64,000 bases of DNA from Fulvivirga ligni. GTDB taxonomy: Bacteria > Bacteroidota > Bacteroidia > Cytophagales > Cyclobacteriaceae. The position numbers were made by a program, and so were the translations under genes. The notes under the pieces are model-generated. The model had not been told where the DNA came from. It saw only the letters and a list, made by a program, of their open reading frames with translations, and ran no database searches. Shown piece after piece: positions 1-64,000 of the stretch. How positions within the stretch are numbered: position 1 is the stretch's first letter; each line of letters opens with the position of its first letter. The stretch spans positions 5,437,001-5,501,000 of the forward strand of contig NZ_CP089979.1 in NCBI RefSeq assembly GCF_021389935.1. The letters are read 5' to 3'.

Positions 1-163
1 ATATAATTAAATCTGGTGTATCCTTATCAATTGACCTCATAAACTCTTCGCGGCCATCTATACATCTCAAAGAACAATTGATATTATTCTTTCTTAAAAC
101 CCTCTCCATTAAAAGGAAGTCATCCTTGCTATCCTCCACCACCAGAATATTCAAATCTTTCAT
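1..163 (-). CDS. Response regulator receiver-domain protein (5' part only)
   Basis: The reverse strand from 163 reads MKDLNILVVEDSKDD followed by FLLMERVLRKN and runs off the left edge of the window in frame (54 residues visible). The start LNILVVEDSKDD is the first beta strand plus the acidic pocket (E-D) of a CheY-like receiver domain, and the TPDLII segment near residue 50 is the strand that precedes the phospho-acceptor aspartate, which lies outside the window. The two-component role is family knowledge. Whether an output domain follows cannot be seen. Single-domain Rcp1-type regulators are common in this group. Confidence 0.8.
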   Translation of the reverse strand, partial: MKDLNILVVEDSKDDFLLMERVLRKNNINCSLRCIDGREEFMRSIDKDTPDLII

Positions 164-354
164 GGCTTTTTTATATCAATTTACAAAGCAATCCTCCTCA
201 TGTAAACCGGTATATCTACGTATTTTAACTGTAAACGTGGTAGTTAGCTTATTTGAGCAGTTTTTACAGCAACCTATGGTGAGATATTATGATCTGCTTC
301 TTCTTACAGATAGAATATTCTATTTAAGTTTAACGGAAATCTAACTAGCACCTA

Positions 355-1747
355 ATGCGTAAAATCTTATTCATCCTCTTTCTACTACCTCATCTCAATG
401 CGTCAGCTCAGAAGAAGCCTAACATTCTTCTGTTCATTGGCGATGATATGACTTGGCGAGACTGTTCTGTTTATGGAAATCCTGATGTGAACACACCTAA
501 CATTCAAAGGCTTGCTGATGCTGGAATGAGTTTCGATAACATGTTTACTGCTACAGCCATGTGCTCTCCCACCAGGCAGCAGATCCTGACTGGACTTTTT
601 CCGGCCAGAAGTGGAGCCTATCCTAATCACGCCAAGGTTTATGATGGAGTAAAGAGTTTGGGACATCATTTTAAAGCATTGGGTTATAATGTCGCCCTTA
701 TCGGCAAACAGCATTATGGACCAGCAGAATCATACCCAATTGATTATTTGGGTGGCCGCCAGCATGACGGTGGCAATGGCATAGATATTCATCTGGATAA
801 AATAAAGCCCGTCATCGAAGATGATAAACCATTTTTGCTAATCATAGCTCAGAATCAACCACATACACCCTGGACCAGAGGTAACAGAGCTCAATATAAT
901 CCAGAAAAACTCACCGTGCCTGACTACATTATAGATACCAAAGAAACCCGCGAAGCTCTGGTAAAATATTATGCTGAGATCACCTATGCAGATAGTTTAC
1001 TAGGCTACTGTCTGGACGCAGTAGAAAAAGTGGGGAAGCAAAAGAACACCATTGAAGTATTTACCAGCGAACAGGGTTATCAATTACCTTTTGGTAAATG
1101 GACTTGTTATGACTTAGGACTAAAAACCGGATTTATCATTTCCTGGCCAGGGAAAGTACCTGCCAAAAGCCGCAATAGTGCTTTCACCCAATATGTAGAT
1201 ATACTCCCCACCCTCTTGGATATGGTCGGTGCTGATCCTGAAAAAATTGATGTGGGCATTAAAGACAGCTATGGCAATACCGGCTTTGATGGCAAGAGCT
1301 TCTATGATGTGATTCAAAAAAAAGACAGATCACCACCGTGACTATGTCTTTGGCATACAAACTACAAGAGGGATATTTAACGGCTCAGACTCCTACCCTG
1401 TGAGATCGATAAGAACAGAAAAATACAAATACATTCAGAATTATAGTTTTGATTCTGAGTTTAGCAACATTCCTATTGCCAATGAGAATAGCCTCTATAA
1501 TCAATGGCTAAGGGACAGCACCCTATCTGAAGATACACATGCCTGGTTAGAAAAATATAAGACAAGGCCTTTCGAAGAGCTCTATAACCTGGAAAATGAT
1601 CCCTTCGAGCAACACAACCTGGCTGAGGACGAAACCTATAAAACAACCATTCAAGACCTCCGTCAAAAACTAGAATCCTGGATGATCCAGCAAGGTGATT
1701 TAGGAGTGGCTACTGAAATGAAGGCCAGAGAAAGGATGACACATTGA
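355..1747 (+). pseudogene. Sulfatase (arylsulfatase family), frameshifted in an A8 run
   Basis: Secreted S1-type sulfatase, predicted to hydrolyse sulfate esters, probably of sulfated polysaccharides. A signal peptide (MRKILFILFLLPHLNASAQ) is followed by PNILLFIGDDMTW, which carries metal-binding aspartates, and by the formylglycine signature C70-S-P-T-R. The frame starting at 355 stops at 1341. The family's C-terminal part (HHRDYVFGIQTTRGIFNGSD, then the PVRSIRTEKYKYIQN region) continues in the +1 frame to 1747. The switch lies at the c-A8-g run (1313-1323). Removing one A gives one continuous protein of about 463 residues, the usual length. It could be a pseudogene, a base-calling error or a slippage-expressed gene. 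The beta-galactosidase gene next door, on the other strand, suits a glycan-degrading setting. Confidence 0.85.
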
Positions 1748-1771
1748 TATTTGGTATACCTTAAATTAAAT

Positions 1772-1811
1772 TCAGTCATTCCGGCCGTAGCGCAGCGAAG
1801 AGCCGGAACCG
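1772..1811. repeat. Imperfect GC-rich inverted repeat between convergent genes
   Basis: CATTCCGGCCGTAGCGCAGCG is followed by AAGAGCCGGAAC, an imperfect hairpin in the gap between the sulfatase and the convergent beta-galactosidase gene. It shares the CATTCCGG core with the long hairpin at 9461-9576, so both probably belong to one dispersed family. It may work as a bidirectional terminator. Confidence 0.45.
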
Positions 1812-1824
1812 CCGCACCTAAAGC

Positions 1825-1861
1825 CCCCTTCTCCTTGAGGAGAAGGGCCGGGGATGAGGTG
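1825..1861 (-). repeat. Dispersed repeat R1 (palindromic core only), reverse copy
   Basis: Reverse copy of the element whose core is the perfect palindrome CCTTCTCC-TTGA-GGAGAAGG followed by GCCGGGGATGAGGTG. Forward copies with a longer tail lie at 27677, 29553, 31405 and 33629. All sit between genes. Confidence 0.85.
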
Positions 1862-1897
1862 AAAAACACCAGTTCGTATCCCCACAAACACACCATA

Positions 1898-5453
<3,556 letters not shown>

Positions 5454-5571
5454 TCCGTTTTCTTTATAATTTTATTAAGCGTAAGCAAAGAGGGCAGCTC
5501 CTTCTTCAGCTCAGCCATAAGGCACTGCACCAGGGAATCATATTGATCAGAATACATAGGCTTATCATTTT

Positions 5572-5594
5572 TTATTTAGAATAATTCTAAATAA
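5572..5594. promoter_or_regulatory. 23-bp palindromic operator (metalloregulator-like)
   Basis: TTATTTAGAAT-A-ATTCTAAATAA: perfect 11-base arms around one central base. It lies immediately upstream (minus strand) of the ATG at 5557. Shape and length fit a dimeric DtxR/MntR- or Fur-type regulator site; which regulator binds is inference. The downstream CxxC protein makes iron control plausible. Confidence 0.6.
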
Positions 5595-5876
5595 TGTAAA
5601 GATGTGTTTGATTATCCTTTGAGACAATCGCTAGTAGTAGGTATTTTGTGTGGTTAATGGTAGTGATGAACGTGCTGAAGTTCGTTGATGATAACACACA
5701 ACGAAGGCGAGGTGAGCAGTTTCGCAAGGCAAATAATCAAGAGGTTAGGACAGAATACCTTCTCATCCTACTGTCACTTCGAACGCTAGTGAGAAGTCTA
5801 TTCAATTGGAAGTTGCTGACCGGACATTTCCTACAAAATACATAGATCTCTCCTGACGTACCAATGACGTAATAAA

Positions 5877-7196
5877 CTAAATAGGTATTTGTTCAAGCTC
5901 ATAACCTAATTCTTTAGCTGTTTTTATTAGCCACTTTTCTCTATGAAGCTGCATTTTTTCTTCATATGCTTTGATCCCTTTTTCTGTGTAGTCAAGACCT
6001 TTTACCATAAGCCGCCAGTAGAGTACTGCCAGTTTTCGTGCTGTGGCTTTAGTCGCTATTCCAGGACCTCTTTTGCTTTTTAATCTGCGCCCAAAAGCAC
6101 CTAGTGCTATCTTTTTGCTTTCAATTAAACTTTGGGCAAGTTGCCTAAATATTTGTCCAGCCTTCGGCCTGTACTTTCGGTTTCTGGTTTTGTTTTTCTT
6201 GCCGGACTGGTGTTGACCTGGAGATAACCCTAGCCATGAAGTGAAATGTTTCTCGCTTGGCCAATTATAAAGTTTCAGACCTATTTCCGAATACAATTGT
6301 AGCCAGGTATAATCGGTAATACCCGGCAAACACGTAGCATCTTTGCCTGAAAAAATTTTAAGTAGGTGTCCTCCTAAGTGGTCAATATCAGGCTTATTAT
6401 GCCTAACTGGTTTTCGGTCTTTAACAGACTCTATTTCATTTTTGCTTTGCATATCTGAATCGTAGTTATTGACCCGTTTCATAACTTCCTCTAGTTTATG
6501 GTCACATGCCTGTATTTGTTGCTTATAAAATTTATAACCGCTGTATGCCTGTTCCAAAGCAAACAACCCAGCCTCGGTATAATAGCCTGAAAGCGCCTTG
6601 AGGACTTGAGATGCCTTTTTTTCTCTAATACTGCTATGGCACAAGGATAAGAGCTTTTGGGCATCACGTTCTCCTGACAGGATGGCTTCTATGATTGCCA
6701 GACCACTGGCTCCATGTACCTGACTGAGCACCTCTTTGAGTCGAATATTCATCTCAATTAGTGACTTTTGCATATGATTTACATGCATAGAGGCTGTTCT
6801 CAGATGATCTTCTCTCAAGCGCTGGTAAGCACGAACTTCCTTTACTTGAGCATCGGGAACAAAACAGCGATTCAACAAACCATGACTATGGAGTTGCTGA
6901 ATCCATTGACAGTCCTTTACATCAGTCTTTCGACCTGGTACTTGTCTAGTCTGGCGCCCATCTACTAACCAGACATCTAAACCTGCTGATTCAAGGATCT
7001 CATAAAGGATGATCCAGTAAACACCTGTAGCTTCCATAGCCACTGTCTCGATCCCCTCTGATAATAAATAGGAAGATGCCTCTCGAAAACTTTCAGTGAA
7101 GGTCTCAAAAACTCGAACATCCTTGTTTTCTAAGGACACAAAAATGTGCTTGGCACCTATATCTATGCCTGCAGCATTTGCTCTCATCTTTTTCAT
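5877..7196 (-). CDS. IS110-family transposase (DEDD recombinase), copy 1
   Basis: RNA-guided DEDD recombinase of the IS110 family, 439 residues. The N-terminal RuvC-like domain shows the acidic set: GIDIGAKH (Asp12-14 region), AMEATGVYW (Glu), and VPGRKTDVKD (two Asp). The C-terminal Transposase_20 domain shows LPGITDYTWLQLYSEIG and FTSWLGLSPGQHQSG, whose serine is the catalytic Ser in this family. The middle is coiled coil. It is intact and differs from copy 2 at only two residues I can see (Y/F in LEQA-SGYK and K/E in IGL-LYN). The wording of the PGRKTDVKD/HGLL region leans towards the IS1111 subgroup; not certain. Confidence 0.95.
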   Translation of the reverse strand: MKKMRANAAGIDIGAKHIFVSLENKDVRVFETFTESFREASSYLLSEGIETVAMEATGVYWIILYEILESAGLDVWLVDGRQTRQVPGRKTDVKDCQWIQQLHSHGLLNRCFVPDAQVKEVRAYQRLREDHLRTASMHVNHMQKSLIEMNIRLKEVLSQVHGASGLAIIEAILSGERDAQKLLSLCHSSIREKKASQVLKALSGYYTEAGLFALEQAYSGYKFYKQQIQACDHKLEEVMKRVNNYDSDMQSKNEIESVKDRKPVRHNKPDIDHLGGHLLKIFSGKDATCLPGITDYTWLQLYSEIGLKLYNWPSEKHFTSWLGLSPGQHQSGKKNKTRNRKYRPKAGQIFRQLAQSLIESKKIALGAFGRRLKSKRGPGIATKATARKLAVLYWRLMVKGLDYTEKGIKAYEEKMQLHREKWLIKTAKELGYELEQIPI

Positions 7197-7479
7197 GACT
7201 AAAATATTTTAAAAGATAAACAAAGACCTGTAGGATGAAATATTGTACACGACAGACTACCAATCGGACATTCCTAAACAAGGAAGTACCATACTTTGTG
7301 ACTCCTTTCTATCCAACCATGCTCGAGGACAGGCAAATTGCACTATACGAGGTACGGCTATGTTGTACAGGCCACTTCTATCTTAACGTCATTTCGTTTT
7401 GTGCGGTTGGGTACCAAATGTTCGGTCTCGAGATGACTTTGTTGTAATATATTTTTAGCAGCTTATTGGAATATTTATT
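7197..7479 (-). other. IS110 non-coding 5' end, candidate bridge-RNA region (copy 1)
   Basis: About 280 bases upstream of the transposase start with no convincing protein gene. IS110-family elements encode a structured bridge RNA in one non-coding end: the end 5' of the gene in the IS110 subgroup, the 3' end in IS1111. This stretch is conserved in copy 2 (9007-9289). Which end is used here cannot be told by eye; 5680-5876 is the alternative. Confidence 0.4.
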
Positions 7480-7686
7480 CAGCCTGTAGTTTCGTTGGTA
7501 ATAACACACAACGAAGGCGAGCTGGGCAGTTTCGCCAAGCAAATAATCAAGAGGTTAGGACAGAATACCTTCTAATCCCACTGTCACTTCGAACGCTAGT
7601 GAGAAGTCCATTCAATTGGAAGTTGCTGACCGGACATTTCCTACAAAATACATAGATCTCTCCTGACGTACCAATGACGTAATAAA

Positions 7687-9006
7687 CTAAATAGGTATTT
7701 GTTCAAGCTCATAACCTAATTCTTTAGCTGTTTTTATTAGCCACTTTTCTCTATGAAGCTGCATTTTTTCTTCATATGCTTTGATCCCTTTTTCTGTGTA
7801 GTCAAGACCTTTTACCATAAGCCGCCAGTAGAGTACTGCCAGTTTTCGTGCTGTGGCTTTAGTCGCTATTCCAGGACCTCTTTTGCTTTTTAATCTGCGC
7901 CCAAAAGCACCTAGTGCTATCTTTTTGCTTTCAATTAAACTTTGGGCAAGTTGCCTAAATATTTGTCCAGCCTTCGGCCTGTACTTTCTGTTTCTGGTTT
8001 TGTTTTTCTTGCCGGACTGGTGTTGACCTGGAGATAACCCTAGCCATGAAGTGAAATGTTTCTCGCTTGGCCAATTATAAAGTTCCAGACCTATTTCCGA
8101 ATACAATTGTAGCCAGGTATAATCGGTAATGCCCGGCAAACACGTAGCATCTTTGCCTGAAAAAATTTTGAGTAGGTGTCCTCCTAAGTGGTCAATATCA
8201 GGCTTATTATGCCTAACTGGTTTTCGGTCTTTAACAGACTCTATTTCATTTTTGCTTTGCATATCTGAATCGTAATTATTGACCCGTTTCATAACTTCCT
8301 CTAGTTTATGGTCACATGCCTGTATTTGTTGCTTATAAAATTTATAACCGCTGAATGCCTGTTCCAAAGCAAACAACCCAGCCTCGGTATAATAGCCTGA
8401 AAGCGCCTTGAGGACTTGAGATGCCTTTTTTTCTCTAATACTGCTATGGCACAGGGATAAGAGCTTTTGGGCATCACGTTCTCCTGACAGGATAGCTTCT
8501 ATGATTGCCAGACCACTGGCTCCATGTACCTGACTGAGCACCTCTTTGAGTCGAATATTCATCTCAATTAGTGACTTTTGCATATGATTTACATGCATAG
8601 AGGCTGTTCTCAGATGATCTTCTCTCAAGCGCTGGTAAGCACGAACTTCCTTTACTTGAGCATCGGGAACAAAACAGCGATTCAACAAACCATGACTATG
8701 GAGTTGCTGAATCCATTGACAGTCCTTTACATCAGTCTTTCGACCTGGTACTTGTCTAGTCTGGCGCCCATCTACTAACCAGACATCTAAACCTGCTGAT
8801 TCAAGGATCTCATAAAGGATGATCCAGTAAACACCTGTAGCTTCCATAGCCACTGTCTCGATCCCCTCTGATAATAAATAGGAAGATGCCTCTCGAAAAC
8901 TTTCAGTGAAGGTCTCAAAAACTCGAACATCCTTGTTTTCTAAGGACACAAAAATGTGCTTGGCACCTATATCTATGCCTGCAGCATTTGCTCTCATCTT
9001 TTTCAT
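7687..9006 (-). CDS. IS110-family transposase (DEDD recombinase), copy 2
   Basis: Same 439-residue protein as the 5877-7196 gene with the two substitutions noted there and a handful of silent changes, so the duplication is recent but not brand new. All DEDD and C-terminal serine motifs are present, so both copies look active. Confidence 0.95.
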   Translation of the reverse strand: MKKMRANAAGIDIGAKHIFVSLENKDVRVFETFTESFREASSYLLSEGIETVAMEATGVYWIILYEILESAGLDVWLVDGRQTRQVPGRKTDVKDCQWIQQLHSHGLLNRCFVPDAQVKEVRAYQRLREDHLRTASMHVNHMQKSLIEMNIRLKEVLSQVHGASGLAIIEAILSGERDAQKLLSLCHSSIREKKASQVLKALSGYYTEAGLFALEQAFSGYKFYKQQIQACDHKLEEVMKRVNNYDSDMQSKNEIESVKDRKPVRHNKPDIDHLGGHLLKIFSGKDATCLPGITDYTWLQLYSEIGLELYNWPSEKHFTSWLGLSPGQHQSGKKNKTRNRKYRPKAGQIFRQLAQSLIESKKIALGAFGRRLKSKRGPGIATKATARKLAVLYWRLMVKGLDYTEKGIKAYEEKMQLHREKWLIKTAKELGYELEQIPI

Positions 9007-9289
9007 GACTAAAATATTTTAAAAGATAAACAAAGACCTGTAGGATGAAATATTGTACACGACAGACTACCAATCGGACATTCCTAAACAAGGAAGTACC
9101 ATACTTTGTGACTCCTTTCTATCCAACCATGCTCGAGGACAGGCAAATTGCACTATACGAGGTACGGCTATATTGTACAGGCCACTTCTATCTTAACGTC
9201 ATTTCGTTTTGTGCGGTTGGGTACCAAATGTTCGGTCTCGAGATGACTTTGCTGTAATGTATTTTTAGCTGCTTATTGGAATACTTATT
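9007..9289 (-). other. IS110 non-coding 5' end, candidate bridge-RNA region (copy 2)
   Basis: Counterpart of 7197-7479 with a few base changes (for example TATTGTACAGG for TGTTGTACAGG). Differences inside guide loops would predict different target or donor preference, so the pair is useful for mapping the RNA. Confidence 0.4.
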
Positions 9290-9365
9290 AAAGGAGTGCA
9301 CTGGCATTACAAATGCCAAGCTCTACAAATCCTCGTTGAAAACAAGGATTAGGTTTGGGGTATGG

Positions 9366-9430
9366 ATACAGCCTGTAATTTCGTAGATGAAGACACCTAC
9401 GGAGGCAAAGAGTAGTCAAGAGGTTATGAA
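9366..9430 (+). repeat. Dispersed IS-target-like repeat, degenerate copy
   Basis: CAGCCTGTAATTTCGTAGATG with a later TCAAGAGGTTATGAACAG matches, with changes, the sequence at the left flank of IS copy 2 (CAGCCTGTAGTTTCGTTGG). It is a pre-existing intergenic repeat, not part of the IS. Confidence 0.55.
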
Positions 9431-9460
9431 CAGTGCCCACAGCGCCAGACTTAACCAAAG

Positions 9461-9576
9461 CGTCATTCCGGAATTCAGTAGCGATAGCGGAGGAATATTC
9501 AGAATCTTACTGTTAGGTTTCCAAGGACTGAACTGCAAGATTCCGGCTGTCCGCTATCGCTGCGGCCGGAATGACG
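9461..9576. repeat. Long inverted repeat (116-bp hairpin element)
   Basis: The left arm CGTCATTCCGG then GTAGCGATAGCGG pairs with CCGCTATCGCTGC then CCGGAATGACG on the right. The arms are about 26 bases with a small bulge, and the internal loop is about 60 bases. It is non-coding, lies between the IS pair and the DUF808 gene, and its outer sequence recurs near 1772. It looks like a dispersed structured repeat or small non-autonomous element. Confidence 0.7.
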
Positions 9577-9605
9577 TTTTTGCATGGGGTTATTTGAGCT
9601 TTTCA

Positions 9606-9650
9606 AGCCTGTAGTTTCGTTGCTGATAACACACAACGAAGGCGAGGTGA
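9606..9650 (+). repeat. Palindromic repeat, uninterrupted copy of the IS flank
   Basis: GCCTGTAGTTTCGTTGCTG then ATAACACACAACGAAGGCGAGG. TTCGTTG and CAACGAA form a stem. Near-identical sequence flanks IS copies 1 and 2 on the left. It is followed directly by a reverse R1 palindrome. Confidence 0.65.
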
Positions 9651-9651
9651 A

Positions 9652-9687
9652 CCCTTCTCCTTGAGGAGAAGAACCAGAGATGAGGTG
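9652..9687 (-). repeat. Dispersed repeat R1, reverse short copy
   Basis: CCCTTCTCC-TTGA-GGAGAAG followed by AACCAGAGATGAGGTG, a slightly degenerate reverse copy ending at the stop of the DUF808 gene. Possible terminator for that gene. Confidence 0.7.
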
Positions 9688-9688
9688 A

Positions 9689-10567
9689 TCATCCTTTAAC
9701 TGCTTTCCAAATCTTCTTACCCAGCATTACCACCACCAAAACTACCGCTCCGATGATAAGGCCGGCTAGTAATTCAAAGAGAATGGCAGGTATATGGATA
9801 GTTTCTTCCAGATGATGAACAAATGGCAGGTAATGAACGAATATGCCACCAGAAACCAGTAACAGAGCTATTGTTCCTATTACTGCCAAGCCTTTTACAA
9901 CTTTGGGTAAAGCAGCCACTAAAAAGCGGCCAATTTTATCTGAGAAGGAATCATCGCGCTCATTCAGGTTGATGAGTTTAAAACCGAACTCATCCATTCT
10001 TACAATCAAGGCTACGATGCCATAAACGCCAATGGTAGCCAGCAGCGCTATCACTGAAACTACAGGAATTTGAATTTGCAATGGTTCTCCTGTAACCTCT
10101 CCTAAAGCAATAATGACAATCTCGACCGATAGTATAAAATCAGTAATAATAGCTGATCTTACTTTTTCTTTTTCTAATGCAAGTATCTCTTCCTCAGTAA
10201 GATTATCCACTTTTGGAGCATCTTCATGGGCATGAGGTACAAAAAATTCGTATATCTTTTCAACTCCCTCATAGGCTAGGTAAAGTCCTCCAATTACCAA
10301 AATGACAATGATCACCGAAGGTAGAAAAGCACTGAGTAGAAAAGCTATGGGCAGTATTATTAGTTTGTTTAAGAGAGAGCCTTTGGTAATAGCCCATAAT
10401 ACAGGCAGCTCCCTATCAGACATAAATCCAGAGGCTTTTTCTGCATTTACTGCCAGGTCATCGCCCAAAATTCCTGCGGTTTTCTTTCCCGCAATTTTGC
10501 TCATGGCCGCTACATCGTCCATAAGAGAGGCAACATCATCTAAGAGTGCAAAAAAACCTGAAGCCAT
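9689..10567 (-). CDS. DUF808 (YedI-type) inner-membrane protein
   Basis: The N-terminus MASGFFALLDDVASLMDDVA and the following KKTAGILGDDLAVNAEKASG region are hallmarks of the DUF808/YedI family. Membrane segments are visible at about 62-98, 138-158, 165-190, 220-245 and 262-285. The 292-residue length is usual for the family. An acidic insert with histidines (VPHAHEDAPKVDNLTEEE) lies near residue 112. The function is unknown even in E. coli. Single gene, no operon partner. Confidence 0.9.
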   Translation of the reverse strand: MASGFFALLDDVASLMDDVAAMSKIAGKKTAGILGDDLAVNAEKASGFMSDRELPVLWAITKGSLLNKLIILPIAFLLSAFLPSVIIVILVIGGLYLAYEGVEKIYEFFVPHAHEDAPKVDNLTEEEILALEKEKVRSAIITDFILSVEIVIIALGEVTGEPLQIQIPVVSVIALLATIGVYGIVALIVRMDEFGFKLINLNERDDSFSDKIGRFLVAALPKVVKGLAVIGTIALLLVSGGIFVHYLPFVHHLEETIHIPAILFELLAGLIIGAVVLVVVMLGKKIWKAVKG

Positions 10568-10785
10568 ATTATTTGATTAGTTAGAGCTCGCAAAGTAAAT
10601 AATTTTAAGGTTAAATATTAAACCAACCAGTCTTGGAAGAAATTATACACTACTTCTTTATTCCTGTTTAGCTTTTAATACCTAAGCCATTACATCAACT
10701 TCACATTTAAAAAATGGTTTAAACATTTTCATTTTCTCTATATTGCCCCTTCGATAACTAGCTTTAAACTTAAGCAATAGAACTC

Positions 10786-11028
10786 TTGACATTTTCCTAC
10801 TGGGTAGTTGATGATAAGCCTTTTCCACAGTTGATAGTAATTGGCCTCGGCCGAATAATAGTTGCGAACATTCCTAAAAAAAAATTTGGGCAATTCAAAG
10901 CTGATTTAAAACAAAATCAGTTGCCAGAAAAACTGTATGGTAGACCTATAAAATCGATTGAATATGTAGATCAATTTCAGGACAGTCCAAAAATCCGAAT
11001 CAAATTAGTAGTGGTGAAGAACTCTTGA
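10786..11028 (+). CDS. Small hypothetical protein, 80 residues
   Basis: Not recognised. It reads PQLIVIGLGRIIVANIPKKK and then IKSIEYVDQFQDSPKIRIKL, alternating strands that could be a small beta-rich domain such as a PH-like fold. The only in-frame start is TTG 10786, so the start is uncertain. It ends in a 4-base overlap (TTGA) with the next gene, which suggests translational coupling. Moderate chance that this is real, as the composition is protein-like. Confidence 0.45.
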   Translation: MTFSYWVVDDKPFPQLIVIGLGRIIVANIPKKKFGQFKADLKQNQLPEKLYGRPIKSIEYVDQFQDSPKIRIKLVVVKNS

Positions 11029-11378
11029 ATTTTGCGGACCGTCAGGGTGAAAAGTTCGTTCAGGATCTTTGTGTCATACTGAAAAACAACTACACCAAAA
11101 CCTTAACGCTCAATCATACGAGAAGGGAAGTTTTTCAATTTATCAAGGAAGTCATTCTCATTATCATCATATTCTATTCTTTATTTTGGGTCGCAAATTC
11201 TGTTAGCTCTACAAGCACGTCTCCTTTTATCTCATCCTTATACTATAATTTTTTTAGATACATAGGATCAAGAGGTATGTATATTATTGCCTGTGCTGTA
11301 ATAGGGTTTATCACCTATAAATTTATTTTAAATCTGACACTCTATTCTAAAATCACCAGAACGAGGTTCAAAAAGTGA
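11025..11378 (+). CDS. Small membrane protein, 117 residues
   Basis: Not recognised. A polar N-terminus (DRQGEKFVQDLCVILKNNYT) is followed by two membrane segments, EVILIIIIFYSLFWVANSV (about 44-62) and GMYIIACAVIGFITYKFIL (about 84-103), and a basic tail (ITRTRFKK). It starts with TTG overlapping the stop of the upstream small gene, so the two probably form a pair. Confidence 0.5.
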   Translation: MNFADRQGEKFVQDLCVILKNNYTKTLTLNHTRREVFQFIKEVILIIIIFYSLFWVANSVSSTSTSPFISSLYYNFFRYIGSRGMYIIACAVIGFITYKFILNLTLYSKITRTRFKK

Positions 11379-11440
11379 TACTCTGGCATGATTTGTTAAA
11401 CACCTTCCCCTCCTCATTTGTATTATCATAAAGACACGCT

Positions 11441-12346
11441 ATGGAAAAGTTTGATCTGGAAAAGATACCGTCTCATGAGGGTGAAGTAGCTATTGTAACT
11501 GGTGCCAATGCTGGGTTAGGCTATGAAACAGCGCTACAGCTGGCACGGAAAGATTTCGAAGTAATACTTGCCTGCAGGGATCAAAAAAAAGCGACAAAAG
11601 CCAGATCTAAAATACTTAAAGCTTACCCGAAAGGTAAATTGCATATCATGACGCTGGATTTAGGTTCATTTAAGTCCATAAAGACATTTGCTGACAAGTT
11701 TATATCTAACTATAATCAATTACAGCTACTGGTGAATAACGCAGGGCTTATGATGCCCCCTTATCAAACCACTGATGATGGTTTCGAAAGCCAGTTTGGC
11801 ATTAATTACCTCGGGCATTTTCTACTTACTGGCTTGCTCATGCCAGTGCTGCTTACAACATCTGGTGCAAGGGTGATATCTCTCAGCAGCATGGCTCACA
11901 AATGGACTGACTTTGACTTTGAAAAATATAATGCTCAAAAAGAATACAGCAAAACCAAAGCTTATGGCATGAGTAAACTGGCCTGTCTCATGTTTGCTTA
12001 TGAGTTAGATAGAAGACTTCATAACACTTCAGTAAAATCATTGGCTGCTCATCCCGGAGTTTCATTGACGAGTATAGCCAGGCACATTCCAGCTCCGGTA
12101 ATGATACCAGTAAAGCTTATTGCACCTATTTTCTTCCAGCCGCCTAAAAAAGCAGCTTTGCCCATCTTAAGAGCCGCTCTTGATCCCAAAGCACAGAGTG
12201 GAGAATATTACGGTCCGGATGGTTTCATGCAGTATAAAGGAAATCCCGTGAAAGTAGATTCCAATGACTATTCTAAGGATAAAAGCCATGCAAAAGAGCT
12301 ATGGCGCCTTTCTCAGGAGCTGGTGAATCTCAAATACTTAGACTAA
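11441..12346 (+). CDS. SDR-family oxidoreductase (retinol-dehydrogenase-like)
   Basis: Short-chain dehydrogenase, 301 residues. NAD(P)-binding motif TGANAGLG at residues 20-27, NNAG motif in LLVNNAGLM, catalytic Ser in VISLSSMAHK and YxxxK in YGMSKLA. The length and the PPYQTTDDGFESQFGINYLG wording match the RDH/WWOX-like SDRs rather than FabG. The substrate cannot be told. Single gene, ATG start. Confidence 0.88.
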   Translation: MEKFDLEKIPSHEGEVAIVTGANAGLGYETALQLARKDFEVILACRDQKKATKARSKILKAYPKGKLHIMTLDLGSFKSIKTFADKFISNYNQLQLLVNNAGLMMPPYQTTDDGFESQFGINYLGHFLLTGLLMPVLLTTSGARVISLSSMAHKWTDFDFEKYNAQKEYSKTKAYGMSKLACLMFAYELDRRLHNTSVKSLAAHPGVSLTSIARHIPAPVMIPVKLIAPIFFQPPKKAALPILRAALDPKAQSGEYYGPDGFMQYKGNPVKVDSNDYSKDKSHAKELWRLSQELVNLKYLD

Positions 12347-12501
12347 TCACTGGATTTTAACTGTTCACTTTTCATAAACACCACTTATCCAGATTTTATT
12401 TTTTCTTGGTATTTTGAAATTTACCTTTCCACCCATATCTAAATAAGGAAAGCCTACATGCTTTCTAAAACGAAACATTTATCTAACCCTACTCCTATTT
12501 T

Positions 12502-13536
12502 ATGAAGATTTTAAAAATCCTCGGCATCTTTCTTGGCGTTCTGGTAATACTAGGCGTTATATTATTTAACACGAAAATTGGTCAGCACTTTTATAATGCT
12601 TACAAGTTCAGTTCAAGCTTATCTGGCACCGTGCTAGATGAAGAAATCACAAAAGATGACAATCAAAAAGCGGCCGATCTGAAAACTGGTGCCATTTATT
12701 CGCAAAAGCATTTCGAACTAAAAGATATGCCTGCCTTTTGGGATAACTTTTCAGAAAACGGCGAATTCAAAGAAAAATATAAATATTTAGAGCAGGTAGA
12801 CTTCTCCATTATCACCTATAAAAGTGATTCTCAACTAATACATGGCATAGTAGCCGCACCTAAAAAAGAAGGTAAATACCCGGTAGTTCTTTTTAATAAA
12901 GGTGGCAACAAAGAAGTGGGCAAAATCGCAGCTGGCAAGACCTTGTACACCATGCTCTCCCTAGTCTCTAAGTTAGCCTCTGAAGGTTATGTAATTATAG
13001 GCAGCTGCTATAGAGAAAATGATGAATTTGGCGGCCGAGACATCAATGATGTGCTTGCTCTTACCGAGACCGCCAAGGAAATGGACAATGTAGATGCCAG
13101 CCGTATAGGTATGTTAGGTTGGTCTAGAGGTGGCATGATGACTTATCTGGCACTTAAAAATTCTGATGCTATAAAAACCGCTGTGGTAGGCAATGGCCCC
13201 ACTAACCTGCTTACTCTAGCTAAAGAACGTCCTGAAATGGAGAAGAATGTTTACTCTCAACTAATTCCGAATTATGACACCCAAAAAGAGGAGCAGCTCA
13301 CTAAAAGATCAGCAATTTTCTGGCCTGAGCAGTTGAGTAAAAACAGTAGCTTACTCATTCTTAGTGGTAGTCAGGATGAAAATGTTAATCCTCAGCAGGC
13401 CAAGGATATAGCTGAGAAGCTCACCGCCCTGGATTACAATTTTAAACACCTGGAATTTGATACCGATCATGGCTTCAAAGGCAAACAAGATGAGCTTTAC
13501 CAAACCCTTACTGATTGGTTTGGAGAGAAACTTTAA
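12502..13536 (+). CDS. Membrane-anchored alpha/beta hydrolase (S9/dienelactone hydrolase-like)
   Basis: An N-terminal hydrophobic anchor (KILKILGIFLGVLVILGVIL) is followed by an alpha/beta-hydrolase fold of about 230 residues. Triad: nucleophile Ser in GWSRGG, Asp in SGSQDENVNP, His in FDTDHGFKG. It resembles prolyl-oligopeptidase-like hydrolases without the propeller; substrate unknown (peptide or ester). It stands alone, with a terminator hairpin 30 bases downstream. Confidence 0.8.
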   Translation: MKILKILGIFLGVLVILGVILFNTKIGQHFYNAYKFSSSLSGTVLDEEITKDDNQKAADLKTGAIYSQKHFELKDMPAFWDNFSENGEFKEKYKYLEQVDFSIITYKSDSQLIHGIVAAPKKEGKYPVVLFNKGGNKEVGKIAAGKTLYTMLSLVSKLASEGYVIIGSCYRENDEFGGRDINDVLALTETAKEMDNVDASRIGMLGWSRGGMMTYLALKNSDAIKTAVVGNGPTNLLTLAKERPEMEKNVYSQLIPNYDTQKEEQLTKRSAIFWPEQLSKNSSLLILSGSQDENVNPQQAKDIAEKLTALDYNFKHLEFDTDHGFKGKQDELYQTLTDWFGEKL

Positions 13537-13565
13537 AACATTGTAATAGTTGGCTTTTACAATAA

Positions 13566-13606
13566 TGAGGCTGTTTCGAAGGTAACTTTGAGACAGCCTT
13601 ATTTTC
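13566..13606 (+). terminator. Intrinsic terminator-like hairpin
   Basis: AGGCTGTTTC and GAGACAGCCT form a 10-bp stem with one G-T pair, followed by TTATTTTCGTTTT. Placed just after the hydrolase stop. Confidence 0.65.
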
Positions 13607-13695
13607 GTTTTCAAAAAGATTATTCAATCATTAAATTCAAAAAATAATTAGATAAATAATATATTTACTATTATAATTTAACCAACCTAAATCTT

Positions 13696-14202
13696 ATGAA
13701 AACATTTTTTAGCTTATTACTAATCCTATTTTGTCATTTTTCATGGGCTCAAGATGATGTGAAAATTGAATTTACAGAGAATAAGGAAGTACTTCTGAAC
13801 GAGACCGCAGTCGATAAAACAACTACACTTAAAGAAATCACTGAGATACTGGGCGAAGCTACTCTGATCAAAGATTTCCCAACCGGAAAAGCATTTTACC
13901 AATACCCTGAAACTGGTTTAGCCTTGCAATTTGTTGATAATCAACTGCTATTTATTGGTGCCAATTATAACTGGGATGGAGATGAAAATTTCCCTGAAAC
14001 CACTTATGAAGGAACCCTGAGCATAGATGGTATAACATTTAAAGCTGATTCAAAGGAAGAGGTTCTTACAGATATTGAAGCCGTGGAAATAAAATGTGTC
14101 ATTCCAGGTATGTGCGTTACTGATCCGAAAAAAGAGAAAACGAATATCATTATCGGCTTCAAGGACGGTAAAGTCACACAAGTAGGTTTCGAGTTTCATT
14201 AA
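13696..14202 (+). CDS. Secreted hypothetical protein, 168 residues
   Basis: Signal peptide MKTFFSLLLILFCHFSWAQ. The mature part begins KIEFTENKEVLLNETAVDKT and has LKEITEILGEATLI, a motif typical of small proteins that compare two states of a polymer-binding or lipid-binding fold. It looks like an all-beta domain with a helix. Two cysteines (IKCVIPGMCVTD) may form a disulfide in the periplasm. No function assigned. Confidence 0.7.
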   Translation: MKTFFSLLLILFCHFSWAQDDVKIEFTENKEVLLNETAVDKTTTLKEITEILGEATLIKDFPTGKAFYQYPETGLALQFVDNQLLFIGANYNWDGDENFPETTYEGTLSIDGITFKADSKEEVLTDIEAVEIKCVIPGMCVTDPKKEKTNIIIGFKDGKVTQVGFEFH

Positions 14203-14279
14203 GACTATGACCATCAGGTGTTTCCAAAATGCCTGATGACGTATATACTTACAGGACAAAGGGTAATCAAAAGATTATT

Positions 14280-14699
14280 ATGGGTAAGAAAAGCAGACAT
14301 AAGCAAACAGAAGCCGAGCCTTTCATCATTGAAAGAATCATTTGGGCTATCTTAAATCCGATAATAAAGCCCTTTGCTTATATCTACAAGGTATTCAATC
14401 CAGAAGTTATTGTTACAGAAATACCACTTACTGCCGATGCTCCATGTTATTGTGGCTCCAATATTATATACCATGATTGCCACCGTCCAAAGCACAAGGA
14501 GAAAGATAAAATAGTATTGAAAATCACTAAACGATACATTAAATCTGGGAAAGTGAAGGTAAAATACAAGGTAAAGGCCAATGAAGCCTTGATTTTATCA
14601 AGAATGAAACCCGGAGTTATTAACGCTCTTAATAAAGATAAGAACTATGTTGACACCTCTCCATATACGAATCCTAATGCTATTTCAGGCGACCTTTAA
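14280..14699 (+). CDS. SEC-C motif protein
   Basis: 139 residues from the ATG at 14280 (MGKKSRHKQTEAEP). An upstream in-frame ATG at 14229 would add 17 poorly conserved residues. The SEC-C zinc-binding motif is present as APCYCGSNIIYHDCHRP (Cys-X-Cys-X8-Cys-His), as at the C-terminus of SecA. The rest is basic (KKYIKSGKVKVKYKV-like strands). Possible nucleic-acid or ribosome contact is inference. Confidence 0.75.
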   Translation: MGKKSRHKQTEAEPFIIERIIWAILNPIIKPFAYIYKVFNPEVIVTEIPLTADAPCYCGSNIIYHDCHRPKHKEKDKIVLKITKRYIKSGKVKVKYKVKANEALILSRMKPGVINALNKDKNYVDTSPYTNPNAISGDL

Positions 14700-14755
14700 G
14701 AAATCAATTTACTAAATTTACATTCACTAATTACCTAAACTCAAACCTCCGAAAG

Positions 14756-16396
14756 GTGATATCCTTAGTCCTATATTTATTATTCTCCCTCACACAAAGT
14801 GCTGGTACACAGCCGTATGATTCTGCATATTCTGACAATCTGACTATTCACCCGCAAGACAGTATAGCCAAATACAAACAACTGTGCGTGGATGCTTACC
14901 TGGCTGGAAATATGGATGATTATAAACAACATTCAGCAAAGGTACTTGCTATAGCACAGGCCAATAATCTGCCGGAGATCGAAGTGAGAGCACTGGTAAA
15001 TGTTGCCATTTATTACCAGCAAACTGATCAGTATGAGCAGGCACTAAAATATTACCTAGATGCTGCTGACCTGGTAGGGTCAATGACAGAAAACAGCACT
15101 ACGCTGGTTTATTTGGTTAAAACCAACTTGGCCAACCTGTACATTTCTATGGGAAAGTACGATGAGGCCATAAGCACTGCTAAAGATATTATAGCGTACG
15201 CCAAAACACAGTCGAACCCTGAACAATATGTCTTGGTGGCCAATAATGCATTGGGGACAGCGCTTATTAATAAGAAGGAGTATGCTGAGGGATTAGCATA
15301 TATGTTAAAAGTGAAGAAGCTTGCCACCCAGATGGATCGAAAGGATGCTATAATTATTGCCAATAGCAATATTGGAGAATGCTACCTAAAGCTTAAAGAG
15401 TATAAAAAGGCCATTGATATCTGTAACGAAACCTTAGCTCAAATCACGGTTGAGGACTCCAAGGAAATCAAAAGCTTGTGCAATTTATTAATTGGGCAGT
15501 CATTTTTGGGCCTTGATGAACCAGCTAAAGCATTAGCCAATCTCATAAAAGCAAAAGATATATCTGAAACCGCTGGTTTTCTAAAAATCAATATGGAAGC
15601 TCACCAGTATTTAGCCCAGACTTATGAAAAGCTAAACAATTATGAAAATTCACTTCAGGAGCATAAGGAATATTCTCAGGCAAGAGAAAAGTATTTAAAA
15701 TCCCTATCTGAAGCAGAAAGATTGGAGCTGGAAAAAGAATCAGAAGATAAGTCATCTATCATATCAGAGCAGGAGAAATCCATTGACTTTCTAAGTCAGG
15801 AAAAGCAAATCTATTTGTGGATAGGAATTGCTGTGCTTTTGGCCCTGGCCATATCCACGTTCCTTTACACCAAAAGGAGAAAGCAGCTCACACTGGAAAC
15901 TGAACAGCTAAGAGACGATAAAGAATTGCTGGAAAATGAGAATGGTGCCCTGAAATACAAACTTGAAGAACTGGCCAAAACCGTCCAGGAAAAAGAAACC
16001 GCTAAAAGCTCAGTCACCAGCAAGCCCTCTTCCTTATCAAAGCAGGAGCAAAAGCAGCACATGCAAAACATACTGGACTACATGGAGACTGAAAAACCTT
16101 ATTTAGACCCTGACATCAAACAGTCGGACATAGCACAAGGTCTGGGCATGAGTGTACACCTCTTTTCTGAAATACTGAATGCCTGCTTTGAAAAGAACTT
16201 CAACAATTTCATCAACCTTTACAGGGTAGACAAGGCTAAAAGCCTGATGCAAGACCCTAAATTTGAGCATTATAAAATACTAGCCATTGGCTACGAAGCA
16301 GGCTTTCCCAGCAAGACCTCTTTTAATCGTGTCTTCAAAAATTTAGTAGGCATGACGCCATCTGAGTACCAGGGAAAGGTATTTTCTGGGGCTTAA
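14756..16396 (+). CDS. TPR sensor with membrane anchor and AraC-type DNA-binding domain
   Basis: 546 residues from a GTG start. Signal-like N-terminus, about seven tetratricopeptide repeats (about 50-310, for example ALKYYLDAADLVGSM and EYKKAIDICNETLAQ), a coiled coil, one membrane helix (IYLWIGIAVLLALAISTFLY, about 350), a second coiled coil and a C-terminal AraC/HTH_18 domain (YMETEKPYLDPDIKQSDIAQ onward, ending GMTPSEYQGK). This layout is typical of Bacteroidota membrane-bound regulators that sense with periplasmic TPRs and bind DNA in the cytoplasm. Target genes unknown. Confidence 0.85.
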   Translation: MISLVLYLLFSLTQSAGTQPYDSAYSDNLTIHPQDSIAKYKQLCVDAYLAGNMDDYKQHSAKVLAIAQANNLPEIEVRALVNVAIYYQQTDQYEQALKYYLDAADLVGSMTENSTTLVYLVKTNLANLYISMGKYDEAISTAKDIIAYAKTQSNPEQYVLVANNALGTALINKKEYAEGLAYMLKVKKLATQMDRKDAIIIANSNIGECYLKLKEYKKAIDICNETLAQITVEDSKEIKSLCNLLIGQSFLGLDEPAKALANLIKAKDISETAGFLKINMEAHQYLAQTYEKLNNYENSLQEHKEYSQAREKYLKSLSEAERLELEKESEDKSSIISEQEKSIDFLSQEKQIYLWIGIAVLLALAISTFLYTKRRKQLTLETEQLRDDKELLENENGALKYKLEELAKTVQEKETAKSSVTSKPSSLSKQEQKQHMQNILDYMETEKPYLDPDIKQSDIAQGLGMSVHLFSEILNACFEKNFNNFINLYRVDKAKSLMQDPKFEHYKILAIGYEAGFPSKTSFNRVFKNLVGMTPSEYQGKVFSGA

Positions 16397-16442
16397 AAGA
16401 TAATCTTAGCTTGTATTTTTCTAATTATTATTATTTTGGAAC

Positions 16443-17726
16443 ATGAACCCTAATGATTCTGATCTAAAGCCAGAATGGTTAAAAGAACTACAGCTTAAAA
16501 GTTGGGAGCCTGAGATATTGCTTTCTGGTATTGTGCTCTATGGAATGTTTCAGGTGCCCGAGGTGCTTGACCGGTTTTTGCTTTTCTTCTCAGCTGAGGT
16601 ATATAATGATATCAATGCCATGGATACGCTGGTGGCATTGCTGAAAATCGGAGTTTACTGGCTTATTGCTGGATTAATCCTGCACCTGATTTGTAGAGGA
16701 TTTTGGGTGGGCCTGGTCGGCCTCAGCTATTCATTTCCCGATGGGATTAACCTGGAAAAACTAAAATTTCAGCCAAAATACCTTAAAAAAGTAAAAGAAG
16801 TGCCTCCCTTTGAGCAGATTATACTCAGGGTAGAGCGGGTCTGTAGTTTTATCTATAGCGTATCATTTCTCTTGTTTATGAGTCTCGTGGGCACATATCT
16901 TTATGCTACAGTGGTAGTGGTCATTCCTATGGCTGTCATTATAGCATCATTAGATTCAGCTCATTTAACAGCAGGTAGTATCAACTTACTGAATAGATAT
17001 GGCAACTGGGCCATGATTCTTGGCTTTGTAGGTGTGGCCGATTTTATAACCATGGGCTATTTCCGTCGATTTAAGTTCATTGCAAAGATCTATTGGCCTT
17101 TTTATGTACTCTTCAACTTTCTTACTTTGGCCAATTATTATCGTCCTACTTATTTTGCCATAGTTACTAATCTGAAGAAACGCTGGCTATTCCTTTTTTT
17201 ACTATCCTTTGCGTTCATCAGTTTTGTAGGGATCGCATCTATTAGAGACACTACTCCAGATCAATATTTCTCACGTCTGAATATCTGGAACAGCATGGAT
17301 GGCAACCTGGCTTTAGAAGGTTTCTATCAGGATAGACCCACCAAACCCTCTGAAAGGATTCAAATTCCATCTGACATCATCAAAGACGACGTACTCAGAG
17401 TTTTCATTCCCTCCACTATAAACAAGGAAGATTCTCTGAAAAAATTCATCAATTATGATTCAATAAAGACCACTGATACATCATCAAAGAAGTTAGGTAA
17501 ATACTATCTAAAAAAGATGTCTGAATACTATAGATTAACCATAGCCGACTCTACTTTCACCACTAAGGGATATTTCCAAAATAACAAGGCTACACGACAG
17601 AAGGGATATGTTTGCTATTTGAACATTGGATACCTCAAAGAAGGATTGTATGAACTGAAGCTGGAAGGCCCTAAGGATATGTTTAAAGATCCTGTTGCAA
17701 CAGTTCCTTTTTACAAAGCAAATTGA
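16443..17726 (+). CDS. Multi-pass membrane protein, unknown function
   Basis: 427 residues, not recognised. Starts MNPNDSDLKPEWLKELQLKS, then about six membrane segments: PEILLSGIVLYGMF, LLKIGVYWLIAGLILHLIC, ERVCSFIYSVSFLLFMSLVG, VVVVIPMAVIIASL, YWPFYVLFNFLTLANY and WLFLFLLSFAFISFVGIASI. The C-terminal third (about 280-427) is polar and probably periplasmic, with LRVFIPSTINKED. It follows the TPR-AraC gene by 46 bases in the same direction, so it could be co-expressed. Confidence 0.65.
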   Translation: MNPNDSDLKPEWLKELQLKSWEPEILLSGIVLYGMFQVPEVLDRFLLFFSAEVYNDINAMDTLVALLKIGVYWLIAGLILHLICRGFWVGLVGLSYSFPDGINLEKLKFQPKYLKKVKEVPPFEQIILRVERVCSFIYSVSFLLFMSLVGTYLYATVVVVIPMAVIIASLDSAHLTAGSINLLNRYGNWAMILGFVGVADFITMGYFRRFKFIAKIYWPFYVLFNFLTLANYYRPTYFAIVTNLKKRWLFLFLLSFAFISFVGIASIRDTTPDQYFSRLNIWNSMDGNLALEGFYQDRPTKPSERIQIPSDIIKDDVLRVFIPSTINKEDSLKKFINYDSIKTTDTSSKKLGKYYLKKMSEYYRLTIADSTFTTKGYFQNNKATRQKGYVCYLNIGYLKEGLYELKLEGPKDMFKDPVATVPFYKAN

Positions 17727-17798
17727 TGAAGCAACTAAATTCAGCTCTTACTTTTGATCAATTTCAATAGTTATTTGATAAGGGAGTTCAGCCCAAAA

Positions 17799-18434
17799 TT
17801 AATTATCTAAAACATCAATTATTAAGGTCCTACTATCCACTCTGCTACTTTCAAAAATAGGTTTAAGTACTTTTACTACTTCTCCCGAAAAGCTGTTCTC
17901 AGGATAATCATCGTTAGATAATGGAGCTAAATCACCGGTGGGCACATTTTCACTTTCTATAAGGGTCACATACTTAGCATCAATCCCAGAAATCATGTAA
18001 ACCTTATTGGTGGTAGATACCAGGTCACCAGTAGAAAGTCCTTGAAGAATCATTTTTTGCTGCAGCGCATTTTCTGAAATAAATGGTCTCGTAGGTTGTA
18101 CTGTATCTTTAACAGAAAGATAAAAGCCAATAGGCACGGTTATAAACATGAGCACAGTGATGATACCAAGAGACCAAAAGCCCCAGGTGGGCACCTTCAA
18201 GTTAGCTTTCATCCCAGCTGCTGCGGCAGTTATTTCAGGACTCCAGTAGGCCTTTGGTATTTTGCTCTGAGTATCCATGCATACCAACTGAGTAACTTTT
18301 TTAGGTAAGTAGAAAAAAGCCACTCTCACATCTCGCCTTATCAGTTGCAGGATCACGGTTTTCGACGGACAACTTCCATTACTAAGGATAAACTCACGCT
18401 CCTCGGCGATATACTGTTCTACTGAAATAAACAT
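17799..18434 (-). CDS. Single-pass membrane protein, unknown function
   Basis: 211 residues. An N-terminal cytoplasmic part of about 95 residues contains LIRRDVRVAFFYLPKKVTQL, then one membrane segment (FWSLGIITVLMFITVPIGFYL, about 99-119), then an extracytoplasmic part that reads like a small beta domain (GLSTGDLVSTTNKVYMISGI). No family recognised. Confidence 0.6.
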   Translation of the reverse strand: MFISVEQYIAEEREFILSNGSCPSKTVILQLIRRDVRVAFFYLPKKVTQLVCMDTQSKIPKAYWSPEITAAAAGMKANLKVPTWGFWSLGIITVLMFITVPIGFYLSVKDTVQPTRPFISENALQQKMILQGLSTGDLVSTTNKVYMISGIDAKYVTLIESENVPTGDLAPLSNDDYPENSFSGEVVKVLKPIFESSRVDSRTLIIDVLDN

Positions 18435-18778
18435 ATGTTCAAATTATTTATGGAGTATAAATCACTCAAACATAGTGAGACCATCACCGGAAAAAGCCTC
18501 AAATTATAATGTGGTACTTATATGACAAGTATTAAAATGACTTCCCTAATTGATCTTTGTAAAAGAAGAATCTCAATTCTCTAAACAGAGGGTTCTGCGA
18601 AATCGATTGTCCAAATCTTAACCAAATGATTATTTAATCACATAGTTATTCACCGTTTATTTATTTAAATTCATCCTTGTCTACAGTAATCTTATATTTC
18701 TTTAAGATAGAACACAACCCACCTAGGGATTTATAGATCAGGGCTTTGATTGTAAAAAAGCAACTAAACCCTAATAAT
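18435..18778. other. Intergenic gap, no gene seen
   Basis: About 340 AT-rich bases between two divergent genes. It should hold both promoters, but I see no clear hairpin, repeat or RNA gene. Confidence 0.6.
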
Positions 18779-21700
18779 ATGTTATATTCACCATTCATCA
18801 AGTCTAGATATAGCTTTCTAGTTATATTGTTAACACTGGCTTGTATTATCGTATTTACTGACCATGCCTGGTCACAGCAGTTTCCAAATAATTTTGCTGG
18901 TCAGCAGTTAGCCACAGGACTAGACCCTGTGGGCATGGATGTAGCACCCGATGGCCGTATTTTTATCGCAGAAAAAAACGGCAAGATTCAGATTATCAAA
19001 AACGGCAGCATGCTATCGACGCCTTTTGCTTCTATACCTAACGTGGATATTGAAGGAGAAAGAGGATTAATGAAGGTACTGTTAGATCCTGACTTTGATA
19101 ACAATCAGTATTTATACATTTATTACACCCGTGACTTTGGCTCATACAGTAGAAACCGGATCAGCCGAATTACTGCTAATGGAGACCTCATGGAGCCTGG
19201 CAGTGAGTTACTGCTGCTTGAAATGGGCAATCTTGAATCTTCATTTTTTCACAATGGCGGTGGCTTAGCCATAAAAGATGGTCAACTCTACATTTCCACC
19301 GGAGAAAACACCATTGCCAACTACTCTCAAAGTTTAGAAAATCTAAAAGGTAAAATCCTAAGGATTAACACCGATGGCACCATCCCGACTGACAACCCTT
19401 TTTACAGCACTGCAAGCGGAAAAAACAGGGCCATTTGGGCTTTAGGTTTTCGTAATCCATTTAGGTTGAATTCACAGCCAGGTACAGGTGTGCTTATAGC
19501 TACCGATGTTGGAGCAGGCTCATGGGAAGAGATAAATGAGATAGAGAAAGGAAAAAATTACGGCTGGCCATTGATAGAAGGCAAGAGAAGCGGCGGACAA
19601 TCCGCTCCTGAGAACTACCAAGATCCTCTATATGCCTATGATCATAGTCAGGGCTGCTCTATAACGGCTGGCAGTTTTTACAATCCTATTACAGCAAAAT
19701 TTCCCACCTCCTATATTGGCAAATTTTTCTTTGGAGACTATTGCAACGACTGGATTAGAACCTTTGACCCAGCCACAGGAGCCGTAGCTAATTTCGCCAC
19801 TAATGTTAATCGCCCTTTAGATTTGGCCGTAAGCGATGAAGGTGATTTATACTTCATTTCACGCGGAGAAGGAGGCAATTCCTCGAGTACAGGTGGAACT
19901 GTATGGCGAGTAAACTATACCGGCAATGGCGCACCTGTAATAGCAATACAACCGCAGAGTCAAACCATTTCTAATGGACAGAGTGTCACTTTTGAAGTGC
20001 AGGCGTCAGGTAATCCCACGCCATCTTTTCAATGGAGGCGGAACGGGGTAAACATTCCAGGAGCTACCGCATACAACTACACCTTAACAGAACCTACCCT
20101 GTCTGATAATGGCGCTAATTTTAGTGTGGTAGTAAGTAATTTAGCAGGATCTGTGACCAGTAATTCAGCTACATTAACTGTATTAGATAACGATTTGCCG
20201 GTGGCCACTATTAACACACCAACCATGGGCACAACCTATAATGCCGGTGACGTCATCACCTACAGCGGCAGTGCCACCGATACGGAAGACGGAAACCTCC
20301 CGGCAAGCGCCTTCACCTGGAGAATCGATCTGTTCCATTTTGATGACCCTCAGCATAGTCACCCAGCCATGGACCCTACCTCGGGCTTTACATCGGGAAC
20401 TTTCACTGTCCCTACAGAAATGGAGACATCTCCCAATGTACTTTTCAGAATATTCCTGACCGTGGTTGATTCAGATGGCGCCTCGCATACGGTATCGAGA
20501 GACATTACTCCTATACTATCCGAGATTACTCTCACCACCAACCCTGCCGGACTCAATCTGAAGCTTGATGGTAAAGTGGTGACCACACCCTATACCTTTA
20601 CCGGAGCCAGTGGTGTGAGCCGTGAAATTGAAGCAGTGACACCACAATCGCTTAATGGTCAGTCATATATATTCTCTTCATGGTCAGATAACGGAGCTCG
20701 TACACACACTATTGCTACACCTGCAACGGCTACTACCTTTACTGCGAATTTCACCGAAGGCTCCAGCGGCATAGTAGATGGTGGCATCTATGAAATGCAG
20801 CCACAACATAACACAAATCTCAGGCTCACTGTAAGAAATGGCTCTACGGCCAATAGTGCTCTGGTGGATGGTGTCGCTTCTAATGGCAGCACCAGTCAAC
20901 AATGGAAGTTTATTGCGGCAGGCAACGGCTTGTATGAAGTAGAACCGCAACATTCCCTGGGTAAGCGATTAGACCTTGCCGGATCAAGCACGGCCAACAA
21001 TGCTGAAATTCACAGCTATCAGCGTAATGGCAACAACAATCAACTGTGGACGGTAATAGATTTAGGTAATGAAATCTACCAATTTGAACCGCTCCCCGCA
21101 CTAGGCAAAAGGTTGGACATTGAAAATGTTAATGGTGTGCCCCGGGCGTTAAGCAGAACCGAAGATGGCGGACAAAGCCAGAGATGGAAATTACTGCCTG
21201 TATCGATTCCCACTTGTGACATTATACCCTATTCACAAGTTAATGGAGCTGCATGGACTGGCGCGAGCAGCGTAACGCTCGAAGTAGGTGATGCGGTAAA
21301 GTTTGGCCCACAATCAGCGGAATTTGGAGTAAATGGTAATAATTGGTCATGGACAGGACCTAATAATTACACTGCCAACGGTCGGGAAACTCTCATTTCG
21401 AATGTTCAGGGCAACAATGCAGGAACATACACTGTCACGAATGTAGATGCTAACGGCTGTACAGCCACCTATGACTTCATAGTAATAGTAAACCTGCCGG
21501 TGAATATCAGTATTGAGGCTGTGGAAGCCGAGCAGACCGGAAATGTGGCTACTAATCTACTGGATGGCAATACGGATGACGCCTCCAGATGGAGCGCAAA
21601 CGGCATTCCTAAGTGGGTAATTTTCGATTTAGGAGTAACCGCATCAATTACCGGCGTAAAAATATGGACCTACCAGGACCGTGCTTACCAGTATACTGTG

Positions 21701-22180
21701 GAGGTATCTGATTCTCCTGCCAGCGGATTTTCTGTAGTTTCAGATCAGACTGGTAACACCAATAATGCACAGCCACTTACCACTAACTTTTCTGCAATAG
21801 GAAGGTACGTTAGACTAACAGTTACAGGAGCATCCGGATATTCTGGATCATGGGTGAGTCTTACGGAAGTAGAGATTGAAACCGCAAACTCGGCTAACAT
21901 TCAGCATAACCATGCACGACTCTTAAGTGATGATGATTTGGAGCACAATTTAACTGTTTATCCTAACCCGGTAGATGAAGCCATAAACATCAGCATAAAG
22001 GGCATTGAAAAGGCAAATGTACTCATTTATAACAATGAAGGTCAGCTGCTTATGAGTGAAGAGTATTCAGGTGGCACTTTAAATATTAGCACTAAAGAAA
22101 CGCTTTCTAAAGGACTCTACTTATTGAAAATCATTTCTGATGATGGCACAACACAGAGCAGAAAGTTAATCATAGAATAA
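18779..22180 (+). CDS. T9SS-secreted PQQ-type sugar dehydrogenase with Ig, ricin-B and F5/8C domains
   Basis: 1,133 residues from ATG 18779; a TTG at 18746 is the only upstream alternative. Order: signal peptide ending at AWSQ; glucose/sorbosone dehydrogenase-type beta propeller (about 35-385; LATGLDPVGMDVAPDGRIFI, FFHNGGGLAI, WALGFRNPFRL, GKNYGWPLIEG); Ig-like domain (about 390-470); a Big/Ig-type domain; ricin-B-like lectin with QxW repeats (about 660-815); PKD/Ig-like; F5/8 type C discoidin domain (about 955-1055); and the T9SS sorting domain at the end (LTVYPNPVDEAINISIKG). It should oxidise sugars with PQQ at the surface while binding polysaccharide; cofactor use is family inference. Confidence 0.88.
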   Translation: MLYSPFIKSRYSFLVILLTLACIIVFTDHAWSQQFPNNFAGQQLATGLDPVGMDVAPDGRIFIAEKNGKIQIIKNGSMLSTPFASIPNVDIEGERGLMKVLLDPDFDNNQYLYIYYTRDFGSYSRNRISRITANGDLMEPGSELLLLEMGNLESSFFHNGGGLAIKDGQLYISTGENTIANYSQSLENLKGKILRINTDGTIPTDNPFYSTASGKNRAIWALGFRNPFRLNSQPGTGVLIATDVGAGSWEEINEIEKGKNYGWPLIEGKRSGGQSAPENYQDPLYAYDHSQGCSITAGSFYNPITAKFPTSYIGKFFFGDYCNDWIRTFDPATGAVANFATNVNRPLDLAVSDEGDLYFISRGEGGNSSSTGGTVWRVNYTGNGAPVIAIQPQSQTISNGQSVTFEVQASGNPTPSFQWRRNGVNIPGATAYNYTLTEPTLSDNGANFSVVVSNLAGSVTSNSATLTVLDNDLPVATINTPTMGTTYNAGDVITYSGSATDTEDGNLPASAFTWRIDLFHFDDPQHSHPAMDPTSGFTSGTFTVPTEMETSPNVLFRIFLTVVDSDGASHTVSRDITPILSEITLTTNPAGLNLKLDGKVVTTPYTFTGASGVSREIEAVTPQSLNGQSYIFSSWSDNGARTHTIATPATATTFTANFTEGSSGIVDGGIYEMQPQHNTNLRLTVRNGSTANSALVDGVASNGSTSQQWKFIAAGNGLYEVEPQHSLGKRLDLAGSSTANNAEIHSYQRNGNNNQLWTVIDLGNEIYQFEPLPALGKRLDIENVNGVPRALSRTEDGGQSQRWKLLPVSIPTCDIIPYSQVNGAAWTGASSVTLEVGDAVKFGPQSAEFGVNGNNWSWTGPNNYTANGRETLISNVQGNNAGTYTVTNVDANGCTATYDFIVIVNLPVNISIEAVEAEQTGNVATNLLDGNTDDASRWSANGIPKWVIFDLGVTASITGVKIWTYQDRAYQYTVEVSDSPASGFSVVSDQTGNTNNAQPLTTNFSAIGRYVRLTVTGASGYSGSWVSLTEVEIETANSANIQHNHARLLSDDDLEHNLTVYPNPVDEAINISIKGIEKANVLIYNNEGQLLMSEEYSGGTLNISTKETLSKGLYLLKIISDDGTTQSRKLIIE

Positions 22181-22192
22181 CCAGATAATCAT

Positions 22193-22225
22193 ATCCATCC
22201 GATGGCTTTGAGTCATCGGATGGAT
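22193..22225. terminator. Bidirectional terminator between convergent genes
   Basis: ATCCATCCGATG and CATCGGATGGAT are perfect 12-base arms with a 9-base loop, followed by TAATATTTT. Placed between the sugar dehydrogenase and the convergent EEP gene. Confidence 0.8.
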
Positions 22226-22232
22226 TAATATT

Positions 22233-23033
22233 TTAAGTGGTTAATACCAGAGGACAATGATCTGATACTTCCGGATCAAAGACTACCTGAAAATCTGCTA
22301 CATTAACATTATCATTTACCAGTAAATAATCCGCATAACGGCTCTCTTTTTTGTAATATGAATTACGTGTTCCTTTAGAAGTCATTGTTGTAACTAACTC
22401 CTTGAGACCCGCCTCTTTTAGAATCTTAAGCGTCTCACTATCAGGCTCTACATTAAAATCTCCACAAAATATTAGGGGAGCATCTTTTTCAGCCAAAGTG
22501 TTGATGAGAGTAAGAAACTTTCTAGCTTGTGCTTCCCTTTCCGGGGTGTCCATTTTTCCTTTCAAATCTCTTAGCCCATGCATATGGGCAATGACCATTG
22601 GCGTATTACTGTCATAATCGTAAATTTTAATAGCATGTGCGCTTCGTGAGCGAGGGTGATCACCATAGTCAAATGGAGAATACGATTTGTGCACAAACCC
22701 CTGGAGCTGCTCTATAATTGGAAACCTCTTTTTTACAAAGGTGGCCAGCCCCCATTGAGAAGGAATTTCAGTTTGATCATCCCAAAGCACCCCTTGAGCA
22801 GCCGGACAGAATATGCCAATATGATCGGATAACACATTTTGCACGTCTCGAAATAAATTGGCCCTTTGTGGCAAAACATGGTCGCCATCCTTGTAGGTAA
22901 GCATGTCAGCCTCTGAAGCAGGTGTATGTATAACTTCCTGCAAACAGAGCACATCTGGATCCGCCTCCTTCAAATAAGATATTAATTGATCATAGAGCGT
23001 TCCGCCCCAGCCGTTGAGACACATAATTTTCAT
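22233..23033 (-). CDS. Endonuclease/exonuclease/phosphatase (EEP) family protein
   Basis: 266 residues from the ATG at 23033 (MKIMCLNGWGG); an in-frame ATG at 23084 would add 17 unlikely residues. EEP motifs in order: N in CLNGWGG, E in VLCLQEVIH, H in AHMHGLRD, GDFNVEPDS, and SDH in EVSDHCPLVL. Metal-dependent phosphodiesterase fold. No signal peptide, so cytoplasmic. The substrate (nucleic acid, phospholipid or other) cannot be told. Confidence 0.87.
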   Translation of the reverse strand: MKIMCLNGWGGTLYDQLISYLKEADPDVLCLQEVIHTPASEADMLTYKDGDHVLPQRANLFRDVQNVLSDHIGIFCPAAQGVLWDDQTEIPSQWGLATFVKKRFPIIEQLQGFVHKSYSPFDYGDHPRSRSAHAIKIYDYDSNTPMVIAHMHGLRDLKGKMDTPEREAQARKFLTLINTLAEKDAPLIFCGDFNVEPDSETLKILKEAGLKELVTTMTSKGTRNSYYKKESRYADYLLVNDNVNVADFQVVFDPEVSDHCPLVLTT

Positions 23034-23124
23034 TTCTGTGTGATGTTTTTTGTTTGAATAGCACAGTTTATCAATAGGTGGCATGGAGCCATCGTTTGGT
23101 TGGGCTATTAGAATAAGATTTAAT

Positions 23125-23505
23125 TTATAAGGCAGCCTTTTTCGGCGTAACTACGGCTAGATTATTGATAATTTTCCATTCATTATCTGCATCCAGAACC
23201 AGGGAATTATAGGAAATAAAGTTATTCTCAGAGCTTTCGATCTTAAGTTTTACACTTGCAATTTTATCACTTTGATCAAGCTGCAAAATCTCCATTTCTC
23301 GAGGCAAACCACCAAAGACACCTTTTTCGATATTATCTAAATATTGACTTTTATCTATAATCGTAACGCCAGATGTACCCATAAACCCGTTATTGGTAAC
23401 TCGGAAATCCTTGTGAAGCACCCGGTCCAGAAGCGTGGTGTCACTGTTGTCACCTCCCCTTACGAAATCCTTTATGGCTTGCTCTATTCTTAGTTTATCT
23501 GTCAT
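23125..23505 (-). CDS. NTF2-like (lumazine-binding type) protein
   Basis: 126 residues. Helix-helix then a strand-rich C-terminus (NNFISYNSLVLDADNEWKII) typical of the cone-shaped NTF2/SnoaL fold, closest in wording to putative lumazine-binding/DUF4440 proteins. Soluble. Enzymatic activity cannot be told. Another NTF2-like gene follows upstream on the same strand. Confidence 0.75.
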   Translation of the reverse strand: MTDKLRIEQAIKDFVRGGDNSDTTLLDRVLHKDFRVTNNGFMGTSGVTIIDKSQYLDNIEKGVFGGLPREMEILQLDQSDKIASVKLKIESSENNFISYNSLVLDADNEWKIINNLAVVTPKKAAL

Positions 23506-23557
23506 GGTATTTGGTTTAAATCAATCAAGTGTGTTGCGGAAGTATATAATTCGATGA

Positions 23558-23914
23558 CTATTTGGTCTCAGGAATACAGTATGAAGAAATCTTCTCTAAT
23601 TCACCAGCAACATTAAAATCATATACGTCACAGGCCATTATTAAATTTAATCTTTCACCGTCTCTCAGAAATTCGCCTGTTCCTCTAATCACCACCTTCA
23701 AATCCGTAACAATGGTATCCTCAGTATTAAAATTTGTTTCTACTGACTGAAAATATTCGGAGGTACTTTTACAATTCTGAATTACCTCCTGCTTTCCTTT
23801 GAATGAGCTATCACCTACCACATCCCAGGTAATATTCTCCGCTAAATAAGGAAAAGTCAATTCAAAATTGCCATTGGAAAATGCTTCGGCTACTTCTTTA
23901 TTGGTGTGCTTCAT
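23558..23914 (-). CDS. SnoaL-like NTF2 protein
   Basis: 118 residues. FPYLAENITWDVVGDSSFKG is the classic SnoaL pattern, followed by IVTDLKVVIRGTGEF and CDVYDFNVAGELEKISSYCI. It resembles the protein at 56473-56844 (ITWDVVGDSSFKGKQE compared with VEWEVIGDRHLKGKEK), so the two are probably paralogues. Confidence 0.8.
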   Translation of the reverse strand: MKHTNKEVAEAFSNGNFELTFPYLAENITWDVVGDSSFKGKQEVIQNCKSTSEYFQSVETNFNTEDTIVTDLKVVIRGTGEFLRDGERLNLIMACDVYDFNVAGELEKISSYCIPETK

Positions 23915-24289
23915 GATTAGGTCTGGTTTAGTTTGATATAGGTATTATACGGAAGAGGTAGATTTTTATTCGACCTTTTATCTAAAAAAAGAACATTGTT
24001 TAAGTTAAAAATGAAGGATAACTATCTTGAAATATTAGTTCTCAAATGAGTCTGACTTAGCAAAAGCAATTTAAAATTACAAGTGAGAATTTACATATAG
24101 GAATCCACATTTTCGAAATCGTATTAGTCCTTTATTTCAAGAATTCTCATACGGAGTTTACTAAGTCATTCAAAGCCCATACGATAGGTTTTACTACCTA
24201 TTTTAATAGTTAATTAGACCCCCTGAAAAATATTGGTATAATGATGAGATCTGATTTCCAGATGAATTATAACTATTCAAAGTATACTT
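23915..24289. other. Intergenic gap, no gene seen
   Basis: About 375 AT-rich bases without a convincing reading frame, hairpin or known repeat. It presumably contains the promoter of the SnoaL-like gene. Confidence 0.55.
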
Positions 24290-25540
24290 CTATGATTTAA
24301 ACGTTCCATTGGTGGCCCAACTTCTTACCTCTTCATCAAAGAAAGAACTTGTAGCAGAGTTAGTAATAGTAGCTATTAATGTCCCTCCTCGATAAATCTT
24401 ATAGTAAACATTTTCACCAGGATTCCATGTTAGATTGGGTTTACCACATGATATTTCATTGTAGTTACAAGGTGCTCCATCATTAAAAATATTTAAATTA
24501 GTTGCTGGAGACACAATAATTGGAGCTGAGAAAGATCTTGACGGCATAGAGGTTTGATTTGTATTTGTAAGCCAGGTCTTTAAAGTTCTTGAAGGCAGCG
24601 ACTTATAATTACTGTATGTCCATGCCCCAAACAAACTCCCGTAAACAACCTCATCATTTTCACAATCAATTAAATTATCTTCTTCCCCACCAGTTAAAAA
24701 TCCTACAACCTGACCATCGGAATTAATAAGACTACTACCTGAAGAACCGTGCTCTACACCTCCCTCATAAAAAACAACATACCAATAAAGATTTCTAGGC
24801 TTATTAGTTGACCATGTTGGCATATAATCTGAGTTATCAAAGATTTTAAATGATGTTGCCAGTGCCACTTTTTTAGGTTTATAATCAGGGTGATGAATCC
24901 CAATAGCCGAAGAAGTAGATTGTGCATTGGACCAGCCTGCAAGCCTGATCTTACTCTTGTTGGTAGAACTAATATTACCAGTTAGCTCAAAAAGAGCCAT
25001 ATCTGTTACATTATTAATAGACCTCAATTTGACTCCTGATACGTAAAAACCATTTTCTATTTGTGAGGAAGAGCTACATTCATACTGCAATCTAAATACC
25101 CAATCACTAATGTTAGAATTCACGACATTAATGGCACTATTAAGCTCTGTATCTGTCAATTGATCATTGTTAAATTTCTGCAAATCCTGGGGACTTAGGA
25201 TATCTTCAAAAATATCGTAGATACAATGCGCCGCAGATAAAACATATAGTTTTTCCTGATAATTATTAATAAGAGTTCCTGAACAATTTCTTGTAACGTA
25301 GGAATTATCTGTATAGAATAACCCAACGGCCCTAGCATGATTAGTAATTATTGGATCGGAATATTTATAAATAGATCTATCTGAACAGTAATCACAAGGA
25401 GTTGAAGTTCTTCTCGCATTTAACCCTTTTAATTCATTTTGAGTCTCAGGAACAGTATTATCATAAGTATTCATTACCCCATCATCTGAACAGCTTATGA
25501 GTGTCAAGGGAATTAGCAAAATTAACAATAGTCTTTTCAA
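24290..25540 (-). CDS. Trypsin-like serine endopeptidase lipoprotein
   Basis: 416 residues. Lipobox MKRLLLILLIPLTLISC with Cys17, then SDD, so probably outer-membrane anchored. Chymotrypsin-fold triad: His in VLSAAHCIYDI, Asp in VTDMALFEL, Ser in HGSSGSSLINSDG. Conserved cysteine pairs (PCDYCSDRS, RNCSGTLI) and the overall wording recall bacterial lysyl endopeptidases. After the protease a short piece of a fibronectin-like or PKD-like domain (NLTWNPGENVYYKIYRGG) ends rather early (SWATNGTFKS), so the C-terminus may be shortened and no sorting domain remains. Confidence 0.82.
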   Translation of the reverse strand: MKRLLLILLIPLTLISCSDDGVMNTYDNTVPETQNELKGLNARRTSTPCDYCSDRSIYKYSDPIITNHARAVGLFYTDNSYVTRNCSGTLINNYQEKLYVLSAAHCIYDIFEDILSPQDLQKFNNDQLTDTELNSAINVVNSNISDWVFRLQYECSSSSQIENGFYVSGVKLRSINNVTDMALFELTGNISSTNKSKIRLAGWSNAQSTSSAIGIHHPDYKPKKVALATSFKIFDNSDYMPTWSTNKPRNLYWYVVFYEGGVEHGSSGSSLINSDGQVVGFLTGGEEDNLIDCENDEVVYGSLFGAWTYSNYKSLPSRTLKTWLTNTNQTSMPSRSFSAPIIVSPATNLNIFNDGAPCNYNEISCGKPNLTWNPGENVYYKIYRGGTLIATITNSATSSFFDEEVRSWATNGTFKS

Positions 25541-25703
25541 GGTTCCAAGTTATAGATGATAAATAGGCATTCTTTTTTGCCTCAATCATTCAATTTAACA
25601 ATTTCAACAAAAATTAATATTATTTAGCAACAATATTTCATACCCCCAACTTAGCCAAGGTATTAAGTGTGACTTGGTGCATTTGCCCAAATATTATAAC
25701 ATT

Positions 25704-26189
25704 TTACTCAGCCAGCCTCTCACCAGCTATTTTGGCTAGGAGTCTTTCATTAATCTTAGTTTCCCGAAATAGAAGAAATATGCCTAACACAAAAATTATA
25801 GTACATACGATAAAAACACTGATGTCATAAGACTCGCTTAAAAGTCCGGTGATTAAATGTTGAATAGAGAAGAACCAGAGACCGATAATTGTAAATGTGC
25901 TCATACGATGTTTCACCTTCAATTCTACCTGATTTCCTCTTTCCTCAACAATCCATTTCGAATAGACTTTAGGAAACAATTTGAAAATACCATTTCTGTA
26001 CCTGGCAACAGTCACTGTTCCGTCCTCATTTTCTTTTCCTGCAAAAAGCCTTTCCGGGAAAATAACCCAGGTTGAGGTATTCACCATCGACAAATTGTAT
26101 TTTTTTGATATTCGACTTCGAATATTTGACTCAGCGGCACCCTTTTGCTCAACGTCAAGCTTAATGACTGACTCTTTTAATGGTATCAT
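25704..26189 (-). CDS. Two-TM membrane protein with PH-like N-terminus
   Basis: 161 residues, not recognised. The first 95 residues are strand-rich (VARYRNGIFKLFPKVYSKWI, QVELKVKHR), followed by two membrane segments, FTIIGLWFFSIQHLITGLL and ISVFIVCTIIFVLGIFLLF, and a polar tail. A membrane-tethered PH-like domain is possible but is inference. Confidence 0.6.
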   Translation of the reverse strand: MIPLKESVIKLDVEQKGAAESNIRSRISKKYNLSMVNTSTWVIFPERLFAGKENEDGTVTVARYRNGIFKLFPKVYSKWIVEERGNQVELKVKHRMSTFTIIGLWFFSIQHLITGLLSESYDISVFIVCTIIFVLGIFLLFRETKINERLLAKIAGERLAE

Positions 26190-26366
26190 CTACTTTGTTT
26201 TTTTAATACTAATGATTGAGTAATTTAACTATTCAGAGAATAAATAAAAACTCATATTTTACTGATTGCTAAAAGCTGCCAAAAGAAGCGTACCTATTCA
26301 AAAAAATAAATCACAAAATCTTATTTTTAATATGTAGCTTCGCGCTTCCTTTTAAAGAATGGTCAT

Positions 26367-26828
26367 ATGAAGCGTATTAAAGAGTACAAAAAGTTATTTA
26401 ACATCGAGTCAACCATAGATCTGCAAGACCTAAAAAAAACCTACCGTAACTTAGTAAAAGAGTGGCACCCTGATAAATTTCAGGAAGGCGATGAGAGGGC
26501 TGAAGAGGCTAAAGTAATGAGTCTTAAAATCATAGACGCTTATCACTTTTTAATCAGCATAGCCCCTGAAACCAGAGAAGCCAACTTGGAAGCTTACACC
26601 AAAACCACTACAGAATCAGGAATAGAAAATTACAAGCATAAAGGACTATTACTGGAAGTGAGCTTTACCGATGGTTCCACCTATGAGTACTTTGGGGTGA
26701 ACAATAATGTTTTCAACAAATTCCTCAACGCCAGCAACCCTTACCGTTTCGCTAAGCGTAACATTTTCCATTCTTTCCTTTACAGGAAGTCTAAGAAAGA
26801 TGTGAAGAAAGAGGAGTCTGCGGCTTAA
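26367..26828 (+). CDS. J-domain protein fused to a KTSC domain
   Basis: 153 residues. An N-terminal DnaJ domain (about 5-70) has the essential HPD in VKEWHPDKFQ, so it should stimulate DnaK ATPase. A C-terminal KTSC-like domain is seen in LLLEVSFTDGSTYEYFGVNN and FLNASNPYRFAKRNI. No G/F-rich or zinc region, so it is a specialised type III J-protein. KTSC domains occur in small proteins linked to RNA or lysyl-tRNA contexts; the role here is unknown. Confidence 0.82.
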   Translation: MKRIKEYKKLFNIESTIDLQDLKKTYRNLVKEWHPDKFQEGDERAEEAKVMSLKIIDAYHFLISIAPETREANLEAYTKTTTESGIENYKHKGLLLEVSFTDGSTYEYFGVNNNVFNKFLNASNPYRFAKRNIFHSFLYRKSKKDVKKEESAA

Positions 26829-26842
26829 TATTGACCCCATTC

Positions 26843-26868
26843 CCTTCTCCTCGAGGAGAAGGGGTGGA
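26843..26868. terminator. R1-type palindrome acting as likely bidirectional terminator
   Basis: CCCTTCTCC-TCGA-GGAGAAGGG, a near-perfect hairpin between the convergent J-domain and NTF2-like genes. It is the palindromic core of dispersed repeat R1. Confidence 0.65.
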
Positions 26869-26937
26869 TAAAAGTTAGCATAGCATTTTCCTATCCGGCG
26901 CCAATGCCATTCTTATTCTTTCTTTTATATGTAAACC

Positions 26938-27432
26938 TTAATCACTTTGATGATCATAGCTCAAAGCTCTGGAAATTTTCCATTCTCCATCTTCTAGTAA
27001 CCACACATGTGTGAACTTGGCCGTAGTGTCATGAAAACGGTGAACTCCCATCTGAATGGCTCCATACAAAACTCCGTTTTGGGTCAGCGGATATACCTGT
27101 AAGCTATTTTCTACCAGCTCTCTCTGCACCGTACTTTTTCCGCCTCCACAAACCCCATTTTTAATGGACTCCACAAAATCATCTTTTAATCTGGTAACAC
27201 CACCCCGATCATGGTAAAACTCGAAATCTTCACTGGTTAAGTTTTCAAACTGGCTGATGTCGCACTGATTAAAACCAACATTGAATAATAAGCTATCCAT
27301 TGATTTCAGCTGAAGGTAAAGCTCAGAAGTATTGGCCTCTTGAGCGGATACTTGGTTGGGGATTAAAGCATAGGCAATTAGGATAATCATACCTCTTCCT
27401 ATGCGGGCGAGTTGTTTGTTAATACTCATCAT
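26938..27432 (-). CDS. Secreted NTF2-like (DUF4440) protein
   Basis: 164 residues with a signal peptide (about 1-31, ending VSAQ). DUF4440-type fold: LLFNVGFNQCDISQFENLTS, then DFEFYHDRGGVTRLKDDFVE, then FTHVWLLEDGEWKISRALSYDH. Probably periplasmic; ligand unknown. Confidence 0.82.
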   Translation of the reverse strand: MMSINKQLARIGRGMIILIAYALIPNQVSAQEANTSELYLQLKSMDSLLFNVGFNQCDISQFENLTSEDFEFYHDRGGVTRLKDDFVESIKNGVCGGGKSTVQRELVENSLQVYPLTQNGVLYGAIQMGVHRFHDTTAKFTHVWLLEDGEWKISRALSYDHQSD

Positions 27433-27838
27433 GTTTGTGTATTTAAATATTTAATGAATTTCGGTAACAAAATCCTTATATCTAATACCATCAAACTGCA
27501 GCTATCGCATCTGATTAGTTATCACATCCACTCCGTTAATTTAATAATTTCAAGAAAAAAAATAAGCATTATTGCTGATAAATTTCATTTCACATCATAA
27601 CTGATGTTTATTATTAGCTTGGAGCCAGCTGACGCATAATTGATTGAAGATCGTGAGTTCTTTAGGTGTTGTATCTCACCTTATCCCCGGCCCTTCTCCT
27701 CAAGGAGAAGGGAGCTATGCCACAAACAGAGTCACTCTGAGGTTCTCGAAGTGTAGACTGTCTAATAGAGAATACCGTTCAGTACTCCCTTTTCAATAGA
27801 TTCATCCGGTGCGAAATAAACGGTCAAAAAGAAAAGTT
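27433..27838. other. Gap with one R1 repeat and one AT-rich motif
   Basis: It contains the motif AATTTAATAATTTCAAGAAA (27536-27555, also seen near 25590, 35625 and 40000) and a full R1 repeat at 27677-27761. No protein gene seen. Confidence 0.55.
27677..27761 (+). repeat. Dispersed repeat R1, full copy
   Basis: CACCTTATCCCCGGCCCTTC, then the palindrome with TCAAGGAGAAGGG, then the tail CAGAGTCACTCTGAGG and TTCTCGAAGTGTAGAC. Shares its whole length with copies at 29553, 31405 and 33629. Confidence 0.85.
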
Positions 27839-29470
27839 CTACTTCTCTATCTCCTTCAAGTTCTCCATCTTTTTATTTCTCAGGAAGCCATTGATGTCTT
27901 CGAAATGCTCTCTAATGTGCTTATTGCCAAATTCGAATACTTTTTCAGCCAGGCCATCGAGGAAGTCACGATCGTGAGAAACCAGTATAATGGTGCCTTC
28001 GAAGTCTCTCAGGGCGTCTTTAAGGATGTCTTTAGTCTTGATATCCAAGTGGTTAGTCGGCTCATCGAGGATTAATAGATTAACGGGCTGTAGCAATAGC
28101 TTGATCATGGCCAGCCTGGTACGCTCACCACCGGAAAGCACTTTCACTTTTTTGTCAATAGTGTCTCCGCTGAACATAAAGGCGCCTAGCAGGTCCTTGA
28201 CTTTAGTTCTTATATCTCCCTGGGCGATTTCGTCAACCGTTTGAAATACAGTCAGGTTCTCGTCTAATAGTGCTGCCTGGTTCTGAGCAAAGTAGCCGAT
28301 TTTGCTGTTATGCCCTACTTGTAGCGTACCATCAAAATCAATCTCGCCCATAATGGCTTTCACCATGGTAGATTTACCCTCACCATTCTTACCCACAAAG
28401 GCTACTTTATCACCTTGAGCTATAGTGAAAGTGGCATCTTTAAATACCAGATGATCTCCATATGACTTGCTAAGACCATCCACTATTACCGGGTATTTTC
28501 CTGACCTCGGAGCAGGAGGAAACTTCAGGTTAAGGCTGGAAGTATCTACTTCATCCACCTCCACAATCTCCATTTTCTCCAGCATTTTCACGCGTGACTG
28601 CACTTGGAGCGTCTTAGAATATGTTCCTTTAAAACGATCTATAAACTGCTGTATTTCAGCAATTTGCTTAGCCTGATCATCAAATTGTTTTTGCTGTTGC
28701 TCGCGTCTTTCTTTACGAAGCTCCAGGTAGTGCGAGTAGTTAGTACGATAGTCATAAATACGACCAGTGGTGATTTCGATAGTACGGTTGGTCAGGTTAT
28801 CTACAAAAGCCTTATCGTGACTGATCACCATTACTGCCTTGGCACTATTCTTCAAAAAGTTCTCCAGCCACTGCACCGATTCGATGTCCAGGTGGTTGGT
28901 AGGCTCATCGAGTAAGATAAGATCAGGCTTCTTTAAAAGTATTTTTGCCAGCTCAATACGCATACGCCATCCTCCACTAAACTCATTGGTAGGCTTGGTA
29001 AAATCTTCACGCAAAAAGCCAAGACCAAGCAAAGTCTTTTCTACTTCAGCATCAAAGTTTACTTCCTCGATACTGTAAAACTTCTCGCTCAGCTCTGATA
29101 CTTCTTCAATGATCTTACTGTAAGCATCTGACTCATAATCTGTGCGCGTTTCCAGCTGATGGTTAAGCTCATCAATACGCAACTTCATATTATTTATTTT
29201 GGCGAATGCCTTAGACGCCTCCTCAAATACAGAGCAATCGTCATCAGTAAGCAGGTGCTGCGGTAGGTAAGCGATCACTGCATCTGCAGGAAATGATACC
29301 TTTCCCTGGGTAGGCTTATTCACCCCGGCAATGATTTTCAGCAGCGTAGATTTACCCGCTCCGTTTTTACCCATAAGGGCAATACGGTCATTGTTATTGA
29401 TATTAAAGGTTACATTACTAAATAAAGTGGTGCCACTAAACTCAACACCTACGGCATCTACTGAAATCAT
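27839..29470 (-). CDS. ABC-F family ATPase (Uup/EttA/YkpA-like)
   Basis: 543 residues, two ABC domains without membrane part. First domain: Walker A GKNGAGKST, signature FSGGWRMRI, Walker B LILLDEPTNHLD. Second domain: GKNGEGKST, LSGGERTRL, LILDEPTNHLD. The linker of about 80 residues between them is the charged P-site tRNA interaction motif (YLELRKERREQQQKQFDDQ). ABC-F proteins act on stalled ribosomes or give ribosome-protection antibiotic resistance. Length and linker match the housekeeping YkpA/Uup types. Single gene. Confidence 0.93.
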   Translation of the reverse strand: MISVDAVGVEFSGTTLFSNVTFNINNNDRIALMGKNGAGKSTLLKIIAGVNKPTQGKVSFPADAVIAYLPQHLLTDDDCSVFEEASKAFAKINNMKLRIDELNHQLETRTDYESDAYSKIIEEVSELSEKFYSIEEVNFDAEVEKTLLGLGFLREDFTKPTNEFSGGWRMRIELAKILLKKPDLILLDEPTNHLDIESVQWLENFLKNSAKAVMVISHDKAFVDNLTNRTIEITTGRIYDYRTNYSHYLELRKERREQQQKQFDDQAKQIAEIQQFIDRFKGTYSKTLQVQSRVKMLEKMEIVEVDEVDTSSLNLKFPPAPRSGKYPVIVDGLSKSYGDHLVFKDATFTIAQGDKVAFVGKNGEGKSTMVKAIMGEIDFDGTLQVGHNSKIGYFAQNQAALLDENLTVFQTVDEIAQGDIRTKVKDLLGAFMFSGDTIDKKVKVLSGGERTRLAMIKLLLQPVNLLILDEPTNHLDIKTKDILKDALRDFEGTIILVSHDRDFLDGLAEKVFEFGNKHIREHFEDINGFLRNKKMENLKEIEK

Positions 29471-29552
29471 ACGCTTAAAATTTGCTGCAAAGCTAATAGA
29501 TCACCAGTTGGGAAGTAATCATTAGTGGATATTTTGTTTGGAAATTTGTGAG

Positions 29553-29649
29553 CACCTCATCCCCGGCCCTTCTCCTCAAGGAGAAGGGGGTTTTTCAGGA
29601 CAGCATGGCACTGTCAGAGTCACTCTGAGGTTCTCGAAGAGTAGACGGT
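29553..29649 (+). repeat. Dispersed repeat R1, full copy
   Basis: CACCTCATCCCCGGCCCTTC to GAAGAGTAGACGGT, 97 bp. Internal palindromes: CCTTCTCC-TCAA-GGAGAAGG and CAGAGT-C-ACTCTG. It lies at the left border of the accessory island. Confidence 0.88.
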
Positions 29650-29746
29650 ATGGTTGAGGATGACCGTTCAAGAATGGGCCAAGAGCACGATACTCACAAT
29701 ATTGCGGTGTTATATCTGGTAGCCGCAGACTACGAACAACAGAGGT

Positions 29747-30352
29747 TTATAAATGTCCGTTGATTCTGTTGATTTCTGTCCCGACAACCGATTTTAATTG
29801 TTCAAGAAAATGATTAGTCAAATCAGGCCAATTCCAAAATGTCAACCCGAAGTTCGAGAACGAAAGGCTATTGTCAATTTTATATTCCTCAATGTTCGTT
29901 ATTCTTCCACAATGAGGACAAGTCAATGTTGCGTTTTCATGGATAGTCCAATTGTCAAATTCTGGAAACACACTATGGAATAGTTTTAATTGTTCTTTTG
30001 TACAATTGTCAGTAAAGAAATCTTGTGGTGTGATTCCTTCAAATCTATTTCTAGCGCAGTTCGGACATTCCATTTTTGTCATTGCAGTAAAAGCACCCGC
30101 ATTGAACACCTCTCGTTCAGTCCTTATCTCAACACCACAAACAGTCCATTTTAAGATATCTTCATCATAGCCGATCGCATCAATATGTTTTTTTCCAGGT
30201 TTATACCCTTTATTTTTGGTACTCATGATGCAATTTGTCAATTCAGTTTCAATAAACTCGTTTGACTGCATCCATTGAATCACCTTGTCCTTAACCTCCT
30301 CAGGCTTTTCAATTTCTCTAGCTGTGGTAATAATTATATAATTGTCACTCAT
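29747..30352 (-). CDS. Protein with two Cys-X2-Cys pairs (zinc-ribbon-like), unknown function
   Basis: 201 residues from the ATG at 30352 (MSDNYIIITTAREIEKPEE). The frame extends upstream to 30403, but that part lies inside the conserved intergenic block. Two CxxC knuckles, ECPNCARNRF (about 120) and TCPHCGRITNIEEY (about 162), probably bind zinc together. The C-terminal NFGLTFWNWPDL is aromatic-rich. It is preceded by the shared block that ends in the ATGTTGTAGAG core, so it is a candidate cassette gene, but no matching 3' arm was found. Confidence 0.65.
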   Translation of the reverse strand: MSDNYIIITTAREIEKPEEVKDKVIQWMQSNEFIETELTNCIMSTKNKGYKPGKKHIDAIGYDEDILKWTVCGVEIRTEREVFNAGAFTAMTKMECPNCARNRFEGITPQDFFTDNCTKEQLKLFHSVFPEFDNWTIHENATLTCPHCGRITNIEEYKIDNSLSFSNFGLTFWNWPDLTNHFLEQLKSVVGTEINRINGHL

Positions 30353-30370
30353 AGTTTTAGGGTACTCATT

Positions 30371-30564
30371 CTCTACAACATCCGTATAAGGGAAATAAAA
30401 CATTCCCTAATTTCTTTTATCCGTTAATATAATGTTAAACAAAAATAGCTTAAGACAATAGAAATGAGCTACTCAATAACGTGTCAGAGACACATTTGAT
30501 CATTATGGAAATTCGTAGTCGCAGACTACGAATAACATGGGGTTCATACACAATGTTGTACTCC
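30371..30564 (-). repeat. attC-like site between cassette genes
   Basis: Read on the minus strand it starts right after the Imm51-like gene with GGAGTACAACATTGTGTATG and ends GGAATG-TTTTATTT-CCCTTATACGGATGTTGTAGAG. The ends pair with each other (TACAACAT with ATGTTGTA, then GTATGA with TTATAC). Inside are three hairpins: GTGTC-AGA-GACAC (30481-30493), ATTCGTAGTC-GCA-GACTACGAAT (30511-30533) and the AGGGAA/TTCCCT stem. The integron reading is inference. Confidence 0.5.
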
Positions 30565-31038
30565 GTCTATTCCATTTTCCAGTTGGCTTCTGCTACCTGG
30601 ATGCAGATGTTCAGCAGTTGTTCGTCTGATTTTACAGTTGATATTAGCCGTCCGATTTGTTCAAGAGTTGACCTGCTAGAGCTCCAAATAGCTAATCCCT
30701 CGGCTTCATCGTCAAACCTTATGTTGTCCAGAAGTTCTGGGTTGGAAAGTTTGATAGCTCCATATGTTATTCCAAGCCATGTTGGCCCTCCGCCTTGAAA
30801 TCCTCTTGAAGAAAGTTGTTCGTAATGGCTGTCAGGTTCGTGGACATCATAATAGTCCAATCTATATGTTCGTTCGTCAATCTCAACAATGTTTCCACGA
30901 ATGGAGATGGATTCATCAGTTAAGGCGTTAACCAGTTTGGGTTCAGGTTCAAACTGTTGGCAGGCAATAAGGAGTAAAGGAATTAAAAGAGTTGATATGT
31001 TCTTCATGAGTTTGCGTTCCGGGGATGGAGTACAACAT
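30553..31038 (-). mobile_element. Candidate gene cassette (Imm51-like gene) bounded by 12-bp inverted repeat
   Basis: On the plus strand ATGTTGTACTCC (30553-30564) and GGAGTACAACAT (31027-31038) are perfect inverted copies placed 2 bases after the stop and 19 bases before the start of a single gene. The upstream arm abuts a block (CCGTATAAGGGAAA) shared with three other genes of the island, and the shared part stops exactly at ACAT. Cassette-specific arms with a shared GTT/AAC core are what integron attC R boxes produce. No integrase in the window. Confidence 0.5.
30567..31007 (-). CDS. Imm51-like immunity lipoprotein
   Basis: 146 residues from ATG 31007 (MKNISTLLIPLLLIACQQ, a lipobox with Cys16). 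The C-terminal half (SRGFQGGGPTWLGITYGAIK, then LLDNIRFDDEAEGLAIWSSS, then LEQIGRLISTVKSDEQLL) reads like the Imm51 family, predicted immunity proteins of polymorphic toxin systems. Recognition is from memory and not certain. No toxin gene is next to it, so it may be an orphan immunity cassette. The gene is tightly bracketed by the 12-bp inverted repeat described for 30553-31038. Confidence 0.6.
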   Translation of the reverse strand: MKNISTLLIPLLLIACQQFEPEPKLVNALTDESISIRGNIVEIDERTYRLDYYDVHEPDSHYEQLSSRGFQGGGPTWLGITYGAIKLSNPELLDNIRFDDEAEGLAIWSSSRSTLEQIGRLISTVKSDEQLLNICIQVAEANWKME

Positions 31039-31055
31039 CCGTATAAGGGAAACAA

Positions 31056-31151
31056 AACATTCCCTTATTTCTTTTATAGGGAAATCTAATATTTTACCAC
31101 CAAAAATGAAAGCAACTTTTTTTAGACTTTTAACTATTCGCTATTCCGCAT
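31056..31151 (-). repeat. Shared upstream block R4 of island genes
   Basis: AACATTCCCTTATTTCTTTT, then CTAATATTTTACCACCAAAA, then TGAAAGCAAC and TTTAGACTTTTAAC. Related copies are at 36581-36650 and 39781-39862. Together with the adjacent hairpin arm AAGGGAAA it forms the end of the attC-like site. Confidence 0.6.
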
Positions 31152-31262
31152 CTGGTCGTAGCGTCCGCTACGATCCACACATTGCTTGAGCGCCCGCTCA
31201 ATTTCCTTTCTTAATGCACAAAATTGTATTGATGAAATACGGTCTGTGCATAGGAGCTTCAG
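31152..31262 (+). repeat. Three-hairpin repeat R2, copy 1
   Basis: Hairpin 1 GGTCGTAGC-GTCC-GCTACGATCC; hairpin 2 TTGAGC-GCCC-GCTCAA; hairpin 3 TGCACA...TGTGCA, containing TGTATT and GAAATACGG. About 111 bp, present four times in the island. Loop differences keep the stems intact. Confidence 0.85.
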
Positions 31263-31404
31263 CCATCCTTAGAAATTATTCATGACACTCAAAATTAAAT
31301 ACGGGTCGAGGTATTCTCAGCTAACTTCACTAGTCAGCAACAGCAATCCTTCTCTCCTTCCTTTTAGCTAAAAAAACGACACATGAAAGGGCCATTATTA
31401 TCTT

Positions 31405-31498
31405 CACCTCATCCCCGGCCCTTCTCCTCAAGGAGAAGGGAGTTTTAGGACAGCATGCACTGTCAGAGTCACTCTGAGGTTCTCGAAGAGTAGACGGT
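31405..31498 (+). repeat. Dispersed repeat R1, full copy
   Basis: CACCTCATCCCCGGCCCTTC through GTCAGAGTCACTCTGAGG to GAAGAGTAGACGGT. Lies in a 600-base gene-free gap together with R2. Confidence 0.88.
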
Positions 31499-31656
31499 CA
31501 TATAAAGAATTATGATCAGGACTGGTGACGAGCTAAGGATGACGAATACCAGTACATCACAATTAATTTACATTTTCAAACTCACCACCAATCCAAAAGA
31601 TCAAATGAGCTATTAGCTATTGACATTTTATTCAAATCCGCAATACTTACTTGGTA

Positions 31657-32121
31657 TTAAGGACCATCTCCCACCTGCAGCACGTCAATTATACGTTCTT
31701 TAGATGAATTTAAATTCCAACTATCAAATGGGTAAATTGCTTGATTCGCAATGATAAAAAAGAGTGAATCCCCTGAATGTTCCTCAAGTATTTGGGTAAA
31801 TCTATCATTATCTTCAAGTGTTCCAATTGAATCTCTATGCTGGAAGATGAGAAGATAATTTTGCTTAGCCGTGTTCTGAATATCAACATCAGAAATAATG
31901 CTCCAATCTAGGATCTTATTGTCCTTATCCTCAAAGTTGTGGATTGCTAACAAAAATAGTCGATCATCAGATGTTGTTGCGGTATCAGGGTTGTTAGAAA
32001 TGCAATCTTGAGCGTCGGCTATTAGTTCGTAGGTACTTTCACAGCAGTTACAAACCAAGTATCTATGGTTACATCCTAAAAGGAATAAAATGAATATTGC
32101 ACATATTAAAATTCGACTCAT
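31657..32121 (-). CDS. Lipoprotein, unknown function
   Basis: 154 residues with lipobox FILFLLGC (Cys17). The cluster CNHRYLVCNCCESTY near the N-terminus has four cysteines just after the anchor. A middle segment (RLFLLAIHNFEDKDNKILDW) looks globular. No family recognised. It starts 14 bases after the stop of the lipocalin-like lipoprotein gene, so the two probably form an operon. Confidence 0.62.
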   Translation of the reverse strand: MSRILICAIFILFLLGCNHRYLVCNCCESTYELIADAQDCISNNPDTATTSDDRLFLLAIHNFEDKDNKILDWSIISDVDIQNTAKQNYLLIFQHRDSIGTLEDNDRFTQILEEHSGDSLFFIIANQAIYPFDSWNLNSSKERIIDVLQVGDGP

Positions 32122-32135
32122 CTGTCTAATACAAT

Positions 32136-32540
32136 TTATTTCTCAAAAATCAAGATGCTACCATCAGAGAGTTCCCATTTAAGCACATTATCGTCTATTT
32201 GAGTTAGCCTTCCTTCATATACAATCCATTCACCAGTTGAAGACATCGTAGCGTCTGTAATACCCACTTGTTTTATCTTTAGCGTATCAAGATCAGGAAA
32301 ATACTCATGTATTTTTTGTCCAAAATTCGAATGAAAAAGATCAGTTTCGACGGTCGAATCTGACTTGAATTCAACATATCTCCCTATGGAGTTCTTAAAA
32401 TCATTTGGTCTTGGAGGTAAAGGCCTCTTTTTTGGCTCAATGACCTTAGTAATCTTCCAATCACCCACTATGCTTTTTTGATTTTGAACACAACTCAAAA
32501 AGAACGCCGCCAACCCTATAATTATTAATTTAAATTTCAT
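32136..32540 (-). CDS. Lipocalin-like lipoprotein
   Basis: 134 residues from ATG 32540 (MKFKLIIIGLAAFFLSC, lipobox). The mature part SIVGDWKITKVIEP, a gap, YVEFKSDSTVETD, and VLKWELSDGSILIFEK follows the lipocalin-like/DUF4488 pattern of small Bacteroidota lipoproteins (GxWxl... at the start, a strand ladder after). Ligand unknown. First gene of a likely two-gene operon. Confidence 0.65.
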   Translation of the reverse strand: MKFKLIIIGLAAFFLSCVQNQKSIVGDWKITKVIEPKKRPLPPRPNDFKNSIGRYVEFKSDSTVETDLFHSNFGQKIHEYFPDLDTLKIKQVGITDATMSSTGEWIVYEGRLTQIDDNVLKWELSDGSILIFEK

Positions 32541-32595
32541 ATTCTCCAATATAACCCATTATATGCTTCGCATCCTGAATCTAGCTTTGCAAAAC

Positions 32596-33478
32596 TTAAA
32601 ACCCACTATTAATCATAATATTCGGTTTCAAATAAACTTCTTTGTTTTTGAAATCCAAGATAATATGAAATCGCTTTAGCAGATTTCCACCAAACAAGGC
32701 AGGAATGTGTGAGTCGACTTTTGTCTTCACCAGATCCGCAGGCATGTTATATATCTGATAGCCCGCAATTTCGACTCTTGGAAGTAGGGCGTAATCAGAT
32801 TTCACCACCGTACCATCAGTGCCATGGCTGGTAGACTCGCCAATAACCGGGTATGCATTTAAAAGATTGTTGGCAGTTACGGTGTTGTAATATACCTTGA
32901 AAATGGAATTATAGCCGGTATCCAACATTGTCCAAAATTTGATCTTTTTCTTTCCCTTATACACCGTTACGTTAATATAAGGTAGGCCATCTATAAATTT
33001 TAGCTTGGTTTTAGTGTATCTCACGTAATAGTCTGGAAGCTTATCTGAGATCAATAATTCTTTACTTTCATAATCGATTTCCACTATTTTATCCTCAAAA
33101 AAATTCCACCCGATGAGCCCATCTAGCTTTTCACCTTCAGGGTATGATATTCCCAGCACCTCTTTTCCAGCGTAAATTTCATTGCCCAAAGTCACATTAT
33201 TATTAAGACTTTTACTCTCCGAGGAAGCCCCATTACCACCACTATTGAGCACCACGGTATCAAATTTAATATTGGTTGGCCTCTATTTTGGTTTTATTGA
33301 TGACAGTGATATCGGCTCCTAAATCAAACACCAAATTCAGGGTATCCGACTGATTAATAAGACCTTGGATATAAATTCGATTGTCATCTCCCAGGTGAAA
33401 TGGGATGGTCTGTTGGGCAGCCGCAACATGGCAAACAGTGCAAATTATTAGAAAGCCGAAGAGTTTTTGCATTGACAT
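32596..33478 (-). pseudogene. Retropepsin-like aspartyl protease, frameshifted
   Basis: The N-terminal part (MSMQKLFGFL, signal peptide to VAAAQ) reaches LVFDLGADITVINKTKIEAN and then stops at 33266. The family continues in the +1 frame as NIKFDTVVLNSGGNG and runs to 32596 with the second lobe motif WTMLDTGYNSIFKV and the GGNLLKRFHIILDFKNKEVY ending typical of these proteins. One extra base near GAGGCCAACCAATATTAAA (about 33262-33272) explains the break. The first lobe has DLGA where DTGA is usual. Pseudogene or base error; periplasmic in its intact relatives. Confidence 0.75.
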
Positions 33479-33628
33479 TAATAAAAGTAGTGAACTATTC
33501 AATTGCATATTTCCAAACAACCTGATAGACCTTAAATGATTGATAATCAAAAATATCATTTATCAGGAATAATATATGTGAGTACGATACTTTAATAATC
33601 TTGGATAAGTTTTAACTGGATTAATTAT

Positions 33629-33724
33629 ACCTCATCCCCCTGCCCTTCTCCTCAAGGAGAAGGGGGTTTTTAGGGCAGCATGGCACTACCAGAGTCACTC
33701 TGAGGTCCTCGAAGAGTAGACGGT
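33629..33724 (+). repeat. Dispersed repeat R1, full copy
   Basis: ACCTCATCCCCCTGCCCTTC to GAAGAGTAGACGGT. A second, partial R1 tail follows at 33805-33872 (CTGAGTCACTCTGAGG). Confidence 0.88.
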
Positions 33725-33774
33725 TTGGTTAAGAATGGCTGCTTGAGTGTAGGTCAAATTTCAAGGACTCGAAT

Positions 33775-33872
33775 GGTAAGGTTACCAACCAGAGGCTCGC
33801 ACCAGTGGAGAAGGGATTTTTAGGACAGTTTAACACTGCCTGAGTCACTCTGAGGTTCTCGAAGAGTAGACG
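33775..33872 (+). repeat. Composite of partial repeats
   Basis: GGTTACCAACCAGAGGCTCG (a relative of the hairpin at 34812-34838) followed by a partial R1 from GAGAAGGGATTTTTAGG to GAAGAGTAGACG. No gene; an open frame on the minus strand over this stretch is made of repeat sequence. Confidence 0.6.
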
Positions 33873-33982
33873 AGTTTTGAGCCAAGTTACACTAAGCCAA
33901 AGCCAAGAACTTAAACGCAGAATGAATGAGCAATTTGTAATAGCCTTACCAGTAAGCACTGTAACATATGCATCGCTAAACA

Positions 33983-34520
33983 ATGTTATTGATTGGCTAA
34001 TTCGTGTTCTATTGCATTTTCGAATTCTTCATAACTCTCATCAGAGTAATGCTTAAAAGGCCAAAGTTGAGATATCCTAACACAATAAAAGTAAATTGAA
34101 TTATCCTCAAAAACACATACAATTTCACCACCTTTTAATGCCGTGTTGTCGTCATAAAATGTTAGATAGAATCCCTCATTGACTTTTATACCCCAATCCA
34201 GATTACGTCTAATATTTAATACTGCTTCGTAATTTTCACTCTTACTTCGCCTTGTATTTATTTCGATTAATTTAATATTTTTTTTGAATGACCAATTAAG
34301 GTATAAATATATAAGTCCGGTTAAAGAAACTATGAGCAGTGAGATTATCACAGGTATTAAAAATGCCTTAAATAGTAAAAACCCTACTATTAGAATTAAA
34401 GCCCCCAATCGAATTGACATGTTCAGGTATCCTTTAAATTCTGGGAATAGATTGTAGTGAGGCTTCTTGGTATCTAGTACTTTTTTAGCGATTTCAGAAT
34501 TGATTGGCATAATATAACAT
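33983..34520 (-). mobile_element. Possible third gene cassette, short arms
   Basis: ATGTTAT (33983-33989) overlaps the stop of the gene at 33986-34510, and ATAACAT (34514-34520) lies just before its start, followed by the shared block GCGTATAAGGGGACAC. Only 7 bases pair, so this is weaker than the 30553 and 35916 cases. Confidence 0.35.
33986..34510 (-). CDS. Small membrane protein, unknown function
   Basis: 174 residues from ATG 34510. Two close membrane segments (LGALILIVGFLLFKAFLIPV and IISLLIVSLTGLIYLYL, about 32-70), then a soluble domain with NLDWGIKVNEGFYLTFYDDN and IYFYCVRISQLWPF, which resembles YcxB-like or PH-type domains found in other two-TM proteins. It sits in the cassette island. 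Confidence 0.6.
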   Translation of the reverse strand: MPINSEIAKKVLDTKKPHYNLFPEFKGYLNMSIRLGALILIVGFLLFKAFLIPVIISLLIVSLTGLIYLYLNWSFKKNIKLIEINTRRSKSENYEAVLNIRRNLDWGIKVNEGFYLTFYDDNTALKGGEIVCVFEDNSIYFYCVRISQLWPFKHYSDESYEEFENAIEHELANQ

Positions 34521-34672
34521 GCGTATAAGGGGACACTTTCCCTTATTTCTTTTTTACGTTAATATAATGTTAAACAAAAATTGCTTAGGACGATAGAAAT
34601 GAGCTGCTCAATACCGTGTCAGAGACACTTGTGATCATTATGGAAATTCGTAGTCGCAGACTACGAATAGCT
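34511..34672 (-). repeat. attC-like site, second copy of the hairpin block
   Basis: Contains the same ordered parts as 30371-30538: AACATGCGTATAAGGGGAC, TTCCCTTATTTC, TTAATATAATGTTAAACAAA, GTGTC-AGA-GACAC (34616-34628) and ATTCGTAGTC-GCA-GACTACGAAT (34646-34668). About 160 bp at high identity, non-coding. Confidence 0.75.
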
Positions 34673-34675
34673 GGG

Positions 34676-34736
34676 TTTTTAAGACAGTCTTGATACTACC
34701 AGAGTCACTCTGAGGTTCTCGAAGAGTAGACGGCTT
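34676..34736 (+). repeat. Dispersed repeat R1, partial (tail only)
   Basis: TTTTTAAGACAGTCTTG then CCAGAGTCACTCTGAGG and GAAGAGTAGACGGC. It lacks the CCTTCTCC palindrome. Confidence 0.75.
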
Positions 34737-34811
34737 AAAAGATTTAAACTGCTCTGCACCAAATACTCATTAGACAAAATGAGCTAAGAGCTAGCTATGC
34801 TTTTATAATGA

Positions 34812-34838
34812 GGTTACGAGCCAGAGGCTCGCACTAAC
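34812..34838. repeat. Hairpin GTTACGAGCC / GGCTCGCACTAAC
   Basis: GGTTACGAGCC-AGA-GGCTCGCACTAACGG: GAGCC and GGCTC pair with a 3-base loop, and GTTA and TAAC pair further out. A degenerate copy is at 33780. Confidence 0.6.
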
Positions 34839-34862
34839 GGTGGTTTTAAAATTATGAATTAT

Positions 34863-35540
34863 TTATTCAACTGTTATTGTCTTATCTCCATTAGAATAAA
34901 GTCTGAACCATACAGGCACTATGAATCTTGTGGTAACTGTCTGACCATCTTTAACCCCACTTATCCAATCAAAATTGATTTTCTTTAGACCGTTTATTAC
35001 CTCTGAATTGAACTCTTCAATTCCTTTTGCAACTGTTACATCTAGAAGATTATTTTCTGGTCCAATGGTTACATATACAAACATCTTACCCTCAACCCCC
35101 AGCGCTAATGCTCTCATGGGGTAAGAAATTACTTCATTTAGTTTTTCGGTTAATCTTACCTGTCCCCCAACGAAATAGGGCGGCTTGTCTAGTAGCCCCT
35201 CTGTAAATCTGCTACCCTCTAATATTTCATAAGACATGTCTTGATTATATGAAATAAGTTCATTTTTCGAAAAATCATATACCTGCTCTATCTCCCCATT
35301 TCTCAAAAATTTCCATTCACCTATTTCTTTGTCATTTTCGTATTGCCCCTCAATAATCAGCTCACCTGACCTATCATATTTCTTATACAAACCATGCTTT
35401 GTTGATTTATCAGATTTAAGAACATAATACTCAGCTTTAAGCCCATTATCTTTCTCCTTTTTAAGTTTGGTCTCTTGACCATGAACATTACTCACTAAAG
35501 TAATTAAAAGCAACACAGTCAAAATTTTCACTTTATTCAT
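34863..35540 (-). CDS. Periplasmic protein with MORN/YwqK-like repeats and TonB C-terminal domain
   Basis: 225 residues. Signal peptide ends at NVHGQ. Residues 35-95 carry YwqK/MORN-like repeats (HGLYKKYDRSGELIIEGQY, EIGEWKFLRNGEI). Residues 120-215 are a TonB_C domain (YPMRALALGVEGKMFVYVTI, then LLDVTVAKGIEEFNSEVING). No N-terminal membrane anchor remains after cleavage, so it is probably not a true energy transducer; such stand-alone TonB_C proteins are common in Bacteroidota and of unknown role. Confidence 0.75.
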   Translation of the reverse strand: MNKVKILTVLLLITLVSNVHGQETKLKKEKDNGLKAEYYVLKSDKSTKHGLYKKYDRSGELIIEGQYENDKEIGEWKFLRNGEIEQVYDFSKNELISYNQDMSYEILEGSRFTEGLLDKPPYFVGGQVRLTEKLNEVISYPMRALALGVEGKMFVYVTIGPENNLLDVTVAKGIEEFNSEVINGLKKINFDWISGVKDGQTVTTRFIVPVWFRLYSNGDKTITVE

Positions 35541-35685
35541 TCTATTTATTTTATTCTAATTCAAACAAGCTCACATTTACAATGTAGAAATATCCGTTCT
35601 CTTCCATTTCTCATATTGACAAAGTCAGCAATTTAACAATTTCAAGAAAAAATAAACTAAAAAATCATAAAATCACAAGCCCCAC
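35541..35685. other. Gap with AT-rich motif and candidate promoter
   Basis: Minus-strand TTGAAATTGTTAAATTGC followed by TGACTTTG looks like a -33 TTG and -7 TAnnTTTG-type promoter for the TonB-domain gene. The motif AATTTAACAATTTCAAGAAA also occurs near 25590, 27536 and 40000. Confidence 0.4.
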
Positions 35686-35870
35686 ATGGTCGTAGCATCC
35701 GCTACGATCCACACAGTGCTTGAGCATCCGCTCAAATTCCTTTCTGAATGCAAAAAATTGTATTGATGAAATACTGTCTGTGCATAGGAGGTCTCAACTT
35801 ATCTTATTCCGAGCGGAACCTCTTGCACGTTGTTGGTCATAGGACCGCTGCGCTTAACCTAACGACCAGT
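35686..35870 (+). repeat. Composite R2+R3 structured repeat, copy 1
   Basis: R2 (GGTCGTAGC-ATCC-GCTACGATCC, TTGAGC-ATCC-GCTCAA, TGCA...TGCA) followed by R3 (AACTTATCTTATTCCGAGCG, then a hairpin GGTCATAGG...CCTAACGACC with one base bulge). The same order is seen at 36664 and 37487. Confidence 0.85.
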
Positions 35871-35915
35871 TTTAGGTACGTGGCAGATGGCTAAGAAAGG
35901 CCATGCGATCATCGT

Positions 35916-36562
35916 ATGTTAGCCACCTTATTTAATGATTTTAATGTTCTTGATCAGACTTATCAGACCTATGAAAAAGAAAAGTCCAGATAGGAATTGC
36001 CAGAAATTAAATCCATCAGCTTTCAAAATTAAAATTGGAGTTAGCACACTGCAAAGAAGAGTTATTATCAGGCCGAATTGGAAATTTTTCTTGTCTTTAA
36101 AGTGTATTTGAAGAAAGGTTTCTTTTGGTTCTTTATATTTCGTTCTTCCCAGCATCATAGATAATCCAGCAAGAGAACAAAATAGTGTTAAAATCATCCA
36201 GCCGTTAAATTCCGAGTCGTTCTGATAAATATCAATAGACCATAGGCCGAAACCTACAAAAACTGCTGTTCCTGTAATGAAGTTAGTCAGGCTGTCATTT
36301 TTATTATCCGCAAGTTTCCCTACTCGTTGTTCAATATTTCTCTTGAGTTCAGATGTTTCTATTTCGTTTTTTATTGAGAGTTCATAAATCTCAAGATCTG
36401 TTTTTAATTCTTGCTTCTTTCGATGGATTGATAAGTTTTCTCTAATTTTTAAAAATGCTGCAATTACACCGCTCATTGCAATTATGATCTTGGGGAGAGT
36501 TTCTAGGTCTATAGATTTGAGAAGTTCCAAAATTTTGATCTATGCTAAGTGGTGGCTAACAT
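35916..36562 (-). mobile_element. Candidate gene cassette bounded by 12-bp inverted repeat
   Basis: ATGTTAGCCACC (35916-35927) touches the stop codon of the gene at 35928-36530. GGTGGCTAACAT (36551-36562) lies 20 bases before its start and is followed by CCGTACAAGGAAAACAC, the shared island block. The arm sequence differs from that of the Imm51-like cassette except for the ATGTT core, as expected of attC R boxes that carry cassette-specific bases. Confidence 0.5.
35928..36530 (-). CDS. Three- to four-TM membrane protein, unknown function
   Basis: 200 residues, TTG start proposed (no ATG is available near the block; an upstream ATT is possible). One hydrophobic stretch near the N-terminus (IIIAMSGVIAAFL), a charged helix (LSIHRKKQELKTDLEIYELS), then three clear membrane segments (GWMILTLFCSLAGLSMMLG, FGLIITLLCSVLTPILIL, FLSGLFFFIGLISLI). 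No family recognised. Bracketed by the inverted repeat described for 35916-36562. Confidence 0.6.
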   Translation of the reverse strand: MELLKSIDLETLPKIIIAMSGVIAAFLKIRENLSIHRKKQELKTDLEIYELSIKNEIETSELKRNIEQRVGKLADNKNDSLTNFITGTAVFVGFGLWSIDIYQNDSEFNGWMILTLFCSLAGLSMMLGRTKYKEPKETFLQIHFKDKKNFQFGLIITLLCSVLTPILILKADGFNFWQFLSGLFFFIGLISLIKNIKIIK

Positions 36563-36663
36563 CCGTACAAGGAAAACACTTTCCTTTATCCCTTTTATAC
36601 GGAAATCTAATATTTTACTACTAAATATAAAAGCAACCTTTTGTAGACTTTCATTATCCCCCA
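36563..36663 (-). repeat. Shared upstream block R4, copy 2
   Basis: CCGTACAAGGAAAACACTTT, CCTTTATCCCTTTTATACGG, CTAATATTTTACTACTAAAT and TGTAGACTTTC. Matches 31039-31151 with changes; the AAGGAAA/TTTCCTT stem is conserved. Confidence 0.7.
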
Positions 36664-36852
36664 CCTGGTCGTAGCATCCGCTACGATCCACACATTGCTT
36701 GAGCATCCGCTCAAATTCTTTTCTTCATGCACAAAATTGTATGGATAAAATACTGTCTTTGCATAGTAGCTTCAGGACTAACTTATCTTATTCCGAGCGG
36801 CAGCTCTTGCATATTGTAGGTCGTAGGACCGCTGCGCTTAACCTACGACCAG
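36664..36852 (+). repeat. Composite R2+R3 structured repeat, copy 2
   Basis: Hairpins GGTCGTAGC-ATCC-GCTACGATCC and TTGAGC-ATCC-GCTCAA, then GGTCGTAGG...CCTACGACC with a 14-base loop holding ACCGCTGCGCTTAA. Confidence 0.88.
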
Positions 36853-36940
36853 CTTGATTAGTTAGCAGTAGTAGGCACGCGTTGAAAATAGCGCGCCAAC
36901 AGCTCATGACATACTCGGAACAACGGGGGTTTCCATTACA

Positions 36941-37345
36941 TCAATTTTTCCATTCCTTATATCCAATCACATCTTTGCGTATAGTTTTTCTCCATTTTCG
37001 ACCAAACTTATCCTGCAGATAATTTAAAATAACAGAATTATAAGCTTTCAGCATTTGGTTGTCCGGCCCTGAGCAGCCATTTTCATAGTAAAACACGTGG
37101 TATGTTGCCTCAAAAAGACTATCTGTGTCATATACTATCGGAGATATACCACCTTCTAATAATAAAAATGGTGTTTCACTTTTAATATCTTTTTGAGCCA
37201 GTTCCTCAGCTTCATCGATAGTGGTTGAAAACATGAGCTGATTAGCTCCGCTGTCATTTATTTGGGAGTTTGTTAACTGATATGATTGGCAGAAACTGAG
37301 TGAAGAAATTAGGGTAAGTAATATTGTAAGCAATTGATTCTTCAT
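36941..37345 (-). CDS. Secreted hypothetical protein, 134 residues
   Basis: Signal peptide MKNQLLTILLTLISSLSFCQ. The mature part contains ELAQKDIKSETPFLLLEGGI and YHVFYYENGCSGPDNQMLKA; two acidic patches and one cysteine. No family recognised. It lies in the island but shows no cassette arms on either side. Confidence 0.6.
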   Translation of the reverse strand: MKNQLLTILLTLISSLSFCQSYQLTNSQINDSGANQLMFSTTIDEAEELAQKDIKSETPFLLLEGGISPIVYDTDSLFEATYHVFYYENGCSGPDNQMLKAYNSVILNYLQDKFGRKWRKTIRKDVIGYKEWKN

Positions 37346-37486
37346 ATTGACTCTACTTTTACAGTTTGATATGCCAGGTTATAGAAATATAAAATCAAAT
37401 TTATTATAAATACCAGTATAGCAATAGTTTAGGAGGCTGATACTCACACCATCGGGTGAAATTTCAATTAAAAGAAACTTACCCCA

Positions 37487-37676
37487 CCTGGTCGTAGCAT
37501 CCGCTACGATCCACACAGTGCTTGAGCGTCCGCTCAAATTCTTTTCTTAATGCACAAAATTGTATTGACGAAATACTGTCTGTGGATAGGAGCTTCAGGC
37601 CTCAACTTATCTTATTCCGAGCGGAAGCTGTTGTACATCGTAGGTCGTAGGACCGCTGCGCTTAACCTACGACCAG
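37487..37676 (+). repeat. Composite R2+R3 structured repeat, copy 3
   Basis: Same order as copies 1 and 2: GGTCGTAGC-ATCC-GCTACGATCC, TTGAGC-GTCC-GCTCAA, TGCACAAAATTGTATTGACG, GGTCGTAGG...CCTACGACC. Ends 20 bases before the promoter of the RloA gene. Confidence 0.88.
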
Positions 37677-37696
37677 TTTGAGTTAGTTTTTCTTTT

Positions 37697-37728
37697 TTTG
37701 ATAAAAATGCGAAATTTTCGTAATATTG
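37697..37728 (+). promoter_or_regulatory. Candidate Bacteroidota-type promoter for the RloA-RloB pair
   Basis: -33 TTTG (37697-37700), 20-base spacer, -7 TAATATTG (37721-37728; one mismatch to TAnnTTTG), 22 bases before the ATG at 37750. Confidence 0.45.
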
Positions 37729-37749
37729 TGACACAAAACAAATCAAAAA

Positions 37750-39096
37750 ATGCTCATTAGGGTTTTTTCTTCGAATATACTGTCATTTGATACAGAAGTT
37801 GAATTCAGTCTGATTCCTGGAAAAGGAAGTGTTAAATCTGAACACGTTATTCGTTCGGAGGGCAGGGATGACATCCCTGTTTTGAAAACAGGAATTATTT
37901 ACGGAGCAAATGCATCAGGTAAATCAAATCTTATTAAGGTAGTTTCTTTAATTCAGTCTATGGCTACAAAAAGCTTGGAAAGTATAAATAAAGAAATACC
38001 TGTCGAGTTTTTTAAGCTAAGAGATAAGGTAGGTGGGTATTCCAAGATTGAAGTTGAAATTAAAGCAGGTAATAACAACTACGCCTACGGAGTTAAGTTC
38101 AATAAAAAGGTCATTGTGGAAGAATGGCTCTATCAGATAAATAAAAGAACGGAAAGGAAAATCTTTGAACGAAAAACAGCCAAGAAGGCAACTACTGTAG
38201 AATTTGAAAATGTCAAGTTTAAAAATAGCGAGGATGAGCAATTTGCTCATTTTGTTGCTCGAGGAACATCAGAGAATAAGACCTTTTTAAGAGAGTGTAT
38301 TGATAGGAATTTAAACTTCATTTCACAGGTAAATGATGTTTTTGAGTGGTTTGATGACAAGCTCAAGGTTTTCTTTCCTAGAACTAGATTCGGGGGTATG
38401 GAATTTCATTTGGAGTCAAACAAAGATTTATCTAAGTCTATGTCCAAGTTCTTGAAGTATTTCAATACTGGAGTTTCTGACTTACTAAAAACAGAAATTG
38501 ATTTAGAAAAAGATATCAAAGAAATTCCAAAAGAAGCCGTTAATGACTTACTTGCTGATTTAGAAGAGGGTAAACGTGCCATAATAGGAACTTCAGACAA
38601 CAGGACAAGTTTTGCCTTTGAAAAAGACAAAAAAGGAAAAACACGAGCTTATAAACTTGTTACAACACATTTGAATAAACTAGGCAAGGATGTTGTTTTT
38701 GAAATGGATGAAGAGTCGGACGGAACGAGGCGGCTCATTGACTTCATTCCAATGTTAGTTGATATTACTAAAAACGATTCTGTCTATTTAATTGATGAAA
38801 TAGATAGAAGCATGCACCCTATTCTAACAAAGGGAATAATAGAGTATTTTCTAAATCAATTGACAAAGGTTAAGAGTCAATTAATTGTAACTACACATGA
38901 ATCAAACTTGCTTAATCTAAATTTATTTAGAAAAGATGAAATTTGGTTTGTTGAGAAAAATAAGCATGGTAGTTCCAAATTTTACTCTTTATTAGAATTT
39001 AAGCCAAGAGCAGATAAGGATATCAAAAAAGGGTACTTGAACGGGCGATTTGGAGCGATTCCATTCCTTTCTAATCCTAAAGACTTGAGTTGGTAA
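37750..39096 (+). CDS. rloA: AAA15-family ATPase, RloA/AbiLi-like anti-phage component
   Basis: 448 residues. Walker A IIYGANASGKSN (about 53-64), central coiled-coil and DNA-engagement region, Walker B YLIDEIDRSMHP (about 347-358), and the switch LIVTTHESNLL near the end. The N-terminal FSSNILSFDTEVEFSLIPG wording is typical of AAA15/RloA proteins, which with RloB form AbiL-like abortive-infection systems (OLD/Septu-related ATPases). The stop TAA overlaps the ATG of the next gene (TAATG), so they are translationally coupled. It is the only plus-strand gene set in the island, and a defence role is inferred from the family. Confidence 0.83.
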   Translation: MLIRVFSSNILSFDTEVEFSLIPGKGSVKSEHVIRSEGRDDIPVLKTGIIYGANASGKSNLIKVVSLIQSMATKSLESINKEIPVEFFKLRDKVGGYSKIEVEIKAGNNNYAYGVKFNKKVIVEEWLYQINKRTERKIFERKTAKKATTVEFENVKFKNSEDEQFAHFVARGTSENKTFLRECIDRNLNFISQVNDVFEWFDDKLKVFFPRTRFGGMEFHLESNKDLSKSMSKFLKYFNTGVSDLLKTEIDLEKDIKEIPKEAVNDLLADLEEGKRAIIGTSDNRTSFAFEKDKKGKTRAYKLVTTHLNKLGKDVVFEMDEESDGTRRLIDFIPMLVDITKNDSVYLIDEIDRSMHPILTKGIIEYFLNQLTKVKSQLIVTTHESNLLNLNLFRKDEIWFVEKNKHGSSKFYSLLEFKPRADKDIKKGYLNGRFGAIPFLSNPKDLSW

Positions 39097-39770
39097 TGGG
39101 GAGGATTAAAAGAGAATTCAAAAGACCTGAGAATAAAAGAAGTGCCAAGCTTATAGTAATAGCAACAGAAGGTCGGAAAACTGAAAGGATTTATTTTGAG
39201 GCACTTGCCGAGAATTATGATTCCACTAAAGTTCATGTAGAGGTTATAGAAAAACTTAATGATAATTCAAGTCCTGAGGTTGTTTTAGAGCAGTTAAACT
39301 CTTTTGCTGCTGAATATAACTTAGATAATGAGGACGAACTTTGGATGGTTATTGATAGAGATTATCAGTCTTGGGAGGTTGAAATGATTAAATCTGTAGC
39401 CCAAATCTGTCATCAAAAGAAAGGGTATTATTTAGCACTAAGCAATCCTGCATTCGAATTATGGTTGCTACTTCATTTGGTTGATTGTACAGAGTTGCCC
39501 CAAAATGAAAAGGACGATTTATTCGGGAATGCCAAAGTTTCAAAGTCAAAAACATATTCAAAGAAAATGCTCTCGGACTTATTGAGAGGTTTTAACGAAG
39601 CTAAATATAACCCTGATCCCTTGATTTCCAATGTTGATCAAGCCATTCAAAATGCGATTAAACTCGATTTAAGTCCGAAAACTAGATGGCCTAATTATTT
39701 AGGCACTAGGGTTTATAAACTAGTCCAAAGTATTCTGTCTAGTTCAAATTTAACCCCTATATCCGCCTAA
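39096..39770 (+). CDS. rloB: RloB-family (AbiLii-like) putative nuclease/toprim partner
   Basis: 224 residues from ATG 39096. Toprim-like motifs: acidic Glu in VIATEGRKTERIYFEAL (about 22-38), DxD in WMVIDRDYQSWE (about 86-97), and LALSNPAFELWLLLHL (about 118-133), the RloB signature. The pair is thought to be a toxin-type effector controlled by the RloA ATPase; the biochemical target is not settled. The reading frame can be extended to TTG 39090, but the ATG in the TAATG overlap is preferred. Confidence 0.85.
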   Translation: MGRIKREFKRPENKRSAKLIVIATEGRKTERIYFEALAENYDSTKVHVEVIEKLNDNSSPEVVLEQLNSFAAEYNLDNEDELWMVIDRDYQSWEVEMIKSVAQICHQKKGYYLALSNPAFELWLLLHLVDCTELPQNEKDDLFGNAKVSKSKTYSKKMLSDLLRGFNEAKYNPDPLISNVDQAIQNAIKLDLSPKTRWPNYLGTRVYKLVQSILSSSNLTPISA

Positions 39771-40152
39771 GAGAAATATAACATTCCCTTATTGCTTTTA
39801 TGGGTCAAGCTAATTATTCTATTATCAAAAAATGAAAGTAGCCATATTCTAGACTTTTAACCATTTATTAGTCTTACCAAAGAGTCATTAAGATCTATAA
39901 ATGGTCAAAAGTATCTCCGACTAGGCAAATCAGCTGATCACCCAACTACAATCGCCTACAACCGTTGCAAACGACCATTCTTCACCTTCAACATCTCACT
40001 AATTTAATAATTCCAAGAAAAAATAAAGCACAGAAACAAAAAAATCTTATTTAAAAAGTAATAATCAATAAGTTTAAGCCCCAACTTATAATCTGAAACG
40101 ATTCTAACATTCACTCAAACTATATTTGATTTCACTCATAGTTATTTCAGTG
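39771..40152. other. Gap with a remnant of the island block and AT-rich motif
   Basis: 39779-39862 resembles R4 (AACATTCCCTTATTGCTTTT, AAAAAATGAAAGTAGCC, CTAGACTTTTAACC) but lacks the CCGTATAAGGGAAA arm. At 40000-40020 it has AATTTAATAATTCCAAGAAA. It marks the right edge of the island. No gene. Confidence 0.55.
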
Positions 40153-40839
40153 ATGTTCAAATCCAAACCATTTAAATTTAGTGTGCTATTGCTGCTGGTT
40201 GTGCTGGTGGGTTATGTGGGGGTGCAGCTGTATAGGCAGTACCAACAGCGCAAATACCATCGGCAGGATTTGGTGTATGAACTGGAGCATGGGCTTCAGT
40301 TTATGGATATCTATATTTTAGATCAGTGCATCATCACCCAGAAAGAGGTGAAAACGCTTTTTGATGATTTCCTAAAAGTATACACGGCTGATGATGAACG
40401 GCTCGTCCAGAACCTTCAGACTGATATCACGTCCAAATTTTTCAGTGTTGTTCCGTTTAATCCTCTTACCAATATGGCCTGGAAAAGTGCTCAGCAGTCG
40501 CAGGTATTGTCACAGTTTAGTTCGTGGGAGTTACAAAAGCTGAACGAGGCTTATGCAGAACGGGAGAAGCTGCTGGTACTGGAAGAAAAGCTGAAGATGT
40601 TTAGCTTTCATTCGCCTTCTTTTGAGCATACTTTTCCTTCGCATCCTTCCAAGAAAGACATGGAGGAAATGGCCAGAAAATATGAGTTACTTTTCATCCA
40701 GATTTATGGGCAAATGAAAAAAACTTACTGGGCTTATGAGCAAGCCCTGGAGGAGCTTAACCCTGAAAATGCTTATCTGCACTATCAGGATTCAGTAAAA
40801 AAGCAACAGCTCACCCCGCCGCAGTACAGTGTGCATTAA
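40153..40839 (+). CDS. Membrane-anchored hypothetical protein
   Basis: 228 residues from ATG 40153 (MFKSKPFKFSVLLLLVVLV); a TTG at 40126 would add nine residues. One N-terminal membrane helix, then a helical soluble domain rich in Gln/Glu with long amphipathic helices (LQKLNEAYAEREKLLVLEEK). No family recognised. Upstream of a surface lipoprotein gene by 92 bases in the same direction. Confidence 0.65.
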   Translation: MFKSKPFKFSVLLLLVVLVGYVGVQLYRQYQQRKYHRQDLVYELEHGLQFMDIYILDQCIITQKEVKTLFDDFLKVYTADDERLVQNLQTDITSKFFSVVPFNPLTNMAWKSAQQSQVLSQFSSWELQKLNEAYAEREKLLVLEEKLKMFSFHSPSFEHTFPSHPSKKDMEEMARKYELLFIQIYGQMKKTYWAYEQALEELNPENAYLHYQDSVKKQQLTPPQYSVH

Positions 40840-40931
40840 GCCTTGGTTTCACAAGTGCCAATTTATAATCTGAAACGCTTCGCAGCCTTGCCCCTGCTAC
40901 ATTTGAGCACTTTTTAATCCACTTTAATCTT

Positions 40932-42764
40932 ATGAAACAATTACACTTTTTTCTTATTCTATTAGGCTTTTCTTTGTTCATATCCTGCGGCAGCGATGAT
41001 GATGGCGGCCTATCTAACCTGGCCCCGGTGATCAGGCCACAAACATTCACCACCAGCGAAGGCGTGCGAGATGATATGACCATCGGTCAGGTGCTGGCCA
41101 TTGATTATGAGGATGATATGTTGGCATTCACCATCACTGAAAACGACCAGGACCTCTTCGAAATAGCTGATGATGGAGGCCTCAGCCTGGCCGCTGGCAA
41201 AAGGCTGGATTATGAAACCCGTCAGCAGCACAGCATACTGGTGGCCGTCTCTGACGGTGAGCATAGCACCACTGCCGAGATCACTATTGAGGTCACTGAC
41301 GTTCGAGGTTCGGTGGTTATAGATGATCAATATTTCACGGTAGTGGAAGACCTGGCCGCTGGCGCAGACATCGGCCAGGTAAAAGGCACGTCAGACAATA
41401 TTCTCACCTACAGCATCAGCACCAATGATGATGACCTTTTTGAGATCAGCCAGGATGGCCTGTTGAAGCTAGCGGCCGGTAAAAGCTTAGATTTCGATAC
41501 CAAAAACAGTCACATGATTACCGTGGCGGCCACCGATGGCGAAATGACAGCCCGGGCAAATGTCTCCATCATTATTTCCAAAGCCTCTAACTATAATCCT
41601 GATGCTTTTGTCACCCTTTGGCGCACCACTACGGCCAATGAAACCATCGGCATTCCCTATGTTTCTGGTTATTCCTCCTATTATAATTACAATGTAGACT
41701 GGGGCGATGGCCAGACTGATGAGGGCCTTACCACCGCCATTACCCACGTTTATGCTCAGCCAGGCGTATACCCGGTGAGTATTACAGGTGATTTTCCTAC
41801 CATCAACTTTGGAAATTCTGACTATGTCAAGAATATTATCTCCATAGCTCAGTGGGGTAAAATCAAGTGGTTATCCATGGCCAATGCTTTTCAGAAATGT
41901 TATAATCTCACTTATACCGCTACCGACGTACCTGACTTTAGTGAGACCACCAATTTTGCTTTTATGTTTGCCGCAGCGTCCTCCTTCAATGGCAATATTG
42001 ATAACTGGGACATGAGTAATGCTACCCGAACCAATATGATGTTTGCATCGGCCACATCTTTTAATCAGGATCTCAACAGCTGGGACATGAGCTCGGTGAC
42101 CAATATGAGCCAAATGTTTGCCAATGCCACCTCGTTTAATGGTAACATAAGCGCATGGAATGTAAGCGCCGCACTGGATATGTCAGGTATGTTTAACCAG
42201 GCCATCACATTTAATGCAGACCTTAGCCAATGGAATGTAAGTAGCGTAAAAGATATGTCTGACATGTTTAAATCAGCCTATCTTTTCAATGCAGATATTA
42301 GCACGTGGGACGTAAGCTCTTTGGAAGATATGTCAAACATGTTCGGCATCTGTCTCAATTTCAATCAGGACCTTAGCCAATGGAACGTGAGCAATGTTAA
42401 GGATATGGCAAAACTATTTTCATCGGCCATTAAGTTCAATCAAGATATCAGTAATTGGGATGTAAGCTCAGTTACCAATTTTAGCACCATGTTTTTAGAC
42501 GCTTTATCCTTTGATCAGAATTTAGGCCCGTGGGATATTTCTTCGGCGCAAGATATGAGGTACTTTTTTCATCGTGCCGGACCTTCCATAACCAACTATG
42601 ATGCTACACTAAAAGGCTGGTCGGGGCTATCAAACATACCTAAGAATATAGCATTTGGTGCCCGCGAAATGGAATATTGTGATGAGGGTGAGGCTGCCCG
42701 ACAAATATTAGCCACCAACGGCTGGACCTTTGATGGCGATTCAAAAAGTAATGATTGTGATTAA
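40932..42764 (+). CDS. BspA-like (DUF285) surface lipoprotein with cadherin-like and PKD-like domains
   Basis: 610 residues. Lipobox LGFSLFISC with Cys19. Two cadherin-like repeats (about 30-115 and 118-210; ISKEASN-type ends, KRLDYETRQQHSILVAVSDG and KSLDFDTKNSHMITVAATDG), a PKD-like domain (YNVDWGDGQTDEGLT, about 240-290), then about ten 25-residue DUF285 repeats with the pattern FNxDlSxWDvSsvxdMsxMF. These BspA-type leucine-rich repeats occur in surface adhesins of Bacteroidota and Mollicutes. No T9SS domain, as the lipid anchor should suffice. Confidence 0.88.
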   Translation: MKQLHFFLILLGFSLFISCGSDDDGGLSNLAPVIRPQTFTTSEGVRDDMTIGQVLAIDYEDDMLAFTITENDQDLFEIADDGGLSLAAGKRLDYETRQQHSILVAVSDGEHSTTAEITIEVTDVRGSVVIDDQYFTVVEDLAAGADIGQVKGTSDNILTYSISTNDDDLFEISQDGLLKLAAGKSLDFDTKNSHMITVAATDGEMTARANVSIIISKASNYNPDAFVTLWRTTTANETIGIPYVSGYSSYYNYNVDWGDGQTDEGLTTAITHVYAQPGVYPVSITGDFPTINFGNSDYVKNIISIAQWGKIKWLSMANAFQKCYNLTYTATDVPDFSETTNFAFMFAAASSFNGNIDNWDMSNATRTNMMFASATSFNQDLNSWDMSSVTNMSQMFANATSFNGNISAWNVSAALDMSGMFNQAITFNADLSQWNVSSVKDMSDMFKSAYLFNADISTWDVSSLEDMSNMFGICLNFNQDLSQWNVSNVKDMAKLFSSAIKFNQDISNWDVSSVTNFSTMFLDALSFDQNLGPWDISSAQDMRYFFHRAGPSITNYDATLKGWSGLSNIPKNIAFGAREMEYCDEGEAARQILATNGWTFDGDSKSNDCD

Positions 42765-42803
42765 TCATACCTTCTGAGCCATCTTTAGAAGCCTTCAATC
42801 TTT

Positions 42804-42837
42804 TACCCGTCGCTCGGCCTCTGCCGGGCGATGGGTA
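42804..42837. repeat. R5-type palindrome / terminator
   Basis: TACCCGTCGCTCGGC-CTCT-GCCGGGCGATGGGTA, 15-base arms with few mismatches. Short relative of the R5 elements at 44753, 45822 and 46676. Confidence 0.7.
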
Positions 42838-42979
42838 TCTTACTGTTCTAGCCCTCCACACCAAACTGTCAATAAAAAACTTGCCCATAAAGAAGAAAAG
42901 CCACTTTTAAAAAGATTGAAAATAAAGCTTTAATAAATCATAAAATAAAAGGATTTTAGGGACATCAACTGAATACCGC

Positions 42980-43561
42980 ATGAAAAACGCTGAAGTGAAA
43001 ATAGTGAACACAGAAGTACTGTCTGATAACTGGTACGTACTGAACAAGGTCACTTACGAAGTTCAAAAAGAAAATGGCCAGTGGGAGACCCAAGTCCGGG
43101 AGGCTTATGACAGAGGAAATGGCGCCACCATTCTCCTGTATAATAAAACTCGCAAAACGGTGATTCTCACCCGCCAATTCAGACTACCCACCTACGTAAA
43201 CGGTAACGACACCGGCATGATGATAGAAGCCTGCGCCGGCTTGCTAGATAAAAATAATGCTGTAGATTGTATTAAAAAAGAAGCGGAAGAAGAGACCGGC
43301 TATAGAATAAATAACGTCACTAAAATATTCGAAGCGTACATGTCGCCAGGATCAGTGACGGAAATCGTTCATTTCTTCATAGCGGAGTACGATAAAGGCA
43401 TGAAGGTGAGCGATGGCGGCGGCCTGGATGAGGAGCAGGAAAACATAGAGGTGCTGGAATATGACTTTGACCAGGCCTTCAATATGATCAGCACCGGAGA
43501 GATAAAAGACGGAAAAACCATTATGCTACTACAATACGCCAAACTTCAAAATATGATATAA
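42980..43561 (+). CDS. nudK: NudK-type Nudix hydrolase (GDP-mannose pyrophosphatase)
   Basis: 193 residues. Nudix region AGLLDKNNAVDCIKKEAEEE then TGY; the E. coli NudK box has the same spacing, though Asn stands where other Nudix proteins have the first Glu. YMSPGSVTEIVHFFIAEYDK, DGGGLDEEQENIEVLEYDFD and the ending MISTGEIKDGKTIMLLQYAK follow NudK nearly word for word. Expected to cleave GDP-mannose to GMP and mannose-1-phosphate, so it may turn over nucleotide sugars. Confidence 0.85.
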   Translation: MKNAEVKIVNTEVLSDNWYVLNKVTYEVQKENGQWETQVREAYDRGNGATILLYNKTRKTVILTRQFRLPTYVNGNDTGMMIEACAGLLDKNNAVDCIKKEAEEETGYRINNVTKIFEAYMSPGSVTEIVHFFIAEYDKGMKVSDGGGLDEEQENIEVLEYDFDQAFNMISTGEIKDGKTIMLLQYAKLQNMI

Positions 43562-43594
43562 TAAACTGATTATCAACCTCATAGAATAAATAAC

Positions 43595-44728
43595 GTGATA
43601 CAATCAAGCTCAGCCTATAGTGACTCCAAACGGCATTTCCTCATTCTGGATGCCCTCAGAGGGGTGGCGGCCATAGTGGTGGTATTATTTCATGTGCTGG
43701 AATGGTACGCTAACGGCGACCATGTGGAGCAAATCATCAACCACGGCTACCTGGCCGTAGACTTCTTTTTCATGCTCTCAGGTTATGTAATGGCTCACGC
43801 CTATGATGACCGATGGAGTAAAATGACCTTGAAAGATTTCTTCAAGCGCCGCATCATCAGGCTTCACCCTATGATAATAGTAGCCATGACCATTGGTGCC
43901 CTGTGCTATTATTTTAGCGAGTCTGGCGTTTTCCCTAAAGTAGCCGATACTTCTGTTTGGGAAATGCTACTTATCATGGTAATTGGCTACACGCTTATTC
44001 CTGTGCCTCCGTCTATGGATATCAGAGGTTGGAATGAGATGCATCCACTCAACGGGCCTGCCTGGTCATTGTTTTTTGAATATGTGGCCAACATTCTGCA
44101 TGCACTTATACTCAGAAGACTGTCTAAACTAGGGCTGGGCATACTGGTAGGTATTGCAGGAGCCGCCCTCATTCACCTGGCTGTAACCAGCCCTAATGGT
44201 GACATTATCGGCGGCTGGTCGCTTGATGCAGAGCAGCTGAGAATAGGATTTACCAGACTGCTATTTCCTTACATGGCCGGTATGCTGCTAAGAAGATCCA
44301 TCACCGTGAAACGCACCAAGAGCACCTTCCTGATATCGTCTATCCTGCTGGTAGCTATTTTGAGTTTCCCAAGGATTGGTGGTCATGAAAACGTATGGAT
44401 GAACGGCCTTTATGATTCATTATCAGTGATTTTACTCTTCCCGATAGTCATTTACCTGGGCACCATTGGTGAAGTAACGAGCAAGGCCTCTGCTAAAGTT
44501 TGTAAATTCCTGGGAGACATCTCCTACCCAATCTATATCATCCATTATCCATTTATCTATGCATTTTATGCGTGGATCTATAAAAATAACGTGTCAATAG
44601 TAACAGGCACATTAGTAGGTTTGGTATTATTGATAGCCATGGTCATTCTTTCATACATTTTGCTGAAAGTATATGACGAACCAGTAAGAAAATGGCTCGC
44701 AAAGAAGTTTTTGAAAAAGAGCGTGTAA
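43595..44728 (+). CDS. Acyltransferase family 3 (OafA/YrhL-like) membrane protein
   Basis: 377 residues, GTG start. DALRGVAAIVVVLFHVLEWY carries the conserved Arg and the catalytic His of the Acyl_transf_3 family. About ten membrane segments follow, with RRIIRLHPM, NGPAWSLFFEYVANI (the W-S-L-x-x-E motif) and YIIHYPFIYAFYAWI. Such enzymes O-acetylate surface sugars or lipids. Acceptor unknown. Confidence 0.88.
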   Translation: MIQSSSAYSDSKRHFLILDALRGVAAIVVVLFHVLEWYANGDHVEQIINHGYLAVDFFFMLSGYVMAHAYDDRWSKMTLKDFFKRRIIRLHPMIIVAMTIGALCYYFSESGVFPKVADTSVWEMLLIMVIGYTLIPVPPSMDIRGWNEMHPLNGPAWSLFFEYVANILHALILRRLSKLGLGILVGIAGAALIHLAVTSPNGDIIGGWSLDAEQLRIGFTRLLFPYMAGMLLRRSITVKRTKSTFLISSILLVAILSFPRIGGHENVWMNGLYDSLSVILLFPIVIYLGTIGEVTSKASAKVCKFLGDISYPIYIIHYPFIYAFYAWIYKNNVSIVTGTLVGLVLLIAMVILSYILLKVYDEPVRKWLAKKFLKKSV

Positions 44729-44752
44729 GTATAGCATGCCTAAACAGCTAAA

Positions 44753-44902
44753 CAGTCACTCGGCTCCAGCGGAGTGACTACTATTCCCGAGGCCTCTGGC
44801 CGGTTCGCTGGAAGACTCTCTTGTTTAGACACTTGAAAGTTGGCAGTTAATCGGCCAGAGGCCTAATGATTATGGGTCACGCGGCTGGAGCCGAGCGACT
44901 GG
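44753..44902. repeat. R5 nested inverted repeat, copy 1 (150 bp)
   Basis: Outer arms CAGTCACTCGGCTCCAGC and GGCTGGAGCCGAGCGACTG; inner arms GGCCTCTGGCC and GGCCAGAGGCC. Middle GACTCTCTTGTTTAGACAC, CTTGAAAGTTGGCAG. Three 150-bp copies are found in 2 kb (also 45822 and 46676). Confidence 0.88.
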
Positions 44903-44927
44903 GTTAGAAGTTTTTGAAAAAGAGTGT

Positions 44928-45305
44928 ATGAAAAACAAGATCATGTATATAGAGCATAAATCAGATCAGAATGATCGTGGTGAGGCATGGATTGGTCTAG
45001 TGGAATTTTCCAAATCTGGCAGAACAATTTACTTTAATGATCAGGCTTTCAAGCAACTGAATGTTAGCACCGGTAATTTTTATGACCTAGAAACTCACGA
45101 TGAGTACTGGATTTCTGGTATAAAGAAAAATGGCCAGGACAGACACTGGGCTGGCACCGGAAAAATATATCTTCAACGAGCCATAGCCGATGACTACATG
45201 AGTTTATTAGGTTTAGATAAGCTCAACACTCAACATTACGAACTGGCTGATCCTAAACCGACAGATAAATCCAGATTTAAGGAAATTGAAAACTCAGACA
45301 ATTAA
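44928..45305 (+). CDS. Conserved hypothetical protein, 125 residues
   Basis: Soluble. MYIEHKSDQNDRGEAWIGLV, then YDLETHDEYWISGIKKNGQD and GTGKIYLQRAIADDYMSLLG. The wording is familiar from many unrelated bacteria as a small conserved protein without known function. Placed between two R5 elements. Confidence 0.65.
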   Translation: MKNKIMYIEHKSDQNDRGEAWIGLVEFSKSGRTIYFNDQAFKQLNVSTGNFYDLETHDEYWISGIKKNGQDRHWAGTGKIYLQRAIADDYMSLLGLDKLNTQHYELADPKPTDKSRFKEIENSDN

Positions 45306-45312
45306 TAATGTG

Positions 45313-45340
45313 CAGTCACTCGGCAGGAGCCGAGCGACTG
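45313..45340. repeat. R5-type palindrome, short copy
   Basis: CAGTCACTCGGC-AGGA-GCCGAGCGACTG, nearly perfect 12-base arms, right after the stop of the preceding gene. Likely terminator. Confidence 0.75.
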
Positions 45341-45368
45341 GGTTAAGTTAAAATATATAAATTCAATC

Positions 45369-45815
45369 ATGACCTTTTTAGAGCGGCTTCTATACAAACA
45401 CAAATTGCGCAATATCACCGAAAAAGATGTGTCCAAATGGGGCCAGCAAGGAAATGCCGATGATTTAATATTTGCTGCTGAACACGGTATGTTTAACATT
45501 AGGTTGAAGTGTATTGAACTGCTAGCCCCAAAAAAGAAAGAGGAAAAAGTAAAGCAACTGCTTATCTCCATGATTAAAGATGATGTGGAGATAGTGGCCA
45601 ACGCTGCTATTAATGAATTAAGACCATCAGCCTCATCAGAGCTAATTGAAAAAATCAACAAAGTACTTCAAGAGAGGGAGGCACAAAAGAAAAAAGTAGC
45701 CAAGATGTCCTATTTAAGCAATCTATCTTTTGAAGATAATCGCTCCTCTCCTCCAAGAGACAGATTAATGGATAGACTGCATCAGCAACAGAATAGTAAT
45801 AATTTGCCTTATTAA
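45369..45815 (+). CDS. HEAT-like repeat protein, 148 residues
   Basis: Helical pairs ADDLIFAAEHGMFNIRLKCI and DDVEIVANAAINELRPSASS are HEAT/armadillo-like. The C-terminus (EDNRSSPPRDRLMDRLHQQQ) is disordered and basic. No close family recognised. Confidence 0.6.
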   Translation: MTFLERLLYKHKLRNITEKDVSKWGQQGNADDLIFAAEHGMFNIRLKCIELLAPKKKEEKVKQLLISMIKDDVEIVANAAINELRPSASSELIEKINKVLQEREAQKKKVAKMSYLSNLSFEDNRSSPPRDRLMDRLHQQQNSNNLPY

Positions 45816-45821
45816 TCTTTC

Positions 45822-45971
45822 CAGTCGCTCGGCTCCAGCCGAGTGACTAATATTTCCGAGACCTCTGGCCGGTTCGCTGGATGACTCTCTTGCATCGACA
45901 CTTGAAAGTTGGTAGTTAATCAGCCAGAGGCCTAATGCTTATGGGTCACTCGGCTGGGGTCGAGCGACTGA
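45822..45971. repeat. R5 nested inverted repeat, copy 2 (150 bp)
   Basis: Outer arms CAGTCGCTCGGCTCCAGCC and GGCTGGGGTCGAGCGACTG; inner arms with one change each (GACCTCTGGCC, GCCAGAGGCC). Same length as copies 1 and 3. Confidence 0.88.
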
Positions 45972-45984
45972 GCTAGAACCCCCC

Positions 45985-46015
45985 TTGATTCATAGTAACT
46001 TTTAAGTTACCTTTG
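45985..46015 (+). promoter_or_regulatory. Promoter of the toxin-antitoxin pair with palindromic operator
   Basis: -33 TTG (45985-45987), 20-base spacer, -7 TACCTTTG (46008-46015), an exact TAnnTTTG. A palindrome GTAACTT-TT-AAGTTAC (45995-46010) lies over the spacer and -7, where autorepression by the antitoxin would act. The ATG at 46020 follows so closely that the message may be leaderless. Confidence 0.7.
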
Positions 46016-46019
46016 CATT

Positions 46020-46376
46020 ATGAATAAAGTCAGAGAAGTCGTTGCTTACAAACACTACTTTGAAGAATTCCTCAACTCACAAACCATCAAAGTTCAGGAT
46101 AAAATCTTTAAAATAATTGAAGCAATAGAAACTCTGGAGCGCGTACCTAGCACTTATCTAAAGCACCTCACTGGTACAGAAGGACTTTATGAAGCTAGGA
46201 TACAGCTAGGTTCTAATATTTGGAGAGTGTTTTGTTTTTTGGATGGAGATCAACTAGTGATATTATTAAATGGCTTCCAGAAGAAAACTCAAAAAACGCC
46301 AAAGAATCAAATTAAAAAAGCTGAAAGACTAATGAATGAATACTTTCAGAATAAATCTGAGGAAAATGGAAACTAA
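46020..46376 (+). CDS. higB: HigB/RelE-type toxin (phage-derived Gp49-like)
   Basis: 118 residues. RelE/ParE fold: helices then the strand pair GLYEARIQLGSNIWRVFCFL and LVILLNGFQKKTQKTPKNQI, typical of HigB toxins that cut mRNA on the ribosome. The toxin-first gene order and the XRE antitoxin overlapping by 11 bases fit higBA. Active-site residues of this subgroup (Arg, Lys near the C-terminus) look present. Confidence 0.88.
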   Translation: MNKVREVVAYKHYFEEFLNSQTIKVQDKIFKIIEAIETLERVPSTYLKHLTGTEGLYEARIQLGSNIWRVFCFLDGDQLVILLNGFQKKTQKTPKNQIKKAERLMNEYFQNKSEENGN

Positions 46377-46656
46377 ATCGTGGAAAACCATAAAAGATGA
46401 GGTTTATGGTGAAAAAGGAACTGCCCGGAGAGATCAACTCGATCGAGAGTTTGAAGGCCTAAAGATTGGCTTATTGATCAGAGAAGCTCGTGAAAAGAAA
46501 CAACTTACACAGCAGCAACTTGGTGAAATAGTTGATAAGAAAAGAACTTACATTTCTAGAGTTGAAAATGATGGCAGCAACCTGACCTTAAAGACACTTT
46601 ATGATATAGTGGAAAAAGGGCTAGGAGGAAAAGTTAAAATTAGCATTGACATCTAA
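46366..46656 (+). CDS. higA: HigA-type XRE antitoxin
   Basis: 96 residues from ATG 46366. N-terminal METKSWKTIKDEVYGEKGT, then an HTH_3 domain (IGLLIREAREKKQLTQQQLG, DKKRTYISRVENDGSNLTLK). Predicted to neutralise the toxin encoded just upstream and to bind the GTAACTT palindrome in their promoter. Confidence 0.88.
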   Translation: METKSWKTIKDEVYGEKGTARRDQLDREFEGLKIGLLIREAREKKQLTQQQLGEIVDKKRTYISRVENDGSNLTLKTLYDIVEKGLGGKVKISIDI

Positions 46657-46675
46657 CTTAGTTTTTGATACTTAC

Positions 46676-46825
46676 CAGTCGCTCGGCTCCTGCCGAGTGA
46701 CTACTATTTCCGAGGCTTCTGGCCGGTTCGCTGGATGACTCTCTTGCATCAACATTTGAAAGTTGGTAGTTGATCGGCCAGAGGCCTAATGCTTATGGGT
46801 CACTCGGCTGGAGCCGAGCGACTGG
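46676..46825. repeat. R5 nested inverted repeat, copy 3 (150 bp)
   Basis: CAGTCGCTCGGCTCCTGCC ... GGCTGGAGCCGAGCGACTG; inner GGCTTCTGGCC and GGCCAGAGGCC. The toxin-antitoxin pair is thus flanked on both sides by the same 150-bp element. Confidence 0.88.
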
Positions 46826-46945
46826 GTTAACCCTAACCTAAAAAGCTTTCATGTCGGGAATATTATAGCCGATGGCGGTTTTGTTATATTCAGCCTCTGA
46901 TAATGTAGATAAATTTGAAGCTTCATTTTTTACATTATCATCAAT

Positions 46946-47599
46946 ATGAAACATCTTCATCGATTTGGGACACTACCCCCTTACATCTTTTTACTCTTCA
47001 TCAGTTTTTTTCTACTCACCTCCTGCTTTGACGTGGAAGATGGTGAAATTGGCCCTCAGGGAGCTCAGGGCGAAACCGGCAGCAAAGGCGAGGCCGGAGA
47101 TACCGGCGACCAGGGTTTGGGCGTTGGCGTTCAATCTGGCTATTTCAAAGGCACCTTAAAAGGTGTTAGAAAAGATAAAACAGAATTCGAAGAAACGTTT
47201 GAATACACGTATGCGCAAAACGATTTTGACCTTATTTCTGGCCACGAAATCAGGCTTCAGCGCGTGGCTACTCCAGCAGACCTTTATAGTGAAAACCTGA
47301 ATATGACTATAAATGCAGATATCGATCTGGAAAAAGGTGAACTCACATTTCCTTATGTAGACTTCACTTATGCAAAGGAGATAACTCCGAGCTCCATATT
47401 TTATCTGTACCTGTCTACATCACAAATAGAGACCTCTAATTTCAACTTTAATGCTTCAGATAGCACGCTTTCATTTGACTTTACTGTTGATTTTGACCCG
47501 AACGAAAGTGGCTATAGCACAAACAACAGACCGCTTCTTATAGAGGGCTCATTTTTTTCAGGTGGTAAAATCCGCATTTCTGACAATCAAGAACTTTAA
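46946..47599 (+). CDS. Collagen-like lipoprotein 1
   Basis: 217 residues. Lipobox LISFFLLTSC, then a short run of Gly-X-Y triplets (GEIGPQGAQGETGSKGEAGD and GDQ). The C-terminal 170 residues form a beta-rich domain with KGVRKDKTEFEETFEYTYAQ and end PLLIEGSFFSGGKIRIS. It shares this plan with the next two genes and is likely surface-exposed. Ligand unknown. Confidence 0.8.
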   Translation: MKHLHRFGTLPPYIFLLFISFFLLTSCFDVEDGEIGPQGAQGETGSKGEAGDTGDQGLGVGVQSGYFKGTLKGVRKDKTEFEETFEYTYAQNDFDLISGHEIRLQRVATPADLYSENLNMTINADIDLEKGELTFPYVDFTYAKEITPSSIFYLYLSTSQIETSNFNFNASDSTLSFDFTVDFDPNESGYSTNNRPLLIEGSFFSGGKIRISDNQEL

Positions 47600-47610
47600 A
47601 ATTACTCAGA

Positions 47611-48261
47611 ATGAATTTCAATAAATATTTAAGCAGCACTCTACGTGCCATGTTAGTACTTGCACTAGCTTTTAGCCTGTTCTCTTGCGGAGATGATGGT
47701 GAAATAGGACCCAAAGGAAAAAAAGGATTAGAAGGAGAAGTGGGCGATACCGGAGAAGAGGGTGCGAAAGGCTTCACCGAATTAATAGAGGCAGGTTATT
47801 TTGATCTAACCGTAAAAGGCCACAGAGCAGATGGTACCGAATTTGAAGAATTAATTCATTATATATATGCCGATGATCCTTTTGCTTCGGCCGACTCAGG
47901 GGGCAGGGTACATATAACGAGGTACCAATTTGAAAATCAGTTTTCATACCCTAGAGCAAACCCATATTTCGGCTTTGATGGCGAATATGATGCAGAAAAT
48001 GAGACTTTTGACTTCTACTACTGCTCATTTCTATTAGAAAAAGAGGATAGCGCTAACAGTCTGTTCAGTTTTCAGGCGAATATCTTCAGAATGGATAACA
48101 TGCTGATAGACAACATTCTCTATCAAGATGGTATTTTGTCCTTTGATTTTTCTTTTTCCGATGATGGCGAGGACAATTCTACCAAACAGCCATTACAAAT
48201 TGAAGGGTCCTTCTTTTCTGGCACCAAGATTTATACTGAAGTTCTTTTACGCAAAAAGTAG
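47611..48261 (+). CDS. Collagen-like lipoprotein 2
   Basis: 216 residues. Lipobox LALAFSLFSC, Gly-X-Y stretch (GEIGPKGKKGLEGEVGDTGE and EGAKG), then the same C-terminal domain (HRADGTEFEELIHYIYADDP ... PLQIEGSFFSGTKIYTE). It begins 11 bases after the stop of paralogue 1. Confidence 0.8.
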   Translation: MNFNKYLSSTLRAMLVLALAFSLFSCGDDGEIGPKGKKGLEGEVGDTGEEGAKGFTELIEAGYFDLTVKGHRADGTEFEELIHYIYADDPFASADSGGRVHITRYQFENQFSYPRANPYFGFDGEYDAENETFDFYYCSFLLEKEDSANSLFSFQANIFRMDNMLIDNILYQDGILSFDFSFSDDGEDNSTKQPLQIEGSFFSGTKIYTEVLLRKK

Positions 48262-48273
48262 AATTAAAAAATC

Positions 48274-48927
48274 ATGCATTACATATCTAAAATAGCTTAC
48301 AGCTACCCAATTATATTATTATTAACGCTCTCCCTCACCCTATTCTCTTGCGATGGAGAAGACGGAGACATTGGCCCTACTGGCGAAGTAGGCGATCAGG
48401 GGGAAAAAGGAACCAAAGGAATTACCGGTGAAGATGGTCTTTACCACATTGGCACTTTTGAAGGCACCATCAATGGCACATACCCTACTGGAGAGGAATT
48501 TCAGCATAACTTTAGTTATGAGTATTCAGTGTCTCCATATGATAGAGTAACGTCTTACGGTCAGAACACTCATAGACTGGAATTCACAAGGTTTAATACT
48601 CCCAGCTCGCAGGCAACTGACAATAGCCGAATCATATTAATAATATCCAACATAAATACTGATGAAGAATACATGTATACTTCAGATTTTGACTTGAATG
48701 CCCTGATTCCTATGGAAGATGGAAAATGGTTTGAGTTTGATAGTTATTATGATGAAAACGAAGATAGCTTTGACGTCTTCAACTATCATTACAATAATGA
48801 AACCGCCGAGATGAGTTTCAACTTTTTGTATTTAGGAGAGAATGGAAATAACAGCACAAATAATTCTGTTGAAATATTCGGCACCTTCAAATCAGGAGGT
48901 AAAGTATATAAAGAAGTCAATAATTGA
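48274..48927 (+). CDS. Collagen-like lipoprotein 3
   Basis: 217 residues. Lipobox LTLSLTLFSC, Gly-X-Y stretch (GEDGDIGPTGEVGDQGEKGT, KGITGEDG), C-terminal domain NGTYPTGEEFQHNFSYEYSV ... SVEIFGTFKSGGKVYKEV. It begins 12 bases after paralogue 2. A perfect hairpin terminator follows at 48941-48980, so the three form one operon. Confidence 0.8.
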   Translation: MHYISKIAYSYPIILLLTLSLTLFSCDGEDGDIGPTGEVGDQGEKGTKGITGEDGLYHIGTFEGTINGTYPTGEEFQHNFSYEYSVSPYDRVTSYGQNTHRLEFTRFNTPSSQATDNSRIILIISNINTDEEYMYTSDFDLNALIPMEDGKWFEFDSYYDENEDSFDVFNYHYNNETAEMSFNFLYLGENGNNSTNNSVEIFGTFKSGGKVYKEVNN

Positions 48928-48940
48928 TGGAAAATAAGCA

Positions 48941-48980
48941 TTTCACCAGTCACCAGGCAGGAGCCTGGTGACTGGTGAAA
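48941..48980. terminator. Perfect 18-bp-arm hairpin (bidirectional terminator)
   Basis: TTTCACCAGTCACCAGGC-AGGA-GCCTGGTGACTGGTGAAA, no mismatch. Between the convergent lipoprotein operon and HxlR gene. Loop and stem relate it to the short R5 palindromes. Confidence 0.85.
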
Positions 48981-48981
48981 T

Positions 48982-49329
48982 TTACTTTTCCATTATTTCT
49001 TTTCTGAAATGAACACCCCAATCGAGTATCTCATCCAGCAGTTTATGCATGGAATGCCCTAAAGGTGTTAATGAATATTCTACCGTAACCGGCATGCTAT
49101 CATACAAAGTTCTGGTTATGATTTTATTCATTTCCAGAGACTTAAGCTCCTGAGAAAGCATCTTGGGTGAGATGTCTCCAATATCTCTCTGAAGCTCTCC
49201 AAATCTTTTATTGCCAAAAGTAAGTGCCAATACTATGGGCAATCGCCATTTGCCCTGAATCACCTCCATGGCATCTCTTGAAATCATCAACTTCTGCTGG
49301 CAAACTTCGCTCTTCTGATTCATAACCAA
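48982..49329 (-). CDS. HxlR-family transcriptional regulator
   Basis: 115 residues. Winged-helix HxlR signature: CQQKLMISRDAMEVIQGKWR (one conserved Cys), FGELQRDIGDISPKMLSQEL, EYSLTPLGHSM. These regulators respond to redox or electrophile signals through the N-terminal Cys in several species. Divergent from the YceI gene with twin palindromes between them. Confidence 0.9.
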   Translation of the reverse strand: MVMNQKSEVCQQKLMISRDAMEVIQGKWRLPIVLALTFGNKRFGELQRDIGDISPKMLSQELKSLEMNKIITRTLYDSMPVTVEYSLTPLGHSMHKLLDEILDWGVHFRKEIMEK

Positions 49330-49345
49330 TTGATTATCAAATTAC

Positions 49346-49377
49346 TTACCCGAAGGTAACTACTTACCAAGAGGTAA
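49346..49377. promoter_or_regulatory. Twin TTACC-N4-GGTAA palindromes (HxlR operator)
   Basis: TTACC-CGAA-GGTAA (49346-49359) and TTACC-AAGA-GGTAA (49364-49377), spaced 18 bases centre to centre, in the divergent HxlR-YceI gap. The spacing would place two dimers side by side on nearly the same DNA face. Binding by the adjacent HxlR protein is inferred. Confidence 0.7.
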
Positions 49378-49441
49378 CAACTATATTTAGTATAGCAAAG
49401 AAGGATAATTTTGAGCCAATAACAAATTGAAAAAAGCAATT

Positions 49442-49990
49442 ATGGCAAGTTCAAAAACATGGGTGATTGACCCTACACATTCAGAAGTCCTTTTCAAGAT
49501 CAAGCATCTGGTGATCTCCACCGTTACAGGATCTTTTAACAAGTTTAGCGGTGAGGCAAAAACTGACGGTGATGATTTTAGTGGTGCAAAAGTAAATTTC
49601 ACTATAGATGTTAGCAGTATAGACACTAACCAGCCGCAGCGCGATGGCCACCTGCAAAGTGGTGATTTTTTTGAGGCAGAAACTTACCCTGAAATCAGCT
49701 TTGAATCAATCTCTTTTAGCAAGGTTGACGATGAAAATTATGCTATGGCTGGCAACCTCACCATGAAAGGTGTTACCAAGCCTGTGGCTCTTAATGTAGA
49801 ATACGGTGGCTCAGCTGGCGATGGCCATGGGAACATCAAGCACGGCTTTGAGGTAACAGGGGTTGTTAATCGTATGGAATTCGGCATGACCTGGAATAAA
49901 CTTACTGATACCGGAGGCCTTGGATTAGGAGAAAACATAAAGCTCATCGCTAACATTCAGGTGGCAGAGCTGGTTGAAGAAACAGCTTAA
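49442..49990 (+). CDS. YceI-family lipid-binding protein
   Basis: 182 residues from ATG 49442. YceI fold: WVIDPTHSEVLFKIKHLVIS, RDGHLQSGDFFEAETYPEIS, GNLTMKGVTKPVALNVEYGG and EFGMTWNKL. No signal peptide, so probably cytoplasmic in contrast to E. coli YceI. The fold binds isoprenoids. Probably regulated by the divergent HxlR gene. Confidence 0.92.
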   Translation: MASSKTWVIDPTHSEVLFKIKHLVISTVTGSFNKFSGEAKTDGDDFSGAKVNFTIDVSSIDTNQPQRDGHLQSGDFFEAETYPEISFESISFSKVDDENYAMAGNLTMKGVTKPVALNVEYGGSAGDGHGNIKHGFEVTGVVNRMEFGMTWNKLTDTGGLGLGENIKLIANIQVAELVEETA

Positions 49991-49997
49991 AAAAGGA

Positions 49998-50044
49998 AGT
50001 CTCAAAAGCGATGACAAGAAGTATTTTGTCACACTTTTGAGACT
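49998..50044. terminator. Terminator hairpin after YceI
   Basis: AGTCTCAAAAG and CTTTTGAGACT pair perfectly, with an inner GACAA/TTGTC stem, followed by ATTCTTATTT. Shared with the convergent gene at 50080. Confidence 0.75.
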
Positions 50045-50079
50045 ATTCTTATTTATGATTAGGTATAGAATCTTGGCTT

Positions 50080-51126
50080 TTAAGCTTCAATAGGATCCAC
50101 TGATATTGAGGCTTCTCCTTTTTGTACACTGTCAACTTCTATGATCACTTCCTGCTCAAAGGTTTTTTTACTCTCTTTAAGCGCAAAAGTATAAATAGCC
50201 GTTATCTTAGTCTTCTGAGGAGACAGCATCATCATCACCTTTCCTATAGACTTTGGGGGAATAGTGACAGTAACTTCTTTCTTAAAGGCGTCCGTTTCTG
50301 TTTTAGTTTCCTCCTCACCAATGGTAAAAGTATTCTCCAGCGTGGCAGTAATGGTACTTGAAAGCTCTGCTGAAACAGGTCCTTTGCTCACCCCCACAGT
50401 AGCTGTTTTACTAATAGAGATGCCTACCATGGTACTTCTGCTAAATGATCTTGTAATAGATTGGCTGATCTCGTTTTCCAACACCAGATGAGAAACCTGA
50501 TCTTTATCGGTGAGATTAGTTGTTTCATCAAAAAGAGTGATAGTGCCACCAGTAGGCGTTGAAACAATATCTGTATATTCAATTTTGATCAACTCCAGAT
50601 CCGGCTGTAATATCTTTATGCTCGAAACATTATCATTAAATCCAAAAGTTTTAAGGTTATCATAATCCCCCGGATCAAACTCCCTGTGGCCACCTTTCAT
50701 GTGCTTGTCTTTATACAATACCACTGCTGTACCTACCGGTACTTTCATAGAGGAAATGGTATCATTTTTCAGAAAGGGAAATGCATAATCTGAGCTCTGC
50801 CCTACTCCTGCCAGGCTTTGCTTGAAGCCCTTGAATCCGATATGCTCATAAAACTGGATCAAAGGAAAAAGGTCTGTATCATGCTCAAACACTTCAATAG
50901 AGCTGATCTTATCATTCCAATTTGGAATAGAAGTATAATCTCCGGCAAAGATCACTCTGTATGGTCCCCTAAAACCAGAATCTCTGTAGAACTTTACGAA
51001 AAAGCCATCTTTTACCTTAATCGAACTGATAGAATCATTGCCAATAGGAATTCTGGCATATTCGCCTATTCCCAACTCAGCCTTGCGGCCTTTAAACTTT
51101 ACATCTCTATAAATTGTAACTGCCAT
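50080..51126 (-). CDS. Beta-gamma-crystallin / aerolysin-like fusion protein
   Basis: 348 residues, no signal peptide. Residues 1-180 hold four crystallin-type Greek-key motifs in two domains (FKGRKAELGIGEYARI, YRVIFAGDYTSIPNWNDKIS with the calcium-type N-D-K-I-S-S, FKGFKQSLAGVGQ, MKGGHREFDPGDYDNLKTFG). Residues 185-348 read like the ETX/MTX2-aerolysin pore-forming fold: alternating Ser/Thr and hydrophobic residues (VGISISKTATVGVSKGPVSA, ELSSTITATLENTFTIGEEE) followed by VTVTIPPKSIGKVMMMLSPQ. The amphibian beta-gamma-CAT toxin has the same domain pairing. Pore formation is inference. Confidence 0.78.
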   Translation of the reverse strand: MAVTIYRDVKFKGRKAELGIGEYARIPIGNDSISSIKVKDGFFVKFYRDSGFRGPYRVIFAGDYTSIPNWNDKISSIEVFEHDTDLFPLIQFYEHIGFKGFKQSLAGVGQSSDYAFPFLKNDTISSMKVPVGTAVVLYKDKHMKGGHREFDPGDYDNLKTFGFNDNVSSIKILQPDLELIKIEYTDIVSTPTGGTITLFDETTNLTDKDQVSHLVLENEISQSITRSFSRSTMVGISISKTATVGVSKGPVSAELSSTITATLENTFTIGEEETKTETDAFKKEVTVTIPPKSIGKVMMMLSPQKTKITAIYTFALKESKKTFEQEVIIEVDSVQKGEASISVDPIEA

Positions 51127-51376
51127 AGTAAATAGATTTAAAAAATTATAGGTTAAACATTAAAATCTCTCTATAACAAATTTACCTAGCAAGCATGTGC
51201 TAAAAATATAGCATTACCGCCATTTAATGATACATTTCCGACAAATAAGGCTATAACAAAATCGACAAATTGGTAATATTCCGACGGTGAGTAATGTAAA
51301 GGATTCTGGATGAGAGGGTTATTGTTAAGTGTATAACAAGTAGAATTACTATTGAAGCCAAACGAATAGGTGGAGT

Positions 51377-51682
51377 CTAGAGTCTCACTTTTTTCGGATC
51401 TTGTCGGCTATCAAAAACTCGGTTAACAAAAATTTTAGAGCCTTCTTCTCTATATATTAGAAGATAATTACTAATGATTAGTTTTTGATAGTTTATTTCT
51501 GGATGAAGATCGCTAATGTAGCGCGTGCCTCCAATGATAGGATTAGAAAGCCTTTCTACCTTAGCCATAATTGAATCAATAATTTTAAAGGATTTTTTCT
51601 CTCCTAATAATGGTAAGTTAAATTCATAAATCTGGCGAAGATCAGACTTAGCATGTTCTGTCCAGATTACTTCTTTCTCCAA
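51377..51682 (-). CDS. ParE/RelE-type toxin
   Basis: 101 residues. MEKEVIWTEHAKSDLRQIYE, VERLSNPIIGGTRYISDLHP, YQKLIISNYLLIYREEGSKI, FVNRVFDSRQDPKK: the ParE/RelE plasmid-stabilisation pattern. Overlaps the upstream antitoxin gene by 16 bases. Target (gyrase or ribosome) cannot be told. Confidence 0.88.
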   Translation of the reverse strand: MEKEVIWTEHAKSDLRQIYEFNLPLLGEKKSFKIIDSIMAKVERLSNPIIGGTRYISDLHPEINYQKLIISNYLLIYREEGSKIFVNRVFDSRQDPKKVRL

Positions 51683-51900
51683 GATTGAATTTCTTCTTTT
51701 AATGATTGGTGGTCTGTTAAACGACCTGCTTTTATGTCAGCCTCAGACGCCTCCAGCATACTATCCATCATTTCTTTGGATATGGACTTTACCTGTCCAT
51801 CTTGAGAAGATAGCAACGTATAGACCGCCTCCAATAAGCGACTGTCATTGATCTGATCTATGATTCTATGTAGCTCTAGTCTTATCTCTGGTGTATTCAT
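51667..51900 (-). CDS. Antitoxin partner of ParE/RelE-type toxin
   Basis: 77 residues from ATG 51900 (MNTPEIRLELHRIIDQINDS). Helical, charged, with SKEMMDSMLEASEADIKAGR near the C-terminus, the part that usually wraps the toxin. An N-terminal DNA-binding fold is not obvious. The antitoxin-first order and the overlap fit a type II operon. Confidence 0.82.
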   Translation of the reverse strand: MNTPEIRLELHRIIDQINDSRLLEAVYTLLSSQDGQVKSISKEMMDSMLEASEADIKAGRLTDHQSLKEEIQSWRKK

Positions 51901-52079
51901 CTGTATGACTTTACAATTTTTTAAAGATAATGGTTTCATTTTAAAGTTGCTGTCTTATTCTACATCTCAATAATATTAATCAAGTATCTATAAAATGACC
52001 TAGAGCATTATCCAGACATATCTACCTCAACACCATCACATTTCACATCATCTTTCCTAATTTTAGCAAAAAAGCTACT

Positions 52080-52796
52080 ATGACTAAATTCTTTCAGTGT
52101 TTCCTCCTATCACTTTTATTTATTTCAGGCGCCGCATGTGCTCAAAAATCAGAGCTAGCAACCACAAAAGCCTCAGCCAACTACGGGAAATCTGTGGCTG
52201 TATTTGGCGGTTCTGTTTCTGTAATACCTCCCAGTGATAGTGCTAAAGTATTGTGGGAAAGATTTTTAGGAATGAAAATCACAAACTACGGCGTGCCTGG
52301 TGCCGGGTTTTCATCATTACAAGGAAAATCTATGCAACAGCAGATAGATGAAGCTGGTGTGTTTGATATATATGTACTTTGGGCCTCCACTAATGATTAT
52401 ACAAATAACAGAGCCATTGGAGAATATACGGACTACACTGAGTTTGACAACTATAATAAAGAAAAACTCACCACTCAGGCAGGGGGCATCAATTACTGCA
52501 TCAAAAAAATATATGAGCTCAACCCGAAAGCCACCATCTATTTCTTCACTTCAAGTAAGGCCTTTACCGGCAGAGGTGGCTATGATCCGTTTGATGAAAA
52601 AGGCATGGTGAAATATGTAGATATGCAGAAAAAAATATGTGAGCTGCACGGTATTCCTTATCTGGATCAGTTTACCCTTGGTGGCTACAGCATTTACAAT
52701 AAGGATGTATATTATCATGATGCTATCCATATGAACGCTTTGGGCTACACCAAGCTAGGCGAACTTCAAGTATCTTTTCTGGCGTTTCCCAATTAA
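52080..52796 (+). CDS. Secreted SGNH/GDSL hydrolase
   Basis: 238 residues. Signal peptide ends at ACAQ (residue 22). SGNH blocks: FGGSVS (Ser, in place of GDS), YGVPGAG (Gly), WASTNDY (Asn), and YYHDAIHMNALGY (Asp/His). Acts on ester bonds, for example of acetylated glycans; substrate unknown. Confidence 0.8.
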   Translation: MTKFFQCFLLSLLFISGAACAQKSELATTKASANYGKSVAVFGGSVSVIPPSDSAKVLWERFLGMKITNYGVPGAGFSSLQGKSMQQQIDEAGVFDIYVLWASTNDYTNNRAIGEYTDYTEFDNYNKEKLTTQAGGINYCIKKIYELNPKATIYFFTSSKAFTGRGGYDPFDEKGMVKYVDMQKKICELHGIPYLDQFTLGGYSIYNKDVYYHDAIHMNALGYTKLGELQVSFLAFPN

Positions 52797-52805
52797 AATC
52801 ATTGA

Positions 52806-52835
52806 TAAGTCGCTCGGCTTTCTGCCGGGTAACCA
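52806..52835. repeat. Degenerate R5-type hairpin
   Basis: AAGTCGCTCGGC-TTTCT-GCCGGGTAACC, weak right arm. Just after the SGNH hydrolase gene. Confidence 0.45.
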
Positions 52836-52916
52836 ATCTTACTACAATATCTACCAACCTGGCTACAGTATTTGGTAATTAGGTTCACAGCTTTGCATGA
52901 ATCAATAAATGGAATC

Positions 52917-53642
52917 ATGCAAAATATAAAAAACAAAGTAGTAGCAATAACAGGTGCCAGCAGCGGCATCGGTAAAGCCATAGCAATTACCCTGACAAAG
53001 CTGGGAGCCAAAGTAGTTCTGGGAGCCAGAAGAGAACATCAACTTCAGGAGGTAGTGAGCGAAATTAAACACGCACATGGTGAAGCCTTTTATCTACGAG
53101 CTGATGTAACACAACAACGTGACTTGCAAAATCTAGCTGAACTTGCCGTGGAAAAATTCGGTAAATTAGATGTGATTGTAAATAATGCAGGCGTAGCGGC
53201 CATAAGCAGAATAGACGAACTAGACATCAAAGGCTGGAATAATATGATTGACATTAACCTTAAGGGTACTCTTAATGGTATGGCTGCTGCCCTCCCAATT
53301 TTCAAAAAGCAGCATAGCGGACATATCGTGAATATCATTTCTACCTCAGGGATTAAAATCACACCGCTACAAGGAGTCTATGCCGCCACCAAAAATGCCG
53401 TTAGAACCCTATCAGAAGCATTTAGGCAAGAGTCTGATGGAAAAATACGTATTACTTCCATATCACCCGGGATGACTAAAACAAGCTTTGTTGATGATAT
53501 AGATAATGAAGAATTAAAATCAGCGGTTTCAAAAATAGCCATATCACCTGAGGCTATAGCTAACGCAGTGGTATATGCCATAAGTCAGCCCAATGATGTG
53601 GAGGTGGGCAGCATCGTTATCAGACCAGCTGTACAAAATTAA
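52917..53642 (+). CDS. SDR-family NAD(P)-dependent oxidoreductase
   Basis: 241 residues from ATG 52917 (MQNIKNKVVAITGASSGIGK). TGASSGIG motif, NNAG in VIVNNAGVAA, Ser in IISTSGIK and YAATKNA (YxxxK). Classical SDR subfamily (YdfG/FabG-like length). The AraC regulator gene begins 6 bases after its stop, so the regulator probably controls this oxidoreductase. Confidence 0.9.
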   Translation: MQNIKNKVVAITGASSGIGKAIAITLTKLGAKVVLGARREHQLQEVVSEIKHAHGEAFYLRADVTQQRDLQNLAELAVEKFGKLDVIVNNAGVAAISRIDELDIKGWNNMIDINLKGTLNGMAAALPIFKKQHSGHIVNIISTSGIKITPLQGVYAATKNAVRTLSEAFRQESDGKIRITSISPGMTKTSFVDDIDNEELKSAVSKIAISPEAIANAVVYAISQPNDVEVGSIVIRPAVQN

Positions 53643-53648
53643 ACGGTA

Positions 53649-54563
53649 ATGGATCAGGATATCATTCATTATACTAACATATCTGATTTACTCTATGACC
53701 TGGGAGAAGCCGGGCCTCGCCATCCGCTTATTGCTCTGGTTGATTATGATCAAGCGACCGTGCGAAACATAAAAATGGGAGCTAAAATAACACTCGACTT
53801 TTATAAAATCTCCTTTAAAGATTCGTTCTTCGGACAGGTAAAATATGGTCAGGGCTATTATGATTTCAAAGCTGGTGGACTTGCATTTTTGAAACCTAAG
53901 CAGGTGGTAATTGCTCCTGAAAACGAAGACAGTTATCAGGGCAAGGTGATCTACTTCCACCCGGATTTTATTAGGCATCATCAACTAGGAAAAACAATTC
54001 ATCAATATGGTTTTTTCTCCTATGATGTGGCTGAAGCACTACACCTCTCAGATCATGAGAAGACCATTATCAGCAATTTATTCAAATCAATAGAAAGAGA
54101 GCTTCAAAACAACATTGATCAATTCAGTCAGGATGTGTTAGTTTCATCTCTGGAGCTACTACTTAATTATAGCAACAGGTTCTACAATCGACAGTTTATC
54201 ACAAGAAAAGTCATTAATAATGAGACCATTGCCTCTTTAGATCAACTGCTTGTAGAATATTATAATGGAAACAAAGCCCTGCAAAGCGGATTACCATCTG
54301 TACAAGAAATTAGCCATAAGCTTGGTGTTTCTCAGCGTTATTTAAGTGACATGCTAAGACAACTCACAGGTATTAATACTCAGCAATACATTCAAAATAA
54401 GATAATTGAGCACTCCAAAGATTTGCTTGGCTCAACTTCATTATCTGTATCGGAAATAGCCTACCAACTCGGTTTTGAGCACCCTCAATCATTTAGCAAA
54501 CTATTCAAAGCCAAAACCGAGCTAACGCCTCTTCAATTTAGACAAAGCTTTGATAACCAATAA
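53649..54563 (+). CDS. AraC-family transcriptional regulator
   Basis: 304 residues. N-terminal cupin-like sensor (RHPLIALVDYDQATVRN to VIAPENEDSYQGKVIYFHPD), then the two HTH motifs VQEISHKLGVSQRYLSDMLR and SVSEIAYQLGFEHPQSFSKL. Probably co-transcribed with the SDR gene just upstream. Confidence 0.92.
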   Translation: MDQDIIHYTNISDLLYDLGEAGPRHPLIALVDYDQATVRNIKMGAKITLDFYKISFKDSFFGQVKYGQGYYDFKAGGLAFLKPKQVVIAPENEDSYQGKVIYFHPDFIRHHQLGKTIHQYGFFSYDVAEALHLSDHEKTIISNLFKSIERELQNNIDQFSQDVLVSSLELLLNYSNRFYNRQFITRKVINNETIASLDQLLVEYYNGNKALQSGLPSVQEISHKLGVSQRYLSDMLRQLTGINTQQYIQNKIIEHSKDLLGSTSLSVSEIAYQLGFEHPQSFSKLFKAKTELTPLQFRQSFDNQ

Positions 54564-54699
54564 ATTTCAATTACCAGCACCTAGTATTTAAAACTTTTCT
54601 TGCGTCCGCCTTCTGACAATCCATGTCGAAGTTATCATTCAAATTATTTTTATTGAGTTAAAAACCTCTTATTTGCCTTCAGCATTTTTCACCTTAACC

Positions 54700-55353
54700 A
54701 TGAAAAAATATATATCTGAGCTGATAGGCACTTATGGCCTGGTATTCTGCGGTACTGGCGCTATTGTGATTAACGATGTTTCCGGAGGGAGTATTACCCA
54801 TCCGGGCATAGCGATCACCTTTGGCCTTATTGTAATGGCCATGATCTATACTTTTGGTGAAATTTCAGGAGCTCATATGAATCCGGCCGTTACCATTGCC
54901 TTTTGGTTTGCAAAGAGATTTTCCGGGAAGCAGGTTTTGCCCTATATCATTGCGCAACTTGTAGGTGCACTTGCCGCCAGCTTTACGCTGAAAATGCTCT
55001 TTCCCAGCCACATCACTTTGGGTGCTACGCTACCTTCTGGAGATATATGGCAAACTTTTGTAATAGAAATTATTCTTACCTTCTTTCTCATGCTGGTGAT
55101 CATGCACGTATCTACCGGCTCAAAAGAAATTGGAAATCTGGCTGGGATGGCCATTGGAGCCACAGTACTTCTTGAAGCTATGTTTGCCGGACCAATAACA
55201 GGGGCTTCCATGAACCCTGCTCGATCCCTAGCCCCGGCACTGGCCTCAGGACAGCTACAGCATTTCTGGGTGTATATTCTTGCTCCTGTAATAGGTGCAT
55301 CGCTGGCCATCTTGCTATGTAGATTTTTGAATACGGATAAGGAATGCTGTTAG
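54700..55353 (+). CDS. Aquaporin (MIP family)
   Basis: 217 residues from ATG 54700. Both NPA boxes are present, HMNPAVT (about 64) and SMNPARS (about 180), within six membrane segments. Residues around the pore (FG...SGAHMNPAV) fit water-selective AqpZ-like channels rather than glycerol facilitators; selectivity not proven. Confidence 0.93.
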   Translation: MKKYISELIGTYGLVFCGTGAIVINDVSGGSITHPGIAITFGLIVMAMIYTFGEISGAHMNPAVTIAFWFAKRFSGKQVLPYIIAQLVGALAASFTLKMLFPSHITLGATLPSGDIWQTFVIEIILTFFLMLVIMHVSTGSKEIGNLAGMAIGATVLLEAMFAGPITGASMNPARSLAPALASGQLQHFWVYILAPVIGASLAILLCRFLNTDKECC

Positions 55354-55396
55354 GCATTCTTCTATAATTTGAACATAAATAAACTAAAAATAAGAT

Positions 55397-55870
55397 ATGG
55401 GATATAACATTACAGGTTACGCCACTAATGCTTCAATACAAAGCAAAGAAGACCTGGAAAGCCTCTGCGGTGTACAGCTTTCAGATCTGGAAAGCGAAGC
55501 TCCTGCTTATGAAGAAGCAACGGCAAGCTTTAGAGAAGATGGTCAGTTTTACATTTATTCGAATGACAAAGGGTCTATCATCTTCCCAAATTTCGGTCAG
55601 CTGGCTCAGAATATCCCAAGTAGTGGAGAGTTCATTCAGTTCATTGTGTCTGACGTATCTGATACGCACTATTTTGAAATGTACAATAACGGTGAGCTTA
55701 CCAGAAAACTCATTTTAACTGACGGTGAAGTAGCAGAAGAGTACGGTGAAGGCTTTATTGAAGAAGGCGATGAGGTGTTCGAGAAAGTTTGGGATTATAT
55801 ACAAGAAACAATAGGAGTTTCTGAAGCTGATATTATGGAGTTGCCTTTTAGAGCCTATTCTATCGTTTAA
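55397..55870 (+). CDS. Hypothetical acidic protein, 157 residues
   Basis: Soluble, acidic. MGYNITGYATNASIQSKEDL, DGQFYIYSNDKGSIIFPNFG, VAEEYGEGFIEEGDEVFEKV. No family recognised. Followed by a strong terminator. Confidence 0.65.
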   Translation: MGYNITGYATNASIQSKEDLESLCGVQLSDLESEAPAYEEATASFREDGQFYIYSNDKGSIIFPNFGQLAQNIPSSGEFIQFIVSDVSDTHYFEMYNNGELTRKLILTDGEVAEEYGEGFIEEGDEVFEKVWDYIQETIGVSEADIMELPFRAYSIV

Positions 55871-55896
55871 AATATTAAAAACGGCAGTAAACAAAA

Positions 55897-55926
55897 AAAG
55901 CCCTGAAAATTCAGGGCTTTCTTTTT
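55897..55926. terminator. Intrinsic terminator
   Basis: AAAGCCCTGA-AAAT-TCAGGGCTTT followed by CTTTTTT. Ends the hypothetical gene and precedes the tRNA on the other strand. Confidence 0.9.
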
Positions 55927-55929
55927 TAG

Positions 55930-56000
55930 AGGCGCTGAGCGGATTCGAACCGCTGTACAAGGTTTTGCAGACCTCTGCCTAGCCGCTCGGCCACAGCGCC
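55930..56000 (-). tRNA. tRNA-Cys (anticodon GCA)
   Basis: The minus strand reads GGCGCTGTGGCCGAGCGGCT, then anticodon loop CTGCAAA (GCA), then the T arm GGTTCGAATCC and acceptor CAGCGCC, discriminator U. 7-bp acceptor stem. The CCA end is not encoded. 71 nt is a normal length for tRNA-Cys. Confidence 0.95.
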
Positions 56001-56087
56001 ATTTCTAATTAGGTCTGCAAAACTATAAATAAACGGATATCCATCCAACCTTAGTCGTACTTTTTTATTAACCCGTACATAAATTTC

Positions 56088-56468
56088 CTATCGCTCCTGC
56101 AAAACCGATAAAATATTACCTGCAGGATCTTTAAACCAGGCTATATAAGGGCCTTTTTCGTCCCGGCATATTCCTTTGGCATCGGTCTTTATGGGTTCAT
56201 CATATTTTTCAAATACCACTCCTTTGGCTATAAGTTCGTCCACCGCACTATCAATATCATCTACAGGAAGGTTCATCACAGTGAAAGTAGCCGGTTGATG
56301 ATTAGGTTTGGGATACACCACAATCGGGTTAATTCCATCGGCCTGAAGATGAATAGGGCCCATGGCGCTGTCTTTTACTTTAAAACCCAATACCTTTTCA
56401 TAGAACTGTCTGGCTGCTGCCAGATCGTCTACCGAAAAACTTGAGAATATTTTAGATGTAGATATCAT
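56088..56468 (-). CDS. VOC-family (glyoxalase-like) protein
   Basis: 126 residues. Glyoxalase/dioxygenase fold: ISTSKIFSSFSVDDLAAARQ FYEKVL at the start and AWFKDPAGNILSVLQ at the end, a usual C-terminal metal-Glu variant. Last gene of the operon starting at 58075. Metal-dependent activity not shown. Confidence 0.85.
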   Translation of the reverse strand: MISTSKIFSSFSVDDLAAARQFYEKVLGFKVKDSAMGPIHLQADGINPIVVYPKPNHQPATFTVMNLPVDDIDSAVDELIAKGVVFEKYDEPIKTDAKGICRDEKGPYIAWFKDPAGNILSVLQER

Positions 56469-56472
56469 AAGC

Positions 56473-56844
56473 TTAGTGTTTAACTTCTATAATATAAGAG
56501 GTCATTTTGCTAATCCTGGGGTCCTTAAGCCCTTTAAAAGTAAAGACATCGCAGAAATGCACTTCACCCTTTTCGCCTTTACTGTTCACGTATGACACCT
56601 TTCCATTACAAGTGGCCTCATAACCATGAGTAAGAATATGATCCAGCTTTAAGGATGATTCCATATCGGTAGGCATACTATATAAAAACTCCTTCATTTT
56701 TTCCTTACCTTTCAAATGCCTGTCTCCTATTACCTCCCATTCAACATCATCAGTAACCAGGCTTAAAATTTTATCAAAATCGTTGGTAATGAAGCACTCG
56801 TTATAGGTTCGGATCAGTTTTACTTTATTATTTATTTTCATCAT
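56473..56844 (-). CDS. SnoaL-like NTF2 protein
   Basis: 123 residues from ATG 56844 (MMKINNKVKLIRTYNEC). VEWEVIGDRHLKGKEKMKEF is the SnoaL pattern; similar to the protein at 23558. Start overlaps the stop of the GyrI-like gene by 4 bases. Confidence 0.85.
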   Translation of the reverse strand: MMKINNKVKLIRTYNECFITNDFDKILSLVTDDVEWEVIGDRHLKGKEKMKEFLYSMPTDMESSLKLDHILTHGYEATCNGKVSYVNSKGEKGEVHFCDVFTFKGLKDPRISKMTSYIIEVKH

Positions 56845-57311
56845 TGTTTTATTACTGGCACCCACACTTCAACCCCGCCAAGACCTGTTTGTGGCTCAAA
56901 GGATGGTCCATATTTTTCAAAAAAGAATCGATTATTAAAATCTGGCTGATATTCATATGCTTCATCCCAGCCTTTGAATATAGCATCTACCGTATTACTC
57001 AACTCACTAACATGACCTTCGTGCAGAAAAACTCCATATTCATGAGCTTTCAGGCTTCTGTGCTCAAATTCTGAAGGTAGCTGATCAGCAGGATTAACTT
57101 TAGTGGCAGCCCAGTACTCCATTTCATCGTCGCTGATATGCCAGCACACGCCATAAGTCATGCTGAGATTACCAGACTTGAGCTTAGGGAAATAGCGAAG
57201 AAACTCAATCCACTGACTGGTTAAATCCATCTTCCCCGGAATGGCATACTTTTTTACCAGACACCCCAAGTGAAGCGGCTCTTCGATTGCTTGTATATTA
57301 TTAGGTATCAT
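56841..57311 (-). CDS. GyrI-like small-molecule-binding protein
   Basis: 156 residues. AraC effector-binding/GyrI-like fold (MTYGVCWHISDDEMEYWAAT, FEHRSLKAHEYGVFLHEGHV, FFFEKYGPSFEPQTGLGGVE). Such domains bind small aromatic molecules. Start overlaps the stop of the upstream small gene (ATGA). Confidence 0.82.
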   Translation of the reverse strand: MIPNNIQAIEEPLHLGCLVKKYAIPGKMDLTSQWIEFLRYFPKLKSGNLSMTYGVCWHISDDEMEYWAATKVNPADQLPSEFEHRSLKAHEYGVFLHEGHVSELSNTVDAIFKGWDEAYEYQPDFNNRFFFEKYGPSFEPQTGLGGVEVWVPVIKQ

Positions 57312-57553
57312 AAGATGAACATGGGTAAACTAAATACATCATCAGGTAGCGGTTCAGCCACTACCTGCTGTTCTCTTAAAAGGGATATTACCTTGCTATT
57401 ATCAATCCAGACCGAACTTTTTACCCTCAAAATATTGTCGCAGTCGTCAAGATCAAAGTTGACTTCAAATTCAGGAAAAAGATCTTCCATGAGCGTGATT
57501 AAAGCATCTGCTTTATTCTTGTTAGTTAAATTGGTTTTGTAAACTTCTACCAT
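57308..57553 (-). CDS. Small ferredoxin-like-fold protein, 81 residues
   Basis: MVEVYKTNLTNKNKADALIT then DNILRVKSSVWIDNSKVISL: a beta-alpha-beta plan like heavy-metal-associated domains but without the CxxC metal site. No family named. Coupled to both neighbours (7-base gap upstream, 4-base overlap downstream). Confidence 0.7.
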   Translation of the reverse strand: MVEVYKTNLTNKNKADALITLMEDLFPEFEVNFDLDDCDNILRVKSSVWIDNSKVISLLREQQVVAEPLPDDVFSLPMFIL

Positions 57554-57559
57554 AAGCGG

Positions 57560-58075
57560 TTAGTTAATGTAAGTTTCTATATGCTCTATTTGGTGTAGAT
57601 GGCGTTTGGTATGGCAAACCATAAAATCTATCCATTCGTATTTGGTCAGCTCTCCATAGCCAGGATGATCCACTACACATATCTCTTCAAGGTCTGTAGT
57701 ACTCAGAGCCTCCTCCATTTTAGCCAGTCGTTCATTTAAATCTGCCAAGAGTTTTTCCTTTTTAATAAAACCTTCGGATGGCAAAAGCATTGAAGGAGAT
57801 TCATATTTTACAGTAAAATCAAGGAAATCACTATGGATGTCTGGCACAAACTGTTCAGGATCTCTTGTACATTTCTCTCCCGGAACTTTAATTCCGTCTG
57901 CCAGATTATAAGATCGGTATAAATGGTCGGCCACCTGGGCTACGGACCAGCTACCCTCAAACGGCTTGAGGTTCAGTTGCTTCTCGCTCAATTTTTCAAT
58001 ACGAGCCATCAGTTGGCTTGTAGATTCTTTAAATTGAGATACTATGTTTTTGGTATTTGAAGTGATCATATACAA
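57560..58075 (-). CDS. DinB-family protein
   Basis: 171 residues. Four-helix-bundle DinB/YfiT type: FEGSWSVAQVADHLYRSYNL (His), FMVCHTKRHLHQIEHIETYI with metal-binding His residues near the C-terminus. Might be a metal-dependent thiol transferase. First gene of the five-gene minus operon, divergent from the GlxA-type regulator. Confidence 0.87.
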   Translation of the reverse strand: MYMITSNTKNIVSQFKESTSQLMARIEKLSEKQLNLKPFEGSWSVAQVADHLYRSYNLADGIKVPGEKCTRDPEQFVPDIHSDFLDFTVKYESPSMLLPSEGFIKKEKLLADLNERLAKMEEALSTTDLEEICVVDHPGYGELTKYEWIDFMVCHTKRHLHQIEHIETYIN

Positions 58076-58182
58076 AGTTTGTATCTATAATTATTTCATG
58101 CATGGTGCAAACCCGTCTATCTATGGGGTTGATCACGACCGTAAGGGATGCTATTTTTGATACTATGAAACTCACTTAAATT

Positions 58183-59166
58183 ATGAAACACATATCTCTG
58201 ATCATACCGCAAGGCGATACCAGCTTTAGTAATCTGGAAGCCACCTTTAAAATGTTTACCATGACCAACGCTCAGCTGGAGCGCGAAGGAAAGCAACCTC
58301 TTTTTGATCTTCATTTGGTAGGCCTTACCATGGAAAGCTATGCCAGCAATGGCTTTTTTAGTGTAACACCAGATGTCACCATCCATGAAGTGCGCCATAC
58401 AGACATGATTATAGTGCCCGCCATTCACGGAGACGTAGATGAAATATTAAAGGCCAATGCGGACTTCATCCCCTGGATAAAAAATCATTATGAAAATGGT
58501 TCCGAAGTGGCCAGCCTATGCATAGGTGCCTTTTTATTGGCTAAAACAGGGGTGCTTAAGAACAAATGCTGCTCTACCCACTGGCTCATGGCCGATGAGT
58601 TTAGAAGCCGATACCCAGAAGTGAATCTGGTAGATGACAAGGTGATTACAGATGAAAAAGGCACCTACACCAGCGGAGGCGCATATTCTTCACTCAACCT
58701 TAATCTATATTTGATAGAGAAATTTGCCGGCAGAGAAATGGCCATTTTATCCTCAAAGATCTTTGAAATAGACTTTGACAGAGATAGCCAGGCGCCCTTC
58801 ATCATCTTCAAAGGACTTAAAGAACATTCTGATGATCAGGTTATTAAAGCTCAAAATCATATTGAAGAGAACTACACCGAGAAAATGCAGGTAAGTGACC
58901 TGGCCGACATGGTAGGTGTAGGGAGAAGAAGTTTTGAACGCAGATTCAAGAAAGCCACAGGAAATACAGTAGTAGAATACATGCAGCGTGTGAAGGTAGA
59001 AGCCGCTAAAAAAGAGCTGGAAAGCAGCAGAAAGACCATTAACGAGGTGATGTACGATGTGGGCTACAATGACACCAAAGCCTTCAGAGAAGTATTCAGA
59101 AGATTCACCGGAGTTACTCCTTTGGGGTATAAGAATAAGTATAATAAGGAATTGGTGGTGGCGTAA
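58183..59166 (+). CDS. GlxA-type transcriptional regulator (DJ-1/PfpI + AraC HTH)
   Basis: 327 residues. DJ-1/PfpI-like domain (about 1-190) with the nucleophile-elbow Cys in EVASLCIGAFLLAKTG, then an HTH_18 domain (DLADMVGVGRRSFERRFKKA, SRKTINEVMYDVGYNDTKAF). It shares a 107-base gap with the divergent operon at 56088-58075 and probably controls it; this is inference from position. Confidence 0.9.
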   Translation: MKHISLIIPQGDTSFSNLEATFKMFTMTNAQLEREGKQPLFDLHLVGLTMESYASNGFFSVTPDVTIHEVRHTDMIIVPAIHGDVDEILKANADFIPWIKNHYENGSEVASLCIGAFLLAKTGVLKNKCCSTHWLMADEFRSRYPEVNLVDDKVITDEKGTYTSGGAYSSLNLNLYLIEKFAGREMAILSSKIFEIDFDRDSQAPFIIFKGLKEHSDDQVIKAQNHIEENYTEKMQVSDLADMVGVGRRSFERRFKKATGNTVVEYMQRVKVEAAKKELESSRKTINEVMYDVGYNDTKAFREVFRRFTGVTPLGYKNKYNKELVVA

Positions 59167-59380
59167 CGCTTTCACCAATACTATTTTACCAGAAAATCAC
59201 TAAGCATTATTAAAAGAAAGGCGGGCTCCTAACCTGCCTTAAACATTGCGGATATTATAAATTTCACAAATAAACCTCCTATAAAAATTTATATGATAAT
59301 TATCTGCGTATGTGGTACATATTTTTAAAACCTTTCCTTACTTTGAGGTGTATAAAACTTAGCACCAATTAACACCCGCT

Positions 59381-59845
59381 ATGTTAAAAATAGGACTAGC
59401 AGCAGACCACGGAGGGTATGACCTCAAAGAAGAACTAAAAACATCCCTGCTAGACGCCTCTCTATATGAAATTATAGATTTTGGAGCTTCCTCCTATGAT
59501 AAAGATGACGACTATCCTGATAAAATTATCCCTTTGGCAGAGGCCATGTCTTCAGGAAAAATTGACAAAGGCATAGCCATTTGTGGTAGTGGCGTAGGCG
59601 CATCTATTGTAGCTAATAAATTTACTGGTGTAAGAGCCGCTCTGATCACAGAAACGTATTCTGCACATCAGGGTGTAGAGCATGATGATATGAACATTTT
59701 ATGCCTGGGCGGCCGGGTGTTGGGTACAGCTTTGGTTACTGAGATAGTAAATGCCTTTCTAAAGGCTAAATATATTGGAGAAGGTAGGTTTGAGCGAAGA
59801 TTACAAAAATTAATTCAAACAGAAGAAAACAATTTAAAAAAATGA
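59381..59845 (+). CDS. rpiB: Ribose-5-phosphate isomerase B (RpiB/LacAB family)
   Basis: 154 residues. AADHGGYDLKEEL at the start, GIAICGSGVGASIVANKFTG with the catalytic Cys66-type residue, and NILCLGGRVLGTAL. Interconverts ribulose-5-phosphate and ribose-5-phosphate; other sugar-phosphate isomerases of this family are possible. First gene of the pentose phosphate operon; its stop overlaps the gnd start by 4 bases (ATGA). Confidence 0.92.
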   Translation: MLKIGLAADHGGYDLKEELKTSLLDASLYEIIDFGASSYDKDDDYPDKIIPLAEAMSSGKIDKGIAICGSGVGASIVANKFTGVRAALITETYSAHQGVEHDDMNILCLGGRVLGTALVTEIVNAFLKAKYIGEGRFERRLQKLIQTEENNLKK

Positions 59846-61251
59846 GCGACACAGGTTATGACTTCGGAATGGTAGGTCTTGGGGTAATGGGTAGAAACCT
59901 ATTATTAAACATTGCCGATAGCGGCTACAGCGTTATAGGTTTAGACAAAGACCCTGAAAAGGTTTCATCTTTAACGGCTGAGTCTGAAAAAGAACATGTA
60001 AAAGCTACTACCAGTGCAGAAGAATTTATCTCATCATTAAAATCTCCTAGAAAGATAATGATGCTGGTACCGGCAGGTGCACCTGTAGACTCTGTGATAG
60101 CCGAGCTTACTCCGCTCCTATCTGAAGGTGATCTTCTTATGGACGGAGGTAACTCTTACTTCCCAGACACGGACAGAAGATATGCTGCACTTACTGAGAA
60201 AGGCATCCATTACATGGGTGTGGGTATTTCCGGTGGTGAAGAGGGAGCCAGAAGAGGACCTAGTATTATGCCTGGTGGCAGCGCTGATTCCTATGACATG
60301 ATCAAACCTATTTTAGAAGCTGCGGCGGCCAAAGTAAATGGTGAGCCGTGTGTTACTTTCATAGGTCATAAAAGTGCTGGTAACTATGTAAAAATGGTGC
60401 ATAACGGCATTGAGTATGCACTTATGCAGTTAATTTCAGAGTCATACCACCTGTTAAAGAAAGGCGTAGGCCTTACGGATGGTGAGCTACAAAAGCTTTA
60501 CTCTGAATGGAATGAAGGTGAATTAAATTCATTCCTTATGGAAATCACCGCTGACATCTTCGCTAAGAAAGATGACGATGGCGAAGCACTTATTCTTAAT
60601 AATATTCTAGACAGAGCTAGATCTAAAGGCACAGGAAAATGGACTTCTCAAAATGCAATGGATCTGCAAGTTGCCGCTCCTACCATTGACATGGCTGTAG
60701 TGGTAAGAGATATCTCTGCCATTAAAGAAGAGCGTGTGGCCGCTGGCAAGGTATTCCCTGTAGAAGAATATAAAATGGATGCTGATAAGCAAACGGTGAT
60801 CAAGCACGTAGAAAACATGCTGAAGTTTGCCTACATCACAGCTTATGCTCAGGGGTTTGCTATGATCAAAAAGGCCAGCGCAGAGTACGGTTATGAAGTA
60901 AACATGGCCGAAGTAGCTAAGATCTGGAGAGGTGGATGTATCATTAGAGCCACTATGCTTGAAGATTTCAGACAAGCCTTCACTGAAAATGAGTCTTTAG
61001 ATAATATCATGATCAACAGTGGGTTAGCAGAAAAACTAAGCAGCTACCAAACAGATATTAGAGAAGCTATTAAGCTAGGAATGGATGCAAAGATTCCAAT
61101 GCCTGCTACCATGGCTTCATTATCATATTTTGATTTGTACAGAAGCAGCTGGTTGCCTCTAAACCTGATCCAGGCGCAAAGAGACTTCTTCGGTGCTCAT
61201 ACTTATGAAAGAATAGGAAAAGAAGGTGTATTCCATACTATTTGGAAATAA
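59842..61251 (+). CDS. gnd: 6-phosphogluconate dehydrogenase, decarboxylating
   Basis: 469 residues. N-terminal Rossmann motif GLGVMGRN, GGEEGARRGPSIMPGG, catalytic Lys/Asn in GNYVKMVHNGIEYALMQLIS, and the C-terminal AQRDFFGAHTYER. Oxidises 6-phosphogluconate to ribulose-5-phosphate, the substrate of RpiB next door. 469 residues is the normal length. Confidence 0.97.
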   Translation: MSDTGYDFGMVGLGVMGRNLLLNIADSGYSVIGLDKDPEKVSSLTAESEKEHVKATTSAEEFISSLKSPRKIMMLVPAGAPVDSVIAELTPLLSEGDLLMDGGNSYFPDTDRRYAALTEKGIHYMGVGISGGEEGARRGPSIMPGGSADSYDMIKPILEAAAAKVNGEPCVTFIGHKSAGNYVKMVHNGIEYALMQLISESYHLLKKGVGLTDGELQKLYSEWNEGELNSFLMEITADIFAKKDDDGEALILNNILDRARSKGTGKWTSQNAMDLQVAAPTIDMAVVVRDISAIKEERVAAGKVFPVEEYKMDADKQTVIKHVENMLKFAYITAYAQGFAMIKKASAEYGYEVNMAEVAKIWRGGCIIRATMLEDFRQAFTENESLDNIMINSGLAEKLSSYQTDIREAIKLGMDAKIPMPATMASLSYFDLYRSSWLPLNLIQAQRDFFGAHTYERIGKEGVFHTIWK

Positions 61252-61287
61252 TCATAAATAAGACCCTTAAAAAAATTCATTAATCTC

Positions 61288-62790
61288 ATGATGATTGATT
61301 CAATAAAAAAGCCAGGACCTACCGTATTGGTAATCTTCGGTGCCTCGGGAGATCTTAGCCAGCGCAAGTTGGTACCCGCACTATATAACCTTATGCTGGA
61401 TCATTGGCTACCCGATAATTTTGCCATGGTAGGTGTTAGCCACCATGACAGAACTACGGATGACCTGAGAGAAATCCTAAAGGAGGGCGTTAGTGAGCAC
61501 TCGAGACAGGACTTTAAGGGTAATGGGGATTGGGACACGCTGTCTGAAAGCATTACTTATTACAAGGCAGATTTTACAGATCCTGAAGCTTATAAAGGTC
61601 TGGCCAAAGAGCTGGATAGCTACGATGAGAAATGGAATACTTCTGCCAGCAGAATCTTCTATTTGTCAGTGTCTCCGCAGTTCATTGAGCCGATTGCTCA
61701 AAACATCAATACTTCTGGTATTGCCAACAATGTGAAGACCAGCCGAATAGTGGTAGAAAAACCTTTTGGTAGAGACTATGAGTCAGCCAAGCACCTGAAT
61801 AAAAAGCTTCGTGGGCATTTCCTTGAAAGTCAGATTTATAGAATCGATCATTATCTGGGTAAGGAAACCGTTCAGAACATCATGGCTTTCAGATTTGCCA
61901 ATGCCATTTTTGAGCCTTTATGGAATAGAAACTACATAGATCATGTACAGATCACCGTATCTGAAACGGTAGGTGTAGAGCACAGAGGAAACTACTATGA
62001 TAAGTCTGGTGCCCTAAGAGATATGATCCAAAACCACTTACTTCAGCTCTTGTGTATGATAGCCATGGAACCACCCATCACCTATCATGCAGATGAGATT
62101 CAGAACAGAAAAGTGGATGTACTGAATGCCATTCGCCCGTTTTCTTCGGAAGAAAAAGTGAAAGACAATGCCGTAAGAGGACAATATACTGCCGGTAAAG
62201 TAGACGGAGAGACTATAGAAGGTTATAGAGATGCTAAAGGTACTGATGAGAAATCTAACACAGAGACCTATGCAGCCATGAAGGTGTATCTGGATAACTG
62301 GAGATGGAAAGATGTGCCATTCTATTTAAGAACAGGAAAGAGTCTGCCGGAGAAAAATACGTCCATCACCATTCAGTTTAAGCCGGTGTCTCATCAGCTT
62401 TTCCCTTGTGACGCTACGAACACCATTCCTAACCGCTTGGTAATCCACATCCAACCTACTATGGGCATAAAATTGTGTATGCAGGCCAAAAAACCGGGCA
62501 TTAAAATGTCTCTGAATAATGTAGAAATGAACTTCGACTATGATGATGCCTTCTCTGAAGCAACACCTGAAGCTTATGAAACATTGTTATTAGATGTAAT
62601 GCAAGGAGACTCTACCTTATTTATGAGAGCAGATCAGGTAGAAGCTGCATGGAAAATAGTGATGCCTATCTTAGAATACTGGGAGAATAACAAAGATGAA
62701 GACTTCCCTAACTATCCTGCAGGATCGTGGGGACCTAAAAAAGCCGATGACCTACTAGAAAGAGATGGTAGAACATGGCTCGTACTTTAA
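61288..62790 (+). CDS. zwf: Glucose-6-phosphate 1-dehydrogenase
   Basis: 500 residues. NADP motif VIFGASGDLSQRKL, catalytic RIDHYLGKETVQN, and the substrate-binding VEKPFGRDYESAK. First step of the oxidative pentose phosphate pathway. 36 bases after gnd; pgl begins 10 bases downstream. The ATG at 61291 is an equally good start. Confidence 0.97.
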   Translation: MMIDSIKKPGPTVLVIFGASGDLSQRKLVPALYNLMLDHWLPDNFAMVGVSHHDRTTDDLREILKEGVSEHSRQDFKGNGDWDTLSESITYYKADFTDPEAYKGLAKELDSYDEKWNTSASRIFYLSVSPQFIEPIAQNINTSGIANNVKTSRIVVEKPFGRDYESAKHLNKKLRGHFLESQIYRIDHYLGKETVQNIMAFRFANAIFEPLWNRNYIDHVQITVSETVGVEHRGNYYDKSGALRDMIQNHLLQLLCMIAMEPPITYHADEIQNRKVDVLNAIRPFSSEEKVKDNAVRGQYTAGKVDGETIEGYRDAKGTDEKSNTETYAAMKVYLDNWRWKDVPFYLRTGKSLPEKNTSITIQFKPVSHQLFPCDATNTIPNRLVIHIQPTMGIKLCMQAKKPGIKMSLNNVEMNFDYDDAFSEATPEAYETLLLDVMQGDSTLFMRADQVEAAWKIVMPILEYWENNKDEDFPNYPAGSWGPKKADDLLERDGRTWLVL

Positions 62791-62800
62791 AAAATAGAAT

Positions 62801-63526
62801 ATGATTAAAGTTTATAAAGATAAAATCGAGGCTAGTGAAGCAATGGCCGAAGATTTAAAAACAATTGCTTTAAACAGTGTAAAGGAAAACGGAAGATTTA
62901 CCATAGCCTTAACCGGTGGTAGCTCACCAATTCCTTTGTATAATCTACTGAAGGAAAAGCCTTTAGTTGATGAAATCCCATGGGATAAAACCTACATTTT
63001 CTGGGGTGATGAAAGATGTGTGCCCTTCGATCATGAAGATAATAATGCTAAAATGGCATGGGACACTTTTCTGGATTTCATTCCTATTCCTCTAGACCAT
63101 GTTTATAGAATGAACAGTGAAGTTCATCCCAGACAAGGCGCGGAAGAATACGAAAAAGAGCTGAAAAACCATTTTAAAGATAGTGACCCCGTATTTGATC
63201 TAATCTTACTAGGCATGGGAGCCGACGGGCATACTGCCAGTATATTCCCAGGCTCAGGAGTGATCCATGAAAAGGAGAAATGGGTAGATCGTGGGTATAA
63301 TATGGAGTTAAATTCTGATAGAATTACTTTAACAGCACCTTTAATCAATCAGGCTAAGAACATCTTCTTTGGTGTTTATGGTGAAGGAAAAGCTGAAACA
63401 TTGAAGAATGTTATTGAAGGAGAATATAATCCTCTGGAACTGCCTTCTCAACTTATTAAGCCAGACCATGGAAACCTGGTTTGGTATACAGATGAGGCTG
63501 CAGCGGCACTTTTAGAAAGTAAATAA
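62801..63526 (+). CDS. pgl: 6-phosphogluconolactonase
   Basis: 241 residues. LTGGSSPIPLYNLL, WGDERCVPFDHEDNN, and LGMGADGHTASIFPG are the DevB/Pgl motifs. Hydrolyses 6-phosphogluconolactone, linking zwf and gnd. Last gene of the operon, followed by a strong terminator. Confidence 0.96.
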   Translation: MIKVYKDKIEASEAMAEDLKTIALNSVKENGRFTIALTGGSSPIPLYNLLKEKPLVDEIPWDKTYIFWGDERCVPFDHEDNNAKMAWDTFLDFIPIPLDHVYRMNSEVHPRQGAEEYEKELKNHFKDSDPVFDLILLGMGADGHTASIFPGSGVIHEKEKWVDRGYNMELNSDRITLTAPLINQAKNIFFGVYGEGKAETLKNVIEGEYNPLELPSQLIKPDHGNLVWYTDEAAAALLESK

Positions 63527-63545
63527 TAGCATTTAAATCATAATG

Positions 63546-63594
63546 ATCCCAACAGATAATCGGCTATTGCTGAGCAATTGTTGGGATTTTTTTT
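63546..63594 (+). terminator. Intrinsic terminator of the pentose phosphate operon
   Basis: ATCCCAACA...TGTTGGGAT, a 9-bp stem with a 24-base loop, followed by TTTTTTT. Confidence 0.9.
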
Positions 63595-63781
63595 GCCTTG
63601 AATAATAAAATTCAATTCCTGCCCCCTATTCTTCTGACTGTTTAAGTCATTTTATCAGCATAAGCCGTAAAAAACAAGGTAGCCTACCATTTAAATCCGC
63701 CCACAAATGATTATATTAATATAGAATCATTTGGGCCAAGCTGTCATAGTGTGATCAGCCGCCTTCAGGCTTATTTTAAAT

Positions 63782-64000
63782 ATGACTACAGAATCAATTG
63801 AAATTAAAAAGCAACTGAGCAAGGTAGATGATATTCTGAAAAACCTTACGGCCATTGTCCAATCAGAATTTCATTACATATCTAACTACCTTAGAAATTT
63901 CTCTTCAATTACCTACGCCCACCCCGAACATCAAAAAGCTGTTCATGCCGTTATTAGAGAACTACAATATTTTGATCTCCTTCATCAGAAAGTAAGCCAT
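63782..64000 (+). CDS. Helical protein, 5' part only
   Basis: 73 residues visible, open at the right edge: MTTESIEIKKQLSKVDDILK, AIVQSEFHYISNYLRNFSSI, ELQYFDLLHQKVSH. All-helical. The ELQYFDLLHQ segment recalls the helix of CheZ-type or methyl-accepting signalling proteins; this is weak. Function not assigned. Confidence 0.55.
   Translation, partial: MTTESIEIKKQLSKVDDILKNLTAIVQSEFHYISNYLRNFSSITYAHPEHQKAVHAVIRELQYFDLLHQKVSH

Follow-up and report, generated by a model that had tools for sequence, protein, structure and literature searches.

A probable decayed integron-like cassette stretch in Fulvivirga ligni, tied in its relatives to a different recombinase

Integrons of the IntI family are characterised by a recombinase, an attI site, co-oriented accessory cassettes and also recombinase-less arrays, all of which recur in the system described here. 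A leading account regards the I2 domain and single-strand DNA recombination as exclusive to integron integrases and names the Xer-driven hairpin of CTXphi as mechanistically different (PMC7790495, in part). In CTXphi and other Xer-hijacking elements, as is proposed here, a folded single-stranded hairpin is the substrate, recombined by Xer without I2 (same source, in part), but it mimics the host dif site, and neither cassettes nor an attI beside a dedicated recombinase are found. In the Bacteroidetes proper, only In0 elements were listed earlier, followed by one complete integron in Salinibacter ruber M1 (IntegronFinder 2.0; PMC9024848, in part). Recombinase-associated acquired interbacterial defence (rAID) arrays of Bacteroidales are a further point of comparison; one paper on them mentions conserved intergenic motifs, and the word 'integron' has 0 occurrences in the portion of its text concerned (PMC12247911). 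In open-access literature, represented partly by incomplete texts, no paper was found describing such arrays as integron-like.

The window analysed here comprises 64,000 nucleotides of the F. ligni genome. Its 29.7–39.9 kb stretch is very probably a decayed, recombinase-less part of a Bacteroidota gene-cassette system associated with a recombinase other than IntI. The system resembles an integron and probably works like one, and relatives of it are found in numerous other members of the phylum. The features of the stretch are as follows.

29747..30352, minus strand: gene behind the 30377 block; Pfam matches sub-threshold only, no convincing R''
30370..30564, minus strand: long attC-like site belonging to the Imm51 cassette
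30377..30426, minus strand: putative attI-type block before gene 29747–30352
30555..30564, minus strand: R''-type arm following the Imm51 cassette (minus-strand GGAGTACAAC), exactly complementing R' 31027–31036
30567..31007, minus strand: cassette gene for a member of the Immunity protein 51 family (39.7 bits to Pfam PF15595, cut-off 29.8)
31027..31036, minus strand: R' arm opening the Imm51 cassette (minus-strand GTTGTACTCC)
31034..31083, minus strand: putative attI-type block before the Imm51 cassette, aligned with the G005 recombinase–attI junctions
33986..34510, minus strand: gene behind the 34516 block; unmatched in Pfam at E ≤ 0.01
34516..34565, minus strand: putative attI-type block before gene 33986–34510; partner arm not found
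35918..35927, minus strand: R''-type arm of the 200-aa cassette gene, GGTGGCTAAC on the minus strand, exactly complementing R' 36551–36560
35928..36530, minus strand: cassette gene (200 aa), unmatched in Pfam at E ≤ 0.01
36551..36560, minus strand: R' arm of the 35928–36530 cassette, GTTAGCCACC on the minus strand
36558..36607, minus strand: putative attI-type block before the 35928–36530 cassette
37750..39096, plus strand: AAA ATPase, AbiLi-like (AAA_21; Pfam PF13304, 108.2 bits; PADLOC AbiLi, E 4.1e-82)
39090..39770, plus strand: RloB/AbiLii-like partner (Pfam PF13707, 119.1 bits; PADLOC AbiLii, E 7.6e-23)
ca. 39761..39814, no strand assigned: degenerate fifth block copy (family D6, 81% to the 31037 copy), GTT core lost

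The sequence-only reading had reported two perfect 12-bp inverted arm pairs bracketing genes, and both exist: ATGTTGTACTCC (30553–30564) with GGAGTACAACAT (31027–31038), and ATGTTAGCCACC (35916–35927) with GGTGGCTAACAT (36551–36562). Positions 29400–40100 contain seven 12-nt inverted pairs 300–900 nt apart, two of which start with ATGTT; 300 second-order Markov shuffles of this interval gave means of 1.16 for all pairs and 0.0033 for ATGTT pairs, and none yielded two of the latter. Of the four genes linked to a block, two have exact arms; those at 29747–30352 and 33986–34510 yielded no convincing partner, and several genes of the stretch have neither block nor arm. The site at 30370..30564 runs from R'' through ca. 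175 nt, the last ca. 50 of which are the attI-type block, to the R' of the next gene. As to cargo, the Imm51 protein lies inside a cassette and the AbiL-like pair in the same stretch, its AAA ATPase oriented opposite to the neighbours; of 10 window proteins scanned against Pfam, one was an Imm51 match. An Rfam search of 27–42 kb returned three sub-threshold matches, none relevant.

Across the system, a cassette starts with R' (GTTRNNNNNN, usually followed by AT) and carries R'' (NNNNNNYAAC) after the gene. As in IntI integrons, these arms with AAC and GTT cores are complementary within a cassette and specific to it. In the window's genome, 12 of 28 block copies had their own exact arms, compared with 3 of 756 combinations with swapped arms; at a match of at least 9/10, the counts were 18/28 and 43/756, and the upstream control gave 0/28. 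These counts refer to 10-nt arms, an 11-nt arm from GTT having shown no signal. The arms thus vary with the gene, as the sequence-only reading had proposed, and its integron-like cassettes with an R box split between their ends are borne out by cassette-specific complementary arms and by a cassette bounded at GTT. Its remark that GTTRRRY is not fully matched also proved correct, with only 7 of 66 R' boxes fitting, a difference from IntI integrons. Position 11 of R was A/C in 62 of 71 exact pairs, with no condition set at that position.

The arm pairs recur beyond this genome. Eleven regions (323 kb) held 29 exact pairs on the cassette strand and one on the other, with ca. 1.2 expected from shuffles. 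Twenty relative loci held 37 pairs compared with 3.8 expected from shuffles, which served as the control here (without the AT condition, pairs are visible from both strands); 8 of the 20 loci had no exact pair, and four of these eight span < 2.2 kb. The Winogradskyella epiphytica array (L129) has seven paired cassettes and another array (G174) seven consecutive ones. Among five plasmid loci examined, three (L184, L185 and L187) had no pair; an exact R'' was not found for tet(X3) in L184, and a plasmid blastn search with one 121-nt site as query gave no match.

The attC-like sites also showed strand asymmetry. The predicted bottom-strand hairpin, which as in IntI integrons includes an unpaired spacer and ends in a variable tip, was the more stable fold at 36 of 46 sites, and the top strand folded better at nine. 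Mismatches in ungapped L stems, which were available for 28 of the 46 sites, comprised 65 A·C, 6 G·T and 28 others; the remaining 18 sites lacked an ungapped L stem reaching 13/18. Because A·C mismatches of the top strand turn into T·G wobbles on its complement, the bottom strand folds better. Within the ungapped L stems, the only ones scored, the asymmetry appears to lie at A·C/G·T positions and not, as in IntI integrons, in extrahelical bases.

The block said to be common to four genes was found at 30377, 31034, 34516 and 36558. The proposed genome-wide search for further copies yielded 29 forward and 3 reverse matches to its 19-mer (≤ 3 mismatches); reversed-pattern controls gave 1 and 4, indicating that a few of the genome matches are due to chance. 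The flank adjacent to the block varies among 28 copies. In a genome of the same genus (G005), the block lies immediately 3' of a tyrosine recombinase gene's stop codon, and one open and two broken recombinase copies there are 96%–99.7% alike as far as the GTT core, beyond which the cassettes differ. In the window's genome, decayed recombinase tails adjoin four block copies. Because the block abuts the recombinase stop codon in relatives, it is best regarded as an attI-type sequence. The attC-like arrangement described in the sequence-only reading was retained; the identification of the shared block as an ordinary attC was rejected on the G005 recombinase–attI junctions. In this stretch, the block forms the 3' part of a long site (ca. 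200 nt); other, often shorter, attC-like hairpins are found elsewhere in this genome and in relatives. Similarly, in Delta-attI-type cassettes of class 1 and 2 integrons, the 3' site of the cassette is attI or part of it (PMC12901181, in part), but the attI-derived site here also includes remnants of recombinase tails, and such sites are frequent in this genome.

In relatives, the stop codon of the tyrosine recombinase is followed, usually within ca. 35–120 nt, by an attI-like site with GTT at its end, and recombinase and cassettes are co-oriented; after R'', an imperfect hairpin runs as far as the GTT of the following cassette. In the reverse-oriented integrons of Treponema, intI is also directed toward attI (PMC3607928, in part). 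As in IntI integrons, attI lies beside the recombinase gene: in relatives, the motif lay ≤ 250 nt from the stop for 29 recombinase ORFs out of 35 (0.21 at random positions), the window itself being recombinase-less. An exact R'' was found downstream for 16 of these 29 ORFs, compared with 8 of 812 with swapped arms, and was missing for 13, with ca. 1.4 kb downstream covered for most. Aligned to IntI4 (2a3v), the G005 recombinase has 24 residues between two aligned stretches, compared with 67 in the IntI4 chain, at what we take to be the place of the IntI-specific insertion. Its score with TIGR02249 was 195.8 bits, below the cut-off of 265. The recombinase also carries an extra N-terminal domain of ca. 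75 aa; Pfam HARP matched below its cut-off of 25 bits in two of four recombinases tested (16.4 and 13.6 bits), with no match in those of L129 and L108. Structure prediction from four sequences gave a pLDDT of 76.4 and a pTM of 0.48. Unlike IntI, the recombinase preceding such arrays thus appears to lack the IntI-specific insertion (I2/additional domain) and to bear the additional N-terminal domain. Because of the apparent lack of this insertion, the system, which seems to work like an integron, is not filed in the IntI family.

In the window's genome, the integron-integrase model gave 13 matches, none over the cut-off and none inside the window; the absence of an integrase from the window, stated in the sequence-only reading, accordingly held, and the genome-wide intI search it had proposed found none. 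No recombinase of the cassette-linked type was recognised in the window or its genome, a search resting on 17/17 and 7/7 candidates scored (another screen scored 6/20). What this genome did contain were two Xer-like proteins, with 25%–30% identity to the G005 recombinase, and distant frames of 411–450 aa. In the tree, the two Xer-like sequences and L166_0, an ORF caught by the same pattern, grouped together with 99/99 support, separately from the remaining cassette-linked sequences and the rAID recombinase of L186; placement is uncertain because one branch is very long. Because no such recombinase was recognised, cassette activity in this genome is unlikely at present. Past movement is indicated by one cassette found at two places in the genome (734 bp, 97.3% identical), whose homology begins and ends at GTT; it appears to have moved as a unit bounded there. 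Both edges lay at GTT-type cores in only 1 of 92 alignments.

One gut array (L186), assigned as rAID-type from its gene content in this analysis, shares the layout. Its tyrosine recombinase and that of Winogradskyella share 41.7% identity over 372 aa, and its immunity genes are co-oriented, with arms matching within each gene. Partners were found for 7 of 13 CCATTR motifs, those in gaps between annotated genes, and the reverse strand gave one match from 11 motifs. In contrast to the GTT core here, the core there is ATT, and its cargo consists mainly of immunity genes. The rAID recombinase upstream of co-oriented short genes has a counterpart in relatives; none was recognised in the window or its genome.

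These features could be explained as follows. The R''–R' site of a circular cassette would fold as a bottom-strand hairpin, which the recombinase would join to double-stranded attI within GTT, placing an arm at the cassette start. In this genome, recombinase copies may have multiplied and then decayed, leaving attI-type blocks, some of which might now make up the 3' portion of long cassette sites.

Other explanations were weighed against this one. Exchange between double-stranded DNA molecules needs no self-complementary arms that vary between cassettes. If the cassettes were ordinary double-stranded circles moved by Xer- or phage-type recombination, and the hairpins and arms only paired protein-binding sites, such arms would not be required and the strand-asymmetric mismatches (65 vs. 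6; 62/71) would have no obvious role; we consider this unlikely. The sequence-only reading had left the choice between a CALIN-type array and a different cassette mechanism, and the latter is favoured. A conventional CALIN, with canonical attC sites and a lost IntI, would account for the cassette layout, the bottom-strand bias, the AAC/GTT cores and the 10-nt complementary arms, canonical cassettes also pairing over 9–11 nt (PMC2727003, in part). However, the genome has no IntI above the cut-off, the recombinase tested before a matching attI has no IntI insertion and falls below the TIGR02249 cut-off, and few R' boxes fit GTTRRRY, which makes this explanation quite improbable.

On the minus strand, block 31034..31083 forms a hairpin (AAGGGAA...TTCCCTT) followed by ATACGGATGTT, and a block hairpin followed by T-rich sequence on the plus strand would suit transposon ends or terminators flanking genes by accident. 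Such elements are nevertheless very hard to reconcile with arms that are gene-specific and match within a gene, boundaries at GTT and a block abutting the recombinase gene. Scarcely credible is the proposal that the stretch is debris, with two chance arm pairs beside a dispersed repeat: two of four blocks have no partners and repeat families fill the spacers, but the shuffles and the genome-wide arm test contradict it.

On balance, we lean towards a broader form of the integron-like reading, in which Bacteroidota would have their own phylum-wide class of such systems, built on an Xer/XerA-like recombinase without I2. The substrates of this class would be bottom-strand hairpins with G·T wobbles as their mark, perhaps read by the extra, possibly HARP-like, N-terminal domain, and the gut rAID immunity arrays, of which one was seen, would be one branch of the class. 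Hairpin-based capture would then not be unique to IntI. With a recombinase apparently lacking I2 before strand-marked hairpin arrays, the requirements for recombining a hairpin become directly testable. The system would also supply a capture mechanism for rAID arrays and would hint at the way in which immunity, restriction and anti-phage genes are brought together in Bacteroidota.

The sequence-only reading had described two perfect arm pairs and a shared block in the window, and both were found as described. Inverted pairs of 12 nt beginning with ATGTT occurred twice in 29400-40100, and 0 of 300 shuffles yielded two. The genome is a single contig of 6.52 Mb, in which the window covers bases 5437001-5501000. 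The search for further block copies across it, also proposed by that reading, was conducted with a 19-mer of the block at ≤ 3 mismatches and returned 29 copies in one orientation and 3 in the opposite one; the control gave 1 and 4. These formed clusters at 3.17, 5.19-5.28, 5.47 (the window), 5.69 and 6.01 Mb, in addition to some single sites, and the gene-side sequence next to AACAT, the opposite-strand form of the ATGTT core, varied between the 28 copies compared.

Each cassette starts with an arm (R') consisting of GTT and RNNNNNN, usually followed by AT, and the gene is followed by the complement of this arm (R''), which ends in YAAC. When starts were set by the blocks, with no partner required to exist, an exact 10/10 partner was found within 2.5 kb for 12/28 block copies, compared with 3/756 when arms were swapped between copies; partners at 9/10 or better were found for 18/28 and 43/756, respectively, and none of the 28 copies reached 9 in the upstream control. 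Both window pairs belong to the exact-partner set. In 11 regions spanning 323 kb, the cassette strand carried 29 exact pairs that include the AT and the other strand carried one (shuffles: ca. 1.2 expected). The 51 sites that run from R'' to the following R' motif were 66 to 297 nt in length, some of their right ends being defined by the motif alone. The window sites are of a long form, in which R'' is followed by ca. 175 nt, the last ca. 50 nt being the attI-type block; with this attI-type 3' part, they resemble the delta-attI cassettes described for class 1 and 2 integrons (PMC12901181).

In the gene direction, the block reads ...AATAAGGGAATGTTTTGTTTCCCTTATACGGATGTT. In a genome of the same genus (G005), an open tyrosine recombinase frame ending ...HNSTKTTEVYTHIANTSMKLIRNPLD is followed by the stop codon, the block and a cassette, in that order. 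Two broken recombinase copies in G005, with open frames of 182 and 97 aa, are 96-99.7% like the open one as far as the GTT core, beyond which the genes differ. A recombinase tail of 22-30 codons is retained at four block copies in the window's genome, and other copies there retain a diverged equivalent, as judged by eye. The junction, the broken copies and the tails together identify the block, at the level of sequence, as an attI-like site toward which the recombinase is oriented. No recombinase of the G005 type was recognised in the window's genome, where the candidates were limited to two Xer-like proteins and distant frames of 411-450 aa.

A 734-bp cassette is present twice within 5.18-5.30 Mb (97.3% identity). 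The homology extends from GTTACATG to the CGTT of the cassette that follows, each copy has different neighbours on either side, and the crossover can be placed no finer than the shared GTT. This cassette alone, among 92 alignments examined, is bounded by such cores at both ends. A further 16 were flagged for a single edge, 10 of them ending at a block or attI core and the other six not.

On the same chromosome, dnaA is located at 1.738 Mb, and most stretches sampled from 4.6 to 6.2 Mb have a negative GC skew. Considered with the strand bias of the block, these observations make most cassettes at 4.6-6.2 Mb look co-directional with replication.

Folding with DNA parameters was applied to 46 sites, that is, the 51 minus duplicates, sites > 260 nt and motif-only ends without a preceding C or T. 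The bottom strand was more stable in 36 and the top strand in nine. With the L stem positioned by Watson-Crick matches only, 28/46 sites reached 13/18; the top-strand mismatches comprised 65 A·C, 6 G·T and 28 others, and frequently fell at positions 7 and 12 of the stem. R-arm position 11, on which no condition was set, was A opposite C in 62/71 exact pairs. The top-strand A·C positions become T·G wobbles on the bottom strand. In canonical attC sites, the strand is marked by extrahelical bases (PMC2727003), and the wobble positions may take their place here.

Among ten window proteins scanned against protein families, an Imm51 protein, a TonB_C protein and an AAA_21/RloB pair scored over the family cut-offs, and six had no family match over its cut-off. 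The partner arm has been lost for half of the block-linked window genes; the stretch is therefore best called decayed. Tandem 1.8 kb elements at window 5681-7479 and 7491-9289 (98.8% alike, with ca. 91% copies in G005) are probably an insertion sequence, and three dispersed repeat families occupy intergenic spacers.

Features of the window
37750-39770, strand opposite to neighbours: AAA_21/RloB pair, AbiL-like, followed by a degenerate block copy
27677, 29553, 31405, 33629: repeat family D9
27727, 29615, 31464, 33690, 33840, 34700: repeat family D3
31146, 35680, 36659, 37482: repeat family D1

Relatives of the G005 recombinase (E ≤ 1e-60) were detected in 66/296 genomes drawn from the window's phylum, the scoring being limited to six candidates in each genome. 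Five named relatives with 47-55% identity belong to Cyclobacteriaceae, Winogradskyella epiphytica, Flavobacteriales (two) and Bacteroidales. The fetched loci contained 46 distinct recombinase ORFs, of which 35 remained after excluding 11 with < 1 kb downstream; GTTRNNNNNNAT occurred within 250 nt past the stop in 29/35 (0.21 at random positions), and an exact R'' followed downstream of 16/29 of these motifs vs 8/812 with swapped arms. At least one exact arm pair was present in 12/20 phylum loci (37 pairs vs 3.8 expected); none was found in the other eight, four of which span < 2.2 kb. W. epiphytica carries the recombinase, attI and seven paired cassettes, the first encoding an ApaLI-like restriction endonuclease together with a DNA methylase, and another array-bearing relative (G174) has seven consecutive cassettes with 124-131 nt from R'' to the next R'.

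Among five plasmid loci examined (L183-L187), paired arms were found in L183 and, when the core was read as ATT, in L186; none were found in L184, L185 and L187. In L183 (Chryseobacterium sp. SNU WT5 plasmid, 10115-17688), the cassette junctions behind a gene annotated as 'site-specific tyrosine recombinase/integron integrase' carry repeats of a GTTGGGAAAAATCG...CGATTTTTCCCAACGGCC element. In L184 (NZ_CP104735.1, Acinetobacter baylyi pJAT2044, 2552-4573), tet(X3) lies beyond an attI-like motif (CACTTGTTATGTGCCATTT) that itself follows a recombinase gene; the encoded recombinase shares 51.5% identity over 234 aa with that of Winogradskyella. A search of this locus for an exact R'' found none.

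The system probably works like an integron, yet we do not file it as one because tests for the insertion specific to the integron integrase (IntI) and for the R' consensus GTTRRRY were both negative. In a report on a Tenacibaculum genome, IntegronFinder found no integrons (PMC10013915), and no report describing arrays of this kind as integron-like was found in the open-access literature searched. In the Parabacteroides distasonis plasmid L186 (NZ_OY725747.1), a 41.7% identical recombinase lies ahead of immunity genes. Among 13 CCATTR motifs, the seven located in gaps between annotated genes are matched by a partner arm beyond the gene that follows, compared with one match from 11 motifs on the reverse strand, and the arms are complementary and cassette-specific with an ATT core. 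Thus, this gut array, a single one to which the label of recombinase-associated acquired interbacterial defence (rAID) was assigned in this analysis, seems to form a branch of this type of system.
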